A stretch of 64,000 bases of DNA, from contig NZ_CP037895.1 in assembly GCF_004634385.1 (NCBI RefSeq), positions 1,215,245-1,279,244 on the forward strand. The letters are read 5' to 3'. The notes beneath the pieces were generated by a model. That model was not told the origin of the DNA and searched no databases. It saw only the letters and a list, made by a program, of their open reading frames with translations. The DNA comes from Thermaerobacter sp. FW80. GTDB lineage: Bacteria; Bacillota; Sulfobacillia; Thermaerobacterales; Thermaerobacteraceae. Shown here one piece after another: positions 1 to 64,000 of this stretch (within the stretch, counting starts at the first letter, position 1; every line of letters starts with the position of its first letter). A program made the translations under genes and the position numbers.

Positions 1-184
1 GGCCACCCGCCGCGACGCCGCTGACGACCACACCCCCGTCGCGCCCGGGCCGACCGGGCCCGCCGCCCGGGTGTGATCCGCCCGTGCCGTGCGCCCGCCG
101 CGCCGGCGAACCGCCCCACCGGACCGGCGCGGTGAGCCGCGCGGACTGCGTCAGGGGCTGGTGGGCGACGTCTGCGCCTTGACC

Positions 185-330
185 GGGCGCTTGCACCGTT
201 ACCTGAAACGTCGTCATCTGTTTCAGGCAGCCGATCCTTGCGGATCGGCGGTGCCGGTCTTACCCGGCCATGCGCCGGTGCCGGCTTCCCGCTTCCTCCG
301 GGACCGCCCGCCTTGCGGCAGGTCTTCCAT
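185..330 (-). ncRNA. candidate TnpB guide RNA (reRNA/omegaRNA) region at the IS607 element end
   Basis: Two perfect hairpins lie just beyond the tnpB stop codon. One has 8-bp arms at 202-209 and 220-227 (CCTGAAAC / GTTTCAGG) and the other has 8-bp arms at 230-237 and 242-249 (GCCGATCC / GGATCGGC, loop TTGC). TnpB guide RNAs are made from the tnpB strand across the 3' end of the gene into the element end, so a structured RNA is expected here. The family role is established knowledge. The exact RNA ends and the guide segment cannot be fixed from this sequence. Confidence 0.4.
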
Positions 331-1528
331 CCCGTCTGCGGGCGTTTAACGTCTCCGGGCCACTCCCGGCGACGGCGGCCACGAGGGCCGCGAGATTCCG
401 GGCCGCGTTTTCGTCCCGGTCGAGCACGAGCCCGCATTCCTCACAGCGGAAAACACGCTGCGAAAGCGGCAGCGACGGCTTGATCGCGCCGCACTGGGAA
501 CAACGCTTGCTGCTCGGGTAGAACGGCGGCGCTTCGATCAGCTTCGCTCCGTACCATGAGCGCTTGTAGCTGAGCTGACGGCGGATCTCCGCCAGGGACG
601 CATCGGCTAGCGCCCGGGCCAGCCGACGGTTCCTCAACATGCCCGCCACATGCAGCTGTTCAACCACCACCACGCCATAGCTGGTCGCCAGCTGGTGCGT
701 CAGCTTGTGAAGGGCATCCTGGCGGATGTTCCGGGCCCGCGCATGGAGCCGGGCCAGCCGACGCCGGGCCTTTTGCCATCCCCGGCTGCCCTTCTGGCGC
801 CGGGCCAGGGCGCGGTTCCACCGGGCCAGCCGTTTCAGGTTCTTCTCCAGCGCTCGGGGGTTGGGCACGACCTCCCCCGTGGAGAGCACCGCCAGGTGCT
901 GGACGCCCGCATCGACGCCGACGACTTTCCAGGGGAACCGGGGCCGGCCCGGCGGCCGCTCCACCTCGCAGGTGAAGCTGACGAACCATCGACCCCCTTC
1001 CCGGGCGACCGTGGCGGACAGGATGCGGGCCGTTCCCGCTTCGATGCGCCGGAGCAGGGCCATGGTCGGCTCGTGGGTCTTCACGCGCCCGATCCGGGGC
1101 AGCACGACGTGGCTCTTGTCGTCCACCCGGATCGCGCCGGTGGTGAACCGCACGGACTCCCGCCCCCGCCCCTTCTTCCGAAAACGCGGGAATCCAACCC
1201 GGCGGCCCTTGCGTTCACCCTGGCGGCTCTTCGACCAGTTCTGCAGGGCCCGGGCGAGTCCGTCCAGACCGGAGGAGTAGGCCTCCTTCGAGTTCTCCCG
1301 CCACCAGGGGGCGACGCGGTGCTTTTGCCGGTTCCACTCCCGCCGCAAGGCGGCGAGGGTCCATGGCACTTCCACGTCTTCACCCCGGGCGCGGGCTTCC
1401 AGGCGCTCCTTCACCAGGGCCAAGCCCCAGTTGAAGGCGAAGCGGCGGGCGCCCACGTGGGAGGCCAGCGCCCGTGCCTGGCGGGGTGTGGGATCCAGGG
1501 CGAAGCGGTACGCTTGAATGACTTTCAT
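260..1528 (-). CDS. tnpB: IS607-type transposon TnpB, RNA-guided RuvC-like nuclease
   Basis: This is a full-length TnpB of 422 residues. The RuvC-like active site is complete: Asp206 in VGVDAGV, Glu290 in VVVVEQL and Asp372 in DRDENAARN. A four-cysteine zinc ribbon is intact (Cys343, Cys346, Cys362, Cys365). TnpB proteins are RNA-guided DNA nucleases that help the element persist at its donor site and are not needed for strand transfer. The ATG overlaps the tnpA stop by four bases (ATGA), so the two genes are translationally coupled. About 45 C-terminal residues beyond the last RuvC motif are basic and poorly conserved. Nothing looks broken. Confidence 0.93.
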   Translation of the reverse strand: MKVIQAYRFALDPTPRQARALASHVGARRFAFNWGLALVKERLEARARGEDVEVPWTLAALRREWNRQKHRVAPWWRENSKEAYSSGLDGLARALQNWSKSRQGERKGRRVGFPRFRKKGRGRESVRFTTGAIRVDDKSHVVLPRIGRVKTHEPTMALLRRIEAGTARILSATVAREGGRWFVSFTCEVERPPGRPRFPWKVVGVDAGVQHLAVLSTGEVVPNPRALEKNLKRLARWNRALARRQKGSRGWQKARRRLARLHARARNIRQDALHKLTHQLATSYGVVVVEQLHVAGMLRNRRLARALADASLAEIRRQLSYKRSWYGAKLIEAPPFYPSSKRCSQCGAIKPSLPLSQRVFRCEECGLVLDRDENAARNLAALVAAVAGSGPETLNARRRDGRPAARRAVPEEAGSRHRRMAG

Positions 1529-2097
1529 TCGGCATCACCCCTGCGGGCTGCGGCCAAAGCTCGCAGGGCCCGATTGCGCGCTCCCCTCCGGCCATATAAT
1601 CGAGCGCAGAAGGAGGTCAACACTTCAATCATGTCGCGCACAAGGTCATCCGTTGATTCGCTCGGGTCCACGACCACGATCCGCCGTCCCTGGGCTGCGA
1701 GAGCGGCTTCCAGGTACTCCACCCCAAACCGGGCCAACCGATCACGGTGTTCCACCACAATCGTTGCAACCGATGCGTCGGCCAGAAGTCGGCGAAACTT
1801 CGCCCGTTTCCCATTCAGCCCGGACCCGATTTCCGTCACCACTTGGTCCACAGGAAACCCGTGTTCCGTTGCCCATGCCGTGACCCGGGCAACTTGACGG
1901 TCGAGATCGCTCTTCTGGTCGTGAGAGGAAACGCGGGCGTACACCACCGTCTTCCCTTTTGCTGGAGCAGGCAGGTCCACGAGGATGGTCCCGGATGGGG
2001 TCTGCCGGGCAGGGACGGGCAGCCGACCCGCCTTCCACCAACGCCAGGCGGTGATGGAACTGATTCCTTCACGCTTGGCCCACTCGGAGAGCTTCAT
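1525..2097 (-). CDS. tnpA: IS607-family serine recombinase TnpA with MerR-type HTH
   Basis: The 190-residue transposase catalyses excision and integration of the element. Residues 1-45 (MKLSEWAKREGISSITAWRW onward) form a MerR-like DNA-binding helix-turn-helix. Residues 50-190 form a resolvase-type domain with the nucleophilic serine in YARVSSHDQ (about Ser57). The start at 2097 matches the family N-terminus; an in-frame ATG at 2115 would add six residues and would lie inside the 10-bp repeats. The gene overlaps tnpB downstream, the standard IS607 order. A complete pair suggests the element could still move. Confidence 0.93.
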   Translation of the reverse strand: MKLSEWAKREGISSITAWRWWKAGRLPVPARQTPSGTILVDLPAPAKGKTVVYARVSSHDQKSDLDRQVARVTAWATEHGFPVDQVVTEIGSGLNGKRAKFRRLLADASVATIVVEHRDRLARFGVEYLEAALAAQGRRIVVVDPSESTDDLVRDMIEVLTSFCARLYGRRGARNRALRALAAARRGDAE

Positions 2098-2114
2098 ACC
2101 TGAAATATAGCACA

Positions 2115-2144
2115 TATGTTTGCCTATGTCTGACTATGTTTCGG
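2115..2144. repeat. three 10-bp-spaced TATGTYTG repeats upstream of tnpA
   Basis: The motif TATGTTTG / TATGTCTG / TATGTTTC begins at 2115, 2125 and 2135, exactly one helical turn apart, immediately upstream of tnpA. IS607-type recombinases carry a MerR-like DNA-binding domain, so regularly phased repeats at the element end are natural TnpA-binding sites. That role is inference. Confidence 0.6.
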
Positions 2145-2590
2145 CAAGCTGTTCACGACCCCCTGGGCGCCAGGGTAGGAGGCGGCGGATGCTGCAAGCG
2201 GTCGGCGTCACGGGCGCCAACGGCCCAGGATGCGGCGGGACGGGCCGTCAGCGCCTCGACGGCGATTTGCGACCCCGCCGTCGATGGGGCACGCTCAAGG
2301 GGAATGGATGTTTGCCGGGCTCCGGCGACCCCTGCGAGGGCGCCCCTCCGTTGTCGGCTGGCGCGGCCGGAGCGCAGCCGGCTCGTCCGGGCGGGAAGAG
2401 TCACGGGCGGCAGGAATGGCCCCGGCGGGTGGCGAAGCCTGCCTCGGCGTGCTTTAACAAAATGTAGTGGATGATCGTGTCGAGACGCCTAGATGTAGGT
2501 GGGTTTCCGCGGGGCAGGGGCCGACGGACGCAGCCCGCGACCGATGCCCGACCGGTGCCCGGCGAGCGGGGCGAAGGGGGGGGTGAGTCG
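2145..2590. other. intergenic region between IS607 element and nrdR
   Basis: No convincing gene is visible. The IS607 element end and any nrdR promoter should lie here, but neither boundary is recognisable. IS607 elements make no target duplication that would mark the end. Confidence 0.5.
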
Positions 2591-3208
2591 GTGCGTTGCC
2601 CGCGCTGTCACGCCCCCGACACGCGGGTGCTGGACTCCCGGCCGACGGAGGAGGGCATGGCCATCCGGCGGCGGCGGGAGTGCCAGCGCTGTGGGGAGCG
2701 CTTCACCACCTACGAGAAGGTGGAGCAGACCCCCCTCTTCGTGATCAAGCGCGACGGACGCCGCGAGCGGTTCGATCGCGAAAAGGTCCTGCGCGGGATG
2801 CTGACCGCCTGCGAGAAGCGACCGGTGGAGGTGGAGCGCCTGCAGGCCATCGCCGCCGAGATCGAGCGCGAGCTGCGCAGCCGGTACGAGAAGGAGATCC
2901 CGAGCAAGGTGATCGGCGAGATGGTCATGGAGCGCCTCCGCCACGTGGACCAGGTGGCATACGTCCGGTTCGCCTCGGTCTACCGCCAGTTCAAGGACAT
3001 CGAGACCTTCCGCCGCGAGCTGGACCGGTTGCTGGCGGGGGACGAACCGGCCGACGGCGCCGACGCTGCTGCCGCGGCGCCCGCCACCCGGGCGGCGGAC
3101 GCGGGCGACGGGCCGCGCCCCCAGGACGGCGTGGTCCCGCGGGACGCACCGGCGTCGGCCGCCGATGGGACCGCCGCGGGGGCGACCGGCGGGGCCCCAG
3201 CGTCGTAG
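2591..3208 (+). CDS. nrdR: transcriptional repressor NrdR
   Basis: NrdR represses ribonucleotide reductase genes in response to the dATP/ATP balance. The N-terminus has the zinc ribbon (CPRC at residues 3-6 and CQRC near residue 34). It is followed by an ATP-cone domain running from about [13 protein letters not shown] to [16 protein letters not shown]. The GTG start at 2591 follows a G-rich ribosome binding site and gives the canonical beginning VRCPRCH. The protein is about 205 residues, some 50 longer than usual, because of an Ala/Gly/Asp-rich tail that contains a GGACGAACCGGCC motif. It lies just upstream of nrdJ, its expected target. Confidence 0.96.
3040..3052 (+). repeat. GGACGAACCGGCC motif copy 1
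   Basis: Exact 13-mer in the non-conserved tail of nrdR, read there as Asp-Glu-Pro-Ala. Confidence 0.75.
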
Positions 3209-3344
3209 TGCCGTCGAACCTTTGCCTCCCTTCCGCTGGGAGGTGCGGGCCCGGCTGCTCGGCGCTGGGGCCGCGGGGGCAGGCGGCCGCGGCGTCGTGG
3301 GCACGGGGACAAGCTCTTGGCAGCCATGAGGAGGAGGGCCGCCG

Positions 3345-6300
3345 ATGGAACTGACGGGGATCCGGAAGACCGTCTTCCTGGACCGCTACGCCCGGAAGGG
3401 TCCCGACGGGAAGCCGGTCGAGTCGTCGCCGGAGGAGATGTGGGACCGCGTGGCCCGGGCCATCGCCGAGGTGGAGGAGCCGGGCCAGCGGGAGGTCTGG
3501 GAACGACGCTTCCGTCAGGCCCTCGACGGCTTCAAGTTCGTGCCCGGTGGCCGCATCCTGGCGGGCGCGGGCACCGGCAACAAGGTCACCTATTATAACT
3601 GCTACGTGATCCCCTCGCCCGAGGACAGCCGCAAGGGGATCATGGAGAACGTCTCGCTGATGGTCGAGATCATGTCCCGCGGCGGCGGCGTGGGGGTGAA
3701 CCTCTCGACCCTGCGCCCGCGCGGCACGTACGTCAAGGGCGTGAACGGCACCGCCAGCGGCCCGGTCTCCTGGGCGGAGGTCTACAGCACCGCCACCGGC
3801 AGCGTGATCCAGGGCGGCAGCCGGCGCGGCGCCCTGATGCTCATGCTGGACGACGAGCACCCCGACATCGAGGAGTTCATCACCGTCAAGCGGGACCTGA
3901 CCAAGATCACCAACGCCAACCTGTCGGTGTGCATCAGCGACGCTTTCATGGAGGCGGTCCAGCAGGACCTGCCCTGGGACCTGAAGTGGAACGGCAAGGT
4001 GTACAAGACCGTCCGGGCCCGCGACCTGTGGGAGCTGATCTGCGAGTCGGCGTGGGCCTCGGGGGAGCCGGGCGTCGTCTTCATGGAGCGGGTGAACAAG
4101 CGCTCCAACAGCTGGTACTGCGAGCGCATCAACTGCGTGAACCCCTGCTTCGTGGGGTCCACGCGCCTGGCCACCGCGGAAGGGCTCAAGACCATGGAAG
4201 AGCTCTACCGGGAGGGCCGTCCCGTCACCGTCCTCACCGACCTGCGGGCGGAGGACGCCGCGCTGCAGGTGGTGGGTGCGGGCGCCGGCTTCCCGCGCCT
4301 GGGGACCCGGTTGCGTCCGGCGGCGCCGGTCATGCTCACCCGACGGCAAGCCGAAGTCATGCGGCTGGTCACGGAGCACGGCTTCGAGGTGGTGGCCACG
4401 CCGGATCATCCCTTCCTGACGCCGGCGGGCTACGTGGCGCTCAAGGACCTCCGCCCCGGCGACGTGCTGTTCCTGCAGTCCGGCGAGGGGGCCTGGCCGG
4501 CCGACCCGCAGCTGCCGGACGAATGGCACCGGGCGGTGGCCGCCCGCGGCCGCATGCGGGGGCGCATCGAGCGGGGCGAGGCCGCCCCGCCCCGAACCTG
4601 GAGCCGCGAGCTCGGCCAGGTGCTGGGCTGGCTGACGGGCGACGGTTACCTGTACCGCGATCAAGGCAAGCCCCGGGTGGGGTTCGTCTTCGGTTGCGAC
4701 GAGGCCGACGTCCTGCCGGTGATCCGTGAGCGGATCCGCCGCTGGTTCGGCGTCCGCGGAGCGGTCAGCACCCGGAACCACACCACGACGCTGCTGTACG
4801 GGAGCACGGTGGCCACCTTCTTCGAGAGCCTGGGGGTCCGGGCCGTCAAGGCGCGGGAGAAGCGGGTCCCCGAGGCGTTGTGGCGCGCTCCCCGGGAGGC
4901 GGTGGTGGGTTTCCTGCAGGGGTTGTTCACCAGCGACGGCACCGTCAACCGGACCGACGCCAAGAAGTCCTGCTCGATCCGCCTGGCCAGCAGCTCGAAG
5001 GCGCTGCTGCAGGACGTGCAGTTGCTCCTCCTGAACCTGGGCATCGTGGCCGCGCTGCGGGAGCGACGGGCCGGTGGGGAGAGCCGGCTGCCCGACAGCC
5101 GCCGTCGGCTGCGGCGCTACGCCACCGCCCCGCAGTACGAGCTCATCCTGGACAAGGCCAACCGCGACCGGTTCCTCGCCGAGGTGGGGTTCCTGAGCCC
5201 GCGCAAACAGGAGAAGGTAGCGGCCTTCGTGGCCGGCAAGGCGCGGCGCTCCGACCGGGAGACCTACATCACCCGGGTGGTGGCGGTGGAACCGGCGGGC
5301 ACCGCCGACGTGTACGACACCACGGAGCCGGTGACCCACTCGCTGATCGCCAACGGCCTGGTGGCTCACAACTGCGGCGAGCAGCCGCTGGGGCCCTGGG
5401 GCGTGTGCAACCTGGGCGCCATCAACCTGGCCGCGTTCGTCCACGATGGCGAACTCGACCTCGAGGGGTTGCGGGAGACGGTGGCCGTCGCCGTCCGCTT
5501 CCTGGACAACGTGATCGACGCCACGGAGTACTTCTTCCCGGAGAACGAGAAGGCGCAGCGATACGGCATCCGGCGCATCGGCCTGGGCACCATGGGCCTG
5601 GCGGACATGCTGATCAAGCTGCGCATCCGCTACGGCAGCGAGAAGGCCTTCGAGGTCTGCGAGCAGGTGTACCGGCTGATCCGCGACGAGGCCTACCGGA
5701 CCTCGGCCCTGCTGGCCAAGGAGAAGGGGCCCTTCCCGCTGTTCGACAAGGAGAAGTACCTCCAGGGCTGGTTCATCCAGCGGCTGCCGGAGGACATCCG
5801 CCGGCTGATCGCCGAGCACGGCATCCGCAACGGGTTCCTGCTCACCCAGGCGCCGACGGGGACCACGAGCCTGCTGGCCGGCGTCAGCTCCGGCATCGAG
5901 CCGGTCTTCGCCTTCTCCTTCAAGCGGACGGACCGGACGGGCACCCACATCGTCTATCACGAGCTTTACAAGAAGTGGTTGGAAGAGCACCCGGACGAGC
6001 CGGTGCCCGACTACTTCGTCTCCGCCGACCAGCTGACGCCGGAGGAACACGTGCGCATGCAGGCCGTGATCCAGCAGTACGTGGACGCGGCCATCTCCAA
6101 GACGGTCAACGCGCCGCGCGAGCACACGGTCGACCAGGTCCGGACCCTCTACCGGCTGGCGTACGAGCTGGGGTGCAAGGGGATCACCTACTACCGCGAC
6201 GGCAGCCGCGAGGGCGTGCTGCACAAGCTGGACGACGGCGGGAGGAGCAAGCAGGGTCGCGGCTTCGGCGAGGGCAAGGGGCGAGCCGCCGGCGGCGAGG

Positions 6301-7097
6301 GCGACGGCCGGTCTGCCGCGGTGGCCACGCCTGCGACGGTTGCGGCGTCGTCGGGCACCGCGTCGGGTACGGCCGCGGGACCCGGCTCCGGCGCCGCAGC
6401 CGGCCACGCGGGGGCCATGAGGGTGACGTGGGGGAAGATCCGGCCCATCGAGCGGCCCAGCAAGCTCAACGGGTTCACCGTGCGGCGCACCACGCCCCTG
6501 GGCAACCTCTACCTGACGCTGAACACCTTCAACGGCTACCCGTTCGAGCTCTTCGCCCAGATCGGCAAGGCGGGCTCCGACGTGGCCGCCTTCACCGAGG
6601 CCATCGCCCGGCTGGTGTCCCTGGCCTTCCGCGCGGGGATCGACCCCCACGAGGTGGTGGAGCAGCTACGGGGCATCGGCGGCAGCCGCTCCGTGGGCTT
6701 CGGGCCCAACCGGGTGCTGTCGGTGCCCGACGCCATCGCCCAGTTCCTCGACGACTACCTGGCGGGCAAGGTGGACCGCGACCCCGTCGACGAGGTGGCC
6801 GCCGGCCAGCTCACCGTCTTCCCCACGGATCCGGCGCAGCAGGCCCGGGAGGCGGTGGCGGCGGCCCGTTCGGCGGCGGGCGAGGCAGGGGACGGCGAGC
6901 CGGAGCCGGCGACCCGGGAGTCGACCTCGGCTGGCGCGGTGTCCGGCGCCTCCACCACGGAACGAGCGGTGGTCCGCATCACCGGCGGCAACGGCCGCGA
7001 GCTCAGCATGAACCTCTGCCCGGAGTGCGGCAGCCACGCCCTGGTGCACGAGGAGGGCTGCAGCAAGTGCCTGGCCTGCGGCTACAGCGAGTGCTGA
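3345..7097 (+). CDS. nrdJ: adenosylcobalamin-dependent (class II) ribonucleoside-diphosphate reductase with intein
   Basis: This enzyme makes deoxyribonucleotides with a B12 cofactor. The 1250-residue precursor contains a 409-residue intein (residues 268-676), leaving a mature enzyme of about 841. Host motifs are YYNCYVIPSPEDS with a redox cysteine, the active-site block NPCGEQPLGPWGVCN recreated by splicing, and APTGTTSLLAGVSSGIEP. The tail has a Gly/Ala-rich linker (about residues 960-1025), a conserved nrdJ C-terminal domain and a four-cysteine end (CPECG ... CLACGYSEC) typical of the reducing tail. A GGAGGAGGG ribosome site precedes the ATG. The gene follows nrdR, which probably represses it. 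Confidence 0.96.
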   Translation: MELTGIRKTVFLDRYARKGPDGKPVESSPEEMWDRVARAIAEVEEPGQREVWERRFRQALDGFKFVPGGRILAGAGTGNKVTYYNCYVIPSPEDSRKGIMENVSLMVEIMSRGGGVGVNLSTLRPRGTYVKGVNGTASGPVSWAEVYSTATGSVIQGGSRRGALMLMLDDEHPDIEEFITVKRDLTKITNANLSVCISDAFMEAVQQDLPWDLKWNGKVYKTVRARDLWELICESAWASGEPGVVFMERVNKRSNSWYCERINCVNPCFVGSTRLATAEGLKTMEELYREGRPVTVLTDLRAEDAALQVVGAGAGFPRLGTRLRPAAPVMLTRRQAEVMRLVTEHGFEVVATPDHPFLTPAGYVALKDLRPGDVLFLQSGEGAWPADPQLPDEWHRAVAARGRMRGRIERGEAAPPRTWSRELGQVLGWLTGDGYLYRDQGKPRVGFVFGCDEADVLPVIRERIRRWFGVRGAVSTRNHTTTLLYGSTVATFFESLGVRAVKAREKRVPEALWRAPREAVVGFLQGLFTSDGTVNRTDAKKSCSIRLASSSKALLQDVQLLLLNLGIVAALRERRAGGESRLPDSRRRLRRYATAPQYELILDKANRDRFLAEVGFLSPRKQEKVAAFVAGKARRSDRETYITRVVAVEPAGTADVYDTTEPVTHSLIANGLVAHNCGEQPLGPWGVCNLGAINLAAFVHDGELDLEGLRETVAVAVRFLDNVIDATEYFFPENEKAQRYGIRRIGLGTMGLADMLIKLRIRYGSEKAFEVCEQVYRLIRDEAYRTSALLAKEKGPFPLFDKEKYLQGWFIQRLPEDIRRLIAEHGIRNGFLLTQAPTGTTSLLAGVSSGIEPVFAFSFKRTDRTGTHIVYHELYKKWLEEHPDEPVPDYFVSADQLTPEEHVRMQAVIQQYVDAAISKTVNAPREHTVDQVRTLYRLAYELGCKGITYYRDGSREGVLHKLDDGGRSKQGRGFGEGKGRAAGGEGDGRSAAVATPATVAASSGTASGTAAGPGSGAAAGHAGAMRVTWGKIRPIERPSKLNGFTVRRTTPLGNLYLTLNTFNGYPFELFAQIGKAGSDVAAFTEAIARLVSLAFRAGIDPHEVVEQLRGIGGSRSVGFGPNRVLSVPDAIAQFLDDYLAGKVDRDPVDEVAAGQLTVFPTDPAQQAREAVAAARSAAGEAGDGEPEPATRESTSAGAVSGASTTERAVVRITGGNGRELSMNLCPECGSHALVHEEGCSKCLACGYSEC
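4146..5372 (+). other. intein with LAGLIDADG homing endonuclease in NrdJ
   Basis: The intein begins at Cys268 (CFVGSTRLA) and ends ANGLVAHN, followed by Cys677. This is a class 1 intein with Cys at position 1, a terminal His-Asn and a Cys +1. The splicing histidine is in ATPDHPFLTP. Two LAGLIDADG-type motifs, LGWLTGDGYL and LQGLFTSDGTV, frame a homing endonuclease with its acidic residues intact. Insertion falls between Pro and Cys of the NPCGEQPL active-site motif, so the enzyme is inactive until splicing. All key residues are present, so splicing should work. Confidence 0.95.
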
Positions 7098-7622
7098 AGC
7101 CGAGGGCCGTGGTCCGGCGTACCGACCGACCGTACCGGATGCCAACCGTTCGGCGCGCCGGGTGTTCCGCAGTCCGTCCGGTCGACACGTCACCGGCAGC
7201 GGGCGCCAATCGCACGAGACGGCCACGGCGCATCCGGATTCTCGGCGGGGGCGGGGTGCGCGCTCTGCCCCCGCCGTCTCCGTCTCACCCCGTCTCTTCG
7301 ACGCGACGCAACCCGGCCCCCTCGACGGGTGCAGAAGGGGCCTGGCGGATGGCCAAGCCCATCCCTCCATGTGCCGGGCCATGCGGACGAACCGGCCCTC
7401 AATCCGCCGCCTCCCTCGTCGATAACCGCGGGTGAGAAACGGGTGAGAAACGCCGGCGAGTCTCCAGGTCGCTGGGGGCGGGAGCCGTGTAGCCGAGCCA
7501 CCTCTTTCCCCGACTCCACCTCTCCGCTCGAGTCGCATGAGGACTTCACTGCCCGAGCTTCGAGAGTCGGACGCACCGCGCAAGACGTCACCGCACGCCG
7601 GGTTGGGAAGGGGAGGGGCCCC
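7098..7622. other. intergenic region nrdJ to chemoreceptor
   Basis: No gene is visible. The stretch carries a GGACGAACCGGCC motif at 7385 and the doubled string GGGTGAGAAAC at about 7431-7451. No convincing promoter for the chemoreceptor could be assigned. Confidence 0.5.
7385..7397 (+). repeat. GGACGAACCGGCC motif copy 2
   Basis: Exact 13-mer in the intergenic region upstream of the chemoreceptor gene. Confidence 0.75.
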
Positions 7623-9515
7623 GTGAAGCGGCGGTATGGCATAGCGTTCAAACTCAGCGTGTCGTTTGGCGTGGTCATGGTGCTGGGCGCTCTGGTCACA
7701 TACACAGGCCTTTCCACCATGCGCCAACTGATCGCCACCACCCAGGAGATCCAACGCATCCGCACCGTCCAGGAGCTGGGCGATCAGGTGCAGCTGGTGG
7801 CCCAGCGGCAGCAGGCGGCGGTCAGCGACTACCTCCTCACGGGCGACGAGCGCTTGCGCGAGCAGGCCCAACAGGCGGGCGCCCAACTCCAAGCGCTGGT
7901 CGAACAGATCCAGGGGCTGGTGCGCACCGAGAGGGGGCGCCAAATCGCCGGTGAGCTGGAGGAGGCGACCCGGGCCTACGAGTCCGTGGTGAGCTCGATC
8001 CTGGCCCGCCGATCCTACGCCTTGGAGGAAGCCCGCCGCGCGCGGGCCGAGCTGGGCGCGCCGGCCTCACGGCTGAACGAGGTGGTCGGCCAGGTGGTCG
8101 CCTTCGGCGACACCCTGGCTCAGCAGGCGACGGACCGGCAGGGCGCCATCCAGCGCCGTGCCTGGAGCACGATGGTGACCACTGCGGTGGCCGGCCTGGT
8201 CGCCAGTGCGATCGCGGTGTGGTTGCTGTTGCGCGCGACCCTCGTCCCCCTGCGCGGCATGGCCGGCTTGGCCCGGCGGCTGGCGGCCGGGGATCTGACG
8301 GTCGCCGCGCTGAAGGTGGGGAACCGGGACGAGGTGGGCGAGACGGTCGCGGCCCTCAACCACATGCTGGCGAACTTCAAGGCGATCGTGGCGGCCATCG
8401 GCGCGTCGGTCGAGACGGTGCGGACCATCGCCGCCCGCCTGACCCAAACCTCGAAGGAGACCGCGGCCGGTGCGTCCGAGGCAGCGGCCGCGGTGGCCCA
8501 GGTCGCTTCGGGCGCCACCGAGCAGGCGCAGGCGTCGGAGGAGATGCGCCAGGCCGTCAGCCAGCTGGGCGAAGCCATCGGCCAGATCTCGACCGGCGCC
8601 CAGCAGACCGCCACGGAGCTGCAAGCGACCCACCAGCTGCTGGACCGGGTCGCCCAGCTGGTCCAAGGGGCCACGGCGAATGCCCAGCGAACGTCCCAGC
8701 GGGCGGAGGAAGCGGCCGCCACCGCCGTCCGGGGCGCGGACGTCATCCAGCAGATGCTGGACGGCGCCCGCCGGATCCGGGAGGCGGCCTCGCGCACGGC
8801 GGAGCGGATGCGCGCCCTGGGCGAGCTGTCGGCGCAGATCGGGCACATCACCAACGTCATCTCGGACATCGCCGAGCAGACCAACCTGCTGGCTTTGAAT
8901 GCGGCCATCGAGGCGGCCCGGGCCGGCGAATCCGGGCGGGGGTTCGCCGTCGTCGCGGACGAGGTCCGCAAGCTCGCCGAGCGGTCGGCCCACTCGGCCC
9001 GGGAGATCGCCGGCCTTATCGAGCAGATCCAAGGCGCTACGGTCGAGGCGGTGGACGCGACCGACGCCGTCATGGCGGAGCTCGACAAGAGCTCCACGCT
9101 GGTGGGGGAGACGCGCACGGCGCTCGAGGACATCCTCCAAGCCGCGGAGGGGGTTCGCGGCGACCTGCAGGGCATCCGGGAGTCCATCGGCGAACTCTCC
9201 GAGAGCACGTCCCAGCTGGTTCGCACCTTCGACGCCGTGGCCGCGGTGACGGAGGAGAACACGGCCGCCACCGAGGAGATGGCCGCCAGCGCCTCCCAGG
9301 TGCAGAAGTCCGTGGAGCGAGTCGCGGCGGTGACCCAGGAGAACGCGGCGGCGGCGGAGCAGGTCTCGTCCAACGTGGAGCAGCTCAAGGCCGCGGCCGC
9401 GCAGATCGCGGACCTGGCCGACCAGCTGAACGGGGCCATGAGGGAGCTGGAGGCGCAGATGGCGCGCTTCCGGGTCGAAGCGGCCACGGCGCAGGCGACC
9501 GAAGAGGCCGCATGA
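7623..9515 (+). CDS. methyl-accepting chemotaxis protein
   Basis: This 630-residue membrane chemoreceptor signals to the CheA/CheW complex. A transmembrane helix at about residues 9-29 is followed by an outer four-helix-type sensory region (30-180) and a second transmembrane helix near 183-205. A HAMP domain ([19 protein letters not shown]) and a long cytoplasmic coiled coil follow. The hairpin tip [19 protein letters not shown] lies near residue 417. The GTG start at 7623 follows a GGGGAGGGG ribosome site and leads straight into a basic residue run and TM1. The ligand cannot be inferred. No other chemotaxis gene is in the window. Confidence 0.94.
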
Positions 9516-9643
9516 AAGGGGCCCGCCACCGACCGCTGAAAACGACCACTGAACGGTTCACCACGGCCCGGTGACGGCGGGGCCTTCCGGCCGTGGAGCC
9601 CGGCAAGACGGCCGCGGTGGCGCCGCGGGAGGTGGAAGCACGC

Positions 9644-10396
9644 ATGCCTGAAGAAGGTCTCTCCGGCCAGGTGTGGGTCATCACCGGCGGTGCCGGGGCC
9701 ATCGCAGGCCGCATCGCCCGCGCCTTCGCCGCCGCCGGGGCACGGCTGGTCCTGGCCGACCTGGACCGGGCCCGCGAGGCATTGGCCGCCCGGGCGCGGG
9801 AGCTGGGGGCCATGTCCTTCACAGCGGACCTGACGCAGTTCGCGGAGGCCGAGGCGCTGGTCCGGTGGGTCCGGGACGACATGGGGCGGGTCGACGGGCT
9901 GATCCACACCGTGGGCGCCTACGCCGGGGGTCGGGTGCACGAGGTGGAGCCCTCGCAGTACGACCGCCTCTTCGACCTCAACGTGCGGACCCTGTTCTAC
10001 TGCGTGCGCGCGGTGCTGCCGGTGATGCTGGAGCAGGGGGAAGGATTCCTCGCCGGTTTCGCGTCGGGTCCCGCCTGGCGTGGGATGGGACCCGGTGCGG
10101 CCCTCTACGCGGCGGCCAAGAGCGCCGTGGCGACCTTCCTGCGCTCCCTGGACGAGGAGCTGCGGAACCGGCGGCGGCCGGGGTCGGAGACCCCGGCGGG
10201 GCCCACGGGCGGCATTCGCGTGGTCGTGGTCTACCCCATGGGCGTCGTAGACACACCGGCCAACCGACGGGCGATGCCCGACGCCGATCGAAGGGGCTGG
10301 ATCGATCCCCGGGAGATCGCCGCCGCGCTGCTCTTCGCGGCCACCCGAGGGACCGGGGCGCGGTTGATGGAGCTCCCCGTGTACCCGGGGCGGTGA
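9644..10396 (+). CDS. SDR-family NAD(P)-dependent oxidoreductase
   Basis: This 250-residue short-chain dehydrogenase has a glycine-rich nucleotide loop at the N-terminus (VITGGAGAIAG), an Asp at the end of beta 2 (LADLDRA) that suggests NAD preference, and the catalytic Tyr-x-x-x-Lys in LYAAAKSAV with a serine upstream in FASGPAW. The substrate is unknown. The ATG at 9644 has a GGGAGGTGG ribosome site; an upstream in-frame start would add 17 unconserved residues. It ends convergently with the EamA transporter gene. Confidence 0.9.
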   Translation: MPEEGLSGQVWVITGGAGAIAGRIARAFAAAGARLVLADLDRAREALAARARELGAMSFTADLTQFAEAEALVRWVRDDMGRVDGLIHTVGAYAGGRVHEVEPSQYDRLFDLNVRTLFYCVRAVLPVMLEQGEGFLAGFASGPAWRGMGPGAALYAAAKSAVATFLRSLDEELRNRRRPGSETPAGPTGGIRVVVVYPMGVVDTPANRRAMPDADRRGWIDPREIAAALLFAATRGTGARLMELPVYPGR

Positions 10397-10509
10397 GCCG
10401 TCGCGCCGGCAGCCGAGGCGGGCTGGCGGACCCCGCGGGACGGAGGGGTGGGGACGAGGGAACAAACGGGTCATCGCCTCGGTACGGGACGTGGCCGGGT
10501 AGCCGGGCG

Positions 10510-11529
10510 TCACCGGGGCGGCTCGGCGGCCGTGGGCGCAGCCAGCTCGTGCTGGGTGCCGGCACGTTCACCGGGTTCGGTGCCGGCACGTTCCCGGGAA
10601 AGCAGGAGCACCGCCGCCATCACCGCCGCGCCCCCCGCAGCCATGGGGCCGGTGAAGGGCACGCCCAGCCACAGGGTGGCGGATGCCGCGGCCGCCAGCG
10701 GCTCCATGCACGCCAGCAGGCTGGTCTGGGACGGCCGCAGGTGGCGAAGGCTCGCCAGGTAGAGGGTGAAGGCCACCAGCGTCCCGCCCAGCACCACGAA
10801 CGCCCAGAGTCCGGCGGCCGCCGCATCCCACGCGACGGCCCGCCCTCCCACCGACCACGGCGGCGCCAGGACCGCCATCGCCGCACCCCCGACGACCATC
10901 GCCCATCCGACGCTCACGGCCGGCGGCCACCGCTGGAGCAGGCTGGCGCCGGCCACCGTGTAGAAGGCCAGGGTCAGCGCCGAGACCAGCCCCCACGCCA
11001 CGGCGCCGGCCGGCACCGCCAGGCGATGGAGGGATCCCCCCGTCGCCAGCAGCAGCGTGCCTCCCATGGCGAGGACCAGGGCCGCCACCTCATGCGGGCG
11101 CGGCCGGCGTCGCCACCGCAGGACCTCGTAGACGGTGACGAAGGCGGGGCCCAGATACTGGAGGAACGTGGCGGTGGCCGCGTTGCCCAGGGCGATGGCG
11201 GCCATGTAGCTGTACTGCACCCCCAGCAGGCCACCCAGCGCGAAGGCGATGAGTTGCCGGCGGGAACGGCCGTCGCGCCAGGGGGCGAGCCGGTCGCGGA
11301 CACCCAGCCACCGGCCGGCCAGCAGGAGCAAGAGGCCGGCCACCAGCATGCGGGTGGTGACCAGCCACTGCGGGGTGACGCCGTAGCCCTGCATGAGCCG
11401 CTGGGCCGCGGTGCCCGAGAGGCCCCACAGGGTGGCCCCGATGAGCACGCCGGCCATGGCGCGGCGGCTCCGGCCTGCGGTGGCGTGGGGGGCGGTGGGC
11501 GTCGACGCGAGGGCACGGGGCGTGGCCAT
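10510..11529 (-). CDS. EamA/DMT-superfamily transporter
   Basis: This is a polytopic membrane protein of 339 residues with about ten hydrophobic helices arranged as two EamA repeats (first beginning AGVLIGATLWGLSGTAA, second near VPAGAVAWGLVSALTLAFY). The family exports metabolites such as amino acids, but the substrate cannot be predicted. The N-terminal 25 residues are polar and no good ribosome site precedes 11529, so the true start may be internal. It is divergent from the CBS protein gene, with a 137-bp shared upstream region. Confidence 0.9.
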   Translation of the reverse strand: MATPRALASTPTAPHATAGRSRRAMAGVLIGATLWGLSGTAAQRLMQGYGVTPQWLVTTRMLVAGLLLLLAGRWLGVRDRLAPWRDGRSRRQLIAFALGGLLGVQYSYMAAIALGNAATATFLQYLGPAFVTVYEVLRWRRRPRPHEVAALVLAMGGTLLLATGGSLHRLAVPAGAVAWGLVSALTLAFYTVAGASLLQRWPPAVSVGWAMVVGGAAMAVLAPPWSVGGRAVAWDAAAAGLWAFVVLGGTLVAFTLYLASLRHLRPSQTSLLACMEPLAAAASATLWLGVPFTGPMAAGGAAVMAAVLLLSRERAGTEPGERAGTQHELAAPTAAEPPR

Positions 11530-11666
11530 GGTGAGAGGGTGCTTCTGCGCTCGGGGGACGGTTCCTCCCCCGTGCGGAGCGCCCCCACGCCGCTGCTCCT
11601 CGACGCCCGGGCCTCGGCTGGCGGGTGGGCGCGCCTCGGCGGGCGGCGGGTAAGATGGAGGCGGTG

Positions 11667-12161
11667 ATGGCCGTGAACGTGGCCTTCTTCCTCCTGCCCA
11701 AGGCCGAGGTGGTGTGGCTGAGCCCGCGCAACACCCTGCGCCAGGCCCTGGAGCGCATGGAGTACCACCGCTACACCGCCGTCCCCCTGGTGGACGAGGA
11801 GGGGCGTTACGCAGGGACCCTCACCGAGGGCGACCTCCTATGGTTCATCAAGCGCACGCCGGGCTTCACCTTCGACCAGGCGGAGCGCATCCTCGTGCGG
11901 GACGTGCCGCGACGGCTGCGCAACGAGGCGGTCTCCATCCGCGCCGACGTCCGCGACCTGGTACGCCTGGCCGCCGTGCAGAGCTTCGTCCCGGTGGTGG
12001 ACGATCGTGGCCTGTTCATCGGCATCGTGCGGCGGCGGGAGATCATCGAATACTGCGCCCGGTTGCTGTTCGACGCCGGCCCCGGCGCCGGCCACGCCGA
12101 GGGGCCGGCGCCGGACGGGGAGGGCGATCCCCGCCCCGGTGGCCGGTCGGCAGGAGGCTGA
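11667..12161 (+). CDS. tandem CBS-domain protein
   Basis: Two CBS motifs, at about residues 10-65 and 75-135, make up nearly all of this protein (about 164 residues). CBS pairs (Bateman modules) usually bind adenine nucleotides and act as energy or metabolite sensors. Conserved landmarks are YTAVPLVDEEGRYAGTLTEG and FVPVVDDRGLFIGIVRRRE. The ATG at 11667 is preceded by GGAGG at a good distance; an ATG at 11655 is in frame but badly spaced. No effector domain is attached, so the partner is unknown. It resembles the stand-alone CBS proteins common in Firmicutes. Confidence 0.88.
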   Translation: MAVNVAFFLLPKAEVVWLSPRNTLRQALERMEYHRYTAVPLVDEEGRYAGTLTEGDLLWFIKRTPGFTFDQAERILVRDVPRRLRNEAVSIRADVRDLVRLAAVQSFVPVVDDRGLFIGIVRRREIIEYCARLLFDAGPGAGHAEGPAPDGEGDPRPGGRSAGG

Positions 12162-12286
12162 ACCATCCGCCGTCCGCCGGCTGGCCGCCCCGCAGGCGGC
12201 TCGGTGCGGCGTCCACCGGCGGTGACGAGGCGCCGCGCGGGTGGGGATCGGTCGCCGGAGCAGTCCAGGGCGACCGGGCCCCGCCG

Positions 12287-13963
12287 TCAGCCGCCGGGGC
12301 GTCGCCATCGTCGGACGAACCGGCTCGCCGCGAAGCACAGGCGCGCGCCAGCTCCCCCGCTGGCCAGCAGGTGCCGCACCACCGGCTCCAGCCGCTGTTG
12401 GGCCACCTTGGGATCGGAGAGGTAGAGCCCCAAGAGGCCGTCGACCACCAAGCGGTGCAGGGGCGCGTCCCGCAGGCGGGCGGCGCGTCGGGCGGCCTCG
12501 CGGACGAAGACGGAGAGCCCTTGGCCGGCGCGGCCGGCATCCCCGTACGGCTCCACCAGGTTGAGGTCGCCGCCGGCCCGGTCTTCCGCCTGGTCGATCA
12601 GGTAGTCCAGCAGGATGTGCAGCCCGCCGATCCAGGGGAAGTAGGCGTCGAGCAGGCGCCGGATCCGGGGCGCCGGGGGATCCGGCTCGAGGAGCGCCTC
12701 CCGGAAGAGGGCGAAGACCCCGAGGGTCGAGCCGCAGGCGGCGGCGAACTCCCACCACGCCAGGCGCCCGTGCCACCGCCCGGCCGCCCGCCGGTACCAG
12801 GCCGCCATGCGCGCCTGCCGTCCTCGGGGATCGCCGTGCTTGTTGACCTGCAGGTCGTTGTACAGGGAGACCAGCCGGCGCACCGCACCCGCCACGGCGC
12901 CGTAGCCGGGGAAGGTGGCCAGCGCCGCGCGGCAGGTCGCCACCAGGGCCTCCAGGTAACCGCCGTCGTCCCCGTGCGGGTGGAGGCGGTAGTACCCGTT
13001 CGCCGCGCCAGGCGGCGCCGGCGGCGACGCCGGCGCCACCGGCGCCACCGGCGCCACCGGCGACGGGCCGGGGCCCGGGCGGCTGGGGGCGTCCGGTCGA
13101 CGGGCGAGCGGCGGGACCGGCGGGGCGCGACGGCATCGGGAGGCGGGCGCGGTGGCGCGCAACCCGGACGGCCTGGCCGCCGCGGCATCCCGGCAGCCGT
13201 CGCCCTCCGGTGCCATGGCGCGCATGGCGGTCGTGGCGGAGGCACCGGCGGCCGAGGGGGGCGCTCCCGCTGCGGTCCCGGCCGGGGTCACGGCGTCCAG
13301 CATGGCCCGGTGCAGTTGGCGGTAGTCGGCCGGATCCAGGCTCTCGCTGCGATCGCACAGGTTGTCCAGGTAGTCGCTGATGGTCTGCAGGGCCACCACC
13401 GCCTCCACCAGCGCGCGCCGCCGCGCCGGCGGGACCGCCGCCGCGAACACGGCGCCGCCCTCGCAGTGGAAGCGTTTGGTGCGGATGCTGGCCAGGGCCT
13501 GCCGTCGCAGTTCGGGGTCGGGGATCGCGGCGGCCCGCCGTTGCCACCGGTCCAGGGCTTCGTCCACCAGCGGCAGCACGCGGCGCACGTAGGTCACGAG
13601 CAGCGCGGCCTCGGCGGCCAGGACCCGGACGTCGCCCAAGCCAACGTGCCGGAGGAACGCGGCCCGGTGGGCGCCGTGGGCCGCGGTCGCTCCGGCGTCC
13701 GCTCCAGCCTCGCCCCGGGCTCCGGGCGCCGGGATCCCGCCGGCCGTCCGGGGCGCCGGCGCGGCGCTCCCGCCGGGGCCCGGGGCGCGGCGAGCGGCGG
13801 AGACCCGGGCCGGGGACGCCGGTTCCTCCGACGGCGCATCGCCGGACGCCGGCGCGCCGGACGTCGGCCGCGGAAGGGCTGCGGCCGCCAGCCGGCCGGC
13901 GTGGGGGGCGTCGGAGGGGAACGGCTGGCCCTGGGATCCCCTCGTCCTCACGGGGTTGCCCAT
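12287..13963 (-). CDS. DUF2600 (YtpB-like) family protein, probable tetraprenyl-beta-curcumene synthase relative
   Basis: Conserved blocks match the DUF2600 family, whose Bacillus member YtpB is a class IB terpene synthase of the sesquarterpene pathway found in spores. The blocks are ALQTISDYLDNLCDRSE with an Asp-rich metal-binding motif, SLYNDLQVNKHGD, and FPWIGGLHILLDYLIDQAED followed by DLNLVEPY. The N-terminal 100 residues and a segment near residues 215-295 are Ala/Pro/Gly-rich and not conserved, so the start at 13963 is uncertain and the conserved part begins near HRAAFLRHVGLGDV. Terpene synthase activity is inference from the family. Confidence 0.85.
   Translation of the reverse strand: MGNPVRTRGSQGQPFPSDAPHAGRLAAAALPRPTSGAPASGDAPSEEPASPARVSAARRAPGPGGSAAPAPRTAGGIPAPGARGEAGADAGATAAHGAHRAAFLRHVGLGDVRVLAAEAALLVTYVRRVLPLVDEALDRWQRRAAAIPDPELRRQALASIRTKRFHCEGGAVFAAAVPPARRRALVEAVVALQTISDYLDNLCDRSESLDPADYRQLHRAMLDAVTPAGTAAGAPPSAAGASATTAMRAMAPEGDGCRDAAAARPSGLRATAPASRCRRAPPVPPLARRPDAPSRPGPGPSPVAPVAPVAPASPPAPPGAANGYYRLHPHGDDGGYLEALVATCRAALATFPGYGAVAGAVRRLVSLYNDLQVNKHGDPRGRQARMAAWYRRAAGRWHGRLAWWEFAAACGSTLGVFALFREALLEPDPPAPRIRRLLDAYFPWIGGLHILLDYLIDQAEDRAGGDLNLVEPYGDAGRAGQGLSVFVREAARRAARLRDAPLHRLVVDGLLGLYLSDPKVAQQRLEPVVRHLLASGGAGARLCFAASRFVRRWRRPGG
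12313..12323 (+). repeat. GGACGAACCGG motif copy 3 (11-base core)
   Basis: Exact 11-base core followed by CT rather than CC, at the extreme 3' end of the DUF2600 gene, outside its conserved domain. Confidence 0.65.
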
Positions 13964-14187
13964 GGGCTTAGGATGCCCGGACGCCCTCGAACGGCCCCGG
14001 CTGGGCCGCCGACTTGGGGGCCGCCGACTTGGGGGCCTTGCGCACGGGCGGAGGCTCTCCGAACGGGGGCGAAGGGGAATGGGCACCGGAAGGGGGGTGA
14101 AGCGGCCCGGGCATCGGTCCGGGCCGCGGTCCGGGAGGGGCACTGAGCGGCGCCCGGGGTCCTGCCCGGGTGGATGCGGCCTGGCTG

Positions 14188-14480
14188 CGGTCGCCCTGCT
14201 CATGTCCCGGGCCGCCCGGGAAGGCGTGGAGGTGCTCCGCGTCGACCCGGCGCGTCGACCCGGCCTTCACCAGCGTGATCGGCAAGGTCAAGTTCATGGC
14301 CCGGTACGGGCTGTCGCCCCGCGCGGCGGCCGTGGCGATGGCCCGCCGGGGCCTGGGCTTTGGCGAGCGCTTGCGCTCCGGAACCGCCCGCCCTCTACCC
14401 GCGAGGAATCGAGGGCGGCACGTCTGGAGCGATTGGCGGCGCATCGCCCCGTCGGTGCGCGGCCAGCGGGCGCACCGGCT
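14188..14480 (+). pseudogene. C-terminal remnant of a TnpB-related protein, frameshifted
   Basis: Translation gives AREGVEVLRVDPA in one frame and PAFTSVIGKVKFMARYGLS, then AMARRGLGFGERL and GRHVWSDWRR, in the next. These are the C-terminal landmarks of the TnpB-related accessory proteins of IS200/IS605-type elements. The frame change coincides exactly with a perfect 13-bp tandem duplication (14238-14250 and 14251-14263); deleting one copy joins the halves as EVLRVDPAFTSVIG. The rest of the gene is missing, so this is a dead fragment. Confidence 0.7.
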
Positions 14481-14958
14481 AGGCGGGGTCCTCCGAGGAC
14501 GCCCCAGGCCGGGGGGAACCCCGATCCACCCGGGCACCGGCGGCCTCAAGGCTGCACGGCCCGGGGTGCGATGGGTTGGCTTGGGGTCCGGGGTGCGATC
14601 CCCCGGCGCGAACCGTCGGGAGCACCGTTCGCCCGGCGTCATGGGATCGACGCCCAGCACGCCGCGGCGCGGCCGCCGGAGAGGCGGCCGCGCCGCGGGG
14701 CCGGGTTCGTCCGCAGACCATGGACCGCGTTGGCTTGCCGTCGCCTGGTGCCCCGCCCATCGACGCCGTCGCGTGCCGTCCAACGACTCGCCCGACGATC
14801 CGCTCCGACTGCACCCGGCGCACCCGGGTGCCGTACGGGTGTTCATGCCGACGCAAGATTGGCCGAGCGATCCGCCTCGACTGCGCCCGGGTATGCGGGC
14901 GCCGCTGGGGGGTCCCAGGCCGGCCGACGACGCGCCCAACGACCCGCCGATCCGCCGG
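14481..14958. other. non-coding GC-rich region with long hairpin
   Basis: No gene is supported. It holds a 16-bp perfect hairpin at 14662-14698, an abutting variant of the GGACGAACCGGCC motif, and diverged duplicated segments around 14780-14910. Confidence 0.5.
14662..14698. repeat. perfect 16-bp inverted repeat
   Basis: Arms at 14662-14677 and 14683-14698 are perfectly complementary (CCGCGGCGCGGCCGCC and its complement) around the loop GGAGA. No T-run follows, so it is not a standard intrinsic terminator. The 3' arm directly abuts a reverse-strand copy of the variant motif GGACGAACCCGGCC (14699-14712). Confidence 0.6.
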
Positions 14959-15192
14959 TCACTCGCCGGAGGCGCTCCGTCGGTCGGCGGAGCCTCGCTG
15001 GCTCGATGCCATGAACCGGGCAGGGTCCACGCCCGGCGGCGGGTCCCAGGGTTCGACGTCCTCCGAGGTGCACTCCTGCTCCTGTCCGGATTGCCAGCGC
15101 ACGCGGATGGACTGCCGGGAGCTGCGGAGCCGGACGATGACCCCCAGCTCGCCGGTCCGGAGGTGGCGCACCCATTGCCCGCGACGGAACAC
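14959..15192 (-). CDS. small hypothetical protein, SH3/KOW-like
   Basis: A 77-residue reading frame starts at GTG 15192 behind a G-rich ribosome site. The first 50 residues (FRRGQWVRHLRTGELGVIVR onward, then SIRVRWQSGQEQECTSEDVEP) look like one small beta-barrel with alternating hydrophobic residues, as in SH3-like or KOW folds. The tail is polar. No function is assigned and I do not recognise the family. The organised sequence inside an otherwise repeat-rich stretch is the main argument that it is real. Confidence 0.5.
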   Translation of the reverse strand: MFRRGQWVRHLRTGELGVIVRLRSSRQSIRVRWQSGQEQECTSEDVEPWDPPPGVDPARFMASSQRGSADRRSASGE

Positions 15193-15861
15193 GGCATCGC
15201 CCCCTTTCCGGTATTCGCGTTCAGGCGACCGACACGGCAATAGAGACTTCGGGACGAAGGCTTCGCCTTCCTTTTCCTGGGGCCGGAGGGGAGGCCCCCG
15301 CGGGCCGGAGGGGAGACCCCCGCGCCGGGGCCGGTTCCCGCGTCCCAGGAGCGGTCCCGGCGCCGGCGCATCGACCCCGGCGGCCGCGGGTCGATCCCGG
15401 CGGCGGCGCGTCGATCCCAACGGCCGCAGGTCGGTCCCCCCGCCGCAGCGCCCGATCCCGGCGCCGGCGCCTCGCTTCCAGCGTCCGCGGTCGATCCCCA
15501 TGCCCGCGGGGTCGATCCCGGCGCCGGCGCGTCGCTCCTAGCGTCCGCGGTCGATCCCCACGCCCGCGGGGTCGATCCCGGCGCTTCAGGCCGGGACCGC
15601 GCCGGAGGCGGGTGGGACCCCGCGCGGAAGACTGGGCGTCAGGACCGTTCCGCCGCATCGGGCCGCAGCCGACTCCCCGGCCGTGGCGGACCCCTCCGGC
15701 CTGGAGTGCGGCCCGGAGTGCCGCCCTCCCGATGGACCGCGGCCCTCCCGACGCGCGGTGGCGCGACCGTCGCCGCGCCCGCTGCGGCCTGGGCCGACGG
15801 GAGGCCGGGCCGCGCCCTCCCGTCCTCCGGCCCGGGGGACGGCAAGCCCGGGCCCCTGCCC
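15193..15861. other. repeat-rich intergenic region
   Basis: No gene is supported. It is dominated by a degenerate GTCGATCCCGGCG repeat field that becomes a 60-bp tandem repeat at its end. Confidence 0.5.
15355..15594. repeat. GTCGATCCCGGCG repeat field with 60-bp tandem unit
   Basis: Short copies of GTCGATCCCGGCG recur from about 15355. From 15481 the sequence becomes an exact 60-bp period: 15481-15524 and 15541-15584 differ at one position only (CCCCATGCCC versus CCCCACGCCC). The array sits between a small gene and hpt. Confidence 0.75.
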
Positions 15862-16464
15862 TCACCCCTCCAGCCGTACGCAGGCGATGTACGGCAGATA
15901 GCGGAACTGCTCCGCGTAGTCGATCCCGTAGCCCACGACGAACTCGTCCGGGATGGTGAAACCGACGTACTCCACGGGCACGTCCACCACGCGCCGCTCC
16001 GGCTTGTCGAGCAGCACGCACGCCTTCAGGGACGCGGGATCCTGGGCCATGAGGTGCTCGCGCAGGTAGCGCAACGTCAGGCCGGTGTCCACGATGTCCT
16101 CGATCAGCAGCACGTGCTGGCCGCGGATGGGCCGGTCCAGGTCCTTCAGGATGCGGATGATCCCCGACGTCTGGGTCGCCGAGCCGTAGCTGGAGACGGC
16201 CATGAAGTCCACCTGCAGCGGCACCTCCAGCGCGCCCAGCGCCCGCACCAGGTCGGCGGTGAAGACGAAGGCGCCCTTGAGGATGCCCACCACCGTCAGC
16301 GGCGCCCGGCCGGGCCCCGCGCCGACGGCCCCGGCGTAGTCCTGGCGGATGCGCTCCGCCAGCTCCCGCACCTTGGCCGCCAGCGCCTCTTCCCGGAAGA
16401 GGACCCGGTCAATGCGGGCCCGGGCCCCGCCGCCCGGTGATGCACCCTGCTCGCTGACGCCCAT
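15862..16464 (-). CDS. hpt: hypoxanthine phosphoribosyltransferase
   Basis: This purine-salvage enzyme converts hypoxanthine or guanine plus PRPP to IMP or GMP. The PRPP-binding signature VLLIEDIVDTGLTL is intact, with VVGILKGAFVFTADL and DFMAVSSYG upstream and the base-binding VGFTIPDEFVVGYGIDY downstream. It has 200 residues, including about 20 extra residues at the N-terminus. The ATG at 16464 has an AGGAGAGGA ribosome site. An ISLre2-type element sits 80 bp upstream and may have displaced the native promoter. Confidence 0.96.
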   Translation of the reverse strand: MGVSEQGASPGGGARARIDRVLFREEALAAKVRELAERIRQDYAGAVGAGPGRAPLTVVGILKGAFVFTADLVRALGALEVPLQVDFMAVSSYGSATQTSGIIRILKDLDRPIRGQHVLLIEDIVDTGLTLRYLREHLMAQDPASLKACVLLDKPERRVVDVPVEYVGFTIPDEFVVGYGIDYAEQFRYLPYIACVRLEG

Positions 16465-16535
16465 CGCGTCCTCTCCTCCTCAAGAGGCTCCCTGCCCATT
16501 GTGGGCCGTGGACGCGGGCGGTGTCCAGCGGTCCG

Positions 16536-16544
16536 ATTCCGGGG
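16536..16544. repeat. left 9-bp target-site duplication of ISLre2-type element
   Basis: ATTCCGGGG here is repeated exactly at 18133-18141 on the other side of the element. Confidence 0.9.
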
Positions 16545-18132
16545 GTCCGTGTCACGTTCCGGTGGGTGCCCCCAGCGGTGAATCGGCTGTCAAGCCACCG
16601 GTGCGTGGACATGGGCCAGGTCGCGCAGCACCTGAACCCAGGGTTTGGTCGCATGCGGCCCGGTGAGCGCTGGGATGCGGGCACGCAGCCAACGGGCTGG
16701 GTCCTCCTCGAGCTGGCGCATCACGCGCTGAACGGCCTGGCGTGTCGCCTGCCGCACGCCGGGCGAAATCTGCAGGGGCCGGCCGCCGAGGACCGCGCGC
16801 CAGTGGGGGTCCACGCGTTCGCTCAAGAGCCGCGCCAAGTGGTCGGCGCCGCGTTCACTCCAACGCGCCCCATGCCGTTTCATCCGTCGCGCAAGGACGT
16901 GAAAGACCTCCGCTTCGATCGCCCCCAGCCGCGGCGCTTCCCCAGAAGCCACAATCCCGTCCCAGTGCTCCCGCAAGTAGCCGCGCAGCCGCAACAAGCG
17001 CTCCCGCGCCGGACCACGCCGCCCCCGTAGCGTCTGGCGAAGCGCCGACTCCACGCCCGCCCAATCCCCCGCTTCGATGGCCCGGCACACCTGGGCGTAC
17101 GTCTCCTCGGAAGGCGATAACGCCTCCCGCAGGGCTCGCCGCAGGTGGAACGGATCCAGCCGGTAACACGCGCGGGGGAAGTACTGCAACCCCTGCTTGA
17201 CCCAATGCGCCCCATCGCCTCCGAGGTAACAAGCCTGGACCGCGCTCAGATCCCAGTGCGTCCCCCAATAGGCGCTCGCCTGCTCCCAAAAGGCCGTCCC
17301 CGGCATCACCCCCGCCACGACCCGCCGCTCCCGCAGCGCTTGCCGGTTCGAACCCACGGCTTGCTTGCCTTCGTACGCGACCCCCAGCTTCAACACCACC
17401 GGTTGCCCTCGACCCCGCAGATAAACCTCGTCCGCTTCGGCATGCAGCTCGACGCTCCGGCGCCGGCCTTCCGGCACCTGGCCCTCCACGAACACCGACC
17501 GCCGTAGCCGCTCCGCCGCCTCCTTCAACCGGCGCCCCGCCCGTTGGGACGCCCGCCACACCGTCATCGCCCGCGCCGGTGCCTGCCCCGCCGTCAACTC
17601 CCGCAGGACCGCCGCCGCTCGGTGATACGGCATCTCCGTCGCGAGCCGCCGGCACAGCGCTTCCAGCCGCGGCGACAGTCGCCGCCGCGATTCCAAGCCC
17701 AGTGCTTCATCCAGCAAGAACACACCCTGGCCCGTCGCCCGGTCCCGGTAGTAACGTCGCTTCACCTGCAACTCGCCCAGCGGCGTGTCCAGGACCCGCT
17801 CCCGCGTATCCAGGCACTCATATCGGCTCGGGTCCCGCTCCTGCATCAGTCGCTCATCGATCCCGGCCAACACCCACTCCAGCAGCCGCAGTGTCAGCCG
17901 GCCGCTGAGCCGCTGAACGGCTTCCTCCAGTTCGCCAAACGATCGGTCCTCCGTCACCAGCTCCGCCAGTTCCCGCAATGTCTGGAGGAAAAGTTCGCGC
18001 ACAGCGTGTATGCTGAGCATGGGGCCTCACCCTCCGACTGCCGCTGGGGAAGCCGTCCCGATGCAGGGACAGCCTCCGGGTGAGGCCTTTTCTATTTGCC
18101 TCGACCCTCACCTACCGAAACGTTACACGGAC
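16545..18132. mobile_element. complete ISLre2-family insertion sequence
   Basis: The 1588-bp element is bounded by 24-bp inverted repeats (16545-16568 and 18109-18132) that agree at 21 of 24 positions and begin GTCCGTGT. They are flanked by the perfect 9-bp direct repeat ATTCCGGGG. One transposase gene fills it. Intact ends, gene and duplication suggest recent insertion. Confidence 0.93.
16590..18020 (-). CDS. ISLre2-family (UPF0236) transposase
   Basis: This transposase of 476 residues carries the family N-terminal region (LVTEDRSFGELEEAVQRLSG), the ECLDTRERVLDTPLGELQVKR-type segment and a central domain with acidic residues in VELHAEADEVYLRGRG. The block SAVQACYLGGDGAHWVKQGL and the basic YRLDPFHLRRAL follow. 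No stop or frameshift is visible. The ATG at 18020 has a GGAGGGTGAGG ribosome site. It should act only on its own element ends. Confidence 0.93.
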   Translation of the reverse strand: MLSIHAVRELFLQTLRELAELVTEDRSFGELEEAVQRLSGRLTLRLLEWVLAGIDERLMQERDPSRYECLDTRERVLDTPLGELQVKRRYYRDRATGQGVFLLDEALGLESRRRLSPRLEALCRRLATEMPYHRAAAVLRELTAGQAPARAMTVWRASQRAGRRLKEAAERLRRSVFVEGQVPEGRRRSVELHAEADEVYLRGRGQPVVLKLGVAYEGKQAVGSNRQALRERRVVAGVMPGTAFWEQASAYWGTHWDLSAVQACYLGGDGAHWVKQGLQYFPRACYRLDPFHLRRALREALSPSEETYAQVCRAIEAGDWAGVESALRQTLRGRRGPARERLLRLRGYLREHWDGIVASGEAPRLGAIEAEVFHVLARRMKRHGARWSERGADHLARLLSERVDPHWRAVLGGRPLQISPGVRQATRQAVQRVMRQLEEDPARWLRARIPALTGPHATKPWVQVLRDLAHVHAPVA

Positions 18133-18141
18133 ATTCCGGGG
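18133..18141. repeat. right 9-bp target-site duplication of ISLre2-type element
   Basis: Exact copy of ATTCCGGGG at 16536-16544. Confidence 0.9.
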
Positions 18142-18235
18142 AGGGGGGCGCCGTCGGCTGCCGTGCCTCGGCCGGGTCCGGGAAGGGAGCCGCGCCCGCT
18201 TGTGCTCTTCCGGATCGCGGGCATGGAAGGACTTG

Positions 18236-18340
18236 CTGTCCGGTGCCGGGCGGCACGCGCCAGCCCGCGATGATCACCACGGCCGTGGCCTGCGAGCGCC
18301 AGCGGCTGATCGCCGACGAGCCCACCACCGCCCGGGATGC
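18236..18340 (+). pseudogene. remnant of an oligopeptide ABC transporter ATPase (OppD/DppD type)
   Basis: Forward translation gives LSG, then after a frame change GGTRQPAMITTAVACERQ and RLIADEPTTARD. This matches the ABC signature LSGGMRQR followed by the Walker B block LLIADEPTTALD of OppD-type ATPases. Only about 35 codons are recognisable and the frame is broken. It is a short relic with no functional prospect. Confidence 0.55.
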
Positions 18341-18438
18341 CTCGGAAGGACCTGGCCACGGCAACCGGACCGCCCTGCGGCTGCCCGAGGAAGGTCGGGT
18401 ACCGGCCCGGGGGGAACGCCGGAAACGGCCCCTATCGA

Positions 18439-18608
18439 CGGCGGGAACGCCGGGAAGGACCCCTGTACCGAAGTGCGGGCACGCCGGGAGGGGTCCCCGC
18501 ACCGCAGTGCGGGAAGGCCGGGAAGGGCCCCCGCGCCGCAGTGCGGGAACGCCGGGAGGGGTCCCCGCACCGCAGTGCAGGAACGCCGGGAAGAGCCCCG
18601 CACCCGCC
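18439..18608. repeat. 34-bp tandem repeat, five copies
   Basis: Units begin at 18439, 18473, 18507, 18541 and 18575 with an exact 34-bp period. The core GGGAACGCCGGGAGGGGTCC varies at a few positions. There are no spacers, so this is not CRISPR. The period is not a multiple of three, which argues against a coding repeat. Confidence 0.85.
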
Positions 18609-18706
18609 TGCGGGAACGCCGCCTTCGGCACCTCCGGGAGCCGGCGCCGGGGCCGGCCGGGCCGTGGGCCCCGGCGGGGCGCGGCCGATGGGACCGGCCG
18701 ATGCCC

Positions 18707-21553
18707 CTACGATCCGGGATCGCCTTGCCAGTGTCCCGGGTGTGCGGCGCGGCGCCAGCGGCCGGTTGGGGGCGGCGCCGGCTGGACGAACCGGCCTGCC
18801 GGCCGGGCCACGGGCTGGGCCGGCCGGCGCGGGCCCGATCGCGGATCCCGGCGTCGGCGGCTGCGCCGCCAGGCGGTGACGCGGGCGCCCACCCGGGTGC
18901 CCTGCCACCAGCCCGTCAGGGCGGTGCGGAGCTGGGTGGCCCGTTCCCCGACGGTGGCGGCCAGGGCGGCGACATCGGGCGTCAGGCGCACCCAGCGGAA
19001 CCGCCAGCCGAAGTGGCCCTCCAGATCGCGGCGCAGGGCCCGCGCCGTCTGCTGGACGTCGTCCAGGGCGAGGCCGCCGCGGCCGTATCGGGCCATCTCG
19101 TACAGCGTGGCCAGCCGCTCCCAGGCCGGGGACAGCTCGGGGATGCGCCGCTCCAGCCAGCGGGCGTACTCCCGCGCCGTCAGCGACGGCAGCCGTCCGT
19201 GCCCCAGGCGGTCGAGCCACCGCTCCACCTGGACGAACACGGCCCGCGCCGCGAGGGCGGGGTCCGGCGGGACCCCGCCCTCGCGGCCGGCGCCGCCCGG
19301 GCGGGATGCGCCGCCCGGGCGGCGCCGGCGGGCCAGGGCCACCGCGGCGGCCGCGGCGGCAGCCGCCGCCGCGGCCGCCGCGACCCCTGCGAGCGCCATC
19401 GCCAGGCCCCCCGCCCGTGGCGCGGCTCCGTCCCGGTCGGCCGGCGTGGAGCCGGCGCTGGGGTCCTCCGGGGCCTCGGCCGGTTCGTCCGCCGGGCGGG
19501 GCCGGGGGGCCGGGCCGGGCACCTCCTGCGGGCCGTCGCTCGCCGCGCTCTCCGTGACCCCCTGGGCGGCGACGGGGGCCGCAACCAGCGGACCCTCGGG
19601 GTAGGCCGGCGTGGGCTCCAGGGGGATCCACCCGTAGCCGGGGATCAGCACCTCGGGCCAGGCGTGGGCCTGGGCAGCGGTGACCAGGTACGTGCCGGGC
19701 TGGCCGCCGGTGGGCACGATGAATCCCTCCACCCACCGGGCCGGCAGCCCGATGCTGCGCAGCATCACCACGGCCGCCGAGGCGAAGGCGACGCAGTAGC
19801 CGCGCCGCAGGTCGAAGAGGAAGTAGTCGACGAAATCCCGCCCCTCCGGCGTGAAGGGCATGTTGGGGTCGTAGCGCAGGGTGCGCAGGTAGGCCTCGAT
19901 GGCCCGCGCCCGGTCGTAGGGGTTGCGGTGATCCGCGGTCAGCCGGGCGGCCAGCTCGCGAACCCGCTCCGGCAGCTCCGGCGGCAGCTCGAGGTAGGGC
20001 GCGAGGGCCGGGTCGGCCCGCCAGGCGGGGTCTCGCGCTTCCGCCACGGCGGCGGCGCGCCGGGCGCGCTCGGGGTCGATGCGCGGCACCCGCGAGCGCA
20101 CGGTGTAGGGGCCGCCATGGGGCGCGAACACGAGGAGGGTGTCGTCCACCGTGCGCATGACGGGCGGGCCGGACGCGCCCCCGCGGTCCGGTCGCCCCTG
20201 GGGCCACTGGACCAGGGGTGAACGCCCCTGGACGTCGCGAGCCTCGAAGGCGGCGTAGAGGAACGGGTGCACCGGCTGGCGGGGCGTGATGGCCTGCACC
20301 AGCACCCGGGCCCCCTCCATGGCCGGGACCGGGGCGGCGGGATCCGCGTAGCCGTTGGCCGCGTACCATGCGCGTCCGCCCTCGCCGCCGCTGGCCCGCC
20401 AGAGGGAGAGGCCCGGCCGGCTGAGCCACGGCCGGTCCGTGGGCGGTCCCCAAGAACGCCCGTCGTAGCTCAGGCGGGTGGCGCCCCGCAGGTAGACGGT
20501 GGCGGGGATCGCGTCGCCCGCGAGCTCCACCGTCATCAGCGGCGTGCCGTCGGCGAAGAAGGGGCCGCCCAGGAACTGCCGCGGCGCCACCTGCATGCCG
20601 CCGCGGGAGCCGGGGATGGCGCCCCAGCCGCCGGCCCGGTCGGCGGTGGTGAAGGGCAGCCAGCGGTTGGCCAGGCTGGTGAGGGACACCCAGTCGGCGG
20701 CCGGTTCGTCCAGGAACGGGAGCGACCCGGCCAGCAGGGCGGCGATGACGATCACCGCCAGCGCCTGGGTCGCCACGGGGACGACCAGCCGCCCCGGCAC
20801 GTGGCGGGCGGCCCCCGGCCCGGCCGCCGTCGCCCGGGCCACGGCCACGAAGGTGAAGGCGAGGATCGCATAGGTCGCCAGGGGTCCGTGGGGGTGGGGC
20901 AGCTCGCCGTAGAACCAGGCGAGGAGCAGGGCCAGGCCGCCGGTCACCGCGGGCACCATGGCCAGGGCGGGACGGCGGGCGGCCGCGAAGACCAGGGCCA
21001 GGTGCAACCCGGCCAGCAGCGCGGTGCCCGGCGCCAGCAGCTCCGGGGGCAGCCGGCGGTAGGTCCCGAGCCAGAGCGCCTCGAGCACGCCGCCCCAGCG
21101 GGCGGCGAGGCCGGCGCCGACGAGCGGCAGGCCCGAGTCCACCAGCAGGGTCAGCCGGTCCGGATGGCGCAGGGCCAGCCACCCCACCCAGGCGGCCGCG
21201 GCGCCGGCTCCCAGTAGGAGGACCGCGGGAAAGGTCAGCAGCGGCCAGAGCAGGGCGGCCACCGTCAGCACCAGCCGGCCGGGTTCGGGGCTGCGCGGGG
21301 CCCAGCCCAGGAAGGGGGCGAGGCCGTGGACCATGGCCAGGGTGCTGGCCACCCCGAGGACCAGCAGCACGAGGTACCAGGGGCTGATCACCGGCAGCCG
21401 CCCCCGGTCCCAGGCCGCCCGGAGGCGTGCGGGGAGGGGCGTGCGGGACGGCGAGGACCTCCCCGCCGGGGGCGCGGCCCGCCACCGCGGGGCGTGCCAG
21501 CCGGGTCCCGAGGGGTTCCGCCGGTCCTCCTCGGGGGCGGCCCGGACGCTCAC
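18707..21553 (-). CDS. TgpA-type membrane transglutaminase-like protein (DUF3488 / transglutaminase / DUF4129)
   Basis: This 948-residue protein has several N-terminal transmembrane helices (ISPWYLVLLVLGVASTLAMV onward). An extracytoplasmic transglutaminase-like domain follows, with the catalytic triad visible: Cys in RRGYCVAFASA, His in AHAWPEV and an acidic residue near WIPLEPTPAY. A further transmembrane helix (GGLAMALAGVAAAAAAAA) and a C-terminal DUF4129 region complete it. The GTG at 21553 overlaps the DUF58 stop (GTGA) and has a GGAGGT site, showing translational coupling. Such proteins sit with MoxR and DUF58 partners in envelope-linked operons. The substrate is unknown. Confidence 0.92.
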   Translation of the reverse strand: MSVRAAPEEDRRNPSGPGWHAPRWRAAPPAGRSSPSRTPLPARLRAAWDRGRLPVISPWYLVLLVLGVASTLAMVHGLAPFLGWAPRSPEPGRLVLTVAALLWPLLTFPAVLLLGAGAAAAWVGWLALRHPDRLTLLVDSGLPLVGAGLAARWGGVLEALWLGTYRRLPPELLAPGTALLAGLHLALVFAAARRPALAMVPAVTGGLALLLAWFYGELPHPHGPLATYAILAFTFVAVARATAAGPGAARHVPGRLVVPVATQALAVIVIAALLAGSLPFLDEPAADWVSLTSLANRWLPFTTADRAGGWGAIPGSRGGMQVAPRQFLGGPFFADGTPLMTVELAGDAIPATVYLRGATRLSYDGRSWGPPTDRPWLSRPGLSLWRASGGEGGRAWYAANGYADPAAPVPAMEGARVLVQAITPRQPVHPFLYAAFEARDVQGRSPLVQWPQGRPDRGGASGPPVMRTVDDTLLVFAPHGGPYTVRSRVPRIDPERARRAAAVAEARDPAWRADPALAPYLELPPELPERVRELAARLTADHRNPYDRARAIEAYLRTLRYDPNMPFTPEGRDFVDYFLFDLRRGYCVAFASAAVVMLRSIGLPARWVEGFIVPTGGQPGTYLVTAAQAHAWPEVLIPGYGWIPLEPTPAYPEGPLVAAPVAAQGVTESAASDGPQEVPGPAPRPRPADEPAEAPEDPSAGSTPADRDGAAPRAGGLAMALAGVAAAAAAAAAAAAAVALARRRRPGGASRPGGAGREGGVPPDPALAARAVFVQVERWLDRLGHGRLPSLTAREYARWLERRIPELSPAWERLATLYEMARYGRGGLALDDVQQTARALRRDLEGHFGWRFRWVRLTPDVAALAATVGERATQLRTALTGWWQGTRVGARVTAWRRSRRRRDPRSGPRRPAQPVARPAGRFVQPAPPPTGRWRRAAHPGHWQGDPGS
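18784..18796 (+). repeat. GGACGAACCGGCC motif copy 4
   Basis: Exact 13-mer in the unconserved C-terminal tail of the transglutaminase gene. Confidence 0.75.
19488..19500 (-). repeat. GGACGAACCGGCC motif copy 5
   Basis: Exact 13-mer on the reverse strand, in the Pro/Ala linker after the transglutaminase domain. Confidence 0.75.
20699..20711 (-). repeat. GGACGAACCGGCC motif copy 6
   Basis: Exact 13-mer on the reverse strand, in the transglutaminase gene just after a transmembrane segment (read as DEPA). Confidence 0.75.
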
Positions 21554-24236
21554 GGCCCCCACCTCCGTCGCCGCGACGCCAGCGCGTCGGCGCCGCCGGG
21601 CCCGAGGGCGGTGCCGCGGGCGACGGGCACCGCAGGCGGGACCCCCACGGGGTGGACGGCCACCCCCGCCCTGACCAGCGAGCGCAGCAGGGTCTCGGTC
21701 TCGTCCAGGCCCGGCGGCTCGGCGGAGGGCGCTCCCGACCGCGGGCCCAGGCCGACGTCGCCGGGCCCCGTCGCTCCCGCCGGCACGGTCGCGCCGGAGG
21801 CCGGCACCCCCGCCGCCACCGCCTCCGCGGACCCCGGTGCACGCGGCGGTGCGGCCGCCCGGGACCCCGGTGTGCGGGCCGATGCGGTCCTTCCCGGCGC
21901 CGGCGGGTCCGCGGCTGGGGCACCGGGTTCGGATCGTCCGCCACCCCCGCGGCGCCGGATCCCGCTGCGGCTCGGGTTGCGGCGTTCACGGCGCTCCTCC
22001 GGACCCGACGGCGGACGCCCCCAGGGCGCACCGGCGCCGTCGGCCCCGCCGTCGATCCCAAAGGGGGCCCGCGTCCCGTCGGCCGCATCCGGGGTCGCGC
22101 GGACGAGCCACACCCCCACCGCATGGCCCTGGCCGCGCAGCTGCACCAGCACGCGGGCCAGCCGGCGATCCAGCCGGTGGGTCACCACCAGCACCGCCGA
22201 TCGCGGGGTCAGCCAGCGGCGCTGGGCGGCCAGGAATTCGGCCAGGGGCATGCCTGCCGCCCCCTCCAGGTCGAGCAGCCACTCCAGCAGGCGACGGAAG
22301 TGCTGGGGGCCGCGGCCAGGCGGCAGGCGAGGGGAGCCGTGGGCCGGGGCGGCGGCGGCCACCGTCAGCTCGCGGTCCAGGGCCAGGGCCGCGACGCCGG
22401 CCGTCACGCCGGCCACCCACTCCCCAGGAGCCAGGGAGACGGCCGGCACCGCCTCCATCGCGCCCGCCGGGGCGTCACGGACCGCGGCCGCGCCCGGCTC
22501 GCCGGGGCGGCCATCGTCCACGGCACCGGCCGCACCGCCGGCCGGTGCGTCCGGACCCGCCAGGGCGCCCCGCTTCCCCTCCGTCGAGGACGTGCCCGGT
22601 GCGGGCCCGCGCCGGTGACCGGTGCCGGTCGGCCCGGGCGCACGCCGCCTCGCCTCCGTCGCGGCGGCCCCCCCAGCCTCCGGGGCCGACCCGTCCTCGG
22701 CCGCCGCCGGCTCCGCCGCGGCTGCGAAGCCGCCGGCCTCCCCACCGTCGGCGAGCGCCATGGCCACCGGCATGTCCGCGTCGACGGCCCCGTCCGCCGG
22801 GTCGCCGAGGTCCACGAACAGGAAGCAGTCGGTGGTCGCGCGCAGCTCGAACTCCTTGACGTGGAGCTCGTCCAGCCGCGCCGAGAGCTTCCAGTGGATG
22901 TGCTTCGGGTTGTCGCCGGGCCGGAAGGGACGCACGTCGGCGAGGCTCGAGGGGTCCTGCCAGGCGCGGGTGTCCACCCGCTGCTGCCCGAAGGGCTGGC
23001 GGGGCAGCACGGCCAGCTCGTCCACCGGCACGACGCGCGGGTACACCGTCAGCACGGCCTCCGCCGCCGCCTCCCGCCGGACGCGGAAGATGCCCAGGGG
23101 TTCCTGCAGCTCGACGGTCACCGGACCCAGGGTGTAGCGGCCGCGCCGCAGTACCACCAGCGTCTGGCGCCACACCAGGCTGCCCCACGGGCCCAGGCTG
23201 CGGTAGAGCACGGGGCCCGAGGGCCTGCCCGCCGCGGCCGGCTGGACGGGGTCCGGTCCCCTCCCGACCGGTGTGCTGGCCGGCCGCCCGGGACCGGACC
23301 CCGTCGCGACGGGGTCCCCGGCCGGCGGCCGGGAGGCGACCCCCGTTCCGGAGCCGACCCCCGCCGCCAACGGCACCGCCGCCGGCGCCGCCGCTACCGG
23401 GGACGCCGCCACCGGGGCCGCCTTCACCGGCACCGCCGACGGTGCGGGAACGGACCCCGTCCCGACCGGTGCCGCGGCCCCTCGCCCGGGGCCGACCCTC
23501 CTCGCGAATGCTGCCGGCGCCGGCCGCCCGCGGCCGGGCCCCCCGCGAACGTTGGCGTCGTCGATCGCGCGGGAGCCGCCGCCCCGCCCGCTCCCGCGAC
23601 CGTGCGCCCAGGGCCCGTCATGGGCCGCGGTGCCGACCCGTGCGGGCCGGCGGTCGGCCCCATGCCGGCCGGGGCCGCCGCCGGCCCAAGGGCACCGTTC
23701 CACCGCCGGGGATCCGTCGCCGCCGAGGTGCTGGTTCGTCCCCCCGGATCCGTCCATCGCCCCGGACCCGTCCACCCCGCGCGGGAACCGGGGTGCCACC
23801 CCCTTCCCCTGGCCGTGCCCGTCGCCGCGCCCGCGCCCGCGTCCGTCGCTCCGGCTGCGCCCGCATCCGCCGCCCCAGGTGCGCTCGCGTCCGTCGTCCC
23901 GGGCCCCGATGGCGCGAGCACCCCCGCCACCGGACCCGGCAGCGACACCGCCAGGCGGGGCACCGGCAGGATCGACCCGTTGTGGACGAACACCTCCACC
24001 TCCACCGGCTCGCCGACCGTCGCCCGCCGCCGGTCGACGCGCACCTCCACGTCGAGGCCGCGGGCCAGGGCCCAGGCCCAGAGCGCGGCCAGCAGGTGGA
24101 GGGCCGCCAGGAACTTGACGAGGAACCAGGGGACGGGGCCGCCGGTGGTCACGGCGAAGACCAGGGCGACCAGGGTCCAGAACGGCATGCCCCAGCTCTG
24201 CAGCCGGATCGTCCGCAGGGGCGTCGCGGGTGGCAT
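21550..24236 (-). pseudogene. DUF58-domain protein, frameshifted in a low-complexity linker
   Basis: The N-terminal part starts at ATG 24236 behind TAGGAGG. It has two membrane helices (PFWTLVALVFAVTTGG and LAALHLLAALWAWALA) and the segment VGEPVEVEVFVHNGSILPVPRL. The DUF58 core, VRPFRPGDNPKHIHWKLSARL with VKEFE, is in a different reading frame that ends at 21550. The switch must fall within the Gly/Pro/Ala-rich overlap at about 23424-23800. A real mutation, a sequencing error in GC-rich DNA or recoding cannot be told apart here. It sits between moxR and the transglutaminase gene. DUF58 proteins are partners of MoxR ATPases. Confidence 0.75.
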
Positions 24237-24247
24237 CGCCGGTCCTC

Positions 24248-25216
<969 letters not shown>

Positions 25217-25414
25217 GGGCCACCTCGGTCTCCGGGGCGTGATGGGGGAGGCGCGCCCACGGCCCGCCGATGGGCCGGGACCCGCCGCGGGCACCGGAGG
25301 TCTGCCGTCGAGGGTAGCTTTCCACTTGCGAACAGCCATTCCCTGCGCCCCGGGCCAGGGTTTGGCATGGCAAACCGGCCCGACCCGGCGTGGGCGGGGA
25401 GGGGAGGTGGTGCC

Positions 25415-26977
25415 GTGGCGGACGAACCGGCCTTCGACTTCGACGCCGTCTTCGATCCGGACGACTACCTCTACTTCTACGAGCCCATGCTCACCCCCGA
25501 GCGCACCCAGCGGGAGGTGGCCCTGATCTGGACGCTCCTCGGCCTGCGGCCGGGGCAGGCGGTGCTCGACCTGGCCTGCGGCCACGGTCGCGTCGCGGTG
25601 CCCCTGGCCGCCATGGGGGTGCGGGTGACGGGGCTCGACCGGAGCCCGGGGTTCCTGGCCCGGGCCCGGGAGGCCGCCACCCGCCAGGGGGTCGAGGTGG
25701 AGTGGGTCGAGGGCGACATGCGCCGCCTGCCCTGGCGCGACCGGTTCGACGCCGCCTTCAACGTGTTCACCAGCTTCGGCTACTTCGTGGACGAGGAGAA
25801 CCTGGAGGTGCTCCGGCAGGTGGCGGCGGCCCTGCGGCCGGGGGGCCGGTTCCTCCTCGAGACCCAGCACCGGGACGCGCTGCTGGCCCGCTTCGCCCCC
25901 TTCAACGTGGTCGAACGCGGCGACGACTTCCTGATCGACGCCCACCGGTGGGATCCGGTGACGGGGCGCGTCGTGACCCAGCGGACGGTGATCCGCCAGG
26001 GGCGGGTGCGCCGCGGCCGGTTCTTCGTGCGGCTGTACACCCCGGCGGAGCTCGGGGCGCTGCTGCGCCAGGCGGGGCTCGAGCCCGTGGGATTCTACGA
26101 CGAGAACGGTGCGCCCCTCTCCCCGGAGAGCCGCCGGCTCGTGGCGGTGGCGCGGAAGCCCGCGGGCGCCGGCGGGGCCAAGGCCGGGGGGCGAGGCCGG
26201 GATGCGGCGCCCCAAGAGGGGGGCGGGGCGGCCGCGCCGGGCGGTGCGGCCGCCCGGCCGGGGCCCGGCGCCTCGGGACGACCCGGCGCGCCGCAGGGGT
26301 CGGGCGCATCGGCAGGGCGGGGCGCGCCCCCAGGCTCGGACGCACCGGGAGGGCGGCGCGCGCCGCAGGGGTCCGGCGCAGCGGAAGGACGGGATGCGCC
26401 AGAGGGGTCCGGCGCTTCGGAAGGACGGGATGCGCCAAAGGGGTTCGGTGCTTCGGAAGGAGGGGATGCGCCGGAGGGGTCCGGCGCATCGGACGGACGG
26501 AGCCCGCAGGAGGGGGACGAACCGGCCGCGACCGGTGCCGTGCCCCCGGCCCTGGTGCCGGCGCCGCTGGCCGCATTCCTCCACCTGTACCACCGCGGCC
26601 GGTTCTTCGAGAGCCACGAGGTGCTGGAGGAGGCGTGGCGCCGGTGTCGCAGCGACTTCTACCACGGCCTGATCATCCTGGCCGCCGCCTTCGTGCGCCG
26701 CGACCGGGGGACGCCGCGGGGGGTGCGGCGGAACCTGGCCAAGGCGCGCCGGTACCTGGAGCGGTACCGGCCCCACTACCTGGGCATCGACGTGGAGGCC
26801 ATCCTGGCCTTCGCGGACCAGAAGATCCGGGCGGTGGAACGGGCCGGCGACCCGGAGGGCGACGCCCTGCGGCGGCTGGTGCCCGATCTGCCGCTGCCGG
26901 TGCACCCCGGGTGGGTGCGCGGGGACGAACCGGAGTGGGACGACGCCCGCTCTGACTCCCGGCCGGGGGCCGGTTGA
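25415..26977 (+). CDS. fusion of SAM-dependent methyltransferase and DUF309 domain
   Basis: Residues 1-245 form a class I methyltransferase, with the SAM-binding motif VLDLACGHGRVAVPLA, the acidic end of beta 2 (VTGLDRS) and GGRFLLET. Residues about 250-375 are a linker of 12-residue repeats (variants of DAPEGSGASEGR). Residues about 380-500 form a DUF309 domain, with FLHLYHRGRFFESHEVLEEA and FYHGLIILAAAFVRRDRG. Both domains keep their conserved residues. The GTG start at 25415 has a GGGGAGGTGG site. The methyl acceptor is unknown, and DUF309 proteins are of unknown function and normally stand alone in Firmicutes. Confidence 0.88.
   Translation: MADEPAFDFDAVFDPDDYLYFYEPMLTPERTQREVALIWTLLGLRPGQAVLDLACGHGRVAVPLAAMGVRVTGLDRSPGFLARAREAATRQGVEVEWVEGDMRRLPWRDRFDAAFNVFTSFGYFVDEENLEVLRQVAAALRPGGRFLLETQHRDALLARFAPFNVVERGDDFLIDAHRWDPVTGRVVTQRTVIRQGRVRRGRFFVRLYTPAELGALLRQAGLEPVGFYDENGAPLSPESRRLVAVARKPAGAGGAKAGGRGRDAAPQEGGGAAAPGGAAARPGPGASGRPGAPQGSGASAGRGAPPGSDAPGGRRAPQGSGAAEGRDAPEGSGASEGRDAPKGFGASEGGDAPEGSGASDGRSPQEGDEPAATGAVPPALVPAPLAAFLHLYHRGRFFESHEVLEEAWRRCRSDFYHGLIILAAAFVRRDRGTPRGVRRNLAKARRYLERYRPHYLGIDVEAILAFADQKIRAVERAGDPEGDALRRLVPDLPLPVHPGWVRGDEPEWDDARSDSRPGAG
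25420..25432 (+). repeat. GGACGAACCGGCC motif copy 7
   Basis: Exact 13-mer at codons 3-6 of the methyltransferase-DUF309 gene, read as Asp-Glu-Pro-Ala. Confidence 0.75.
26270..26512. repeat. in-frame 36-bp repeat encoding the 12-residue linker repeat
   Basis: Successive units close to GATGCGCCAGAGGGGTCCGG plus GCTTCGGAAGGACG repeat in frame and encode variants of DAPEGSGASEGR. The last three or four copies are nearly identical; earlier ones are degraded. Confidence 0.8.
26515..26527 (+). repeat. GGACGAACCGGCC motif copy 8
   Basis: Exact 13-mer at the end of the repetitive linker of the methyltransferase-DUF309 fusion. Confidence 0.75.
26923..26933 (+). repeat. GGACGAACCGG motif copy 9 (11-base core)
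   Basis: Exact 11-base core followed by AG, in the tail behind the DUF309 domain. Confidence 0.65.
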
Positions 26978-27110
26978 CGCCGACCACCCCCTGGGATCCG
27001 GTTCGGATGGGGGCGCCGGCCGTGGCGAGGCTGGCGGCATCGGCCACCGGCCATGCCCCGCTGGCGCACGCGGGGCACGCCACCGAGGAGCCATGGGAGG
27101 GAAGGGCATC

Positions 27111-27572
27111 ATGCCGAAGGTTGGCGACGTGGCACCCGACTTCGCCCTGGTCGATCATCGCGGCGAGACCGTGCGCCTCAGCGACTTCCGCGGCCGCAAG
27201 GTCGTGCTCTACTTCTACCCGAAGGACGACACGCCGGGCTGCACCCGCGAGGCCTGCAGCTTCCGGGACGACTACCAGCGCCTGCAGGAGGCGGGCGCGG
27301 TGGTGCTGGGCGTCAGCCCGGACCCGGTGGAATCCCACGTGAAGTTCCGCGAGAAGTACGGCCTGCCGTTTCCGCTGCTGTCGGACCCCGACCACCAGGT
27401 GGCGGAACGCTACGGCGTCTGGAAGGAGAAGCGGATGTTCGGCCGGACCTACTGGGGGATCGACCGGACCACCTTCGTGATCGACGAGGAAGGGCGCATC
27501 GTCCAGGTGATCCGGGGCGTCAAGCCCGAGGAGCACCCCCAGCGGGCGCTCAAGGCGCTCGGCGTGGCGTAG
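27111..27572 (+). CDS. bcp: thioredoxin-dependent thiol peroxidase (Bcp/PrxQ)
   Basis: This 153-residue peroxiredoxin reduces hydroperoxides. The peroxidatic cysteine lies in DDTPGCTREACSF, with the second cysteine five residues on, which marks the PrxQ type with an internal disulfide. PKVGDVAPDFALVDH and VVLGVSPDPVESH are typical. The ATG at 27111 follows GGGAGGGAAGGG; an ATG at 27093 is in frame but would place that ribosome site inside the gene. It uses cysteine, not selenocysteine, although tRNA-Sec lies just downstream. Confidence 0.95.
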   Translation: MPKVGDVAPDFALVDHRGETVRLSDFRGRKVVLYFYPKDDTPGCTREACSFRDDYQRLQEAGAVVLGVSPDPVESHVKFREKYGLPFPLLSDPDHQVAERYGVWKEKRMFGRTYWGIDRTTFVIDEEGRIVQVIRGVKPEEHPQRALKALGVA

Positions 27573-27578
27573 GGGTCC

Positions 27579-27607
27579 ATGACGCCGTCGGGCCCGTCCG
27601 GTACACT
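27579..27607 (+). promoter_or_regulatory. possible promoter upstream of tRNA-Sec
   Basis: ATGACG (27579-27584) and TACACT (27602-27607) each match four of six consensus positions and are separated by 17 bp. Initiation here would give a leader of about 110 nt before the tRNA. Confidence 0.3.
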
Positions 27608-27725
27608 TCGGGTTGAGGGGACGGGACGGCGCAGGGCCTCTGCGCTGGAGCCCGCAGGCCCAGGACCTCTGCCGGCTGGCGGGTGCGAGGGGAGCGGCAG
27701 GGGCAGGAGGCCTGGGGGTCTTCGG

Positions 27726-27819
27726 GGGAGCAGCTGGTGACTGGTGTCGCCCCTGGTCTTCAAAACCAGTGGGGGATGGCGATACCGTCCCCGGTGGGTT
27801 CGATTCCCACATGCTCCCG
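27726..27819 (+). tRNA. selC: selenocysteine tRNA, anticodon UCA
   Basis: This 94-nt tRNA folds with acceptor strands GGGAGCAG and ATGCTCCC (seven pairs plus a possible G-A eighth pair) and a discriminator G. It has an extended 6-bp D stem (GGTGAC / GTCGCC) with a 4-nt loop and an anticodon stem CTGGT / ACCAG around loop CTTCAAA, with UCA at 27760-27762. A long variable arm (GGGGATGG ... ACCGTCCCC) and a T arm GTGGG-TTCGATT-CCCAC follow. The long D stem, long variable arm and UCA are diagnostic of bacterial tRNA-Sec. CCA is not encoded. selA, selB and selD are not in the window. Confidence 0.95.
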
Positions 27820-28001
27820 CAAGGGTTGAAGGGCGGATTCCGCCTTGCTCGCGTGGATGTCGCCTTTATCGCGGCCCCCGGCCCCCGCGCCCCGTCATGT
27901 CCTGGGCTGGCGCACCCAAGTCCCGCGGAATTGGTACCAGGCAGGCTCCCCCCGCCGGCGGGGCGCCGGTTGACGCCTCGCCGAGTCAGCCCCAATCGGA
28001 G

Positions 28002-28895
28002 CTAGAGGCCGAGGAAGCGCCTCACCTCCGCCGCGTAGCGTTCGGGCTCCTCGATGTCGGGGAAGTGGGCGCTGCGCTCGAAGATCACCAGCCGGCCCCG
28101 GGATAGCCTGGCGCTGATGTCCCGGCACACGTCGACCCCGATGTTGCGGTCGTGGAGGCCCACCATGACCAGGGCGGGGACCGTGATCCGGGACAGCGTG
28201 TCCATCCGGCTGGGAGGCTGGGGCTGGGCGGCCAGGGCGCGCTGCATGTCGCCGGTGTTGACGAGCCCGCTTTCCTCCCAGAGCCGGCGGTTGAGCCGGG
28301 CGGCGGCGGGGTCGAAGAACAGGAAGCGGTCCAGGGTTTCCGTATCCACCAGGTTCCAGGCCTGTTCCAGGCGGGCCGGGGCCGGTTCGTCCCCTGCGAG
28401 GAGCTGGGCGATCCGGTCCTTCAGTTCGCCCGTCGCCACGTGGTAGAAGCCGTACAGCTGGACCCATGCCAGCCGCACCGGGTCGCAGAAGGTGGGGGCC
28501 TGGAGGATCAACCGCTCCACGCGGCCGGGGTGGGCCAGGGCGTACTCCAGAGCGAGTTCCCCGCCGAAGGAGAAGCCGAGGGGGATGAAGCGGGCCAGGC
28601 CCAGCCGGGCCCGCAACCCTTCGAGGTCCGACACCAGCAGCGGCAAGGAATAGTCGGCGGGGCTGGCCGGAGGGTCCGACCGGCCGCAGCCCCGCTGGTC
28701 GTAGTAGACGACGGTCGCGAACGCTTCCAGGAGAGGGCCGATGGTGCGCTCGAAGTTGTAGACGTTGCCACCGGGTCCGCCGTGGATCACCACCAAAGGT
28801 GTCGCGCCCTTCCCCGCGCCGGCGATCCTGCACCAGTGGCGGATCCCGTTCACGGTGACGTAGAACTCGCCGTCCTGCAACGGCCTGCCGGGCAT
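28002..28895 (-). CDS. alpha/beta hydrolase, proline iminopeptidase-like
   Basis: About 297 residues form an alpha/beta hydrolase. The oxyanion-hole motif is VVIHGGPGGNVYNFE. The nucleophile elbow is LGFSFGGELA. The acid and His of the triad lie in VGLHDRNIG and ERSAHFPDIEEPERY. YYDQRGCGRSDPP is typical of the S33 (proline iminopeptidase) group, so an N-terminal aminopeptidase or related esterase role is likely; the substrate is not certain. No strong ribosome site precedes 28895, so the start is tentative. Confidence 0.88.
   Translation of the reverse strand: MPGRPLQDGEFYVTVNGIRHWCRIAGAGKGATPLVVIHGGPGGNVYNFERTIGPLLEAFATVVYYDQRGCGRSDPPASPADYSLPLLVSDLEGLRARLGLARFIPLGFSFGGELALEYALAHPGRVERLILQAPTFCDPVRLAWVQLYGFYHVATGELKDRIAQLLAGDEPAPARLEQAWNLVDTETLDRFLFFDPAAARLNRRLWEESGLVNTGDMQRALAAQPQPPSRMDTLSRITVPALVMVGLHDRNIGVDVCRDISARLSRGRLVIFERSAHFPDIEEPERYAAEVRRFLGL
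28380..28392 (-). repeat. GGACGAACCGGCC motif copy 10
   Basis: Exact 13-mer on the reverse strand within the variable cap region of the alpha/beta hydrolase gene (read as DEPA). Confidence 0.7.
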
Positions 28896-29059
28896 TGGGT
28901 CATCGTACAAGGCGTCATGCTCCTTCCGGACGGTGGACGGCACGGACCCGGGATCCTGGCCAGCCCCAAAGGGGGCAAGGCCCCCAGGGCGAAGGGCCCC
29001 GGGTGAAGGGCCTCGGGCGGCAGACCGGCTCCCCGGCTCTTGCTCTCCGGCCGCCCGGG

Positions 29060-30121
29060 TCACTGGCCGAACCAGCTGCGGATGGCGTCCACGACCTGCA
29101 GCACCCAGTCCCACACCCGGTTGAAGAAATCCCGGATGATCGGCGTGTCCTCGCCCAGGAAGCGGTTCACCTGCTCCCGCACCTGCTGCAGCTGGGCGGT
29201 GACCGCCTGCCAGTCGATGCCGGCGTCCCGCAGCTTCTCCACCAGGGTGGCCAGTTCTTCCCGGAGCGCGTCGCTCAGCTGGATGCCCAGGTCCTGCTCC
29301 AGCTGGCGGATCAGGGCCAGGATCTCGTCGCGGCTGGTGGGCGGGTGCTCGGCCATGCGCTCCTTGAGCAGGCTGAGGAACTGGCTGGCCTTCTCGGGGC
29401 TTCCGATCTCCTGGGCGATCCGCACCATGACGCCGATCTCCTGGGCGCCCAGGTCCTTGCGCTCCGCGTCCAGGGTCGTCCCGGCCGAGATCTCGTACGC
29501 CTTGTAGATCCCCGCCAGGGCGGCCGTGCCCGAGACGTCGAAGGGCGCGGCCACGTAGACCACGGCGTCCTTCACCCCGGCGGTGGCCAGGGCCTCGGCG
29601 TACATCTCCGGGGGCACCCAGGTGATGTGCTTGGTCTCGACGCGGATGCCGCTGCCGGGAGCGGCCGGTTCGACCCGCACGGACGAGATGGCGCGGCTGC
29701 CCAGCTGCTCGCGGGGGACGTAGTCGCCGACCAGGGCGACCTCCTCCTGGTGGGTCAGGACCAGGGGCTCCCCGTCCCAGGTGGCGGGGTCGAGGCCCAG
29801 GAGGCGCAACACCTCCTGCCGCTGCGAGGGCGTCAGGTCCGCGCCCAGCACAACCACCGTGCGCTCCGTCGGCGTGGTGCCCTCGGCCGCGGCGCTCTCC
29901 GCGTCACCCTCCGCCCCGCCGGCGGCATTCCCATCGGCCCCGGCTTGCCCGGCGGGCTGCCCCGCGCTCCCGCTCGCTGCCGCGGTGCCCGCGGCCGGCC
30001 CGGACTCCGACCCTGCAGCCAGGGCGGGGGCCAGGGTCATCAGGACGAACGAGGCCACCAGCACCAGCGTCAAGGCCAGCCAGATCCAGTGGCGCCAGCG
30101 GTTCTTCCCCTTGGATCGCAT
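29060..30121 (-). CDS. secreted DUF1002-family protein
   Basis: A 353-residue protein with an N-terminal basic patch and hydrophobic helix (IWLALTLVLVASFVLMTLAP) ending ALAAG, a signal peptide or anchor. A Gly/Ala-rich stretch precedes the DUF1002 domain, which has the landmarks VVVLGADLTPSQRQEVLRLL and DYVPREQLGSRAISSVRVEP and a helical C-terminus. Bacillus YpuA is a family member. Function is unknown, with an envelope or sporulation link suspected from taxonomic range only. ATG 30121 lies behind GAGGTGAGG. Confidence 0.88.
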   Translation of the reverse strand: MRSKGKNRWRHWIWLALTLVLVASFVLMTLAPALAAGSESGPAAGTAAASGSAGQPAGQAGADGNAAGGAEGDAESAAAEGTTPTERTVVVLGADLTPSQRQEVLRLLGLDPATWDGEPLVLTHQEEVALVGDYVPREQLGSRAISSVRVEPAAPGSGIRVETKHITWVPPEMYAEALATAGVKDAVVYVAAPFDVSGTAALAGIYKAYEISAGTTLDAERKDLGAQEIGVMVRIAQEIGSPEKASQFLSLLKERMAEHPPTSRDEILALIRQLEQDLGIQLSDALREELATLVEKLRDAGIDWQAVTAQLQQVREQVNRFLGEDTPIIRDFFNRVWDWVLQVVDAIRSWFGQ

Positions 30122-30192
30122 GGTCCTCACCTCGCACCGGTCGTGGGGGTTTTGGGATGCCCAGCGCCCTGCGCCTGTTCACGGCGCGTCGC

Positions 30193-30798
30193 CTAGCGGC
30201 GGGGCCGCGCCGCGAGGCGCAGCCCGAGCCACACGGCCGCGACCGTCAGTGCCGCCACCAGCAGCAGATGCTGATAGAGCCGGACCCACTGCTCCACCAG
30301 CGGCCACGCGGCGCCCAGGGCGGCCCCCGCTCCGGCCAGGGCGGTGTTCCACGCCACGGTCCCCACCACGGTGTAGAGCAGGAACACCGGGAGCGGCATC
30401 TCCGCGAGCCCCGCGGGGATCGAGATCAGGCTGCGGACGATGGGCACGACCCGCCCGATCAGCACCGCCCAGGGTCCGTAGCGGGCGAACCAGTCCTCCG
30501 CCCGCGCCACGTGGTCGAGCTGGATGCCCAGGTAGTGCCCGTAGCGGCGGGTCAAGGCCTCCAGCCGCCGCCGGCCTAGGGCGCGGCCGGCGCCGTACAG
30601 CACCAGGGCGCCCAGCACGGAGCCCACCGTGGCGGCCACGATCACCCCCGGCAGCGTCATCGCGCCGAAGGTGGTGAGGAAGCCCGCGAAGGGGATCACC
30701 ACCTCCGACGGGATCGGCGGGAAGACGTTCTCCAGGGCGACCACCGCCACCAGGCCCACGTAGCCCCACCGCTCCACCACCTGGGTCAGCCCGTCCAA
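30193..30798 (-). CDS. DedA-family membrane protein
   Basis: A 201-residue polytopic protein with the DedA signatures ENVFPPIPSEVVIPFAGFL near the N-terminus, WFARYGPWAVLIGRVVPIVR with the conserved Arg residues, and AGLAEMPLPVFLLYTVVGT. Recent work assigns many DedA proteins to lipid-carrier flipping (undecaprenyl phosphate) or membrane homeostasis; which applies here is unknown. The TTG start at 30798 follows AAGGGGGAC. Upstream in-frame sequence is repeat-derived and not likely coding. Confidence 0.92.
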   Translation of the reverse strand: MDGLTQVVERWGYVGLVAVVALENVFPPIPSEVVIPFAGFLTTFGAMTLPGVIVAATVGSVLGALVLYGAGRALGRRRLEALTRRYGHYLGIQLDHVARAEDWFARYGPWAVLIGRVVPIVRSLISIPAGLAEMPLPVFLLYTVVGTVAWNTALAGAGAALGAAWPLVEQWVRLYQHLLLVAALTVAAVWLGLRLAARPRR

Positions 30799-30975
30799 GC
30801 CGCGTCCCCCTTCGCGTTCCCGCGTGTTTGCCGCGCTTGCCGAACCAAAACCCCCGCGCGACGTCGCCCGTGTGGACGCCGGCCGGGGCGGCGCCGGACC
30901 GACCTTGTCCCCCGGCCGGTTCATCCTACGCCCGGCGAGGCGGGGACATGCCGGTCCGCTGCGAGCCCGCACCGC

Positions 30976-31080
30976 GACGGGTTCAGCGACCCCACGTGCG
31001 CCGACGGGTGCCGCGACCCCGCGTGCGGCGACGGGTGCCGCGATCTCGCGGGCGGTGACACGGCTGCCGCGAACTCGCGG
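30976..31080. repeat. 27-bp tandem repeat, about four copies
   Basis: Units beginning GACGGGTGCCGCGACCCCGC occur at 30976, 31003, 31030 and 31057 (the last partial), with an exact 27-bp period and increasing divergence. Confidence 0.75.
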
Positions 31081-31622
31081 CTCCATCCGGTCCCGACCGG
31101 GTGCGGGCGGGTGGGTCCCGCTCGGCACCGCAAGCCCGCGGCACCCGGCGACCGCCGCCGCGACATCCCCTGGGCGACGCCGAACCGGCGCCCGCCCCGT
31201 CCATTATGGCGGAGCGCGCCCCGCGCCACCACCCGTTGCGGAAGCACGGGCGTCGTACCCTGTTGTTTCGCGACGTTGCGGCGCTTGTTTGGCGACGTCG
31301 GGCCGGGTTCGTGATCCCATGGTTGCCTTGCCGGCCAGGCTGCGGCGGGATCGAGGGGATCCGCTCGTGCTGCCGACCAGGGTCGTCTGCCCGGGCTGTC
31401 CACCAGGGTCGTCTGCAGTGGCGGCCGGTGGGGTGCGCGATTCCCCGGCGGCGACCGGCCGGGTGTGCGGTTCCACGGCGGGGGGCCGGGTGTGCGATCC
31501 GGTGCGCCCCGAGGGAGAGGACGTCATGGCAGCCTTGTGGCAAAATGGGCGCGGCGGGACCATCGTCCCCGCGGTGCCAAGGACGGTCTCACGCCGGCGC
31601 TTGCCGTCCCCGGGCCGGAGCC

Positions 31623-31813
31623 GGGCAACGCGGCCAACGGCGGGCAACCTGGCCGGGGATGGGCAACGTGGCCAACGGCGGGTAACGTGGCCAAGGATGG
31701 GGCAACTGGCCGAAGGTAGGCAACGTGGCTGAGGCCGGGCAACCTGCCCTGGGGGCGGCAACCTGGCCGAGGGCGGGCAACCTCCCCGGGGGTGGGCAAC
31801 CTGGCCAAGGGCG
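31623..31813. repeat. 19-bp tandem repeat, ten copies
   Basis: Ten units with consensus GGGCAACSTGGCCRAGGGY begin every 19 bp from 31623 to 31794 without a single spacing error, although the bases vary between copies. No spacers and no coding periodicity. Confidence 0.9.
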
Positions 31814-31968
31814 GCTGCCCACGGGCGGATCGCCCCGGCCGGCACGCCCACGGTGGTGGAGCGGTGTCCCCACCAGCATGGGCGGGAGCGCATGGCCCCC
31901 GCCCGTAGGCGCCGGCCGGACCGGACGGCGTCCGGGCCGAAGGGGGACGGGAACGGGAGGGCAGCGCC

Positions 31969-32565
31969 ATGGCAGCGGGTTGGACCAGCCTCATCGTGAC
32001 CCTGGCCGTCCTGGTGGCAGTGGTCCTGCTCGCCCGCTCCCTCCTGCGGGCGCGACCGCGCCTGCGGGCCATGCGGCAGCAGCGGGAGTGGGCGGCGAAC
32101 CGGGAGGCGGACCGGGAGGCGGCGCGCCGGGTCCTGGCCGTGCCCATGGAGCAGTGGCCGCTCCTGGAGCGGCTGCCTGAGGGGGTGCCGCACCGAGCCG
32201 CCTACTACGCCGCGCGCTGCACCCTGCTGGAGGAGCGCCCCGGGGGCGGCTTCGCCTCGCGCGGCCAGGGGTGGCTGGTCGTGGGGCGGGAGAGCCTGGT
32301 CTTCCACGCCGATCCGTCGTCGCGCCCCCGCCCCGGGGAGGGGGACGCCGAGGGCCCGGGCGCCGGCGCGGGCGGCCCGCGGCACCTGGAGATCCCCTAC
32401 ACCGCCATCGAGCGGGTGGACTCGCCTTACGTCAACGTCCTCGAGGTCATCGAGCAGGACCCCGTCACCCGCGTCTGGACCAGCCACTTCTTCCGCTTGA
32501 ACCGGCCGCTGGTGGTGGCCGCCTACCTCTCGCGACTGGCGCGCTTCGAGCTGATCCTGAGCTGA
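31969..32565 (+). CDS. hypothetical membrane-anchored protein
   Basis: A 198-residue protein begins with one transmembrane helix (SLIVTLAVLVAVVLLARSLL), then a basic, charged helix. The C-terminal region (RGQGWLVVGRESLVFHADPS, then HLEIPYTAIERVDSPYVNVLEV and HFFRLNRPLVVAAYLSRL) has the beta-strand pattern of PH-like or GRAM-like domains. A Gly/Pro-rich insert splits this domain. ATG 31969 follows GGGAGGG. I do not recognise a named family and propose no function beyond a cytoplasmic domain on a membrane anchor. Confidence 0.75.
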   Translation: MAAGWTSLIVTLAVLVAVVLLARSLLRARPRLRAMRQQREWAANREADREAARRVLAVPMEQWPLLERLPEGVPHRAAYYAARCTLLEERPGGGFASRGQGWLVVGRESLVFHADPSSRPRPGEGDAEGPGAGAGGPRHLEIPYTAIERVDSPYVNVLEVIEQDPVTRVWTSHFFRLNRPLVVAAYLSRLARFELILS

Positions 32566-32568
32566 TCC

Positions 32569-32667
32569 GGGCGTCGAGGCGTCCTGAACCCACCCACCGC
32601 GGGGCGTCGAGGCATCCGGAACCCGCGCGCCGCGGGGCCTCGAGGTGTCCGGAACCCACCCCCCGCG
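32569..32667. repeat. 33-bp tandem repeat, three copies
   Basis: Three consecutive 33-bp units (starts 32569, 32602, 32635) begin GGGCGTCGAGG or GGGCCTCGAGG and end CCGCG, directly after the stop codon of the preceding gene. A further diverged pair of about 31-32 bp follows up to the spoIID end. Confidence 0.8.
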
Positions 32668-32730
32668 AGCCGGCGCGGCCCCCCGACCGAGCCGGCCGGT
32701 CACTGCGCGGCCCCCGACGGAGCCGACCGG

Positions 32731-33876
32731 TCACGGATACAGCCGCACCAGCCGGGTCCCGGGATAGTAGTGGGCCAGGATGTCCCGGTAGCTGATCCCG
32801 CGTCGGGCCATGGCCTCGGCACCCCACTGATCGAGGCCCAGGCCGTGCCCCCACCCCCGCCCGCGGAAGATCCAGACGCCGCCCTCCAGGGGCTGGATCG
32901 CGGTGAGCAACGTCGAGCGCAGGCGGTTCGGGCCCACGTGGCGCCGCAGCTCGGCGGCGTGCACCCGCCGCGGCCCGATCTGGATGGCCACCGCCCGCCC
33001 CGAGGGTCCGCGGGCGGCGACGCGCACCTCCCGCACCTCCGCCGGCGAGAGCCCGGCCGCGACCGCCAGCTCCTCGGCGGTCACCGCCACCGCCCAGCGC
33101 CGGATCCGCGCCGGCGCCGCCTGGTCGCAGGGCGAGGGCACGGGCCGCAGGTACGGCGCCCGCCGCGGGTCGCGGGGGAAGGACTCCCGCAGGGACGCGG
33201 TCCGCCCCGCCGCGCAGGCGTGGAAGAGGGCGACGATGGGCTTTCCCCGGTAGACCAGGATCTGGCCCCGGGTCGCCGCCACGGCCTCGGCCACGGCCCG
33301 CGGCACCGTGGGGCTGTACGCCTGGGCCTCGGCGGGATCGGTGGACGTGTCGGTGCCGTACAGCCGGCGCGGGGTCGCCCGTTCCCCGGCCAGCAGCAGC
33401 GAGACCGTGTAGGTGCGGGCCGCCACCGCCTGGGCGCGCAGGGCGTCGGGCTGCCAGCTGGTCAACACCTCGCCGGCCACCACGTGGGCGAGGTACTCCT
33501 CCATCGCCATGGTGCGCGGGGCGGCGATGGCGTGGTCGAACACGGTGATGGTGGGTTCGCGGACGAACCGGCGCGCCACGGCGGGATCCAGCGGCACGCG
33601 GCCGGGCGGCGGTTCGTCCGCCGTCGCCGGCCCGGGGCGCGGCCCGGGACCGGCCCTGGTAGCCCGGCCGCTCGGGCCGGCATCCCCGGGCCTGCCGGCC
33701 TCGCCGGTCTCTTCCTGCGCCCCGGCGGGCGGGGCCGGTTTGGCGGGCGGACCCCCGGCGGGCGCGCCGGGACCGGCGGCCAGCACGAGATGGATCAGCA
33801 GCAGACCCAGGGCAACCCACCCCGCCGCGCTGCCCCGGTCGACCCGGATCCCGCCGGCACCCCTTGGGTCGGTCAT
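32731..33876 (-). CDS. spoIID: SpoIID/LytB-domain protein, probable stage II sporulation protein D
   Basis: SpoIID is a membrane-anchored lytic transglycosylase that works with SpoIIP during engulfment of the forespore. The 381-residue protein has an N-terminal membrane helix (VALGLLLIHLVLAAG) and a Gly/Pro linker. The SpoIID domain follows, with MAMEEYLAHVVAGEVLTSWQ (containing the likely catalytic Glu), LRAQAVAARTYTV and the C-terminal GRGWGHGLGLDQWGAEAMA. The ATG at 33876 follows a G-rich site; a TTG at 33882 is also possible. spoIIP lies immediately upstream on the same strand, which strongly supports the sporulation role. Confidence 0.92.
   Translation of the reverse strand: MTDPRGAGGIRVDRGSAAGWVALGLLLIHLVLAAGPGAPAGGPPAKPAPPAGAQEETGEAGRPGDAGPSGRATRAGPGPRPGPATADEPPPGRVPLDPAVARRFVREPTITVFDHAIAAPRTMAMEEYLAHVVAGEVLTSWQPDALRAQAVAARTYTVSLLLAGERATPRRLYGTDTSTDPAEAQAYSPTVPRAVAEAVAATRGQILVYRGKPIVALFHACAAGRTASLRESFPRDPRRAPYLRPVPSPCDQAAPARIRRWAVAVTAEELAVAAGLSPAEVREVRVAARGPSGRAVAIQIGPRRVHAAELRRHVGPNRLRSTLLTAIQPLEGGVWIFRGRGWGHGLGLDQWGAEAMARRGISYRDILAHYYPGTRLVRLYP
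33561..33571 (+). repeat. GGACGAACCGG motif copy 11 (11-base core)
   Basis: Exact 11-base core at the linker-to-domain boundary of spoIID. A one-base-deleted version (reverse complement of GGACGAACCGCC) lies at 33608-33619. Confidence 0.65.
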
Positions 33877-34157
33877 CGACAACCCCCCGGCCTCGACCTG
33901 GCCTTAACCTGGGGCGGCGGGCGGCGGGTTCATACCGGGGCGAAGCCATCCGGCGCTCGGGGGCGGGCGGTCGCCCAGGGGCGGGGGCGTAGACGCGGGG
34001 CGGATGCGGTCCGTGGATGCGAGGTCGGCGGCCCGTCGATGCGGGGCCGATGCGGCTCGTCGACTCGGACGCCGGCCGGTGCGCGGATCGGGACGGCTCG
34101 AGCGGGAGGACGGCGGGGACCAGGACGGCGGGCTACGGTGGACCCACGCCGGACGGG

Positions 34158-35273
34158 TCACCGACGCACCGCCGCGGACGGGGAAGGCGAGCCGCCCACG
34201 GCTTCGGCGCGGGGGAGCGGGGCGGGGCCGCCCACCGCGACGGGGTGCCGTGCCGCGAAGGAGCCGGCCAGAGCCGCCGGACCGGCGGCGGGACCGACGC
34301 CGGGGCCGCGCGCGGAGCCGCCCGCGGGACCGGCGGCCGCCCAGGCTGGGGAGCTGGACGTGGCTGCCCGCCACGGCCGGGGACGGGGCAGGGTGGTGGG
34401 CCGGGCCGGCGGCCGGCCGGGCCGGATCGCCAGCGCCTCCACCAGCGCGTCGGCCACCCAGCGGGCGGTGCGGACGGTCTCGGCCAGCGTGTTCTCGGCG
34501 CCGCCGATCTCCACCAGCAGCGCGCCGGGCAGCAGATCCTGATTGTAGTGCCAGGGCCTGAGGGCGATCCCCCGCACCAGGCCGGGGTGGATCCGGCCCA
34601 GGCGGTCGGCGAGCGCCTCGGCCAGCGCCAGGTTGCGGTGCCAGCCCGGGTGTCCGGCGCCCACGACCAACAGGACGCCGGCGGCGGGCTGGCCGCCCAC
34701 CTGGACGCGGGTGGTGGTGGCGTCGCGGTGGACGTCCAGGGCGACGCGAATGGACGGGTAGCGGGCCAGCAGGTCCTGCAGGCTCGCGCGCGCCCGCTGG
34801 TAGGCTTCGTCGCGGCCGGCGGCGTCGTAGACGGTGCCGTTCCAGAGCACGTCCAGGCCTCGCTCGGCCAGCCGCCGGGCCAGGGTCTGCCCGACGGCGC
34901 GCACCGACCGTCGCGGGTCGCGGGAGAAGGCGTCGCGGTGGATGTCCCGGCCCGGCCGGTCGCCGCCGGGCAGGTCGGGCAGGAACGCCTCCGTGGCGTG
35001 GGTGTGGTAGACCAGCACGAAGGGCTGCTCTCCCCACTGCAGGCGCTCCGGCCCGGGGCGCCGCCACCATCCCAGGGCGACGACGACCACGACGGCCACG
35101 GCCAGCGCCACCCAGAGGACCACCCGGGCGCCCGGACCGATCCACCGCGTCGCCGTCGCCAGGCCGCGGGATCCCCGCCACGGCCCCGGTCCGGTCGGTG
35201 CCACGGCTTCCACCTCCACCCGCCGCGGGCGCCACCGTCGCGATGGCGGGGATCGGACGGGGGCCCGCGCCAT
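34158..35273 (-). CDS. spoIIP: stage II sporulation protein P
   Basis: SpoIIP is an N-acetylmuramoyl-L-alanine amidase and endopeptidase of the engulfment machine. A transmembrane helix at about residues 50-69 is followed by the catalytic domain: VLVYHTHATEAF (zinc-binding His), ALDVHRDA and the C-terminal GALLVEIGGAENTLAETVRT. The last 85 residues are Pro/Ala/Gly-rich and not conserved. The start at 35273 is uncertain because the first 45 residues are basic and unconserved. It precedes spoIID by 281 bp on the same strand. SpoIIM, the third partner, is not in the window. Confidence 0.93.
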   Translation of the reverse strand: MARAPVRSPPSRRWRPRRVEVEAVAPTGPGPWRGSRGLATATRWIGPGARVVLWVALAVAVVVVVALGWWRRPGPERLQWGEQPFVLVYHTHATEAFLPDLPGGDRPGRDIHRDAFSRDPRRSVRAVGQTLARRLAERGLDVLWNGTVYDAAGRDEAYQRARASLQDLLARYPSIRVALDVHRDATTTRVQVGGQPAAGVLLVVGAGHPGWHRNLALAEALADRLGRIHPGLVRGIALRPWHYNQDLLPGALLVEIGGAENTLAETVRTARWVADALVEALAIRPGRPPARPTTLPRPRPWRAATSSSPAWAAAGPAGGSARGPGVGPAAGPAALAGSFAARHPVAVGGPAPLPRAEAVGGSPSPSAAVRR

Positions 35274-35452
35274 ACCTCTATTCCCGCACCGCGCCCGGCA
35301 TGTCGGGGACGATCCCGCAGCCGGTCCCGCAGCCTGGCCCGGTCCACGGCCCGACCCGCGGCCCGCGCCGGCAGCAAACCCGGCAGCAAACGCTGAGCAG
35401 CCGATTGCAAGGCTCCCGCGGTGCCCACACTAAGCCCCTGGAGGTGGGGACC

Positions 35453-36127
35453 ATGCCATCGGACGAACCCGCCTTGACGCCGAGCGATCCGCGGGAGGGG
35501 GAGGGCACGCCGCAGGGCCGCGCCGCGGCCTCGGTCGACGGCCGTGGGCGAGCGGCGGCAGAACGGGCTGCGGCGCCCGTCGGCGCGGTGCCGGGGGGCG
35601 GGGGCGCGACCTCCCGAGAGGTACCGGTGAGCGGAACCGGTCCCTCCACCGTGGGCACGCCGGGCCCGGGATGGGTTGGCGAGGCACCGCCGCCCGGACC
35701 GGCGACGGAGGGAGAGGGGACGGCGGCGTCGGCTTCAGACCAGGCGGCCACCGCGTCCGCTCCCGCGGGAGCGAGCCCGTCGCCCTGGAGCGCCATCGAG
35801 CTCCCTCCCACGGCCACGTCGCGCCGCCGCCGCAAGCGCGGACACCGGGGCGGCGTGGGCCGGCGGGGCGGCCGGCGCGTCGCCCAGCCCAACCCCGAGG
35901 ACGACCCGCTCTACCCCTTCAAGGTCCAGGCCGCCAAGGAGCTCGGGCTTTGGCCCAAGGTGGAGGCCGAGGGCTGGGGTGCGCTGACCTCGCTGGAGAG
36001 CGGGCGCATCGGCGGCTACATGCAGCGGCTGGTCAAGGAGGCCCAGGAGGAGGGTCGCATCCCGCCCGAGGTGCTCCAGCGGCTGGCGCAGCAGCGCAGG
36101 ATTCGGCCGGCTTCCACGGAAACGTAA
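35453..36127 (+). CDS. alpha/beta-type small acid-soluble spore protein domain with long N-terminal extension
   Basis: The C-terminal 70 residues resemble the DNA-binding spore proteins: FKVQAAKELGLWPKVEAEGW, then GALTSLESGRIGGYMQRLVK. These align with the clostridial-type pattern KYEIANELGL ... LTSRQNGYVGGYMVKKM, including the GG turn and helix. The family coats and protects spore DNA. Unusually, about 150 residues of Gly/Pro/Ala/Ser-rich sequence and an Arg-rich block (RRRRKRGHRGGVGRRGGRR) precede it; the usual protein is 60-90 residues. ATG 35453 follows GGAGGTGGGGA. The basic block may add DNA affinity, which is inference. Confidence 0.78.
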   Translation: MPSDEPALTPSDPREGEGTPQGRAAASVDGRGRAAAERAAAPVGAVPGGGGATSREVPVSGTGPSTVGTPGPGWVGEAPPPGPATEGEGTAASASDQAATASAPAGASPSPWSAIELPPTATSRRRRKRGHRGGVGRRGGRRVAQPNPEDDPLYPFKVQAAKELGLWPKVEAEGWGALTSLESGRIGGYMQRLVKEAQEEGRIPPEVLQRLAQQRRIRPASTET

Positions 36128-36165
36128 CACCGCAGGGCACCCCAGGGGGAGGAGGGCCACGGCCG

Positions 36166-36909
36166 ATGCGGCTCACCATCCTGGGCCGGGACGGGCCGTA
36201 CCCGGCTCCCGGCGGCGCGTGCTCCGGCTACCTCCTGGAGGGGCCGGAGGGACCGGTGCTCATCGACTGCGGACCGGGCGTCCTGGCGCGGCTGCGCCAG
36301 CGGGTGGACGTCCCCCAGCTGGCGGCCGTGTTCTACTCGCACTACCATCCGGACCACGTCGGCGACCATTTCGTGTTGCGCTACGTCCTCGACATCGCCC
36401 GCCACCTGGGTCGCCCGCGGCCGGCGCCCCTGCCCCTGTACGGCCCGGCCCGTCCGGCGGAGCTGGCCGGGCGGATGCCGTACAAGGACGTCTTCGCACC
36501 CCGCTTCCTCGACCCCGGCGAGCGGGTGACCGTCGCGGGGATCGAGGTGGAGGTCCGGGCCACGGACCACCCCTTGCCCTGCCTGGCCTCCGCCTGGAGC
36601 GCCGGCGGGCGGCGCCTGGTGTACTCCGGCGACACCGGGCCCGAGGCGGCCGACGCCCTGGTGGAGCTGGCCCGCGGGGCCGACCTGCTGCTGATCGAGG
36701 CCAGCCTCCTGGCCCGCCGCGGCGATCGGGCGCCGGGGCACCTGACGGCCCGGCAGGCGGCTGCGATCGCCCGCGAGGCCGGGGTGGGGCGGCTGCTGCT
36801 GACCCACCTGCTGCCGGAGTACGATCCGGAGGCGGTGCTGGCCGAGGCCCGGGAGGTGTTCCCGGAGGCGGAGCTGGCCGAGCCCGGGGCGACCGTCGTC
36901 CTGAGCTGA
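36166..36909 (+). CDS. MBL-fold metallohydrolase (RNase Z-like)
   Basis: A 247-residue metallo-beta-lactamase-fold enzyme with the metal motif FYSHYHPDHVGD, further ligands in VYSGDTGPEAAD and LLTHLLPEY, and the N-terminal strand MRLTILG. Domain order resembles the RNase Z / beta-lactamase-like hydrolase subgroup, but the exact substrate is unknown. ATG 36166 has a GGGGGAGGAGGG ribosome site. It lies 38 bp after the spore protein gene and may be cotranscribed. Confidence 0.88.
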   Translation: MRLTILGRDGPYPAPGGACSGYLLEGPEGPVLIDCGPGVLARLRQRVDVPQLAAVFYSHYHPDHVGDHFVLRYVLDIARHLGRPRPAPLPLYGPARPAELAGRMPYKDVFAPRFLDPGERVTVAGIEVEVRATDHPLPCLASAWSAGGRRLVYSGDTGPEAADALVELARGADLLLIEASLLARRGDRAPGHLTARQAAAIAREAGVGRLLLTHLLPEYDPEAVLAEAREVFPEAELAEPGATVVLS

Positions 36910-36987
36910 CGGCTGCACCCGGCACCGGAGGACGCCGCCGCCCTGGGGGAGGGGGTGGCTGCCGCCGGCGTCCGCGCCGCGGGCGGC

Positions 36988-37000
36988 GGCCGGTTCGTCC
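36988..37000 (-). repeat. GGACGAACCGGCC motif copy 12
   Basis: Exact 13-mer on the reverse strand in the intergenic region between the MBL hydrolase and the aminotransferase. Confidence 0.75.
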
Positions 37001-37063
37001 GCCGCGAGGGGGGCCGGCACCGGCAGGCCGGGGATCGACACGTCAGGGAGAGGATGAGCCGCC

Positions 37064-38251
37064 ATGCACCTTTCCGCGCGCGCCCGAGGGATCCAGCCGT
37101 CGGTCACCATCGCCATCGACACCCGTGCCAAGGCGCTCCAGGATGCGGGGGAGCGCGTGATCAACCTCAGCGCCGGGGAGCCCGACTTCCCCACGCCGCG
37201 CCACGTCTGCGCAGCGGCCGTCGCCGCCATCGAGGCCGGCTTCACCCGCTACACGCCCGCCGCCGGCATCGCCGAGCTCCGCCGGGCCATCGCCGAGAAG
37301 CACCGGCGCGACAACGGGGTGGCGTACGCCGAGGACGAGATCGTGGTCTCGTCCGGCGGCAAGCACGCCCTGTTCAACGCCTTCATGGCCATCTGCGATC
37401 CCGGGGACCAGGTGATCATCCCCGCGCCGTACTGGGTCTCCTACCCGGAGATGGTGCGGCTGGCGGGCGGCGAGCCGGTGATCGTGGAGACCGGGCCGGA
37501 GACCGGCTTCAAGCTGACGCCGGAGGCCTTGCGGCGGGCCCTGGGGCCGCGCAGCCGGGCGGTGGTCGTCAACAGTCCCAACAATCCCACCGGGGCCGTC
37601 TACACGCGGGAGGAGCTGGACGCCCTGGCTGCGGTGGCCGCGGAGGCCGACCTGTGGATCGTGACGGACGAGCTCTACGAGCACCTGATCTACGAGGGCC
37701 AGCACGTCTCCATCGCCGCCCTGCGCCCGGAGTACCGCCAGCGGACGATCCTGATCAACGGCGTGTCCAAGGCCTACGCCATGACGGGCTGGCGCATCGG
37801 CTGGGCGGCGGCGCCGCGGCCGGTGGCCAAGGCCATGGCGGCCATCCAGTCCCAGGCCACCTCAGCGGTGAACTCCATCGCCCAGAAGGCGGCCGTGGCG
37901 GCCTTGACGGGGCCGCAGGACGACGTGGCGGCCATGCGCGAGGAGTATCGCCGGCGGCGGGACCTGCTGGTGGAGGGCCTCTCGAACCTGCCGGGGATCG
38001 CGGTGGAGCGGCCGGCGGGCGCATTCTACGTGTACCCGTCGGTGCGGGGACTCCTGGGCCGGGAGATCGGCGGCCGGCGGGTGGACGACGACGTGGCCCT
38101 GGCCGAGGTGCTGCTCGAGACCGCTCGTATCGCCGTGGTGCCGGGCACGGCCTTCGGGACGCCGGGCTACCTGCGGCTCTCCTATGCCACCGCGCGCTCC
38201 GACCTGGAGGAGGCGCTGCGGCGGCTGGGGCAGCTGCTGGGGGGAGCCTGA
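37064..38251 (+). CDS. pyridoxal phosphate-dependent aminotransferase, aspartate aminotransferase type
   Basis: A 395-residue class I/II aminotransferase. The PLP lysine lies in INGVSKAYAMTGWRIGW. Other fold-type I landmarks are INLSAGEPDFPTP, PAPYWVSYPEMV, VNSPNNPTGAVYTREEL and the substrate-binding Arg in GYLRLSYA. It most resembles aspartate aminotransferases of the Thermus/Bacillus group (Ib). Exact amino acid preference is not certain. ATG 37064 follows AGGGAGAGGA. Its TGA overlaps the murD ATG by one base, an unusual pairing for murD. Confidence 0.93.
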   Translation: MHLSARARGIQPSVTIAIDTRAKALQDAGERVINLSAGEPDFPTPRHVCAAAVAAIEAGFTRYTPAAGIAELRRAIAEKHRRDNGVAYAEDEIVVSSGGKHALFNAFMAICDPGDQVIIPAPYWVSYPEMVRLAGGEPVIVETGPETGFKLTPEALRRALGPRSRAVVVNSPNNPTGAVYTREELDALAAVAAEADLWIVTDELYEHLIYEGQHVSIAALRPEYRQRTILINGVSKAYAMTGWRIGWAAAPRPVAKAMAAIQSQATSAVNSIAQKAAVAALTGPQDDVAAMREEYRRRRDLLVEGLSNLPGIAVERPAGAFYVYPSVRGLLGREIGGRRVDDDVALAEVLLETARIAVVPGTAFGTPGYLRLSYATARSDLEEALRRLGQLLGGA

Positions 38252-40008
38252 TGCCGGCCGGCGAACGGGATCGCCCAGCAAGGGGCGACGCGCCGGAGGG
38301 GTCGGGTCGGGGCGCGGCGGCGCCGGATGCCAACTCCGTGGGGGAGCCGGGCGTGGAGAAGGTGGGAGCGGCAGGCGGATCCGGGACGAACCGGCCGGTC
38401 CCCGCGCGGTCGCCGTCCCGGGCCGAGGGGTCGGCGGAGGAACCGGTCGGCGGTCCGCGGCCACGGCTCGGGCCCGGCGCGGCCCCTGGCTCTGGGCCGC
38501 GGGGGACGGCGGGCCCGGCCGGAGGGGCCTTCCCGGCGTCGGGGACCGTCTCCACCGCCGGGGGCGAGGCCATCGTCCCCGGGCCCGTGGCGGTGGTGGG
38601 GCTCGGTCGCAGCAACCGCGCCCTGGTGCGGTATCTTCGGGCCCACGGCGTGGCGGTCGTGGGCTGCGACCGCCAGCCGCCCGAGCAGGCCGATCCCGAG
38701 ATCCGCGCCCTCGGGGAGGCAGGGGTCGAGCTCCACCTGGGCCCGGACTACCTGCGGGTCCTGGTGGAGCGTCCCTTCGCCACCGTCTTCCTCACCCCCG
38801 GCATGAAGAAGGATCTGCCCGAGATCCGGGCCGCCCGGGCGGCAGGGGCCCGGATCCGCGGGGAGGTGGACCTGTTCCTCGAGCGCTGCCGGGCGACGGT
38901 GATCGGCGTCACCGGCAGCGCCGGGAAGACCACCACCACCTCCCTGATCGGCGAGGGGCTGCGGCAGGCGGCGACCCCGGGCGGCCCCCTCGAGGGCCGT
39001 CCCGTCTACGTCGGCGGCAACATCGGCCGTCCGCTGATCGAAGAGGTGGACCGCATCCCGCCCGAGGCCCTGGTGGTCCTCGAGCTCTCCAGCTTCCAGC
39101 TGGAGCTCTGCCACCGGGCGCCCCACGTGGCGGTGTACCTCAACCTGCGGCCCAATCACCTGGACGTCCACGGCAGCATGGAGGCCTACGCCACCGCGAA
39201 GGCCCGCATCGTGGAGCTGCAGCAGCCCGACGGCTGGGCGGTGTTGAACGGGGACGACCCGGCCCCCGCCGAACTGGCACCGCGGGCGCCGGGCCACGTG
39301 GCGGTCTTCGCCGCCTCGGCCCGGGTGGCGCGGCAGGTGGCGGAGCGGGAGGCCGGTCGGCGGGGCGGGCCGGTGCGGGCCGGCTACCTGGACGGCCATC
39401 ACCTGGTGCTCTGGGACGGACGGGAAGAACGCCGCCTGCTGGACGGGCGCGCCATGCGGCTGCGCGGCGCCCACAACCGCCTGAACGCGCTGGCGGCCAT
39501 CCTCGCGGGGTGGGTGGCGGGCGCCCCGCCCGAGGCCATGGCGCAGGCGGCCGCGGCCTTCCCCGGGGTGGAGCACCGCCTGGAGCTGGTGCGGGAACTC
39601 GACGGCGTGCGGTACTACAACGACTCCATCGCCACCGCCCCCGACCGCACCCTGGCCGCCCTGGAGTCCTTCAGCGAGCCCGTGGTGCTGATCGCCGGCG
39701 GCTACGACAAGGGCATCCCCTTCGACCCCCTGGGGCCGGCGGTGTGCCGCCGGGCCCGGGCCGTGGTCCTGCTGGGCCAGACAGCCGACGCCATCCAGCG
39801 GGTGATCGAGGCGGCGGCCGCGCGCGAGGGCAGGGCGCCGGTGGTACGGCGGGTCGGGTCGCTGGACGAGGCGGTGCGGGAGGCGCGGCGGCTGGCGCGA
39901 CCCGGTGACGTGGTGCTGCTCTCCCCGGCCTGCGCCAGCTACGACATGTTCCGCGACTACGCCGAGCGGGGGCGGCGGTTCAAGGAGCTGGTCCGGGCCC
40001 TCGTCTAG
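38251..40008 (+). CDS. murD: UDP-N-acetylmuramoylalanine--D-glutamate ligase
   Basis: MurD adds D-glutamate to UDP-MurNAc-L-Ala in peptidoglycan synthesis. Recognisable are PVAVVGLGRSNRALV, the ATP loop VIGVTGSAGKTTTTS, LELSSFQLE, NLRPNHLDVHGSMEAYATAK, the AHNRLNALAA block and YNDSIATAPDRTLAALE. The protein is 585 residues, about 110 above normal, because of an N-terminal Gly/Ala/Pro-rich extension that carries a GGACGAACCGGCC motif. The ATG overlaps the aminotransferase stop (TGATG), so translation is probably coupled; a later start closer to the MurD fold cannot be excluded. It stands apart from any mur/dcw cluster. Confidence 0.94.
   Translation: MPAGERDRPARGDAPEGSGRGAAAPDANSVGEPGVEKVGAAGGSGTNRPVPARSPSRAEGSAEEPVGGPRPRLGPGAAPGSGPRGTAGPAGGAFPASGTVSTAGGEAIVPGPVAVVGLGRSNRALVRYLRAHGVAVVGCDRQPPEQADPEIRALGEAGVELHLGPDYLRVLVERPFATVFLTPGMKKDLPEIRAARAAGARIRGEVDLFLERCRATVIGVTGSAGKTTTTSLIGEGLRQAATPGGPLEGRPVYVGGNIGRPLIEEVDRIPPEALVVLELSSFQLELCHRAPHVAVYLNLRPNHLDVHGSMEAYATAKARIVELQQPDGWAVLNGDDPAPAELAPRAPGHVAVFAASARVARQVAEREAGRRGGPVRAGYLDGHHLVLWDGREERRLLDGRAMRLRGAHNRLNALAAILAGWVAGAPPEAMAQAAAAFPGVEHRLELVRELDGVRYYNDSIATAPDRTLAALESFSEPVVLIAGGYDKGIPFDPLGPAVCRRARAVVLLGQTADAIQRVIEAAAAREGRAPVVRRVGSLDEAVREARRLARPGDVVLLSPACASYDMFRDYAERGRRFKELVRALV
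38384..38396 (+). repeat. GGACGAACCGGCC motif copy 13
   Basis: Exact 13-mer in the unconserved N-terminal extension of murD, read in a different frame (Gly-Thr-Asn-Arg-Pro) from the DEPA copies. Confidence 0.75.
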
Positions 40009-40068
40009 GGCGGGGGGTCGGGCTCGGAGGCGGCCGCCTGCATCGACGGATTCGCGGCCGTGCTCTTC

Positions 40069-40173
40069 CGCCCGGCGCCGGACGCGCTTTTTTTTTTGGC
40101 CTTACCCCCGGCGTCGGGCGTACCGTTTTAGGCCTACCCCGCGGCGCCGGACGTGCCGTCTTAGGCCTACCCC
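40069..40173. repeat. imperfect 32-36 bp repeats and T10 run after murD
   Basis: Three diverged units share CGGCGCCGGACG and end GGCCTACCCC (about 40073, 40109 and 40141). The first contains ten consecutive T (40088-40097) after a GC palindrome, which could act as a murD terminator on the forward strand. The stop codon of the reverse-strand gene lies in the last unit. Confidence 0.5.
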
Positions 40174-40661
40174 GTCCCGTTCCGGCTGCCGGTCCCCGGG
40201 GCGGTGGGCACCGGTTCCACCCGCAGCCGGAGGAGCGAGCGGGGCCCCAGCACCATGCTCTCCACCGTGACCCGGTAGAGGGTCTCGTCCACCTGCAGCC
40301 GCCGCTGGTCGAAGAGGTCCCGCACCACCGCCGGGCTGAGATCGTACACGTTCTCGCCCACCAGCCGCTGGGCGAAGGGCTCCAGCTGCTGTCGCAGGAC
40401 GATCTCCGTGGCCTGGGGCAGGCGTTGCCCGCGACCGTCCACCAGCTCGAGCCGCGTCTCGTACACCGCCACGGACCCCGGCGGCTCCTCCCGCAGGCGG
40501 GCCAGCTCGTTCTCCACCTCGGCCAGCTCGCGCAAGAGGTCCGTGGCCAGGAGGGTGAGGGTGTCAACCCGCCGCGCCGCCAGGGGCAGGGTGAGGAGGG
40601 CACCCAGGAAGGCGCCCACGGCCAGGGCGGCCAGCAGGCGCAGGGGCGGGGAAGGGGGCAC
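40167..40661 (-). CDS. YtrI-like sporulation membrane protein candidate
   Basis: A 164-residue protein with one N-terminal membrane helix (LLAALAVGAFLGALLTLPLA), then a heptad-rich coiled coil (TLLATDLLRELAEVENELAR) and a mixed C-terminal domain (ETRLELVDGRGQRL onward). This architecture and the position downstream of ytrH match YtrI, a spore membrane protein of the Bacillus ytrH-ytrI operon. Sequence similarity alone is too weak to be sure. The GTG start at 40661 has a strong GGAGGAGGGAG site; an in-frame start at 40700 would overlap that site. Confidence 0.6.
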   Translation of the reverse strand: MPPSPPLRLLAALAVGAFLGALLTLPLAARRVDTLTLLATDLLRELAEVENELARLREEPPGSVAVYETRLELVDGRGQRLPQATEIVLRQQLEPFAQRLVGENVYDLSPAVVRDLFDQRRLQVDETLYRVTVESMVLGPRSLLRLRVEPVPTAPGTGSRNGTG

Positions 40662-40853
40662 GAGGCTCCCTCCTCCGTCGCTTGCCAGGCCGGGGCGCAC
40701 CGCCGTCCGGCCCCGGCTCGGATCCGGGGGCCGGGCGTTGGGGCTCCGGGGCCGGTGGGACCCGTCCCGGTGGCCGCGTGGACGGGCGGCCGCGGGGCGG
40801 GACCGTGTGCCGCGCCAGCCGATGATCCTGGGGCGGAGGCACGGTTGCGGCCC

Positions 40854-41213
40854 TCATGCGTCGGGCGGAGCCCCGGCCAGGTAGCGAAGGGCCACGTAGG
40901 CCAGATGGGCGCCCGTGAAGGCGCTCAGGATCAGCAGCAGCTGGGTCGCCGCCACGCCGAAGGACCGGCCGAGGATCCCCGACTCCAGGTTCTGCAGGGC
41001 GGTCATGGAGCCGCCCAGGGCGGCGAAGGTCCCCCACATCTTCAGCCGGTTGGCCAGGTCGGGCAGCGAGCCCACGGGCAGGCTGCTCGGGGCATCCAGC
41101 GGGACCTGGACGAACAGCAGCCGCGCCAGGCCCCCCGCCAGGGAGCCGCCGACCACGATCCCCGCGGCGATGCAGGCCACGTAGATCAGATGCCCAAGGG
41201 ACAGGCGCGTCAC
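40854..41213 (-). CDS. ytrH: sporulation protein YtrH
   Basis: A 119-residue membrane protein with helices at ASYL-type positions: HLIYVACIAAGIVVGGSLAG at the N-terminus and ATQLLLILSAFTGAHLAYVA near the C-terminus. The segment MWGTFAALGGSMTALQNLES and its length match YtrH, a sporulation-specific membrane protein expressed in the mother cell of Bacillus. The GTG start at 41213 follows GGAGGGAT. The YtrI-like gene follows on the same strand after 192 bp. Confidence 0.85.
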   Translation of the reverse strand: MTRLSLGHLIYVACIAAGIVVGGSLAGGLARLLFVQVPLDAPSSLPVGSLPDLANRLKMWGTFAALGGSMTALQNLESGILGRSFGVAATQLLLILSAFTGAHLAYVALRYLAGAPPDA

Positions 41214-41717
41214 GGTGGGATCCCTCCCCCCAAGCCTATGCCCGGCGTCGCGGCACCAGACGCGGAGCGTGCACCATGTTCCAATGGGTGGATCACCCCG
41301 CCCCTGTTCCGGTTACGCCACGGAAAGGACGCCCTGGTGCCCGAGCGTCCGCCTCGACTCGTGGCCCGCGCGCTAGAGCATCGCGGGGATGTGACGAGCC
41401 AGGGAGAACCGTCTGGTCGGTTTGGAGGACCTCGCGAGCCCTCGGTGAGGACCACCGCCCTGTGAATTGCCACTGACTCGACCATGGCAAGGCCATGGGG
41501 TGGAGCCCTTTTTTGTACGGGGCGTGAAGGGCTTCCGGCGGCTGCACGATGACCGGTCAAGGCTTGAGATAGAGTCTTGGTTCCGGGCCCTTTGAAACGC
41601 TCCGCCACCGTCTCCAGGCAGGGAAACCAGCCGCTGTCGCGAATGTTACATGTGAAACCGTTTCCTTGTCCTGGCGCTTGGCCCATTTCAGAGTTCGTTT
41701 GGCGGAGGGAGGAATGG
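41214..41717. other. upstream region of the rbs operon
   Basis: No gene is supported. Base composition drops sharply across this stretch, marking the left edge of the acquired ribose block. It contains the probable RbsR operator at 41654. Confidence 0.55.
41654..41664. promoter_or_regulatory. probable RbsR (LacI-family) operator
   Basis: GAAACCGTTTC is a perfect inverted repeat around a single central base, 54 bp upstream of the rbsR start. It resembles the CGAAACGTTTCG core known for RbsR and the wider LacI/CcpA operator family. Autoregulation of the operon, relieved by ribose, is the likely role. Confidence 0.6.
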
Positions 41718-42782
41718 ATGCCGGAGCCTCAGGTGCCGCGGAGTGGCCAGCGTACTCTTGGGGCAACGATTCGCGACGTGGCACAAAGGGCGGGCGTCAG
41801 TCAGTCCACAGTTTCGCGGGTGATCAACGAAAGAGGTTACGTCAGTGACCAGACGCGTCGCCGCGTGCTTGAGGCCGCCAGAGCCCTGAATTTCCGGCCG
41901 AATTTCCTTGCGCGCAGTCTGGTGCAAAAGTCCACGCGTACGTTGGGATTGGTCATACCAGATATAACAAACCCGTTCTTTCCTGCAATCGTTCGTGGGG
42001 TCGAGGATGCAGCGGCCCGGGCCGGGTATACTGTTTTGTTAACCCATACCGACGACGACCCTCACCGTGAGGCCGAGGCAGTGGTTCAGTTGCGAGAGCG
42101 TTGGGTGGATGGAATGATCATTGCGCCCCAGGCATACCAAACCTCACATCTCCATGACTTGGTGCACTCCGGCGTGCCAACGGTGTTCATTGATCGCGTC
42201 CCACCGCGCCTCAATGTGGACGCTGTTTCTTCTGATAACGAGCATGGTGCGTGGCTCGCTGTACGCCACCTTGTGGAACTTGGCCATCGCTGTATCGCCC
42301 ATGTGGCCGGCCCCAAGACCAGTCCCACTGCGCAGGCTCGTTTGCGCGGCTACCAGCGTGCACTGGCCGAGGCGGGAATCTCTTTCAAGCGAGATTTGGT
42401 GTTTGAGGGTGGGTTTCGGTTTGAGGGGGGCGTCTATGCGGCGAAGCAACTGCTCAACCGGCGCCCGAGGCCGACGGCCGTTTTTGCAGCTAATGATTTG
42501 ATGGCACTGGGTGTGCTCCACGCCACGACCGAGGCGGGGGTCGAGGTTCCACACGAATTAGCGGTCGTGGGTTTCGATGACATTCTACCTGCCGTCTTGG
42601 TATCGCCGCCTCTCACGACTGTCGCACAGAATAGCTACGATCTCGGTGCACGCGCAGTGGAACTCCTACTCGATCGCATAAGTGGGCGGTGGCAGGGTCC
42701 TGGCCGACACGTAATTGTTTCGCCTAGACTGGTTGTCCGAGGCTCGTGCGGTGGGAGGCAAGGAGGCACGGCCGATGGCTGA
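41718..42782 (+). CDS. rbsR: LacI-family ribose operon repressor
   Basis: A 354-residue regulator with an N-terminal LacI helix-turn-helix (TIRDVAQRAGVSQSTVSRVI), hinge region and periplasmic-binding-like sensor domain (LGLVIPDITNPFFPAIVRGV; VGFDDILPAVLVSPPLTTVA). It heads a ribose uptake and phosphorylation operon, so ribose or a derivative is the likely inducer. ATG 41718 has a GGAGGGAGGA site. The stop overlaps rbsK by 8 bp. Base use is clearly less GC-rich than the flanking backbone. Confidence 0.93.
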   Translation: MPEPQVPRSGQRTLGATIRDVAQRAGVSQSTVSRVINERGYVSDQTRRRVLEAARALNFRPNFLARSLVQKSTRTLGLVIPDITNPFFPAIVRGVEDAAARAGYTVLLTHTDDDPHREAEAVVQLRERWVDGMIIAPQAYQTSHLHDLVHSGVPTVFIDRVPPRLNVDAVSSDNEHGAWLAVRHLVELGHRCIAHVAGPKTSPTAQARLRGYQRALAEAGISFKRDLVFEGGFRFEGGVYAAKQLLNRRPRPTAVFAANDLMALGVLHATTEAGVEVPHELAVVGFDDILPAVLVSPPLTTVAQNSYDLGARAVELLLDRISGRWQGPGRHVIVSPRLVVRGSCGGRQGGTADG

Positions 42783-43698
42783 TGTGGTGGTGGTAGGGAG
42801 CCTCAATCTTGACCTGATAGTCGCTGTGGGGCGCCGACCCCGGGTAGGTGAAACCGTCATTGGGAAGCGCCTAACTCGCCTGCCTGGCGGCAAAGGCGCG
42901 AATCAGGCCGTAGCCGCCGCACGGTTGGGATGCAAAACGGCGATGGTGGGATGCTTGGGCAACGACGAGTTCGGGCGCATGCTGCTTGCCAGTCTTCACG
43001 AAAGTCAGGTAGACACGCAGCACGTTGTCATGCTGCCTGACATTGAAACGGGTACGGCTGTAATTGTCGTGGATTCTGGCGGCGAAAACAGCATAATTGT
43101 ACTGCCCGGGGCAAATGGGTGTCTCGGACCGGATCACGTGGCGGCGGCTCGAGACATAATCGCCGCGGCGCATGTCCTGCTATTGCAGCTTGAGGTTCCG
43201 CAGCCCACTGTGTTCGAAGCAGCACGCATCGCGCATGCAGGTGGCGTGAAGGTGGTGCTCGACCCGGCTCCGGCGCCTTCGGAACCCCTGCCGACCGAAC
43301 TCCTGCGTCTAGTCTACTTGATAACCCCCAATGAAACCGAAGCTGCAAGGTTGACGGGATTGCCAGTCGACGACCCTGACGGAGTTCGGCGGGCCGCCGA
43401 GGCATTGCGCCGTCAGGGTGCCGAGCGTGTGGTGGTGAAACGAGGCAGTGCGGGTGTCTACTATTTAGGCCCCGAGGGCGAGTTAGAGATCCCGGCGTTC
43501 CCGGTGTCAGTAATCGATACCACAGCTGCTGGCGACGCGTTTGCGGGGGGTGTGGCTGCAGCGATTGCATCCGGCCGTCCGCTCACCGAGGCCCTACGGT
43601 GGGGCTGCGCGGCGGGCGCTTTGGCTGTGACGCGTCTCGGCGCCCAACCAGCAATGCCGCGACTTGAAGAACTGATGGCCTTACTCAACGGGAGGTGA
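42775..43698 (+). CDS. rbsK: ribokinase
   Basis: A 307-residue PfkB-family kinase that phosphorylates D-ribose with ATP. Signature 1 is in RLPGGKGANQAVAAARLG and signature 2 in VIDTTAAGDAFAGGVAAA with the catalytic Asp; VLDPAPAP and LITPNETEAARLTG are typical of ribokinase. The ATG at 42775 overlaps rbsR and has an AGGAGG site, and rbsD follows after six bases. Confidence 0.96.
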   Translation: MADVVVVGSLNLDLIVAVGRRPRVGETVIGKRLTRLPGGKGANQAVAAARLGCKTAMVGCLGNDEFGRMLLASLHESQVDTQHVVMLPDIETGTAVIVVDSGGENSIIVLPGANGCLGPDHVAAARDIIAAAHVLLLQLEVPQPTVFEAARIAHAGGVKVVLDPAPAPSEPLPTELLRLVYLITPNETEAARLTGLPVDDPDGVRRAAEALRRQGAERVVVKRGSAGVYYLGPEGELEIPAFPVSVIDTTAAGDAFAGGVAAAIASGRPLTEALRWGCAAGALAVTRLGAQPAMPRLEELMALLNGR

Positions 43699-43704
43699 AA
43701 GTTT

Positions 43705-44106
43705 GTGAAAAAGGGACCATTGCTCAACCAGGCCCTCTCCGAAATTATCGCCGGGATGGGTCACGGTCAGTTGCTCGTGATCGGTGACGCAGGTCTCCCA
43801 ATCCCGCACGGACCACGTCGTGTTGATTTAGCGCTGACGTCCGGCGTGCCGTCTTTCTTGGACACCGTCCGGGTGGTGCTTAGCGAACTGCAGGTGGAAG
43901 AAGCACTGATCGCGCAGGAAACGCAACATCAAAACCCAACCGTAGGTGAGAAGGTCATCCGGCTGTTGGCTGAGCATGGCGTTCCTCTGCGAACAATCAC
44001 CCATGACGAGTTGAAGCGACTGTCCCGGGAGTCGGTAGCCGTGGTGCGTACTGGAGAATGCACGCCGTACGCCAACATTATCCTGCGGTCGGGGGTTACT
44101 TTCTGA
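43705..44106 (+). CDS. rbsD: D-ribose pyranase
   Basis: A 133-residue RbsD that interconverts pyranose and furanose forms of ribose so that ribokinase can use it. The landmarks MKKGPLLNQALSEIIAGMGH, DAGLPIPHGPRRVDLAL and the C-terminal VRTGECTPYANIILRSGV, with the catalytic His and Asp region, are all intact. GTG start with a GGGAGGTGA site. Confidence 0.96.
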   Translation: MKKGPLLNQALSEIIAGMGHGQLLVIGDAGLPIPHGPRRVDLALTSGVPSFLDTVRVVLSELQVEEALIAQETQHQNPTVGEKVIRLLAEHGVPLRTITHDELKRLSRESVAVVRTGECTPYANIILRSGVTF

Positions 44107-44108
44107 CC

Positions 44109-45599
44109 ATGTGTGCCGTGGTACTGCGCGCCACCGGCATACGTAAGGTGTTTCCTGGGGTCATTGCTCTCGATGAAGTGGACCTTGATTTACATCAAGG
44201 TGAGATTCACGGCTTGTTAGGCGAAAACGGGGCGGGCAAGAGCACCCTGATCAAGGTGTTAGCGGGCTATCACGTGCCGGACGCAGGGCGGCTTGAATTA
44301 GCTGGGCGGCCGGTAACGTTCCGAGGGCCTCGGGAGGCGCGGGAGGCGGGTGTCGCGACTATCTACCAAGAATTGACCCTTGCCCCGGATATGACGGTAG
44401 CGGAAAACATCTGTCTCGGCCGTGAACCGGTGCGCTTGGGCCGCATTGACCGTGTAGCGATGCGCGACATTGCACAGAGGGCTCTGGCTCGCCTCGGCGT
44501 GGATCTCGATCCAGATGTTCCTGTTCGGCAGCTTGGAGTAGCCGTCCAGCAGATGGTGGAGATTGCCCGTGCGCTGAGTATGGAAAGCCGGGTGTTGATT
44601 CTCGACGAACCGACAGCGGCGCTGACCCCTGCCGAGGTTGAGCGACTCTTCACGATACTCCGTGGGTTGCGTTTACAAGGCGTGGCGATCCTCTACATTA
44701 GCCATCGGCTTGAGGAAGTGCTGAGCCTTTGTGATCGGGTGACGGTGTTGCGCGACGGTCGCGCGGTGGCAACAGTCACCATGGCCGAGGCAGATCTCGA
44801 CGTGTTGATTCGCCTCATGGCAGGCCGATCAATGACCGAACGGTATCCACCAAGGTATTCATCTATCGGCGACGTTGTGCTAGACGTCCGAGGCGCCACC
44901 CGCCAAGGGGTATTCCACGGTGTATCGTTGCAGGTGCGGCGCGGCGAAGTAGTAGGACTCGCGGGACTGCTCGGGGCTGGTCGTACCGAGTTGTTGCGTG
45001 CTATCGCTGGGGCCGACCCCCTCGACGAAGGCGAGGTATGGGTCGAAGGCCGGTGGCTGCCGCCTGGTAATCCCGGGAGGGCACTACGGTGTGGGGTGGC
45101 GCTTGTGCCCGAGGACCGCAAGCGGCAAGGCCTGTTTCTCCAGCGACCCCTGCGCGAGAACCTCACGTTGGCAGCGTTACCGCTACTGTCGCGTGCCGGC
45201 TGGGTGTCGCATCGTGCGGAACGCCAATTGGCCCGGGATTTGGTGCGACGGCTGGCTATTCGCTGCCGAGACGAGGAACAGGTGGTGGCCGAGCTTAGCG
45301 GTGGCAATCAGCAGAAGGCGGTACTGGCTCGCTGGCTTGCAATTAAACCGCGTGTTCTGTTACTCGATGAGCCGACCCGTGGTGTGGACATTAGCGCGAA
45401 AGTGGAGTTGTATACGCTGATCAATTCTTTGGCTGAGGATGGAGTGGCCATTGTCATGGCCTCGTCCGATTTATCCGAGCTACTAGGAATGTGCGATCGG
45501 ATAATGGTGATGGCCGGCGGCCGTATCGTTAAGGAGCTCCCGGCTGCCAACGCCTCGAAGGAGGCGGTGCTGCGTGCGGCTGCAGGAGGGGCTGAATGA
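44109..45599 (+). CDS. rbsA: ribose ABC transporter ATP-binding protein
   Basis: A 496-residue double ATPase of a sugar ABC importer. The first domain has GLLGENGAGKSTLIKVLAG, the signature-like QLGVAVQQMVEIARALS and Walker B VLILDEPTAALT. The second has the usual degenerate loop LAGLLGAGRTELLRAIAG, followed by LSGGNQQKAVLARWL and LLLDEPTRGVDISAK. This is the classic RbsA/MglA layout. The ATG at 44109 is two bases behind the rbsD stop; the stop overlaps rbsC by four bases. Confidence 0.95.
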   Translation: MCAVVLRATGIRKVFPGVIALDEVDLDLHQGEIHGLLGENGAGKSTLIKVLAGYHVPDAGRLELAGRPVTFRGPREAREAGVATIYQELTLAPDMTVAENICLGREPVRLGRIDRVAMRDIAQRALARLGVDLDPDVPVRQLGVAVQQMVEIARALSMESRVLILDEPTAALTPAEVERLFTILRGLRLQGVAILYISHRLEEVLSLCDRVTVLRDGRAVATVTMAEADLDVLIRLMAGRSMTERYPPRYSSIGDVVLDVRGATRQGVFHGVSLQVRRGEVVGLAGLLGAGRTELLRAIAGADPLDEGEVWVEGRWLPPGNPGRALRCGVALVPEDRKRQGLFLQRPLRENLTLAALPLLSRAGWVSHRAERQLARDLVRRLAIRCRDEEQVVAELSGGNQQKAVLARWLAIKPRVLLLDEPTRGVDISAKVELYTLINSLAEDGVAIVMASSDLSELLGMCDRIMVMAGGRIVKELPAANASKEAVLRAAAGGAE

Positions 45600-46555
45600 C
45601 CGTGTTCTCGCCGGTGAAAACGACGGTAGTTGCATCTGAAACTTCCGTGCGAGTACGTCATGCACTGGCTCGCCTGGGACCGTTGTTGGGCCTGGCACTC
45701 ATGTGTGGGCTACTGGCCGTTTTGCATCCGCGGTTCCTAGAAGGAGCGAATCTAGTCAACGTAGCACGGCAAGTCTCGATCCAAGCTATCATCGGTGCCG
45801 GGATGACCGTCGTCATCTTAACAGGCGGTATTGATCTGTCGGTGGGGTCGGTGCTAGCCTTTAGCGGTGCTATAGCGGCGAGGTTGGCCGCGGATGGGTT
45901 GCCCGTGTCGGTTGTCTTGGTTGGAGCTCTCGCAGTTGGCGTGACGTGTGGCGTGCTGAACGGGATACTTGTCGCTTACGGACGCATAGCGCCGTTCATT
46001 GCCACCTTGGGATCGATGACCGCCGTGCGTGGGTTAACCCTGGCTTTCACGGGCGGCCGTCCTATTACGGGCCTCGGTGAGGGTTTTCGTGCGCTGGGTT
46101 CGGAGTGGGCGCCAATCCTGATCATGATCTGTGTCTACGCGGTCGTATGGGCTTTCCTCGGCCACACCCGCGCGGGTCGCTACATCTATGCTGTTGGCTC
46201 AAATGAGGAAGCTGCCTGGGTTTCCGGCATAGCGGTCCGTAAGATACGTCTTCTGGCTTATAGTCTGTCGGGACTCACTGCGGCGCTTGGCGGTGTTGTG
46301 CTGGCAGCACGTCTTAACTCGGCCCAGCCAACAGCGGGTACGGGGTTTGAACTGGATGCCATTGCAGCGGTTGTGCTCGGCGGCACAGGGCTGTCGGGCG
46401 GCGCAGGGGGAGTAGGCGGAACCCTTGTTGGTGCTCTAATCATCGGCGTGGTGAATAACGGTCTTAACCTAATCAACGTCTCGTCCTTCTATCAACAAGT
46501 GGTGAAAGGGCTTGTTATCCTGATAGCCGTGTTGCTTGACCGCGGGCGACGCTAA
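45596..46555 (+). CDS. rbsC: ribose ABC transporter permease
   Basis: A 319-residue polytopic permease with eight to ten hydrophobic segments. It carries the family signatures MTVVILTGGIDLSVGSVLAF, FIATLGSMTAVRGL, AVGSNEEAAWVSGI and VVLGGTGLSGGAGGVGGTLV. It pairs with RbsA and RbsB for high-affinity ribose import. Start overlaps rbsA (ATGA). Confidence 0.95.
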   Translation: MTVFSPVKTTVVASETSVRVRHALARLGPLLGLALMCGLLAVLHPRFLEGANLVNVARQVSIQAIIGAGMTVVILTGGIDLSVGSVLAFSGAIAARLAADGLPVSVVLVGALAVGVTCGVLNGILVAYGRIAPFIATLGSMTAVRGLTLAFTGGRPITGLGEGFRALGSEWAPILIMICVYAVVWAFLGHTRAGRYIYAVGSNEEAAWVSGIAVRKIRLLAYSLSGLTAALGGVVLAARLNSAQPTAGTGFELDAIAAVVLGGTGLSGGAGGVGGTLVGALIIGVVNNGLNLINVSSFYQQVVKGLVILIAVLLDRGRR

Positions 46556-46667
46556 GAAAGCCCACAGGCGAGAGGTTCCACCAGTAAGGAATTCCCAATC
46601 CATTGTTGAGGAGGAGAGGGGGCGGTATGTGACCATATAGCCGAAGGGGACAACATTATCGCTTGTG

Positions 46668-46677
46668 GAACCGGTTC
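46668..46677. promoter_or_regulatory. palindrome upstream of rbsB
   Basis: GAACCGGTTC is a perfect 10-bp palindrome about 40 bp before the rbsB start, inside the 162-bp rbsC-rbsB gap. It is related to, but not identical with, the operator at 41654. A local regulatory site is possible. Confidence 0.3.
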
Positions 46678-47549
46678 TAGGCTGGCAACTTGAAGAAGCA
46701 CGCGGGGAGGGGGAATTGTGGTGCGGAAATGGAAGCAGGCGGCGTTGGGGCTGCTCGCTATTCTGGCTGTGGGTATACTTAGTGCGTGTGGTGGTAACCA
46801 GGGGCAGGCTACCAACGGCCAGATGGGTTCCTCTGATACGACGAATGAATCAAAGGACGACGTAGTCATTGGGCTGGCGATTTCGACTCTGAACAACCCG
46901 TTCTTCGTTGATCTTGAGGCAGGGGCGAAGGAGGCAGCTGAGGCTGCTGGAGCAAATTTGGTCGTCCTTGATGCCCAGGACGACCCGGCCCGGCAGGTAA
47001 GCCAGATTGAGGATCTAGTAACGCAAGGCGTTGACGCCATCGTTATCAACCCCACCGACGGGGACGCCGTTGTCCCAGCGATTGAGAAGGCGAATCAAGC
47101 CAACATCCCTGTGATCACGGTCGACCGGGCGGCAACGGGCGGTAAGGTCGCTACACACATTGCCTCGGATAACGTTGCAGGCGGTCGTATGGCTGGCGAG
47201 TACATCATCGATCTGCTCGGGGGCGAGGGGAAGGTGGTGGAGTTGGAGGGAATTCCTGGAACGTCGGCCGCCCGTGATCGCGGCCAGGGGTTCAACGAGG
47301 TTATTGGTTCGGCTGACGGTATCGAGGTAGTGGCACGGCAACCAGCTGACTTCGACCGCGCCAAAGGAATGAGCGTGATGGAGAACATCCTGCAAGCTCA
47401 GCCGGAGATCGATGCTGTCTTCGCTCACAACGACGAGATGGCGTTGGGAGCACTTGAGGCGATTAAAGCCTCCGGTCGTTCAGGCATCAAAGTTATCGGC
47501 TTTGACGGTACCCCCGACGCCGTAGCGGCCGTTAAAGCCGGTGAACTGG

Positions 47550-48974
47550 TTAGTGTCCCAGGTGGTGGTGGAAATCGCCGGGCTGTAGGGCCCGAGCCTG
47601 GTGGCCCTTGACAAGAAAGGTCACCGGTGGCTCCCCTTCGGGTTGGACAAGAACCGCCATGAAGGGAGGTCCGCTCACCGGTGACCGCTGATTTCAGGAT
47701 GGCACTTCTCGAGCTTCTACGCAAACACCAGGGGGAGCCGGAAGCCGATGCCCTGCGGGAAGGACTACGCTGGCTGGCCCAACAGCTCATGGAGCTCGAG
47801 GTGAGCGAACTCGTTGGCGCTCAGCGGTACGAGCGCACGGAAACGCGCAAGACCTACCGGAACGGCTATCGCTCCCGGCCCTGGGATACCCGCGTGGGCA
47901 CCATCGAGCTGCGGATCCCAAAGCTCCGCCAGGGCAGCTACTTCCCAAGCCTGCTGGAGCCACGCCGGCGGGCGGAACGGGCCCTGGTCGCCGTGGTGCA
48001 GGAGGCTTATGTGCAGGGGGTCAGCACCCGGAAGGTCGACGACCTGGTCCGGGCCTTGGGCCTGGACGGCATCAGCAAGAGCGAGGTGTCGCGACTCTGC
48101 GCGGAACTGGACGAGCGGATGGAGCGCTTCCGCAACCGTCCCCTGGAAGGCGAGTACCCCTACGTTTGGCTCGACGCCAAGCCGATCAAGGTGCGGCAGG
48201 ACCACCGGGTGGTGAACATGGCCGCGGTCATCGCCGTCGGGGTGAAGCGAACCGGGGAGCGCGAGGTGCTGGGCTTTGACGTGGGCGCCGCCGAGACGTA
48301 CGAGTTCTGGCTCGCGTTTCTCCGCAGCCTGGTGGCCCGCGGGCTCAAGGGTGTTCGCCTCGTCATCTCCGATGCCCATGAGGGGCTCAAGCGCGCCATC
48401 AGCGAGGTGCTGGCGGGCGCCAGCTGGCAACGGTGCCGCGTGCACTTCATGCGGAACCTGCTGGCCCGGGTGCCCAAGCACGCCCAGCCGATGGTGGCGG
48501 CCCTGGTGCGGACGATCTTCGCCCAGCCCGACCTGGAGTCCGCCCGGGAGCAGCTGGAACACGTGGCAGCCAACCTGGACCGGCGATTCCCCCAGGCCGC
48601 CGCTCTGCTTCGGGATGCAATGGAGGACGTGCTGGCGTACATGGCCTTCCCGACCGAGCACTGGCGGCGGATCCACTCGACCAACGTTCTGGAGCGGCTG
48701 AATCGGGAACTGGCCCGGCGCTGCGACGTGGTGGGGATCTTCCCGAACATGGCCGCCGCCATCCGCCTGTTGGGAGCTCTTCTCGAGGAGCAACAGGACG
48801 AATGGCTGGTGTCCCGGCGGTACTTCAGCCTGGAGTCGATGGCCAAGATTGACGCGTGTACATCACATGAGGCTACGCGGCTCCATGAAACCGAAGCAAC
48901 CCTGAAGGTGCTGGCCATGTAAGGCGTTCAAACCCGAGGGGAGCGCAAATCACACCACTTGACGGGACGTGACC
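47550..48974. mobile_element. IS256-family insertion sequence in rbsB
   Basis: About 1425 bp containing one transposase. Imperfect terminal repeats share GTCCC and GTGGTG blocks on both ends. AACTGG occurs directly at both junctions (47544-47549 and 48975-48980). The family normally duplicates 8-9 bp; only six are visible here, so the exact ends may be off by a few bases. Confidence 0.85.
47681..48922 (+). CDS. IS256-family (Mutator-type) transposase
   Basis: A 413-residue transposase with intact DDE residues: Asp in YVWLDAKPIKV, Asp in RLVISDAHEGLK and Glu in STNVLERLNRELARR. The N-terminal part (ELVGAQRYERTETRKTYRNG) and SASWQRC-type segment AGASWQRCRVHFMRNLLARV are classic for the family. 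A GTG at 47681 is the most upstream start; an ATG at 47699 is also possible. Apparently functional. Its GC content is higher than that of the rbs genes it interrupts. Confidence 0.95.
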   Translation: MTADFRMALLELLRKHQGEPEADALREGLRWLAQQLMELEVSELVGAQRYERTETRKTYRNGYRSRPWDTRVGTIELRIPKLRQGSYFPSLLEPRRRAERALVAVVQEAYVQGVSTRKVDDLVRALGLDGISKSEVSRLCAELDERMERFRNRPLEGEYPYVWLDAKPIKVRQDHRVVNMAAVIAVGVKRTGEREVLGFDVGAAETYEFWLAFLRSLVARGLKGVRLVISDAHEGLKRAISEVLAGASWQRCRVHFMRNLLARVPKHAQPMVAALVRTIFAQPDLESAREQLEHVAANLDRRFPQAAALLRDAMEDVLAYMAFPTEHWRRIHSTNVLERLNRELARRCDVVGIFPNMAAAIRLLGALLEEQQDEWLVSRRYFSLESMAKIDACTSHEATRLHETEATLKVLAM

Positions 48975-49138
48975 AACTGGCGGCCACTGTGGCCCAGCAG
49001 CCCAGAAAGATGGGTATGCTGGCCATAGAGTACGCACTGAAGGTGATCAAGGGCGAACAGGTTGAGTCGTTCGTACCTGTGGAGTTGCAACTGGTGACCC
49101 AGTAAGGATTGGTTCATGTCCATAGGGGAAAGGCAACG

Positions 49139-49175
49139 CCGCACGCCACGCGTCATCGTGGCGTGCGGCCCTTTT
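49139..49175 (+). terminator. intrinsic terminator of the rbs operon
   Basis: A perfect 12-bp stem (CCGCACGCCACG at 49139-49150 pairing with 49157-49168) closes a six-base loop and is followed by CCCTTTT. It lies 33 bp after the rbsB stop. Confidence 0.92.
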
Positions 49176-49875
49176 GAGCCTGCTTCACGAACCCAGGTAT
49201 TTCCGCAGGACTGCAGCCCCGAGAGGTTCAGTCAAATTGACCGTGATGGTTGAGAACTCTTGAGAAATAAACGGCTTTCCTTGGCACATTGAGGCCGCAT
49301 ATCACTAGGGTACCCGGTGAGGTTCGTGCCGGAACGTGGCACCGGCTGTAGCCGCCCGGCAGCCGCAGGCCCACGCCTTGAAGGCTTCGTAGGCCTGTCC
49401 GACCAGCTCGCTCCGGGCGGGGTAGGATCCGCCGTTCAAGCCCACCGCCACCGCGTGCACCTACGGGAGGTCGTGGAGCTCGTCCTCGTAGCTTACATCG
49501 GGGTGGAAGGCTTGGTTCCACCGCGACAGGCCGTATCCCACCTGCGTTAGCTCCACGGACACAGCCCCTGGTGCCACCTACACTGCCACCTACACTGACG
49601 CCAGATACTGTCGGCGCATGTGAGCGCTCCACCGACAGCCAGGATCAGACTTGCCATCATCGCACGTCGATGCCAGGACATTCGACGGAAGGACCCAATG
49701 TCGGGTCCGCCCCATTTGCCCCTCCACTGGGGAGCAAGACCGCTGGCGACACCCTCGCCGCGGCAGTTCCCTCGTCTTGTGCACAACATCTCGCACCGCT
49801 TCAGGCCAGGGAGGGAATGGCGCCAAATCAGCTCTGGTCTCCCCACGCCGCACAGCACGAACCAACGACACCCCT
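49176..49875. pseudogene. degenerate region with possible gene relic
   Basis: No intact gene is present. On the reverse strand, from about 49560 down, ordered segments such as SVELTQVGYGLSRWNQAFHP, then GGSYPARSELVGQAYEAFKA and ITVNLTEPLGAAVLRKYLGS appear in different frames with stop codons between them. This looks like the decayed remains of a coding sequence that I cannot identify. Confidence 0.35.
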
Positions 49876-50997
49876 TCATCGCACCCCCTCAAAGTAGACG
49901 CGGGGACCATCCCAGAACGAGGACACGGCGATTATGCCGCCCCTTACCGCATCGGACGCGACCGACCAGCACACATTCCCCTCTTTAGCGTATCCAGGCA
50001 AAATGGTCTCGAAACCGCCAAGTAGGGGATCAGGGATGACGCCGCAGGAATCCGTAGCTCGAACGCTATTGGCATCGAGATAGTCGAAATGCACGTCGAT
50101 GAACGAACCGGAACTATCGGTACCGACGTATGTCACTCGGACACGAGCCATCACATACTGGTATCCAGGGTCGGGCGGATCGTTAAACATGGATTCTTCA
50201 GAAATCTCAGGCCATGCGTCTGGATCGATGCTGAGGATCTTGACCATCCACTTATCCCCGACGGGAAACTCCGTACCGATTGGAGCAGGATTCTTCGGGC
50301 TACCTAACGGCGGATTGACTTCATTTCTCTTGAAAGAGTAGGCGCGATAGGCTACTGCAGCCGCCTGTCCACGTGTCAGCTCCATATCGGGTCGGAAGTA
50401 TCGCCACACAAAGTCGTCGTATCCTTTCATAATGTTGGCCCGCGCAACGGCGCCGACAGCATCTGCGAACCAGCTGTCCGCGGGAACGTCATCAAATGGT
50501 TCCGACGCTGGAGCGAGGTTCAAGGCACGTTGGATGATCACAGCAGCTTCCTTTCTCGTAATGTTTTTGTCATAACCAAAAGTTCCATCTGTGTATCCCA
50601 GTATGAAGCCCGCGTTGTAAGCCTTTACAACGTATTCGTATAGCTTCTGCCCTTCGGTGACATCCAGGAAAAATTCTCTCCCAAGAGGCAATTCTGTTCC
50701 CGTAGCCCGTTCAACAGCTAGAACAAGCATTTTTGCGAAGGCCGCACGAGTCACCCTGGCACCTGGGCGGAAGGTCCCGTCAGGAAATCCGTCGACTAGC
50801 CCGACGTCATGTGCCTTTAAGATGTCGCCTGTCAGCACGCCATCGACATCAGGAAACTCGCCGTGGCTGGCCTGGACGTAAGATACATGCGAAGCCAGTA
50901 TGGCGACTACTAGGGCTGTTACTACGATACCTGCCAAGCCTTGAGCGCATCCGAATTCACGCAAAAATCTCCGTATACAATCTGATAACCGTGCCAT
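49876..50997 (-). CDS. secreted SLH-domain protein
   Basis: A 373-residue surface protein. An N-terminal hydrophobic helix (LAGIVVTALVVAILASHVSY) acts as a signal. Three SLH domains follow: FPDVDGVLTGDILKAHDVGL, FLDVTEGQKLYEYVVKAYNA and FDDVPADSWFADAVGAVARA, each ending in a DGTF or FRPDMELTRGQ type repeat. SLH domains anchor proteins to pyruvylated secondary cell wall polymers. The C-terminal 130 residues form a beta-rich domain (YQYVMARVRVTYVGTDSSGS) resembling DUF4352-type modules. Base composition is much lower in GC than the backbone, suggesting transfer. Confidence 0.88.
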   Translation of the reverse strand: MARLSDCIRRFLREFGCAQGLAGIVVTALVVAILASHVSYVQASHGEFPDVDGVLTGDILKAHDVGLVDGFPDGTFRPGARVTRAAFAKMLVLAVERATGTELPLGREFFLDVTEGQKLYEYVVKAYNAGFILGYTDGTFGYDKNITRKEAAVIIQRALNLAPASEPFDDVPADSWFADAVGAVARANIMKGYDDFVWRYFRPDMELTRGQAAAVAYRAYSFKRNEVNPPLGSPKNPAPIGTEFPVGDKWMVKILSIDPDAWPEISEESMFNDPPDPGYQYVMARVRVTYVGTDSSGSFIDVHFDYLDANSVRATDSCGVIPDPLLGGFETILPGYAKEGNVCWSVASDAVRGGIIAVSSFWDGPRVYFEGVR

Positions 50998-51388
50998 CCG
51001 AGAACAGCCTCCTCTTCATCCTCTTCAACAGTCTGCGTAGCTAGCATTCGCGTCGTATTGGGAGGATCCTTCTCGCTGAGGAGCCTGCAGGACAGCAAGC
51101 GTGGGCGGAATGTTGCCTTGTTTAGGCCGTTTGGCGGCCTGCCGTTCGGGCCAACCCACAAGCCCCACAAGCTCGGTAGCCTTCCCATGTCGGCAAGATC
51201 ACGGCACCGCCCAGCCAGTCTTTCCCGTTCCACGCCGTCCGGTCCCATCCTGTACGCCGCCGATCGTGCGTGGGATGCGGCGGAGCACCGCATCTTTCCG
51301 CTTGAGTTGGGTCGATTCCGAATTCGCTGCACCAACGTTGACACCAGGGAACGGTCCGCGGACACTGGCGATGCGAGGTGAGGGGCTC
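50998..51388. other. intergenic region, no feature seen
   Basis: The stretch between the SLH gene and the first toxin-antitoxin pair shows no gene, repeat or clear promoter. Confidence 0.5.
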
Positions 51389-51710
51389 GTGGCGATCCTC
51401 CGCGTTGGTCGCCGGGGGCAGGTGACCCTGCCGGTCGAGATCCGTCAGGCCCTCGGCGTTGCCGAAGGGCGGAAAATGGTCTGCTACGTCAACGAGGCCG
51501 GCGACCGGCGACATCGTCCTGCACCCGCTGCCTGCGCCGCGGTCGATCGACGAAGTCGCAGGGGCCCTGAAGGATACGGGGGGCCGGTCGCTGGCGGACG
51601 CCCTGGAACGGGCCGCCACCGAGTACGCCGAAGCCTGGCGCGAGAGCCAGCCCAGGCCGCAAGCGGCCGTCGCCTGGCGAGACGCAACGCCGGCGAGGGA
51701 CGCCTCGTGA
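51389..51710 (+). pseudogene. AbrB-type (VapB) antitoxin, frameshifted by a 7-bp tandem duplication
   Basis: The N-terminal half (VAILRVGRRGQVTLPVEIRQ, then ALGVAEGRKMVCYVNEAGD) is an AbrB swapped-hairpin DNA-binding domain. The remainder (GDIVLHPLPAPRSIDEVAGA onward) is in another frame. Between them CGGCGAC is perfectly duplicated (51499-51505 and 51506-51512); removing one copy gives NEAGDIVLHPLP, matching the intact paralogue at 54325. The C-terminal toxin-binding part therefore cannot be made by normal reading. GTG start at 51389 behind GAGGTGAGG. Confidence 0.85.
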
Positions 51711-52114
51711 TGGAGCGGTGGCTTCTGGATACGAACCTCATCATCTACCTGCTGGCTCCCGATCAGGCGCCGAGCGATTCGATTCGCGAGCGGGTCCGGG
51801 GTCTTTTTGAGCGGGCGGCGCGGGGCGAGGCGACCCTGGTGGTGACGCCCGTCGTGGTGTTCGAGACGTTGCTGGTCCTCATGGGATTCGACCTGCACCC
51901 CCGCGAAGCGGCCCGCCTCGTCGAGCGGGTGCTCGCCTGGACCGGCGTGGAGTGCGAGGACGAGGCGCACGTCCTGTATGCCCTGAGCCGGCTCTCGAAG
52001 AAACTCGATTTCGTGGGCGGCTACCTGGCCTCGCGGTCCCATGCCGAGCCCTACCGGGTCGCCTCCAACGACCGCGACCTCAGGCGCCTGGGAGCAAGGA
52101 TGGCGGAAAGGTGA
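51710..52114 (+). CDS. PIN-domain (VapC-type) ribonuclease toxin
   Basis: A 134-residue PIN nuclease with acidic residues in place: Asp in WLLDTNLIIYLLAP, Glu in VVVFETLLVLMGF, Asp in KKLDFVGGYLAS and Asp in ASNDRDLRRLG. VapC toxins cleave RNA, often tRNA. The ATG overlaps the antitoxin stop (TGATG), so expression should be coupled. Because the antitoxin upstream is frameshifted, either the toxin is weakly translated, a second antitoxin neutralises it, or the module is decaying. Confidence 0.88.
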   Translation: MERWLLDTNLIIYLLAPDQAPSDSIRERVRGLFERAARGEATLVVTPVVVFETLLVLMGFDLHPREAARLVERVLAWTGVECEDEAHVLYALSRLSKKLDFVGGYLASRSHAEPYRVASNDRDLRRLGARMAER

Positions 52115-52418
52115 GAAGGCCGTCGGAGGAACGGTCTCCGGCAGACGCCCGGCCGCCGACGATTGGAGCGGGCATCGCCGGCGGTACCACGACAGGGGCG
52201 GGCTCGTAGGCTAGACAGCGGACGTCCCGGGGCCCGTCCGCACGACCGGCGCGACGGCGCGACCCGGCAGGTCCTGGGGACGTTCTCGCCGAACAAAGGT
52301 TTGGGAAGCGCATCGGAGGTGCCGACGTGATGGACGGCGAGGACCACCGCCGCCAGCGGGCAGGGAAGCGCCCGGGCTGCGCTGCCGCGGCCAGGGCCGG
52401 CGGCCCGGGAGGCGGGCG
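52115..52418. other. intergenic region, no feature seen
   Basis: About 300 bp with no convincing gene or repeat. The ribosome site of the following gene lies at its end. Confidence 0.4.
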
Positions 52419-53780
52419 ATGACGGGGCGGGCACCGGCCGCGGGGCGGCACGCCGGTGGTCGCGACGGGCGGGTGGTGCGGGTCAGCCGGCAGGCGGCCG
52501 CCAACTTCTTGCTGGAACGTCTGGGCTTGCTGGGGCGTGCCACGCCGGCCCCAGTGCCTGCGGTTCGACCCCCGTCCGCGGTGCCGTCGGCTCCCGGTCC
52601 GGCCGACGGCGGTGACCCCGCCGGGGGTGGCGCAAGACTTTCGGATGCGGCGGCCGGGACCCGTCGCCGCACGGCCACCGCCGGGGACGTGCTCGCCGTC
52701 CTGACCCAGCTCGGTGCGGTGCAGCTGGATCCGGTCAACGTGGTGGAACGCAACCACCACCTGGTCTTCTTCAACCGCCTGCCAGGCTACCGTCCCGCCC
52801 TGTTCGAGGAACTCTACGACGAGGGCCAGGTGTTTGAGGCCTGGTGCCACGCCCGCTGCGCCCTGCCCGTGAGCTGGTATCCCGCCTTCCGGCCGGCTTT
52901 CCGGACGGTGTCGGCCGACCGGCTCGACCCCGCCGTGCGGGAGTGGATGGGGCGAATCCTGGAGATGGTGGCGACGGGGGGCGCTGTGTCCCCGCGGCGG
53001 ATCGACTCGGGCGAGCGGGTCATCGGCTACTGGGACCGGGACGTGCCGGCCACCCGGGCCGTCAGCCAAGCCCTGCAGCACCTGTGGGAGGAAGGCCGAC
53101 TGGTGGTCCGCTCCCGGCGGGGCAACGAGCGCACCTACGATCTGCCCGAGCGGGTCTTGCCGAAGGAGGTGCTGGTCCGGCAACTGGACGCCGGCGAAGC
53201 CGCAGAGCAGCGAATCCGGCACTACGCCCAGGCCATGGTCCTGTTCGACCCCGGGGACCCGTATTTCGGCTGGCACCGCTGGCCTGCGCCCCGGCGGCGG
53301 GAGGAGGCGGAGCGGCGGGTTGCTGTCGGGGAGTGGGTGCGCGTCGAGATCGAGGGTGTCAAGCGGCCCTACTACGCGGCGGCGGAGGACCGCGAGCGGC
53401 TGGAATCCGCCGGCGAGCTACCGGAGTCCCGCAGCGCCAGGTTCCTCCCGCCCCTGGACAACCTGCTCTGGCGCCGGAGCCGGGTGCGTGACCTGTTCGG
53501 CTTCGACTATACGTGGGAGATCTACATCCCGGCCGCCAAACGGCGCTACGGGCCGTACACCATGCCGGTGTTGTACCGGAACCGCCTGGTGGGCCGCATC
53601 GACCTGGAGTTCCGTCAGGTCACCCGCACCCTCGTCGTGCACCGCCTCGCTCTCGAGCCGGCGTACGAGCGCTGGAACCGGTCCATCCAGCGGGCAGTGG
53701 CGGCGGAGGTGGAGCGGCTGGGGCGGTATCTCGGTGCGGCGAGCCTCGAGAGGACGCCGCTCGTTGCCAAGCCGTTCTAG
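52419..53780 (+). CDS. YcaQ-like winged-helix DNA glycosylase family protein
   Basis: A 453-residue member of the HTH_42 (YcaQ/AlkX) family. E. coli YcaQ unhooks interstrand crosslinks and alkylated bases. Landmarks are LGAVQLDPVNVVERNHHLVF, the QVFEAWCHARCALPVSWYPA block, LDNLLWRRSRVRDLFGFDYT, WEIYIPAAKRRYGPYTMPVL and VGRIDLEF. An N-terminal segment (ASRQAAANFLLERLGLLGRA-like) and a Pro/Ala-rich insert at about 45-90 precede the core. ATG 52419 has a GGGAGGCGGG site. DNA repair glycosylase activity is inferred from the family. Confidence 0.88.
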   Translation: MTGRAPAAGRHAGGRDGRVVRVSRQAAANFLLERLGLLGRATPAPVPAVRPPSAVPSAPGPADGGDPAGGGARLSDAAAGTRRRTATAGDVLAVLTQLGAVQLDPVNVVERNHHLVFFNRLPGYRPALFEELYDEGQVFEAWCHARCALPVSWYPAFRPAFRTVSADRLDPAVREWMGRILEMVATGGAVSPRRIDSGERVIGYWDRDVPATRAVSQALQHLWEEGRLVVRSRRGNERTYDLPERVLPKEVLVRQLDAGEAAEQRIRHYAQAMVLFDPGDPYFGWHRWPAPRRREEAERRVAVGEWVRVEIEGVKRPYYAAAEDRERLESAGELPESRSARFLPPLDNLLWRRSRVRDLFGFDYTWEIYIPAAKRRYGPYTMPVLYRNRLVGRIDLEFRQVTRTLVVHRLALEPAYERWNRSIQRAVAAEVERLGRYLGAASLERTPLVAKPF

Positions 53781-53884
53781 ACGCCACGCCGCCCACCGCC
53801 GTAGGGCGAGAGTAGCGACCACGTCCGAGAGCTCCAGCACGGACGGTTCACCCGATTCCCCCCAGGAACCGCTTTCGCGCAGTG

Positions 53885-54151
53885 TCACGGCTGGCATCGG
53901 GCGGACCACCATCCGCCTCGGCCGCCCCGCTGCAGGTCGCCCACAGGGCGCCCACCCTGAACGCACCGGCGTCGATCTGGGGGAAATCCAGAAGGAACCC
54001 ATCGTGAGAGCACGCGGGCCTCAAACTGTCCGGGGCCCCGCGCTCCCAGAATCAGCCCATCGCCAGGCTTGACGCCCACAGCCTTCCGAAAGGACGCCGG
54101 CAGCGCGAGCCGGCCGAGGCCCTGGAGCCGTGCGGCCGCCACGGCTCGCAC
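53885..54151 (-). CDS. solitary AbrB/SpoVT-like DNA-binding domain, possibly a remnant
   Basis: The first 50 residues (AARLQGLGRLALPASFRKAV, then GVKPGDGLILGARGPGQFEA) are a clear AbrB swapped-hairpin motif. The remaining 38 residues have no family character. There is no PIN gene beside it on this strand and no convincing ribosome site before GTG 54151. It may be an orphan antitoxin or a transition-state-type regulator whose end has decayed. Confidence 0.45.
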   Translation of the reverse strand: MRAVAAARLQGLGRLALPASFRKAVGVKPGDGLILGARGPGQFEARVLSRWVPSGFPPDRRRCVQGGRPVGDLQRGGRGGWWSARCQP

Positions 54152-54324
54152 CCGTTTCCCCGCCCTGCGCCGATCATCCCATGGCCCGCGGTGCCGATCT
54201 TGGCTGCCGCGGCCGCTCAGGGACGATTGGAATCTGACGATGATGCATATACTCCGAACAGAAAGCGACTTGTTTGAGTCTCATCCAGCGAGGTGGTATC
54301 GTGGGGACGCGAGGTGATCGCGCC

Positions 54325-54660
54325 GTGGCCGTGGTGAAGATCCTCCAGAGGGGGCAGATGACCCTGCCCAAGGCGATCCGCGAGCGCGTCGGTCTGGAGG
54401 AGGGGGACGACGTGCTCGTGTACGTCAACGGCGAGGGCGAGATCGTGCTGTACCCGCTGCCGCGGCCGCGGAGTCTCAAGGAGCTGGGCAGCGTGCTGAA
54501 GATCGATCGGCCCGTGGACACGGAGGAGGCCCGGGACGCGATCCGTGCATCCCGGGCTCGGCGGTGGGCCGAAAAGCATGGCCTGGACGGGCCGGGCGCA
54601 CAGGCGCTGGCGCAGGCGGCCGCGGGGCGGGAACCGGTCGAGGACCGGGTGAGGGAATAG
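54325..54660 (+). CDS. AbrB-type (VapB) antitoxin, intact
   Basis: A 111-residue antitoxin. Residues 1-45 (VKILQRGQMTLPKAIRERVG, then LEEGDDVLVYVNGEGEIVL) form the AbrB DNA-binding domain; the helical, charged C-terminus should wrap the PIN toxin. GTG 54325 lies behind GAGGTGAT, the same arrangement as in the frameshifted paralogue at 51389, which supports both start choices. Four bases separate it from the toxin gene. Autorepression by the complex is usual for this family. Confidence 0.88.
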   Translation: MAVVKILQRGQMTLPKAIRERVGLEEGDDVLVYVNGEGEIVLYPLPRPRSLKELGSVLKIDRPVDTEEARDAIRASRARRWAEKHGLDGPGAQALAQAAAGREPVEDRVRE

Positions 54661-54663
54661 CCC

Positions 54664-55101
54664 GTGAGCACCTGGTTGCTCGACGCCAACGTCATCGTGT
54701 ATTGCCTGGCTCGCGACCACATCCTGGCGAACCCGCAGGCCGCTCACCTTCACGAGCGCTTCGAGGCGCTCGACCGGGCCTTGGAGCGAGCCATCGCCGC
54801 GGGGCACCGGCTGCTCGTCACGCCCGTCGTGGTGGCCGGGGCGCTCTGTGTCCTAGAAGGCGCCTACCGCTACCGTCCTGCCGAGGCGGTCGCGGCCCTT
54901 CTCCAGTTCATCCGCACCCCTGAGGTCGACGTGGAAGACGAAGAGGCCGTCCTGGCCGGACTCCGCCACCATGCGGCAGGGCAGCTCGACTTCGTGGATG
55001 GGTACCTTGCGGCCAGGGCGTCGGGGGACGAGGACGTCCACTTGCTGACGAACGACCGCGGCATCGCAAGGCGCACCGGGGCGCGCGTTGTGCAGTGGTA
55101 A
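54664..55101 (+). CDS. PIN-domain (VapC-type) ribonuclease toxin
   Basis: A 145-residue PIN nuclease paired with the antitoxin just upstream. Key acidic residues are visible: Asp in TWLLDANVIVYCLARD, Asp in GQLDFVDGYLAAR and Asp in LLTNDRGIARRTG. The position usually held by Glu is in VVVAGALCVLEGAY, where the Glu is shifted by several residues relative to the paralogue at 51710 (VVVFETLL), so catalytic competence should be checked. GTG start at 54664. Confidence 0.87.
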   Translation: MSTWLLDANVIVYCLARDHILANPQAAHLHERFEALDRALERAIAAGHRLLVTPVVVAGALCVLEGAYRYRPAEAVAALLQFIRTPEVDVEDEEAVLAGLRHHAAGQLDFVDGYLAARASGDEDVHLLTNDRGIARRTGARVVQW

Positions 55102-55202
55102 GCCCTGGCCCGGGTGGCCCCCCGCGTTCTTTGGCCGGCACCAGGTCGAGGGACCGGTCCCGGCCAACCTGCTTTAACGTCCGCAGGGTGCGGGGGACGG
55201 GG

Positions 55203-55211
55203 TGCTACAAT
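55203..55211 (+). promoter_or_regulatory. extended -10 promoter element for hemE
   Basis: TGCTACAAT is an extended -10 (TGN plus TACAAT), 36 bp upstream of the hemE start. No good -35 is visible, as is common for extended -10 promoters. Confidence 0.5.
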
Positions 55212-55246
55212 GGCAGTAGATCCGTCGACGGCCAGGAGGGGTCCCG

Positions 55247-56311
55247 TTGACGCCCAGCCAGCGCTTCCTCGCCGCCTGCCGGCGGCAGCCCGTGGACCGG
55301 ACGCCCGTCTGGTTCATGCGCCAGGCGGGCCGCATCTTCCCGGAGTTCCGGGCGCTGCGGCGGCACTACGGGTTCGAGGAGCTCATGCAGCACCCGGACC
55401 TCTGCGCCGAGATCACCGTGATGCCCGTGGAGCGGCTGGGGGTCGACGCGGCCATCCTCTTCGCCGACATCATGACGCCGCTCAAGCCCCTGGGCGTCGA
55501 CTACCGCATCGAGCCCGGGGTGGGGCCGGTGGTGGGCCGGCCGCTGGCGTCGGCCGCGGACCTGGGGCGGCTGCGCCGGTTCGACCCCCGGGACGAACTG
55601 GCCCCGGTGCTGGAGACGGTGCGGCTGGTGCGGCGGGCGCTGGGCGAGCGGGTGCCGCTGATCGGCTTCGCCGGCGCGCCCTTCACCCTGGCCTGCTACC
55701 TGGTCGAGGGGCGCCCGTCGCGGGAGTTCCATCGCACCCGGGCGCTGATGTACGGCGATCCCGCCTTCTGGCACGGGCTGATGAAGCGGCTGGCGGAGAC
55801 GGTGCTGGAGTACCTGCGGGCCCAGGTGGAGGCCGGCGTCCAGGCGGTGCAGCTGTTCGACTCCTGGGTGGGCGGCCTCGGGCCCGCGGCGTACCGCCGG
55901 TTCGTCCTGCCCTACTCGCGCCGCGTGCTCGAGGGCCTGGCGGACCTCGGGGTGCCACGGATCCACTTCGGAACGGGGACCGCGGCCCTGCTGCCGCTGA
56001 TGGCCGAGGCCGGGGCGGAGGTGGTCGGCGTCGACTGGCGGGTCGACCTGGACCAGGCCTGGGCGGCCATCGGTCCGGAGCGGGCGATCCAGGGCAACCT
56101 CGATCCGGCGGCCCTGTTGGCGCCCTTCGCCCAGGTGGAGGAGCTGGCTCGCGACGTGCTGCGCCGGGCGGCGGGACGGCCCGGGCACATCTTCAACCTG
56201 GGCCACGGCGTGTTGCCCGAGACCCCCGTCGACCACCTGCGACGGCTCGTGGAGCTGGTGCATCGGGTGACGGAGCGGCCGGTGCAGCCGGCGCCCACGG
56301 CGGGGTCGTGA
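55247..56311 (+). CDS. hemE: uroporphyrinogen decarboxylase
   Basis: HemE converts uroporphyrinogen III to coproporphyrinogen III in heme synthesis. The 354-residue protein has the two family signatures, PVWFMRQAGRIFPEFRALR near the N-terminus and LIGFAGAPFTLACYLVEG in the middle, plus the catalytic Asp region IMTPLKPLGVDY and the C-terminal FNLGHGVLPETPVDHLRRLV. The TTG start at 55247 has an AGGAGGGG site. No other heme gene is adjacent, so it is not part of a hemEHY cluster here. Confidence 0.96.
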   Translation: MTPSQRFLAACRRQPVDRTPVWFMRQAGRIFPEFRALRRHYGFEELMQHPDLCAEITVMPVERLGVDAAILFADIMTPLKPLGVDYRIEPGVGPVVGRPLASAADLGRLRRFDPRDELAPVLETVRLVRRALGERVPLIGFAGAPFTLACYLVEGRPSREFHRTRALMYGDPAFWHGLMKRLAETVLEYLRAQVEAGVQAVQLFDSWVGGLGPAAYRRFVLPYSRRVLEGLADLGVPRIHFGTGTAALLPLMAEAGAEVVGVDWRVDLDQAWAAIGPERAIQGNLDPAALLAPFAQVEELARDVLRRAAGRPGHIFNLGHGVLPETPVDHLRRLVELVHRVTERPVQPAPTAGS

Positions 56312-56408
56312 CGGAGGGGGCGGACTGGGGGCGAGCCTGCAGGCGGCGGTGCCGAGAGGCCAGCAAGCGCCGCACCCCGGCAGGGGCCGGCGAGAGGGAG
56401 GGATCCCC

Positions 56409-56840
56409 ATGAGCATGGAGATGCTCGACATGTTCTTCGCGCCCATGCGCGAGGAGCTGGTGCGCCTGGGCTTCAAGGAGCTGCGGACGCCTGATGAGGT
56501 GGATCAGGCCATGGCCGAGGCCGAAGACGACACCACGACCCTGGTGGTGGTCAACTCCATGTGCGGCTGCGCCGGCGGCATCGCCCGCCCGGCGGTGGCC
56601 ATGGCCCTCGAGCACCCGCGGCGGCCCCAGCGCTGGCTGACGGTGTTCGCCAGCCAGGACCGCGAGGCGACGGCCCGCATGCGGGAGTACTTCACGGGGC
56701 AGCCGCCGTCCTCGCCGTCCATCGCCCTGCTCAAGGGCCGGCAGCTGGTGTACATGCTCCACCGCAGCGACATCGAGAACCGCACGCCGGAGGAGGTGGC
56801 CGCCGACCTCAAGGCCGCCTTCGACCGCTTCTGCGCCTGA
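56409..56840 (+). CDS. bacilliredoxin (BrxA/BrxB, YphP/YqiW family)
   Basis: A 143-residue thiol-disulfide protein with the characteristic Cys-Gly-Cys active site in VVNSMCGCAGGIARPAV. Bacilliredoxins remove bacillithiol from S-bacillithiolated proteins under oxidative stress; their presence supports a Firmicute host. MSMEMLDMFFAPMREELVRL and FTGQPPSSPSIALLKGRQLV also match. ATG 56409 follows GAGGGAGGGAT. It is followed by an OsmC-type gene, giving a small redox-defence pair. Confidence 0.93.
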   Translation: MSMEMLDMFFAPMREELVRLGFKELRTPDEVDQAMAEAEDDTTTLVVVNSMCGCAGGIARPAVAMALEHPRRPQRWLTVFASQDREATARMREYFTGQPPSSPSIALLKGRQLVYMLHRSDIENRTPEEVAADLKAAFDRFCA

Positions 56841-56903
56841 GGCCGGAGGGCGCGGCGGGGGCGGCGCGGGCCGACGGCGGGGCCGGCGATCGGAGGAATG
56901 CCC

Positions 56904-57377
56904 ATGAAGCGGGGCACGGTGCGCTGGAAGGAAGGCAGCCACTACGTCGGCGCCAACGATCTGGGCCTGGAGGTGCCGTTCCAGGGGCCGCCGCGGGAGG
57001 GGGAGCGGCGGGTGGCGCCGTCGCCCAAGGACCTGGTGCTGCTGGGGTTGGGCGGCTGCACCGCCGTCGACGTCGTGGAGATCCTCCACAAGATGCGGCA
57101 GCCCCTGGGCGCGCTGATCGTCGATCTGGAGGCGGAGGAGTCCGCGGAGCACCCCAAGGTGTTCACGCGGGTGCGGCTGGTGTACCGGCTGGAGGGACAC
57201 GGTCTCGACCCCGAGCGGGCGGTGCGGGCCGTGACGCTGAGCCAGCAGAAGTACTGCGGCGTCAGCGCCATGATCGGCCGCACCGCGGCCATCCACTACG
57301 CCGTCGAGGTCAACGGGCAGCGGGTGCACGAGGGCACGGCCGGGGAGGCGGTCCCGACGGCTGACGGCGGCGTCTGA
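56904..57377 (+). CDS. OsmC/Ohr-family protein
   Basis: A 157-residue OsmC-fold protein. The two reactive cysteines are in LGLGGCTAVDVVEIL and SQQKYCGVSAMIG. OsmC and Ohr proteins reduce organic hydroperoxides; this variant is the YhfA-like general OsmC branch, whose substrate is not settled. ATG 56904 has CGGAGG at the right distance, whereas ATG 56898 is too close to it. Downstream of the bacilliredoxin by 63 bp. Confidence 0.9.
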   Translation: MKRGTVRWKEGSHYVGANDLGLEVPFQGPPREGERRVAPSPKDLVLLGLGGCTAVDVVEILHKMRQPLGALIVDLEAEESAEHPKVFTRVRLVYRLEGHGLDPERAVRAVTLSQQKYCGVSAMIGRTAAIHYAVEVNGQRVHEGTAGEAVPTADGGV

Positions 57378-57694
57378 ACCGGGCTCGGCGACGCCCGCGG
57401 GTGACCGCGGCGAGGTGGGGGCCCTGGTCGGGGATGCGGCGGCCTCGGTGCCACCGGGTCCCCGGGACGGGGATCCGGCCGCCGCGGCGCCGGCCCGGCG
57501 GCGGTGGGCCCGACGGCGGTGCCGGAACTCGCCAACGGGGCGCGCCGTCGGGCCGCAGGCAGAGGGGCGCGGCCCGGCGGCGGCGTTCCCGGTCGTAGGC
57601 GACGGCGTTCCCGGCCCCCGTTGGCGTGGGGGTGTTGGGGTGCAGACGTGGCCGGCCAGCCAGGCGCCGACCGGCCGGGGCCGGCCGGCTCCGC
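57378..57694. other. convergent intergenic region, no feature seen
   Basis: GC-rich stretch between the OsmC gene and the TSUP gene, whose 3' ends face each other. No hairpin with a T-run or other feature is recognisable. Confidence 0.4.
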
Positions 57695-58585
57695 TCAGTC
57701 GGTCGCCGGGTGCTGGACCTGGGAGACGGCCGTCCGGCGGCTGCGCACCGCCACCTGCACCAGCAGCCCGCCGCATACGGCGGCCACCACGACGTAGCCG
57801 GCCGCCCGCGCCAGGCCGGTGACGCCGGCGGCGCCGAAGAGGGTGCGCAGGTTCACCAGCAGCACCGCCGTGCCCACCAGCACCCCCAGCACCTGCGCGG
57901 GCAGCTTGCGGGCCATCCAGGCCGCCAGCGGGGCCGCCACCGCGCCGCCGGCCACCAGGGCGGCCACCTGGGCCCACGCCACCGCCTCCCACCCCAGGCT
58001 CAGCGCGAAACCCAGGGTCGCGGAGAGGGCGACGGCGAACTCCGCGATGGAGACCGAGCCCACCACCTGGTGGGGCGGCAGCGTCCCCCGCACCATCAGC
58101 GCCGGCGTCGCGATGGGCCCCCACCCGCCGCCGCCCGTCGCATCCAGCAGGCCCGCCACGAAGCCCAGGGGCACCACGTAGCGGAGCCGGATGCGAGGTG
58201 GCCGCGGACGGCGGGGGGTCGAAGCCAGGGCGAACCGCACGAGGATGTAGACGCCCAGGATCAGGAGGAACCCGGCCACCAGGGGCCGGACCCGCGCCGC
58301 CGGCAGCGACGACAGCAGCACGGCCCCGAGGAAGGCGCCGACGGCGCCCGGCAGCACCAGTCCCCGCAGGGTCGGCTTGTGCCAATTGCCCAGCCGCCAG
58401 TGGGCGAGCCCCGACAGGGCCGTGGTGATGGTCTCCGCCAGGTGGACCGAGGCGGAGGCGGCCGCGGGGGTCAGGCCGTAGAGCAGCAGGAGCGAGGACG
58501 ACGTCACCCCGTAGGCCATGCCCAGGGCGCCGTCGACCAGCTGGGCGACGAGCCCGACCAGGGCGAAGACCAGCAAGCGGTGCAA
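57695..58585 (-). CDS. sulfite exporter TauE/SafE (TSUP) family transporter
   Basis: A 296-residue membrane protein with about eight helices in two TSUP repeats, carrying FALVGLVAQLVDGALGMAYG at the N-terminus and GFVAGLLDATGGGGWGPIAT in the second half. The family exports sulfite, sulfoacetate or related organosulfur anions; the substrate is unknown here. The TTG at 58585 follows a strong GGGGAGGTGG site. A longer in-frame start at 58777 would add 64 low-complexity residues and is unlikely. Confidence 0.88.
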   Translation of the reverse strand: MHRLLVFALVGLVAQLVDGALGMAYGVTSSSLLLLYGLTPAAASASVHLAETITTALSGLAHWRLGNWHKPTLRGLVLPGAVGAFLGAVLLSSLPAARVRPLVAGFLLILGVYILVRFALASTPRRPRPPRIRLRYVVPLGFVAGLLDATGGGGWGPIATPALMVRGTLPPHQVVGSVSIAEFAVALSATLGFALSLGWEAVAWAQVAALVAGGAVAAPLAAWMARKLPAQVLGVLVGTAVLLVNLRTLFGAAGVTGLARAAGYVVVAAVCGGLLVQVAVRSRRTAVSQVQHPATD

Positions 58586-58855
58586 GGGTTGCCACCTCCC
58601 CGAGGCCGCGGGACCGGCGGTGGGCGGACATCCGGCGGTGGGAACGGCCCCTTCGGCGCGGTGGGTCGCCGGGCTTGCGCCGGCTGCCGGGGCGGGCGCC
58701 TTGCCGCCGTGACCCGCCGCGGTCCCGTGGGCGGCCGGCCCGCCGGGCCGGGCGTCGCTCCCGGGCCGCGCGGGCACGTGTCACGGACCACCCTATGGGC
58801 CGCTGGGGCCCTCGGTGCGTGTCCGAGGTGCCTACCGGGGCCGTCGCCGGCCGGC

Positions 58856-58868
58856 GGCCGGTTCGTCC
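58856..58868 (-). repeat. GGACGAACCGGCC motif copy 14
   Basis: Exact 13-mer on the reverse strand, in the divergent intergenic region between the TSUP gene and dnaE. Confidence 0.75.
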
Positions 58869-58887
58869 CCGTCCATCCCCGCCACCG

Positions 58888-58931
58888 GCTATTGTCGAGA
58901 ATTTTAATTGACTTAATCAGATTGCGACAAC
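58888..58931. promoter_or_regulatory. AT-rich island upstream of dnaE with TTGTCG/CGACAA inverted repeat
   Basis: A short AT-rich patch (AGAATTTTAATTGACTTAAT at its centre) is framed by TTGTCG (58892-58897) and its inverted copy CGACAA (58925-58930). It sits 80 bp before dnaE. It should contain the dnaE promoter, although no pair of -35 and -10 boxes is unambiguous. Confidence 0.45.
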
Positions 58932-59011
58932 GGGTCTGCGGGGCGGGATGCCAGGACCCGCGCGGCTCTCTGGCGAAGGTGGACAGGAACCGCGAGACCG
59001 GAGGGGTGGCG

Positions 59012-62000
59012 ATGCAGCCCTTCGTCCACCTGCACGTCCACAGCGAGTACAGCCTGCTGGACGGCGCCGCCCGCGTCGGCGAGCTGGCCGCCCGGGCGGC
59101 GGAGCTGGGCATGCCCGCCCTGGCCCTGACGGACCACGGCGTCATGTACGGGGCCATCGACTTCTACAAGGCGTGTAAGCAGCACGGCATCAAGCCCATC
59201 ATCGGCTGCGAGCTCTACCTGGCGCGGCGTACCCGCCACGACCGCGAGCCCAAGGTGGACGACCAGTCCTACCACCTGCTGGCCCTGGCGCAGAACGAGA
59301 CGGGGTACCGCAACCTGATCAAGATCGTCTCCCGGGCCTACGCCGAGGGGTTCTACTACAAGCCGCGGGCCGACAAGGAGCTGCTGGCCGAGCACAGCGA
59401 GGGCCTGATCGTCACGTCGGGGTGCATCGGCAGCGAGATCCCGCGGCTGCTCCTGGAGGGGCGGGACGAAGAGGCGCTCCGCGCCGTGCGCTGGTACCTG
59501 GAGGTCTTCGGCGACCGCTTCTACTTCGAGATCCAGGACCACGGCCTGCCCGAGGAGCGGCGGGCGTACGCCCGCATCCTGGAGCTGGCCCGGCGGTTCG
59601 ACGTGCCCGTGGTGGCGACCAACGACGTCCACTACCTGCACCGCGAGGACGCCGCCGCCCACGAGGTGCTGCTCTGCATCCAGACCGGCAAGACCCTCGA
59701 CGACCCCAGCCGCATGCGCTTCGAGGGGTCGGAGTTCTACCTCAAGAGCCCGGAGGAGATGGCGACGGTCTTCCGCGACGTGCCCGAGGCCCTGGCGAAC
59801 ACGGTCAAGCTGGCCGAGCGCTGCGAGCTGGAGTTCGAGTTCGGCCGGTTCCTCCTGCCCCACTACGAGGTGCCGGAGGGGCACGACGCCGCCTCCTACC
59901 TGCGCTACCTGTGCGAGACCAAGCTGCCCGAGCGCTATCCCGACGCCGGCAGCGAGGTGTGGGACCGGCTCAACCACGAGCTCGAGGTCATCACCCGGAT
60001 GGGTTACCCGGCCTACTTCTTGATCGTGTGGGATTTCGTCGACTACGCCCGCCGCAACGGGATCGCCGTGGGGCCCGGCCGGGGCTCGGCGGCGGGCAGC
60101 CTGGTGGCCTACGTCCTCGGGATCACGGACATCGACCCGCTGCGCTACAACCTGCTCTTCGAGCGGTTCCTGAACCCCGAGCGGGTGACCATGCCCGACA
60201 TCGACATCGACTTCGACGACCACCGGCGGGACGAGGTCATCGACTACGTGGTCCGCAAGTACGGGCGCGACCGGGTGGCCCAGATCATCACCTTCGGCCG
60301 CATGCTGGCGCGGGCGGTGATCCGCGACGTGGGGCGGGTCATGGGCCTGCCCTACGGCGAGGTGGACAAGATCGCCAAGATGGTGCCGGCCCAGCTGGGC
60401 ATCACCTTGGACCAGGCGCTGGAGGCGAGCCCGGAGCTCCGGCAGGCCTACGAGCAGCAGCCGGTGGTCCGCCAGCTGGTGGACATGGCCCGCAAGCTGG
60501 AGGGGATGCCCCGCCACGCCTCGGTCCACGCCGCCGGCGTGGTGATCGGCCGCGACCCCCTGATGGAGCACGTGCCCCTGCAGCGGATGCAGGACGGCTC
60601 CACCGTCACCCAGTTCCCCATGACCACCCTGGAGGAGCTGGGCCTCCTGAAGATGGACTTCCTCGGCCTCCGCACCCTGCACGTGATCCAGGAGACCGAG
60701 GCGCTGATCAACGCCACCGGGGCGCGGGACGTCTTGGCGGACGAACCCGGCCCCGGCGCGGCGGACCCCGGGCCCTCCCCGGCGGGCGACGCGGCCAGCG
60801 GCGCGACCGGCGACGCCGCCGGCGGGCCGCAGGGCGACGCCGCTGGCCGCCCGACGGGCGATGCCCGTAGCGGGCCGATGGGCGATGGCAGCGGGCCGAC
60901 GGGCGGCGTCGGCGATGGGCTGACGGGAGGCGGCGGCCGCCGCCGGGGTGAAGGGGCCGGTCCTCGGCGGGCCGCCGGATCCGATCCGGCCCACGGCCTG
61001 GCGGTCGCGGCCCGGGGCCCGGCGATGGCCGGGGACGGCCCCACGCCCACCGCCCCCGCCCGTCCCTTCCGGGTCAAGGACATCCCCCTGGACGACCGGG
61101 CCACCTTCGAGGCCATGAGCCGGGGCGAGACCGCGGCCATGTTCCAGGTGGAGTCGTCGGGCTTCACCCAGATGCTGCGGTCCCTCAAGCCGTCCAGCAT
61201 CGAGGACCTGATCGCCGCCGTCGCCCTCTTCCGCCCGGGCCCGCTGGGCAGCGGCATGGTGGACGACTTCATCAAGCGCAAGCACGGCCAGGTGCCGGTG
61301 GAGTACCCGCACCCGTGGCTCGAGCCGATCCTGAAGGAGACCTACGGGACCATCGTCTACCAGGAGCAGGTCATGCAGATCGCCAGCGTGATGGCGGGCT
61401 TCACGCTGGGCGAGGCCGACCTGTTGCGGCGGGCCATGGGCAAGAAGAAGCCCGAGGAGATGCAGAAGCAGCGGGAGAAGTTCCTGGCCGGGGCGGCGGC
61501 CAAGGGCATCGACCGCCAGCTGGCCGAGCGCATCTTCGACCTGATGGAGTACTTCGCCGGCTACGGGTTCAACAAGAGCCACTCCGCCGCCTACGGCTAC
61601 CTGGCCTACGTCACCGCCTACCTCAAGACCCACTACCCGGCGCCCTACATGGCCGCCACCCTGAGCAGCGTGATGAGCAACGCCGACCGGGTGGCGGAAT
61701 ACATCGGCGAGTGCCGGCGCCTCGGCATCCCGGTGCTGCCGCCGGACATCAACGAGAGCCAAGCCCGCTTCACCGTGGTGCCCGACCCCCGGGGGCCGGG
61801 CGGCCAGGCGATCCGCTACGGTCTGGCGGCGGTGAAGAACGTGGGCTTCGGCGCCATCGAGTCCATCGTGGCCGCGCGGGAGGCGGGGGGGCCCTTCCGC
61901 TCCCTGGACGACTTCTGCCGCCGGGTGGACCTGCGCCAGGTGAACCGGCGGGCCCTGGAGAGCCTGATCAAGGCCGGCGCCTTCGACTGCCTGGGCCACC

Positions 62001-63067
62001 CCCGGGCGCGGCTCCTGGCTGGCCTCGAGGAGGTCATGGAGCGGGCCCAGCGCTGGCAGAGGGAGCGGGAGACGGGCCAGGTCTCGTTGCTGGACCTGAC
62101 CGCCGCGCTGGCGGGGGCGGGATCCGCGACGGGCGGCCGGCAGCGGGCCGCCGAGGGGACGGGCGGTGGCCCCGGGGCTGCCACCGGGGAGCCGGTGGGC
62201 CGCGACGGGGCGGCCCCTGCCGGGGGGCGGGGGCGGAACGCCGCGGCCGCGGCCGGTTCGTCCGGACGAACTGGCCCCGGGCAGGCTGCGGTCGACGGGG
62301 CGACCGGCGCCGCCGGGGGCGGGGCGACCGGATCCCCGGCGGTGGCACCGGCGGGGTCGAATGGCCCCGCGGCCGATGCGGCTGCCGCCCTGTGGGGGGA
62401 CGACGTCACCCCGCTGCCGCCCGTGGACGAGTGGCCCCCGAACCGGAAGCTGGCCATGGAGAAGGAGGTCCTGGGCCTCTACCTGTCGGGCCATCCGCTG
62501 GCCCACTACGAGCGGGAGCTGGCCCGGCGGGTGACGGCCACCACCCGCCAGCTGGCGGAGCGGGAGGACGGCGCCCGGGTCCAGGTGGGCGGCCTGGTCC
62601 AGGGGGTGCGGCGCATCACCACCCGCGGCGGCGAGTTGATGGCCTTCGTGCAGCTGGAGGACCTGGAGGGTTCGGTGGAGGTGGTGGTCTTCCCGCGGAC
62701 CTACGCCGAGGCGGCGGAGGCCCTGCAGGAGGACGCGGTCGTCGTCGTCCGGGGCCGGGTCGACCGCCGGGAGGAAGAGGAACCCCCCAAGGTGGTGGCG
62801 GAGGCGATCTGGCCCCTGGTGACGGGCAAGCGGCTGGTGGTGGCGCTGCCGGCGGGCGGCGACGCCGAGGCCGTCGAGGGCGTGCTGGCCCAGGTGCGCG
62901 GCGCCTGCCAGCGGTACCCGGGCACCTCGCCGGTGGTCCTGGTCTTCCCCGGGCGCCAGCACGCCCTGCAGGTCGACGCCCAGTACTGGGTGACGCCGCG
63001 GCCCGAGCTCCTGCAGGACCTGGCCCGGGTGGTGGGCGACGACGGGTTCTACCTGGACGACCACTGA
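59012..63067 (+). CDS. dnaE: DNA polymerase III subunit alpha (DnaE)
   Basis: The replicative polymerase, 1351 residues. A PHP domain opens the protein (VHLHVHSEYSLLDGAARVGE, ALALTDHGVMYGAIDF). The polymerase active site follows, with GPGRGSAAGSLVAYVLGI, the Asp pair in MPDIDIDFDD (about residue 395) and the third Asp in LKMDFLGLRTLH (about 549). Helix-hairpin-helix and OB-fold parts close the C-terminus (VQVGGLVQGVRRITTRGGEL). Two Gly/Ala-rich inserts, at about residues 570-685 and 1030-1130, explain a length some 200 above normal; the first has 8-residue repeats like TGDAAGGP. ATG 59012 has a GGAGGGG site. Confidence 0.97.
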   Translation: MQPFVHLHVHSEYSLLDGAARVGELAARAAELGMPALALTDHGVMYGAIDFYKACKQHGIKPIIGCELYLARRTRHDREPKVDDQSYHLLALAQNETGYRNLIKIVSRAYAEGFYYKPRADKELLAEHSEGLIVTSGCIGSEIPRLLLEGRDEEALRAVRWYLEVFGDRFYFEIQDHGLPEERRAYARILELARRFDVPVVATNDVHYLHREDAAAHEVLLCIQTGKTLDDPSRMRFEGSEFYLKSPEEMATVFRDVPEALANTVKLAERCELEFEFGRFLLPHYEVPEGHDAASYLRYLCETKLPERYPDAGSEVWDRLNHELEVITRMGYPAYFLIVWDFVDYARRNGIAVGPGRGSAAGSLVAYVLGITDIDPLRYNLLFERFLNPERVTMPDIDIDFDDHRRDEVIDYVVRKYGRDRVAQIITFGRMLARAVIRDVGRVMGLPYGEVDKIAKMVPAQLGITLDQALEASPELRQAYEQQPVVRQLVDMARKLEGMPRHASVHAAGVVIGRDPLMEHVPLQRMQDGSTVTQFPMTTLEELGLLKMDFLGLRTLHVIQETEALINATGARDVLADEPGPGAADPGPSPAGDAASGATGDAAGGPQGDAAGRPTGDARSGPMGDGSGPTGGVGDGLTGGGGRRRGEGAGPRRAAGSDPAHGLAVAARGPAMAGDGPTPTAPARPFRVKDIPLDDRATFEAMSRGETAAMFQVESSGFTQMLRSLKPSSIEDLIAAVALFRPGPLGSGMVDDFIKRKHGQVPVEYPHPWLEPILKETYGTIVYQEQVMQIASVMAGFTLGEADLLRRAMGKKKPEEMQKQREKFLAGAAAKGIDRQLAERIFDLMEYFAGYGFNKSHSAAYGYLAYVTAYLKTHYPAPYMAATLSSVMSNADRVAEYIGECRRLGIPVLPPDINESQARFTVVPDPRGPGGQAIRYGLAAVKNVGFGAIESIVAAREAGGPFRSLDDFCRRVDLRQVNRRALESLIKAGAFDCLGHPRARLLAGLEEVMERAQRWQRERETGQVSLLDLTAALAGAGSATGGRQRAAEGTGGGPGAATGEPVGRDGAAPAGGRGRNAAAAAGSSGRTGPGQAAVDGATGAAGGGATGSPAVAPAGSNGPAADAAAALWGDDVTPLPPVDEWPPNRKLAMEKEVLGLYLSGHPLAHYERELARRVTATTRQLAEREDGARVQVGGLVQGVRRITTRGGELMAFVQLEDLEGSVEVVVFPRTYAEAAEALQEDAVVVVRGRVDRREEEEPPKVVAEAIWPLVTGKRLVVALPAGGDAEAVEGVLAQVRGACQRYPGTSPVVLVFPGRQHALQVDAQYWVTPRPELLQDLARVVGDDGFYLDDH
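62251..62263 (-). repeat. GGACGAACCGGCC motif copy 15, half of a palindrome
   Basis: Exact 13-mer on the reverse strand in the second low-complexity insert of dnaE, immediately abutting a forward GGACGAACTGGCC (62264-62276). Confidence 0.75.
62264..62276 (+). repeat. variant motif GGACGAACTGGCC, second half of the dnaE palindrome
   Basis: Differs from the consensus at one base and is head-to-head with copy 15, making a 26-bp palindrome with a single mismatched position. Confidence 0.65.
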
Positions 63068-63300
63068 CCCCGGGGTGCGTCGGGAAGGGCACGGTGCCAT
63101 CCCCGGTCCCGTGCGGTGCCGGGGACCGGGGCCGGCCGGCAGCCGTCCACCGGTCGACCCGGCCGTTCGCGTCGGCATGGGGCCGCAGCCGGGAGCCGCC
63201 ACAGGGCCGAAGGCAGGATGCAGGAGGCCGGGAGCCCGGGAGGCCGGGAGAACCGGCGTGGGGGGCCCGCCGGAGGCGGGCCGACGAGGAGGGAAGCCCG

Positions 63301-63819
63301 TTGGCCGAACAAGCGCCCAAGATGCCGGAGCCGGTGCGCCTGCGGGTCGACTACCGGGCCGAGGTGGTCCGGCGCCTCGAGCGCCGGGGCGTGACCCTGC
63401 GGGACATCGCGGAGATCGTCCGCACCATCCAGGAGAAGTACGTGCCGGGCATCACGCTGGAGCAGTGCGAAGCCAGCGTGGAGGCGGTCATCGCCAAGCG
63501 CGAGGTGCAGCACGCCCTGCTGACGGGCATCGCCCTGGACGAGGCGGCCGAGCAGGGGTTGCTGGAGGAGCCGCTGCTGTCGATCCTCCGCACCGACGAG
63601 CCCCTCTACGGGGTCGACGAGGTCCTGGCGCTGGCCATCACCAACGTGTACGGCTCCATCGGCCTGACCAACTTCGGGTACCTGGACAAGGTGAAGCTGG
63701 GCGTCATCGAGCGGCTGAACAACCAGAAGAGCCAGGGCCGGGTGCAGACCTTCCTGGACGATCTGGTGGCCGGCGTGGCGGCGGCCGCGGCGGCGCGGAT
63801 CGCCCACAACGAGCCGTGA
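63301..63819 (+). CDS. pgpA: phosphatidylglycerophosphatase A (YutG-like)
   Basis: A 172-residue PgpA-family protein of the soluble, Firmicute YutG type, which dephosphorylates phosphatidylglycerophosphate. Conserved blocks are RRLERRGVTLRDIAEIVRTI, QEKYVPGITLEQCEASVEAV and DEPLYGVDEVLALAITNVYG, plus LTNFGYLDKVKLGVIERLN. The TTG start at 63301 has a GAGGAGGGA site. It sits between dnaE and a Rossmann/DUF2520 gene. Confidence 0.9.
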   Translation: MAEQAPKMPEPVRLRVDYRAEVVRRLERRGVTLRDIAEIVRTIQEKYVPGITLEQCEASVEAVIAKREVQHALLTGIALDEAAEQGLLEEPLLSILRTDEPLYGVDEVLALAITNVYGSIGLTNFGYLDKVKLGVIERLNNQKSQGRVQTFLDDLVAGVAAAAAARIAHNEP

Positions 63820-63865
63820 GGCGGTGCGGCGGGCGACGGGGCCGTCGGGAGGGAACGCGGGCGGC

Positions 63866-64000
63866 GTGAGGGAATCCCGCATCAGCCCGGACGAGCATGC
63901 CATCCTGCTGGTCGGCCCTGGCCGGGCAGGCCGGGCCCTGGCGCGGGTCTGGCATGCGGCCGGCGTGCCGGTGGCCTGGGTGGTGGGACGCCGGGAGGAA
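63866..64000 (+). CDS. Rossmann-fold DUF2520-type protein, 5' end only
   Basis: The first 45 codons are present before the window ends. HAILLVGPGRAGRALARVWH carries a dinucleotide-binding GxGxxG-like loop, followed by GVPVAWVVGRREE. This matches the N-terminus of the Rossmann-like/DUF2520 proteins often found beside pantothenate genes in Firmicutes. GTG start at 63866. Identification rests on the N-terminus only. Confidence 0.65.
   Translation, partial: MRESRISPDEHAILLVGPGRAGRALARVWHAAGVPVAWVVGRREE

Follow-up and report, generated by a model that had tools for sequence, protein, structure and literature searches.

A selenocysteine tRNA gene standing alone

The window, the whole 64-kb stretch of DNA analysed here, contains a single tRNA gene, a full gene for selenocysteine tRNA (tRNA-Sec) found by ARAGORN on the forward strand. 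A peroxiredoxin gene lies upstream of it, and an alpha/beta hydrolase gene lies downstream on the opposite strand. The features at the locus are these:

27111-27572, + strand: PrxQ/Bcp-type peroxiredoxin with cysteine (NCBIfam NF006960, 171 bits)
27579-27607, + strand: tentative best sigma-70-like match, ATGACG-17-TACACT, 8 of 12 positions (hexamer matching)
27726-27819, + strand: tRNA-Sec gene (selC), body to G73 (ARAGORN, RF01852, fold, anatomy)
27726-27733, + strand: 5' acceptor strand GGGAGCAG, eighth base G (read from the sequence)
27736-27751, + strand: D arm, 6-bp stem GGTGAC/GTCGCC with 4-nt loop TGGT (fold, sequence)
27760-27762, + strand: anticodon TCA (UCA in the RNA; ARAGORN, sequence)
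27770-27793, + strand: long variable arm, 24 nt (fold, sequence)
27811-27819, + strand: 3' acceptor strand ATGCTCCC, its first A opposite G8, and discriminator G73

The initial annotation described a full tRNA-Sec with a UCA anticodon, a 6-bp D stem and a long variable arm, and proposed a check against a covariance model. Both the description and the check hold: the Rfam model RF01852 aligns end to end with 27726-27819, scoring 83.9 bits (E 7e-16) against a gathering score of 47 bits, and the arms can be read base by base. The predicted fold is the expected cloverleaf, at -51.1 kcal/mol (z -4.4), a stability reached by none of 200 shuffles. A CT linker joins the acceptor strand to the D stem; the anticodon loop is CTTCAAA; the T stem has 5 bp (GTGGG/CCCAC); and the discriminator, G73, is at 27819. 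The gene is thus like the bacterial tRNA-Sec of RF01852 in its UCA anticodon, eight-base acceptor strands, 5-bp T stem, 6-bp D stem, long variable arm and G73, but unlike it in two respects. The eighth acceptor pair is G.A (discussed below), and CCA is not encoded, the sequence there being GCAA. According to PMC5330540, CCA is encoded in 93% of bacterial tRNA-Sec; in the present genome at least three of the 19 other tRNA genes end in CCA (ends read by eye).

Such a shape might in principle belong to a tRNA of other identity: a selC*-type tRNA-Cys, an allo-tRNA or a tRNA-Ser. Look-alikes do exist in the class: RF01852 has 79 matches in the class sample, and in three of them the anticodon loop contains GCA. 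The selC*-type tRNA-Cys shares the overall tRNA-Sec-like shape but, according to PMC7609411, its discriminator is U73 and its anticodon GCA (or opal), whereas the present gene has G73 and UCA; on these two features selC* tRNA-Cys and allo-tRNA were set aside. The 6-bp D stem and eight-base acceptor strands also speak for tRNA-Sec, and against RF01852 the tRNA-Ser genes of this genome reach 51.1 bits at most, far below the present gene. Another identity is therefore extremely improbable. The three GCA-loop genes are second tRNA-Sec-like genes in their genomes (L216 in G087, L218 in G001, L220 in G082) and resemble selC* tRNA-Cys; ARAGORN calls two of them tRNA-Cys.

The selenocysteine machinery elsewhere in the genome

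The gene was said to be isolated, with selA, selB and selD predicted to lie elsewhere in the genome and their absence named as the finding that would make it a relic. The genome (3.04 Mb in three contigs, 98.8% complete) contains all three, each above its cut-off. The selA gene, at C1:2255326-2256684, scores 583.5 bits, its open frame running to 498 residues. The selB gene, at C1:2362328-2364253, scores 330.1 bits, or 363.6 when joined with a C-terminal piece, and lies within an open frame of 741. The selD gene, at C1:1820371-1821306, scores 397.2 bits and has one in-frame TGA. (The selB search also returned an EF-Tu match marked with one TGA; this was discarded, both EF-Tu frames running uninterrupted to their own stops.) From tRNA-Sec, at C1:1242970, the distances are ~0.58 Mb to selD, ~1.01 Mb to selA and ~1.12 Mb to selB. 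The gene does stand apart, then, as the only tRNA of the window and 0.6-1.1 Mb from its partners, but distance does not make it a relic.

A tRNA-Sec gene is likewise present in all four genus genomes and in 75 of the 121 genomes of the class sample. In eight other class genomes (G008, G019, G038, G083, G104, G108, G109 and G113) SelD contains a TGA but tRNA-Sec is not matched at E 1e-10; these assemblies are drafts split into many contigs, which makes gaps likely.

SelD as a probable selenoprotein

At least one selenoprotein was predicted, to be sought as an in-frame TGA followed by a SECIS hairpin. The selD gene itself has such a TGA, with a SECIS-like hairpin after it. Its TGA, read as U, falls at the active-site position in LTQLTGKGG-U-GCKLGP; a UxxK motif is listed for SelD in PMC13188914. 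The protein matches Sec-containing SelD (TIGR00476) in its U at KGG-U-GCK and its SECIS-like hairpin downstream, with no notable difference.

SelD occurs in 83 of the 121 sampled genomes of the class, and exactly one TGA is present in 97 of the 99 SelD places listed; the two without are in G019 and G073, each of which has another, TGA-bearing copy. Among 30 fetched SelD loci, 29 have the TGA at the U-x-x-K active site (28 by script, plus L152); the remaining one, L154, has no stop. In several class genomes, G106, G050, G051 and G067 among them, there are two or three SelD genes that contain an internal TGA.

The stretch 3' of the selD UGA reads GGCGCAGGTNCTGCGCC. An alignment of 26 of the 28 U-x-x-K sequences (two duplicates omitted) gives a hairpin of seven pairs in which 86.8% of cells are standard across the 26 distinct sequences. 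Thirteen cells are double changes, and none of 500 shuffles reaches as high; when the hairpin is slid, pairing is at most 50.5%. In the positive control, E. coli fdhF, the Sec codon is residue 140 and is followed by GGTTGCAGGTCTGCACC; the GCAGGT core is common to both hairpins. As the selD hairpin sits in coding sequence (LAQVLR) and encodes a conserved peptide, its conservation may be partly protein-driven and is by itself no proof of a SECIS; more telling are the double changes. For a first hairpin, located closer to the UGA (columns 16-28), covariation did not rise above that of shuffles.

With these elements in place, the tRNA would work as bacterial tRNA-Sec does: SerRS would charge it with serine; SelA would convert this to Sec-tRNA with selenophosphate from SelD; and SelB would bring the Sec-tRNA to UGA codons with a SECIS hairpin after them, one such codon being that in the genome's own selD. 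The four sel genes are simply dispersed in this genome. We conclude with high confidence that the locus is an ordinary, functional bacterial selC gene standing alone, and very probably not a relic, since selA, selB and selD are present, each over its cut-off. With its sel genes scattered, this high-GC lineage would then use UGA for selenocysteine, and gene calls in it that are truncated at TGA, SelD first, need rechecking.

The upstream region

The point on which a relic might be argued is transcription. A relic would be intact in sequence and no longer expressed or used, and the region before the gene lends this some colour. In three sister species (L026, L027 and L028) a promoter-like element, TTGCTG-18-TAGGAT with TG before its second hexamer, ends 16-21 nt before tRNA-Sec; in the window the corresponding stretch, within 27579-27725, has diverged and the element is unrecognisable. 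It is kept in the three sisters and apparently lost here. A different match, ATGACG-17-TACACT, ends 118 nt before the gene, ~100 nt further upstream than the sister element. It does not reach the cut-off of the standard scan, by which neither a promoter nor a terminator was called at tRNA-Sec. Shuffles of the same bases reach the promoter-match scores in 3 to 15 of 300 cases, so that these matches are a lead only. Yet this different match is at hand, the tRNA body is intact, the two differences from L028 in the variable arm both keep the stem pairing, and selA, selB and selD are intact, with SelD keeping its UGA and hairpin. Disuse is thus very improbable, although a shade less so than a mistaken tRNA identity; a pseudogene was dropped in view of the machinery present.

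The search for further selenoproteins

If selC functions, what does it serve? Six families were searched and 18% of the genome was scanned without finding a second selenoprotein. The eight AhpC/TSA matches in the genome have no stop inside, and selenocysteine in peroxiredoxins was dropped on that ground. FDH-alpha gave no match over the cut-off in the genome; one match below it, without a stop, reads like a non-Sec FdhF-like oxidoreductase, and a Sec formate dehydrogenase was rejected. Matches to CMD, rhodanese and HesB in the four genus genomes have no inside stops, and the UGSC search, which matched nowhere, controls included, is uninformative. A scan for frames with hairpins, run over 544 kb of the 3.04 Mb (18%), yielded 81 TGA candidates, 13 of them with a GG[TC]-loop hairpin. 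Of these 13, judged by eye, only selD is convincing; the other TGA candidates of the scan look, by eye, like ordinary stops or antisense frames.

One might therefore suppose a working tRNA in a self-sustaining loop, the selenocysteine machinery of the genus serving SelD alone. The absence of inside stops in AhpC/TSA, CMD, rhodanese and HesB, the lack of an FDH-alpha match over the cut-off, and the solitary place of selD in the 544-kb scan all fit. Against this, maintaining four genes would be a high price for an enzyme that serves only itself, and the searches touched six of the 119 families or subfamilies that the review PMC13188914 counts, the scan 18% of the genome. Exclusive service to SelD is accordingly unlikely, and less remote than a relic.

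The eighth acceptor pair

The acceptor strands GGGAGCAG and ATGCTCCC form seven standard pairs and G.A as the eighth; with the T stem the lengths are 8 + 5, comprising twelve standard pairs and this one purine pair. In the available text of PMC5330540 and PMC7609411, 8 + 5 standard pairs are usual and 7 + 5 forms rarer. A G.A eighth pair was not met there or in a limited literature search, although it may still be reported.

The pair had been called unusual. It is real, but it is the norm in the class: among 76 parsed class tRNA-Sec genes (76 of the 79 RF01852 matches of the GTDB class sample, parsed by a TTCA-type anticodon loop), the eighth pair is G-A in 55, G-C in 18, G-G in two and T-A in one. 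Counted by distinct sequence (62), the figures are 48, 12, one and one. All four genus members have G-A. These frequencies make it a feature of the lineage and not a flaw. The class-wide G.A pair bears, as a minor and testable question, on what SelB requires of the long acceptor helix. A joint proposal, that the genus machinery serves SelD alone and that the class G.A pair is accepted by SelB and SelA, a non-standard thirteenth pair being allowed, is unlikely too, and slightly more doubtful than SelD service taken singly.

Neighbouring genes

The peroxiredoxin upstream had been noted as a member of a family with known selenocysteine forms that here uses cysteine. The residue is as described: the gene at 27111-27572 has PGCTREAC, with Cys and no Sec. 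As a hint of selenocysteine use it carries no weight, being one of the eight AhpC/TSA matches with no inside stop. In all three other genus genomes a peroxiredoxin lies within 1.5 kb of tRNA-Sec, at 86-88% identity (tblastn); at none of 26 other tRNA loci compared is one found near tRNA-Sec. The adjacency is synteny at the level of the genus, and no link to selenium follows from it.

Far from tRNA-Sec, at 226-1528 on the reverse strand of the window, is an IS607-type TnpB (NF038280, 528 bits), an RNA-guided nuclease. Its 3' end overlaps a match to the Transposase-2 RNA (RF03015, 79.4 bits), which we take to be the guide-RNA end of the nuclease.

Follow-up and report, generated by a model that had tools for sequence, protein, structure and literature searches.

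How does a nearly perfect 26-bp palindrome come to lie inside dnaE, and what is the short dispersed motif of which it consists? The question is raised by the window, i.e. the whole stretch of 64,000 nucleotides analysed here, which corresponds to C1:1215245-1279244 of Thermaerobacter sp. FW80, an organism whose 3.04-Mb genome is assembled in 3 contigs. Counts are based on sampled stretches and on genome-wide pattern searches in which the reversed motif served as control. FW80 (G000) was compared with three congeners, G001, T. marianensis (G002) and G003, and orthologous sites were compared at aligned positions in syntenic 200-kb blocks. Gene names were read from translations and the placement of the motif relies on the gene calls of our own codon-usage gene caller.

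The palindrome in dnaE and its history

The dnaE gene occupies positions 59012-63067 of the forward strand and encodes a DNA polymerase III alpha subunit of 1351 amino acids, whose translation aligns over nearly its full length, at up to ~60% identity, with open reading frames of other bacteria. Two copies of the motif face each other at 62251-62276 with one mismatch, exactly in the sequence and at the coordinates given by the original prediction. The left arm (62251-62263, forward strand) is an exact copy of the 13-mer GGCCGGTTCGTCC and encodes the residues A-G-S-S of DnaE. The right arm (62264-62276), GGACGAACTGGCC, is a one-mismatch copy of the motif on the reverse strand (GGCCAGTTCGTCC) and encodes G-R-T-G. 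The arms pair at 12 of 13 positions, with a sole mismatch (C to T) that belongs to the right arm. The pair is spelled with rare codons, namely GGT (8.5% of glycine codons), GGA (6.1%), CGA (2.4% of arginine codons) and ACT (1.1% of threonine codons). Together with the tetrapeptide encoding bias described below, these codons rule out an accident of codon use. Such an accident had been expected to reveal itself in relatives encoding the same residues without the motif; T. marianensis instead encodes SGRTG with an intact right-arm copy.

DnaE of FW80 possesses two long Gly/Ala/Pro-rich linkers (60735-61085 and 62118-62400) whose length is very variable among Thermaerobacter species. The first contains a diverged copy of the motif, GGACGAACCCGGCC (60739-60752, reverse strand), encoding DEPGP. 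The second, of low complexity and with bounds that are approximate since they derive from protein alignment, harbours the pair; it is long and Gly/Ala-rich in FW80 and T. marianensis and much shorter in G001 and G003. The earlier view that the pair sits where the protein tolerates it is supported, and the pair is probably neutral for the polymerase.

The state of the two arms differs across the genus. At the position of the pair, T. marianensis carries GGCCGGTGCGTCG immediately followed by GGACGAACCGGCG, so that its left arm is two substitutions off the motif and its right arm is intact (GGACGAACCGGC). In G001 and G003, the shorter linker contains GGTGGAACCGGC, two changes off the right arm, and the alignment shows no counterpart of the left arm in either species. 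From these differing states we infer that the arms change independently by point mutation within an unstable linker. Insertion or duplication of the motif as a single unit, which the original prediction suggested and for which it advised aligning the linker across relatives, is not supported: the arms of T. marianensis stand at zero and two substitutions, G001 and G003 keep a right-arm-like remnant, and one substitution in place is the commonest state of alignable orthologous sites that differ elsewhere. The pair may be ancestral in the lineage of FW80 and T. marianensis and have decayed subsequently, or it may still be in the course of assembly there. Folded as a hairpin or cruciform, it reaches -28.3 kcal/mol (z -2.0), modestly better than shuffled sequences. 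The cruciform originally envisaged is thus possible on paper; binding of a dimer, proposed along with it, need not be invoked, since the motif almost always occurs as a single copy.

The motif and its inverted pairs in the genome

Within the window, the 13-mer occurs in 12 exact copies where a Markov model expects ~0.03, and 55 matches are found when up to two mismatches are allowed, against 8.2 in shuffled sequences. In addition to the left arm in dnaE, exact copies are located at 3040-3052 (reverse strand) and at 58856-58868 (forward strand, 5' of dnaE). Others are at 7385 and 18784 (reverse), 19478 and 20699 (forward), 25420 and 26515 (reverse), and 28380 and 36988 (forward). The copy at 38384-38396 (reverse) is the last one before ~17 kb without any copy of the 12-mer GCCGGTTCGTCC. 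The dispersion claimed from the window extends to the whole genome, which contains 353 exact 13-mers and a single match to the reversed control. The 12-mer is present in 525 copies in FW80 (3 for the reversed control) and in 274, 429 and 280 copies in the three congeners, corresponding to a density of ~1 per 5.6-10 kb, and it ranks first among all 12-mers in 200-kb samples of the four species. The sister genus contains 33 copies (6 for the control), and 146 more distant genomes carry 0-10 each, at or near background and similar to their own controls. Samples of 67-118 kb from the sister genus and two order-level relatives revealed no comparable k-mer that might constitute a dialect of the motif. 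The core of the motif has sharp bounds and is devoid of flank signal; sequences one mismatch away from it are also enriched, in particular those altered at 13-mer positions 1, 4, 7 and 10. A variant with an extra C, GGACGAACCCGGC, to which the diverged copy at 60739-60752 in the first DnaE linker belongs, is over-represented too (GACGAACCCGGC, 12 copies in the FW80 block for 0.26 expected) and might be accepted as an alternative form.

Genes harbour copies of the motif in either orientation and in several reading phases, and further copies lie between genes: 30 of 114 sites are intergenic according to the codon-usage gene caller, which assigns ~20% of the sequence to this category. The motif accounts for 20 of the 36 occurrences of the tetrapeptide AGSS (0.15 expected from codon usage), for 35 of 50 DEPA (3.9 expected) and for 40 of 65 RFV (10.5 expected). 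When orthologous positions are aligned, 54.5% of comparisons show the 12-mer intact, versus 24.5% for in-frame flanking 12-mers (per-genome sign-flip, P < 0.005), and the most frequent state of alignable orthologous sites that differ is a single in-place substitution. The constraint on the motif acts at the DNA level. Forward copies are distributed flatly along 1.93 Mb and both strands are balanced in blocks of uniform GC skew (22/19, 10/9, 12/16 and 12/14). Uptake sequences are sometimes said to be evenly spaced; the copies of the motif are not, their spacing being random (CV ~1). Two couples of same-orientation copies have identical flanks, at C1:553821 and C1:555162 (1.3 kb apart) and at C1:619928 and C1:620743 (0.8 kb apart), pointing to local duplications that carried the motif along.

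The two smaller contigs, C2 (77,620 bp) and C3 (8,456 bp), are apparent plasmids. Their genes recur at offsets of ~51.7 kb and ~6.9 kb, respectively, as if a circular molecule had been assembled beyond its own starting point, and C2 contains a ParB-like gene as well as several repeated transposase-like genes. The overlap and the ParB-like gene are the grounds for regarding these contigs as plasmids. Their 58.6 kb of unique sequence, of lower GC content (0.67), contain no copy of the 12-mer where 10.4 are expected. The 12-mer is also absent from positions 39000-55500 of the window, where ~3 copies are expected; GC content drops to 0.60-0.65 across 40-52 kb, a low-GC island in which the deficit (2-3 copies expected) is weak, and both features suggest acquired DNA.

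Other head-to-head pairs, for which a genome-wide search had been advised, do exist. In FW80, GGTTCGTCC is followed by GGACGAAC within 30 bases at 8 sites, and 5 of these abut exactly. Copy density, with the 9-mer density extrapolated from one 204-kb FW80 block, predicts ~0.07 abutting pairs (P ~1e-8) and ~2.1 pairs at spacings of 1-30, where 3 were counted. Two of the five abutting pairs are located in coding DNA, one in dnaE and the other in an NAD-synthase-like gene, and three are intergenic, between tgt and yajC, in a convergent region and in a divergent region; one intergenic abutting pair separates two motA/motB-like genes. At C1:2428421, a 40-bp perfect palindrome between convergent genes is centred on an abutting motif pair. 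T. marianensis carries two abutting pairs, and the tgt-yajC pair is found in this species as well; it is missing from G001 and G003, in which no abutting pair with full 9-mers was found. Tail-to-tail pairs amount to 10 sites in the four genomes, with spacers mostly of 10-15, and fold as hairpins. Same-orientation pairs within 30 bases were not found in the blocks, the ~0.9 expected being a small number. The window contains a second inverted pair at 55575-55602, with one mismatch per arm and a spacer of 4, and a pair with the same spacer is present at the equivalent position of the G003 block.

A candidate uptake tag and its alternatives

The sequences that label DNA for uptake, DUS and USS, belong to the core genome, occupy permissive places, are conserved above their surroundings, are missing from recently acquired DNA and form inverted pairs acting as terminators (PMC2397512, PMC1852404, PMC3630211). 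They are further characterised by an excess of inverted copies at short distance (PMC1852404). By analogy, we propose with a probability of roughly 0.55 that GCCGGTTCGTCC is a DUS/USS-like, genus-specific self-recognition tag of Thermaerobacter, which would be read by the type IV pilus, ComEA and ComEC and of which the inverted pairs would be a by-product. A surface receptor, most likely a type IV minor pilin, would prefer tagged DNA; the pilus would draw this DNA in, ComEA would hold it and a single strand would enter the cell through ComEC, after which homologous recombination would copy in the donor allele together with its tag. Such an uptake bias would maintain the tag wherever the sequence is permissive, in linkers, at gene ends and in intergenic DNA, in either orientation, at a balance between mutation and drive. 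Abutting inverted pairs are favoured over other spacings and some of them may have been co-opted as intergenic RNA hairpins. The dnaE pair would then represent two tag copies in a disordered linker, acquired via point changes and linker growth and simply tolerated.

The machinery required is present. ComEC, ComEA and N-methylated pilins are found in all four Thermaerobacter species, and ComEA adjoins ComEC in FW80. The type IV pilus operon of FW80, in which the receptor would be encoded, lies at C1:1675-1687 kb (positions 3438-15198 of C1:1672001-1692000) and comprises genes for a PilT-like ATPase, a prepilin peptidase, PilB, PilC, pilins, a weak PilM match, PilN and a T2SSM-type protein. This inventory discriminates weakly, because bacteria that show no uptake specificity commonly possess ComEC, ComEA and pili as well. 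Across the congeners, the two ATPases are 71-92% identical, and the pilins and PilN ~28-46%. No conserved receptor was identified among the pilins compared between species, since they diverge to this extent while the motif is invariant. This divergence, larger than an invariant tag would suggest, speaks against the uptake tag, and so does a density several-fold lower than in most genomes with DUS or USS, where copies number in the thousands. The absence from plasmid-like contigs, which have the lower GC content of 0.67, also fits a chromosome-organising motif.

If the uptake tag is real, its implications reach beyond the genus. Uptake sequences are considered to be limited to Pasteurellaceae and Neisseriaceae (PMC5031613), and uptake is called sequence-independent in almost all other species (PMC12040237). 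T. marianensis is described as a monoderm without outer-membrane machinery (PMC11448272). In the open-access literature, neither natural competence of Thermaerobacter nor such a motif in this genus was found to be reported; the printed motif was matched once, incidentally, in a Caulobacter paper. The motif looks like the uptake labels of Neisseria and Haemophilus, which were previously not known from this bacterial branch. Odds that we judge to be even attach to the broader proposal that sequence-specific natural transformation arose independently a third time, in a deep-branching monoderm lineage of Bacillota whose pilus-borne receptor would prefer GCCGGTTCGTCC-labelled DNA. A convergent uptake tag outside the Proteobacteria, in cells without an outer membrane, would open a route to understanding why uptake specificity evolves. 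Addition of the tag would also provide a practical handle for transforming a thermophile genus for which, to our knowledge, there is no genetic system.

Among the alternatives, the one that survives best, though we hold it to be improbable, regards the motif as the binding site of a protein organising or segregating the chromosome, such as a nucleoid factor, a nucleoid-occlusion protein or an SMC-type loader. The restriction to the chromosome, the conserved position and the short size, appropriate for a protein site, agree with this reading. However, known segregation sites are either few, like parS and matS, or strongly biased by strand or domain, like KOPS, whereas the forward copies of the motif show no trend along 1.93 Mb and the strands are balanced inside a single replichore. 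Slightly less plausible still is a HIP1-like iterated element, or the target of a methyltransferase or repair enzyme, kept by mutation bias and not by uptake. HIP1 of cyanobacteria (GCGATCGC), a highly iterated short oligomer of coding DNA, shows that genome-wide oligomers without proven function exist, and copy pattern alone cannot separate drive from selection. Yet HIP1 is palindromic, a single copy of the Thermaerobacter motif is asymmetric and the motif is conserved above its flanks; as to enzyme targets, restriction sites are usually avoided rather than enriched.

We give little credence to the idea that function resides in the abutting palindrome (as a dimer operator, a cruciform or a terminator), of which single copies would be half-sites. 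Its appeal lies in the frequency of abutting pairs, far above chance, and in the intergenic location of several of them (tgt-yajC in two species, the motA/motB-like genes and the convergent region with the 40-bp perfect palindrome), but the 5 abutting pairs of FW80 face ~525 12-mers, two of these pairs lie in coding DNA, G001 and G003 have none with full 9-mers, and the tgt-yajC pair is missing from both. A Chi-type recombination hotspot read by AddAB/RecBCD would likewise be dispersed, chromosomal and mostly genic; Chi sites are nevertheless 5-8 bases long and strongly oriented with replication, and the 12 bases of the motif and above all its balance between strands, which argues strongly against this reading, make it very unlikely. 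The strong replication-strand bias of Chi and KOPS is not found for the motif. Last, a small REP/MITE-like mobile element inserting or duplicating as a 13-bp or 26-bp unit would accommodate the presence of the pair in the longer form of a dnaE linker whose length differs by species, but it is largely refuted by the lack of arrival by insertion with a conserved body, ends or flanks, by orthologous sites in in-place substitution states, by the different states of the T. marianensis arms and by the right-arm-like sequence of the short G001 and G003 linkers.

Comparison with known systems

As a candidate uptake tag, the Thermaerobacter motif shares with Chi and KOPS the status of an oligomer dispersed over the chromosome, and with HIP1 that of a highly iterated short oligomer found in coding DNA. 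Chi and KOPS are short and strand-biased, whereas the motif is unbiased; HIP1, compared here from general knowledge, is denser, and palindromic where the motif is asymmetric. The likeness to the USS of Pasteurellaceae goes further, since these are dispersed in both orientations, occur in genes and show an excess of opposite-strand copies at short distance (PMC1852404). They differ by a 9-bp core with AT-rich extended flanks, against a 12-bp core without flank signal in Thermaerobacter. With respect to the DUS of Neisseriaceae, whose receptor is ComP, the motif is of unrelated sequence, GC-rich, without A/T flanks and several times sparser, and its host is a monoderm member of the Bacillota in which no ComP homologue was identified. 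The DUS are, like the Thermaerobacter motif, asymmetric 10-12-mers in hundreds to thousands of copies, restricted to one family, located in the core genome and at permissive places, rare in acquired DNA and arranged in inverted pairs that form hairpins (PMC3630211, PMC2397512, PMC1852404).
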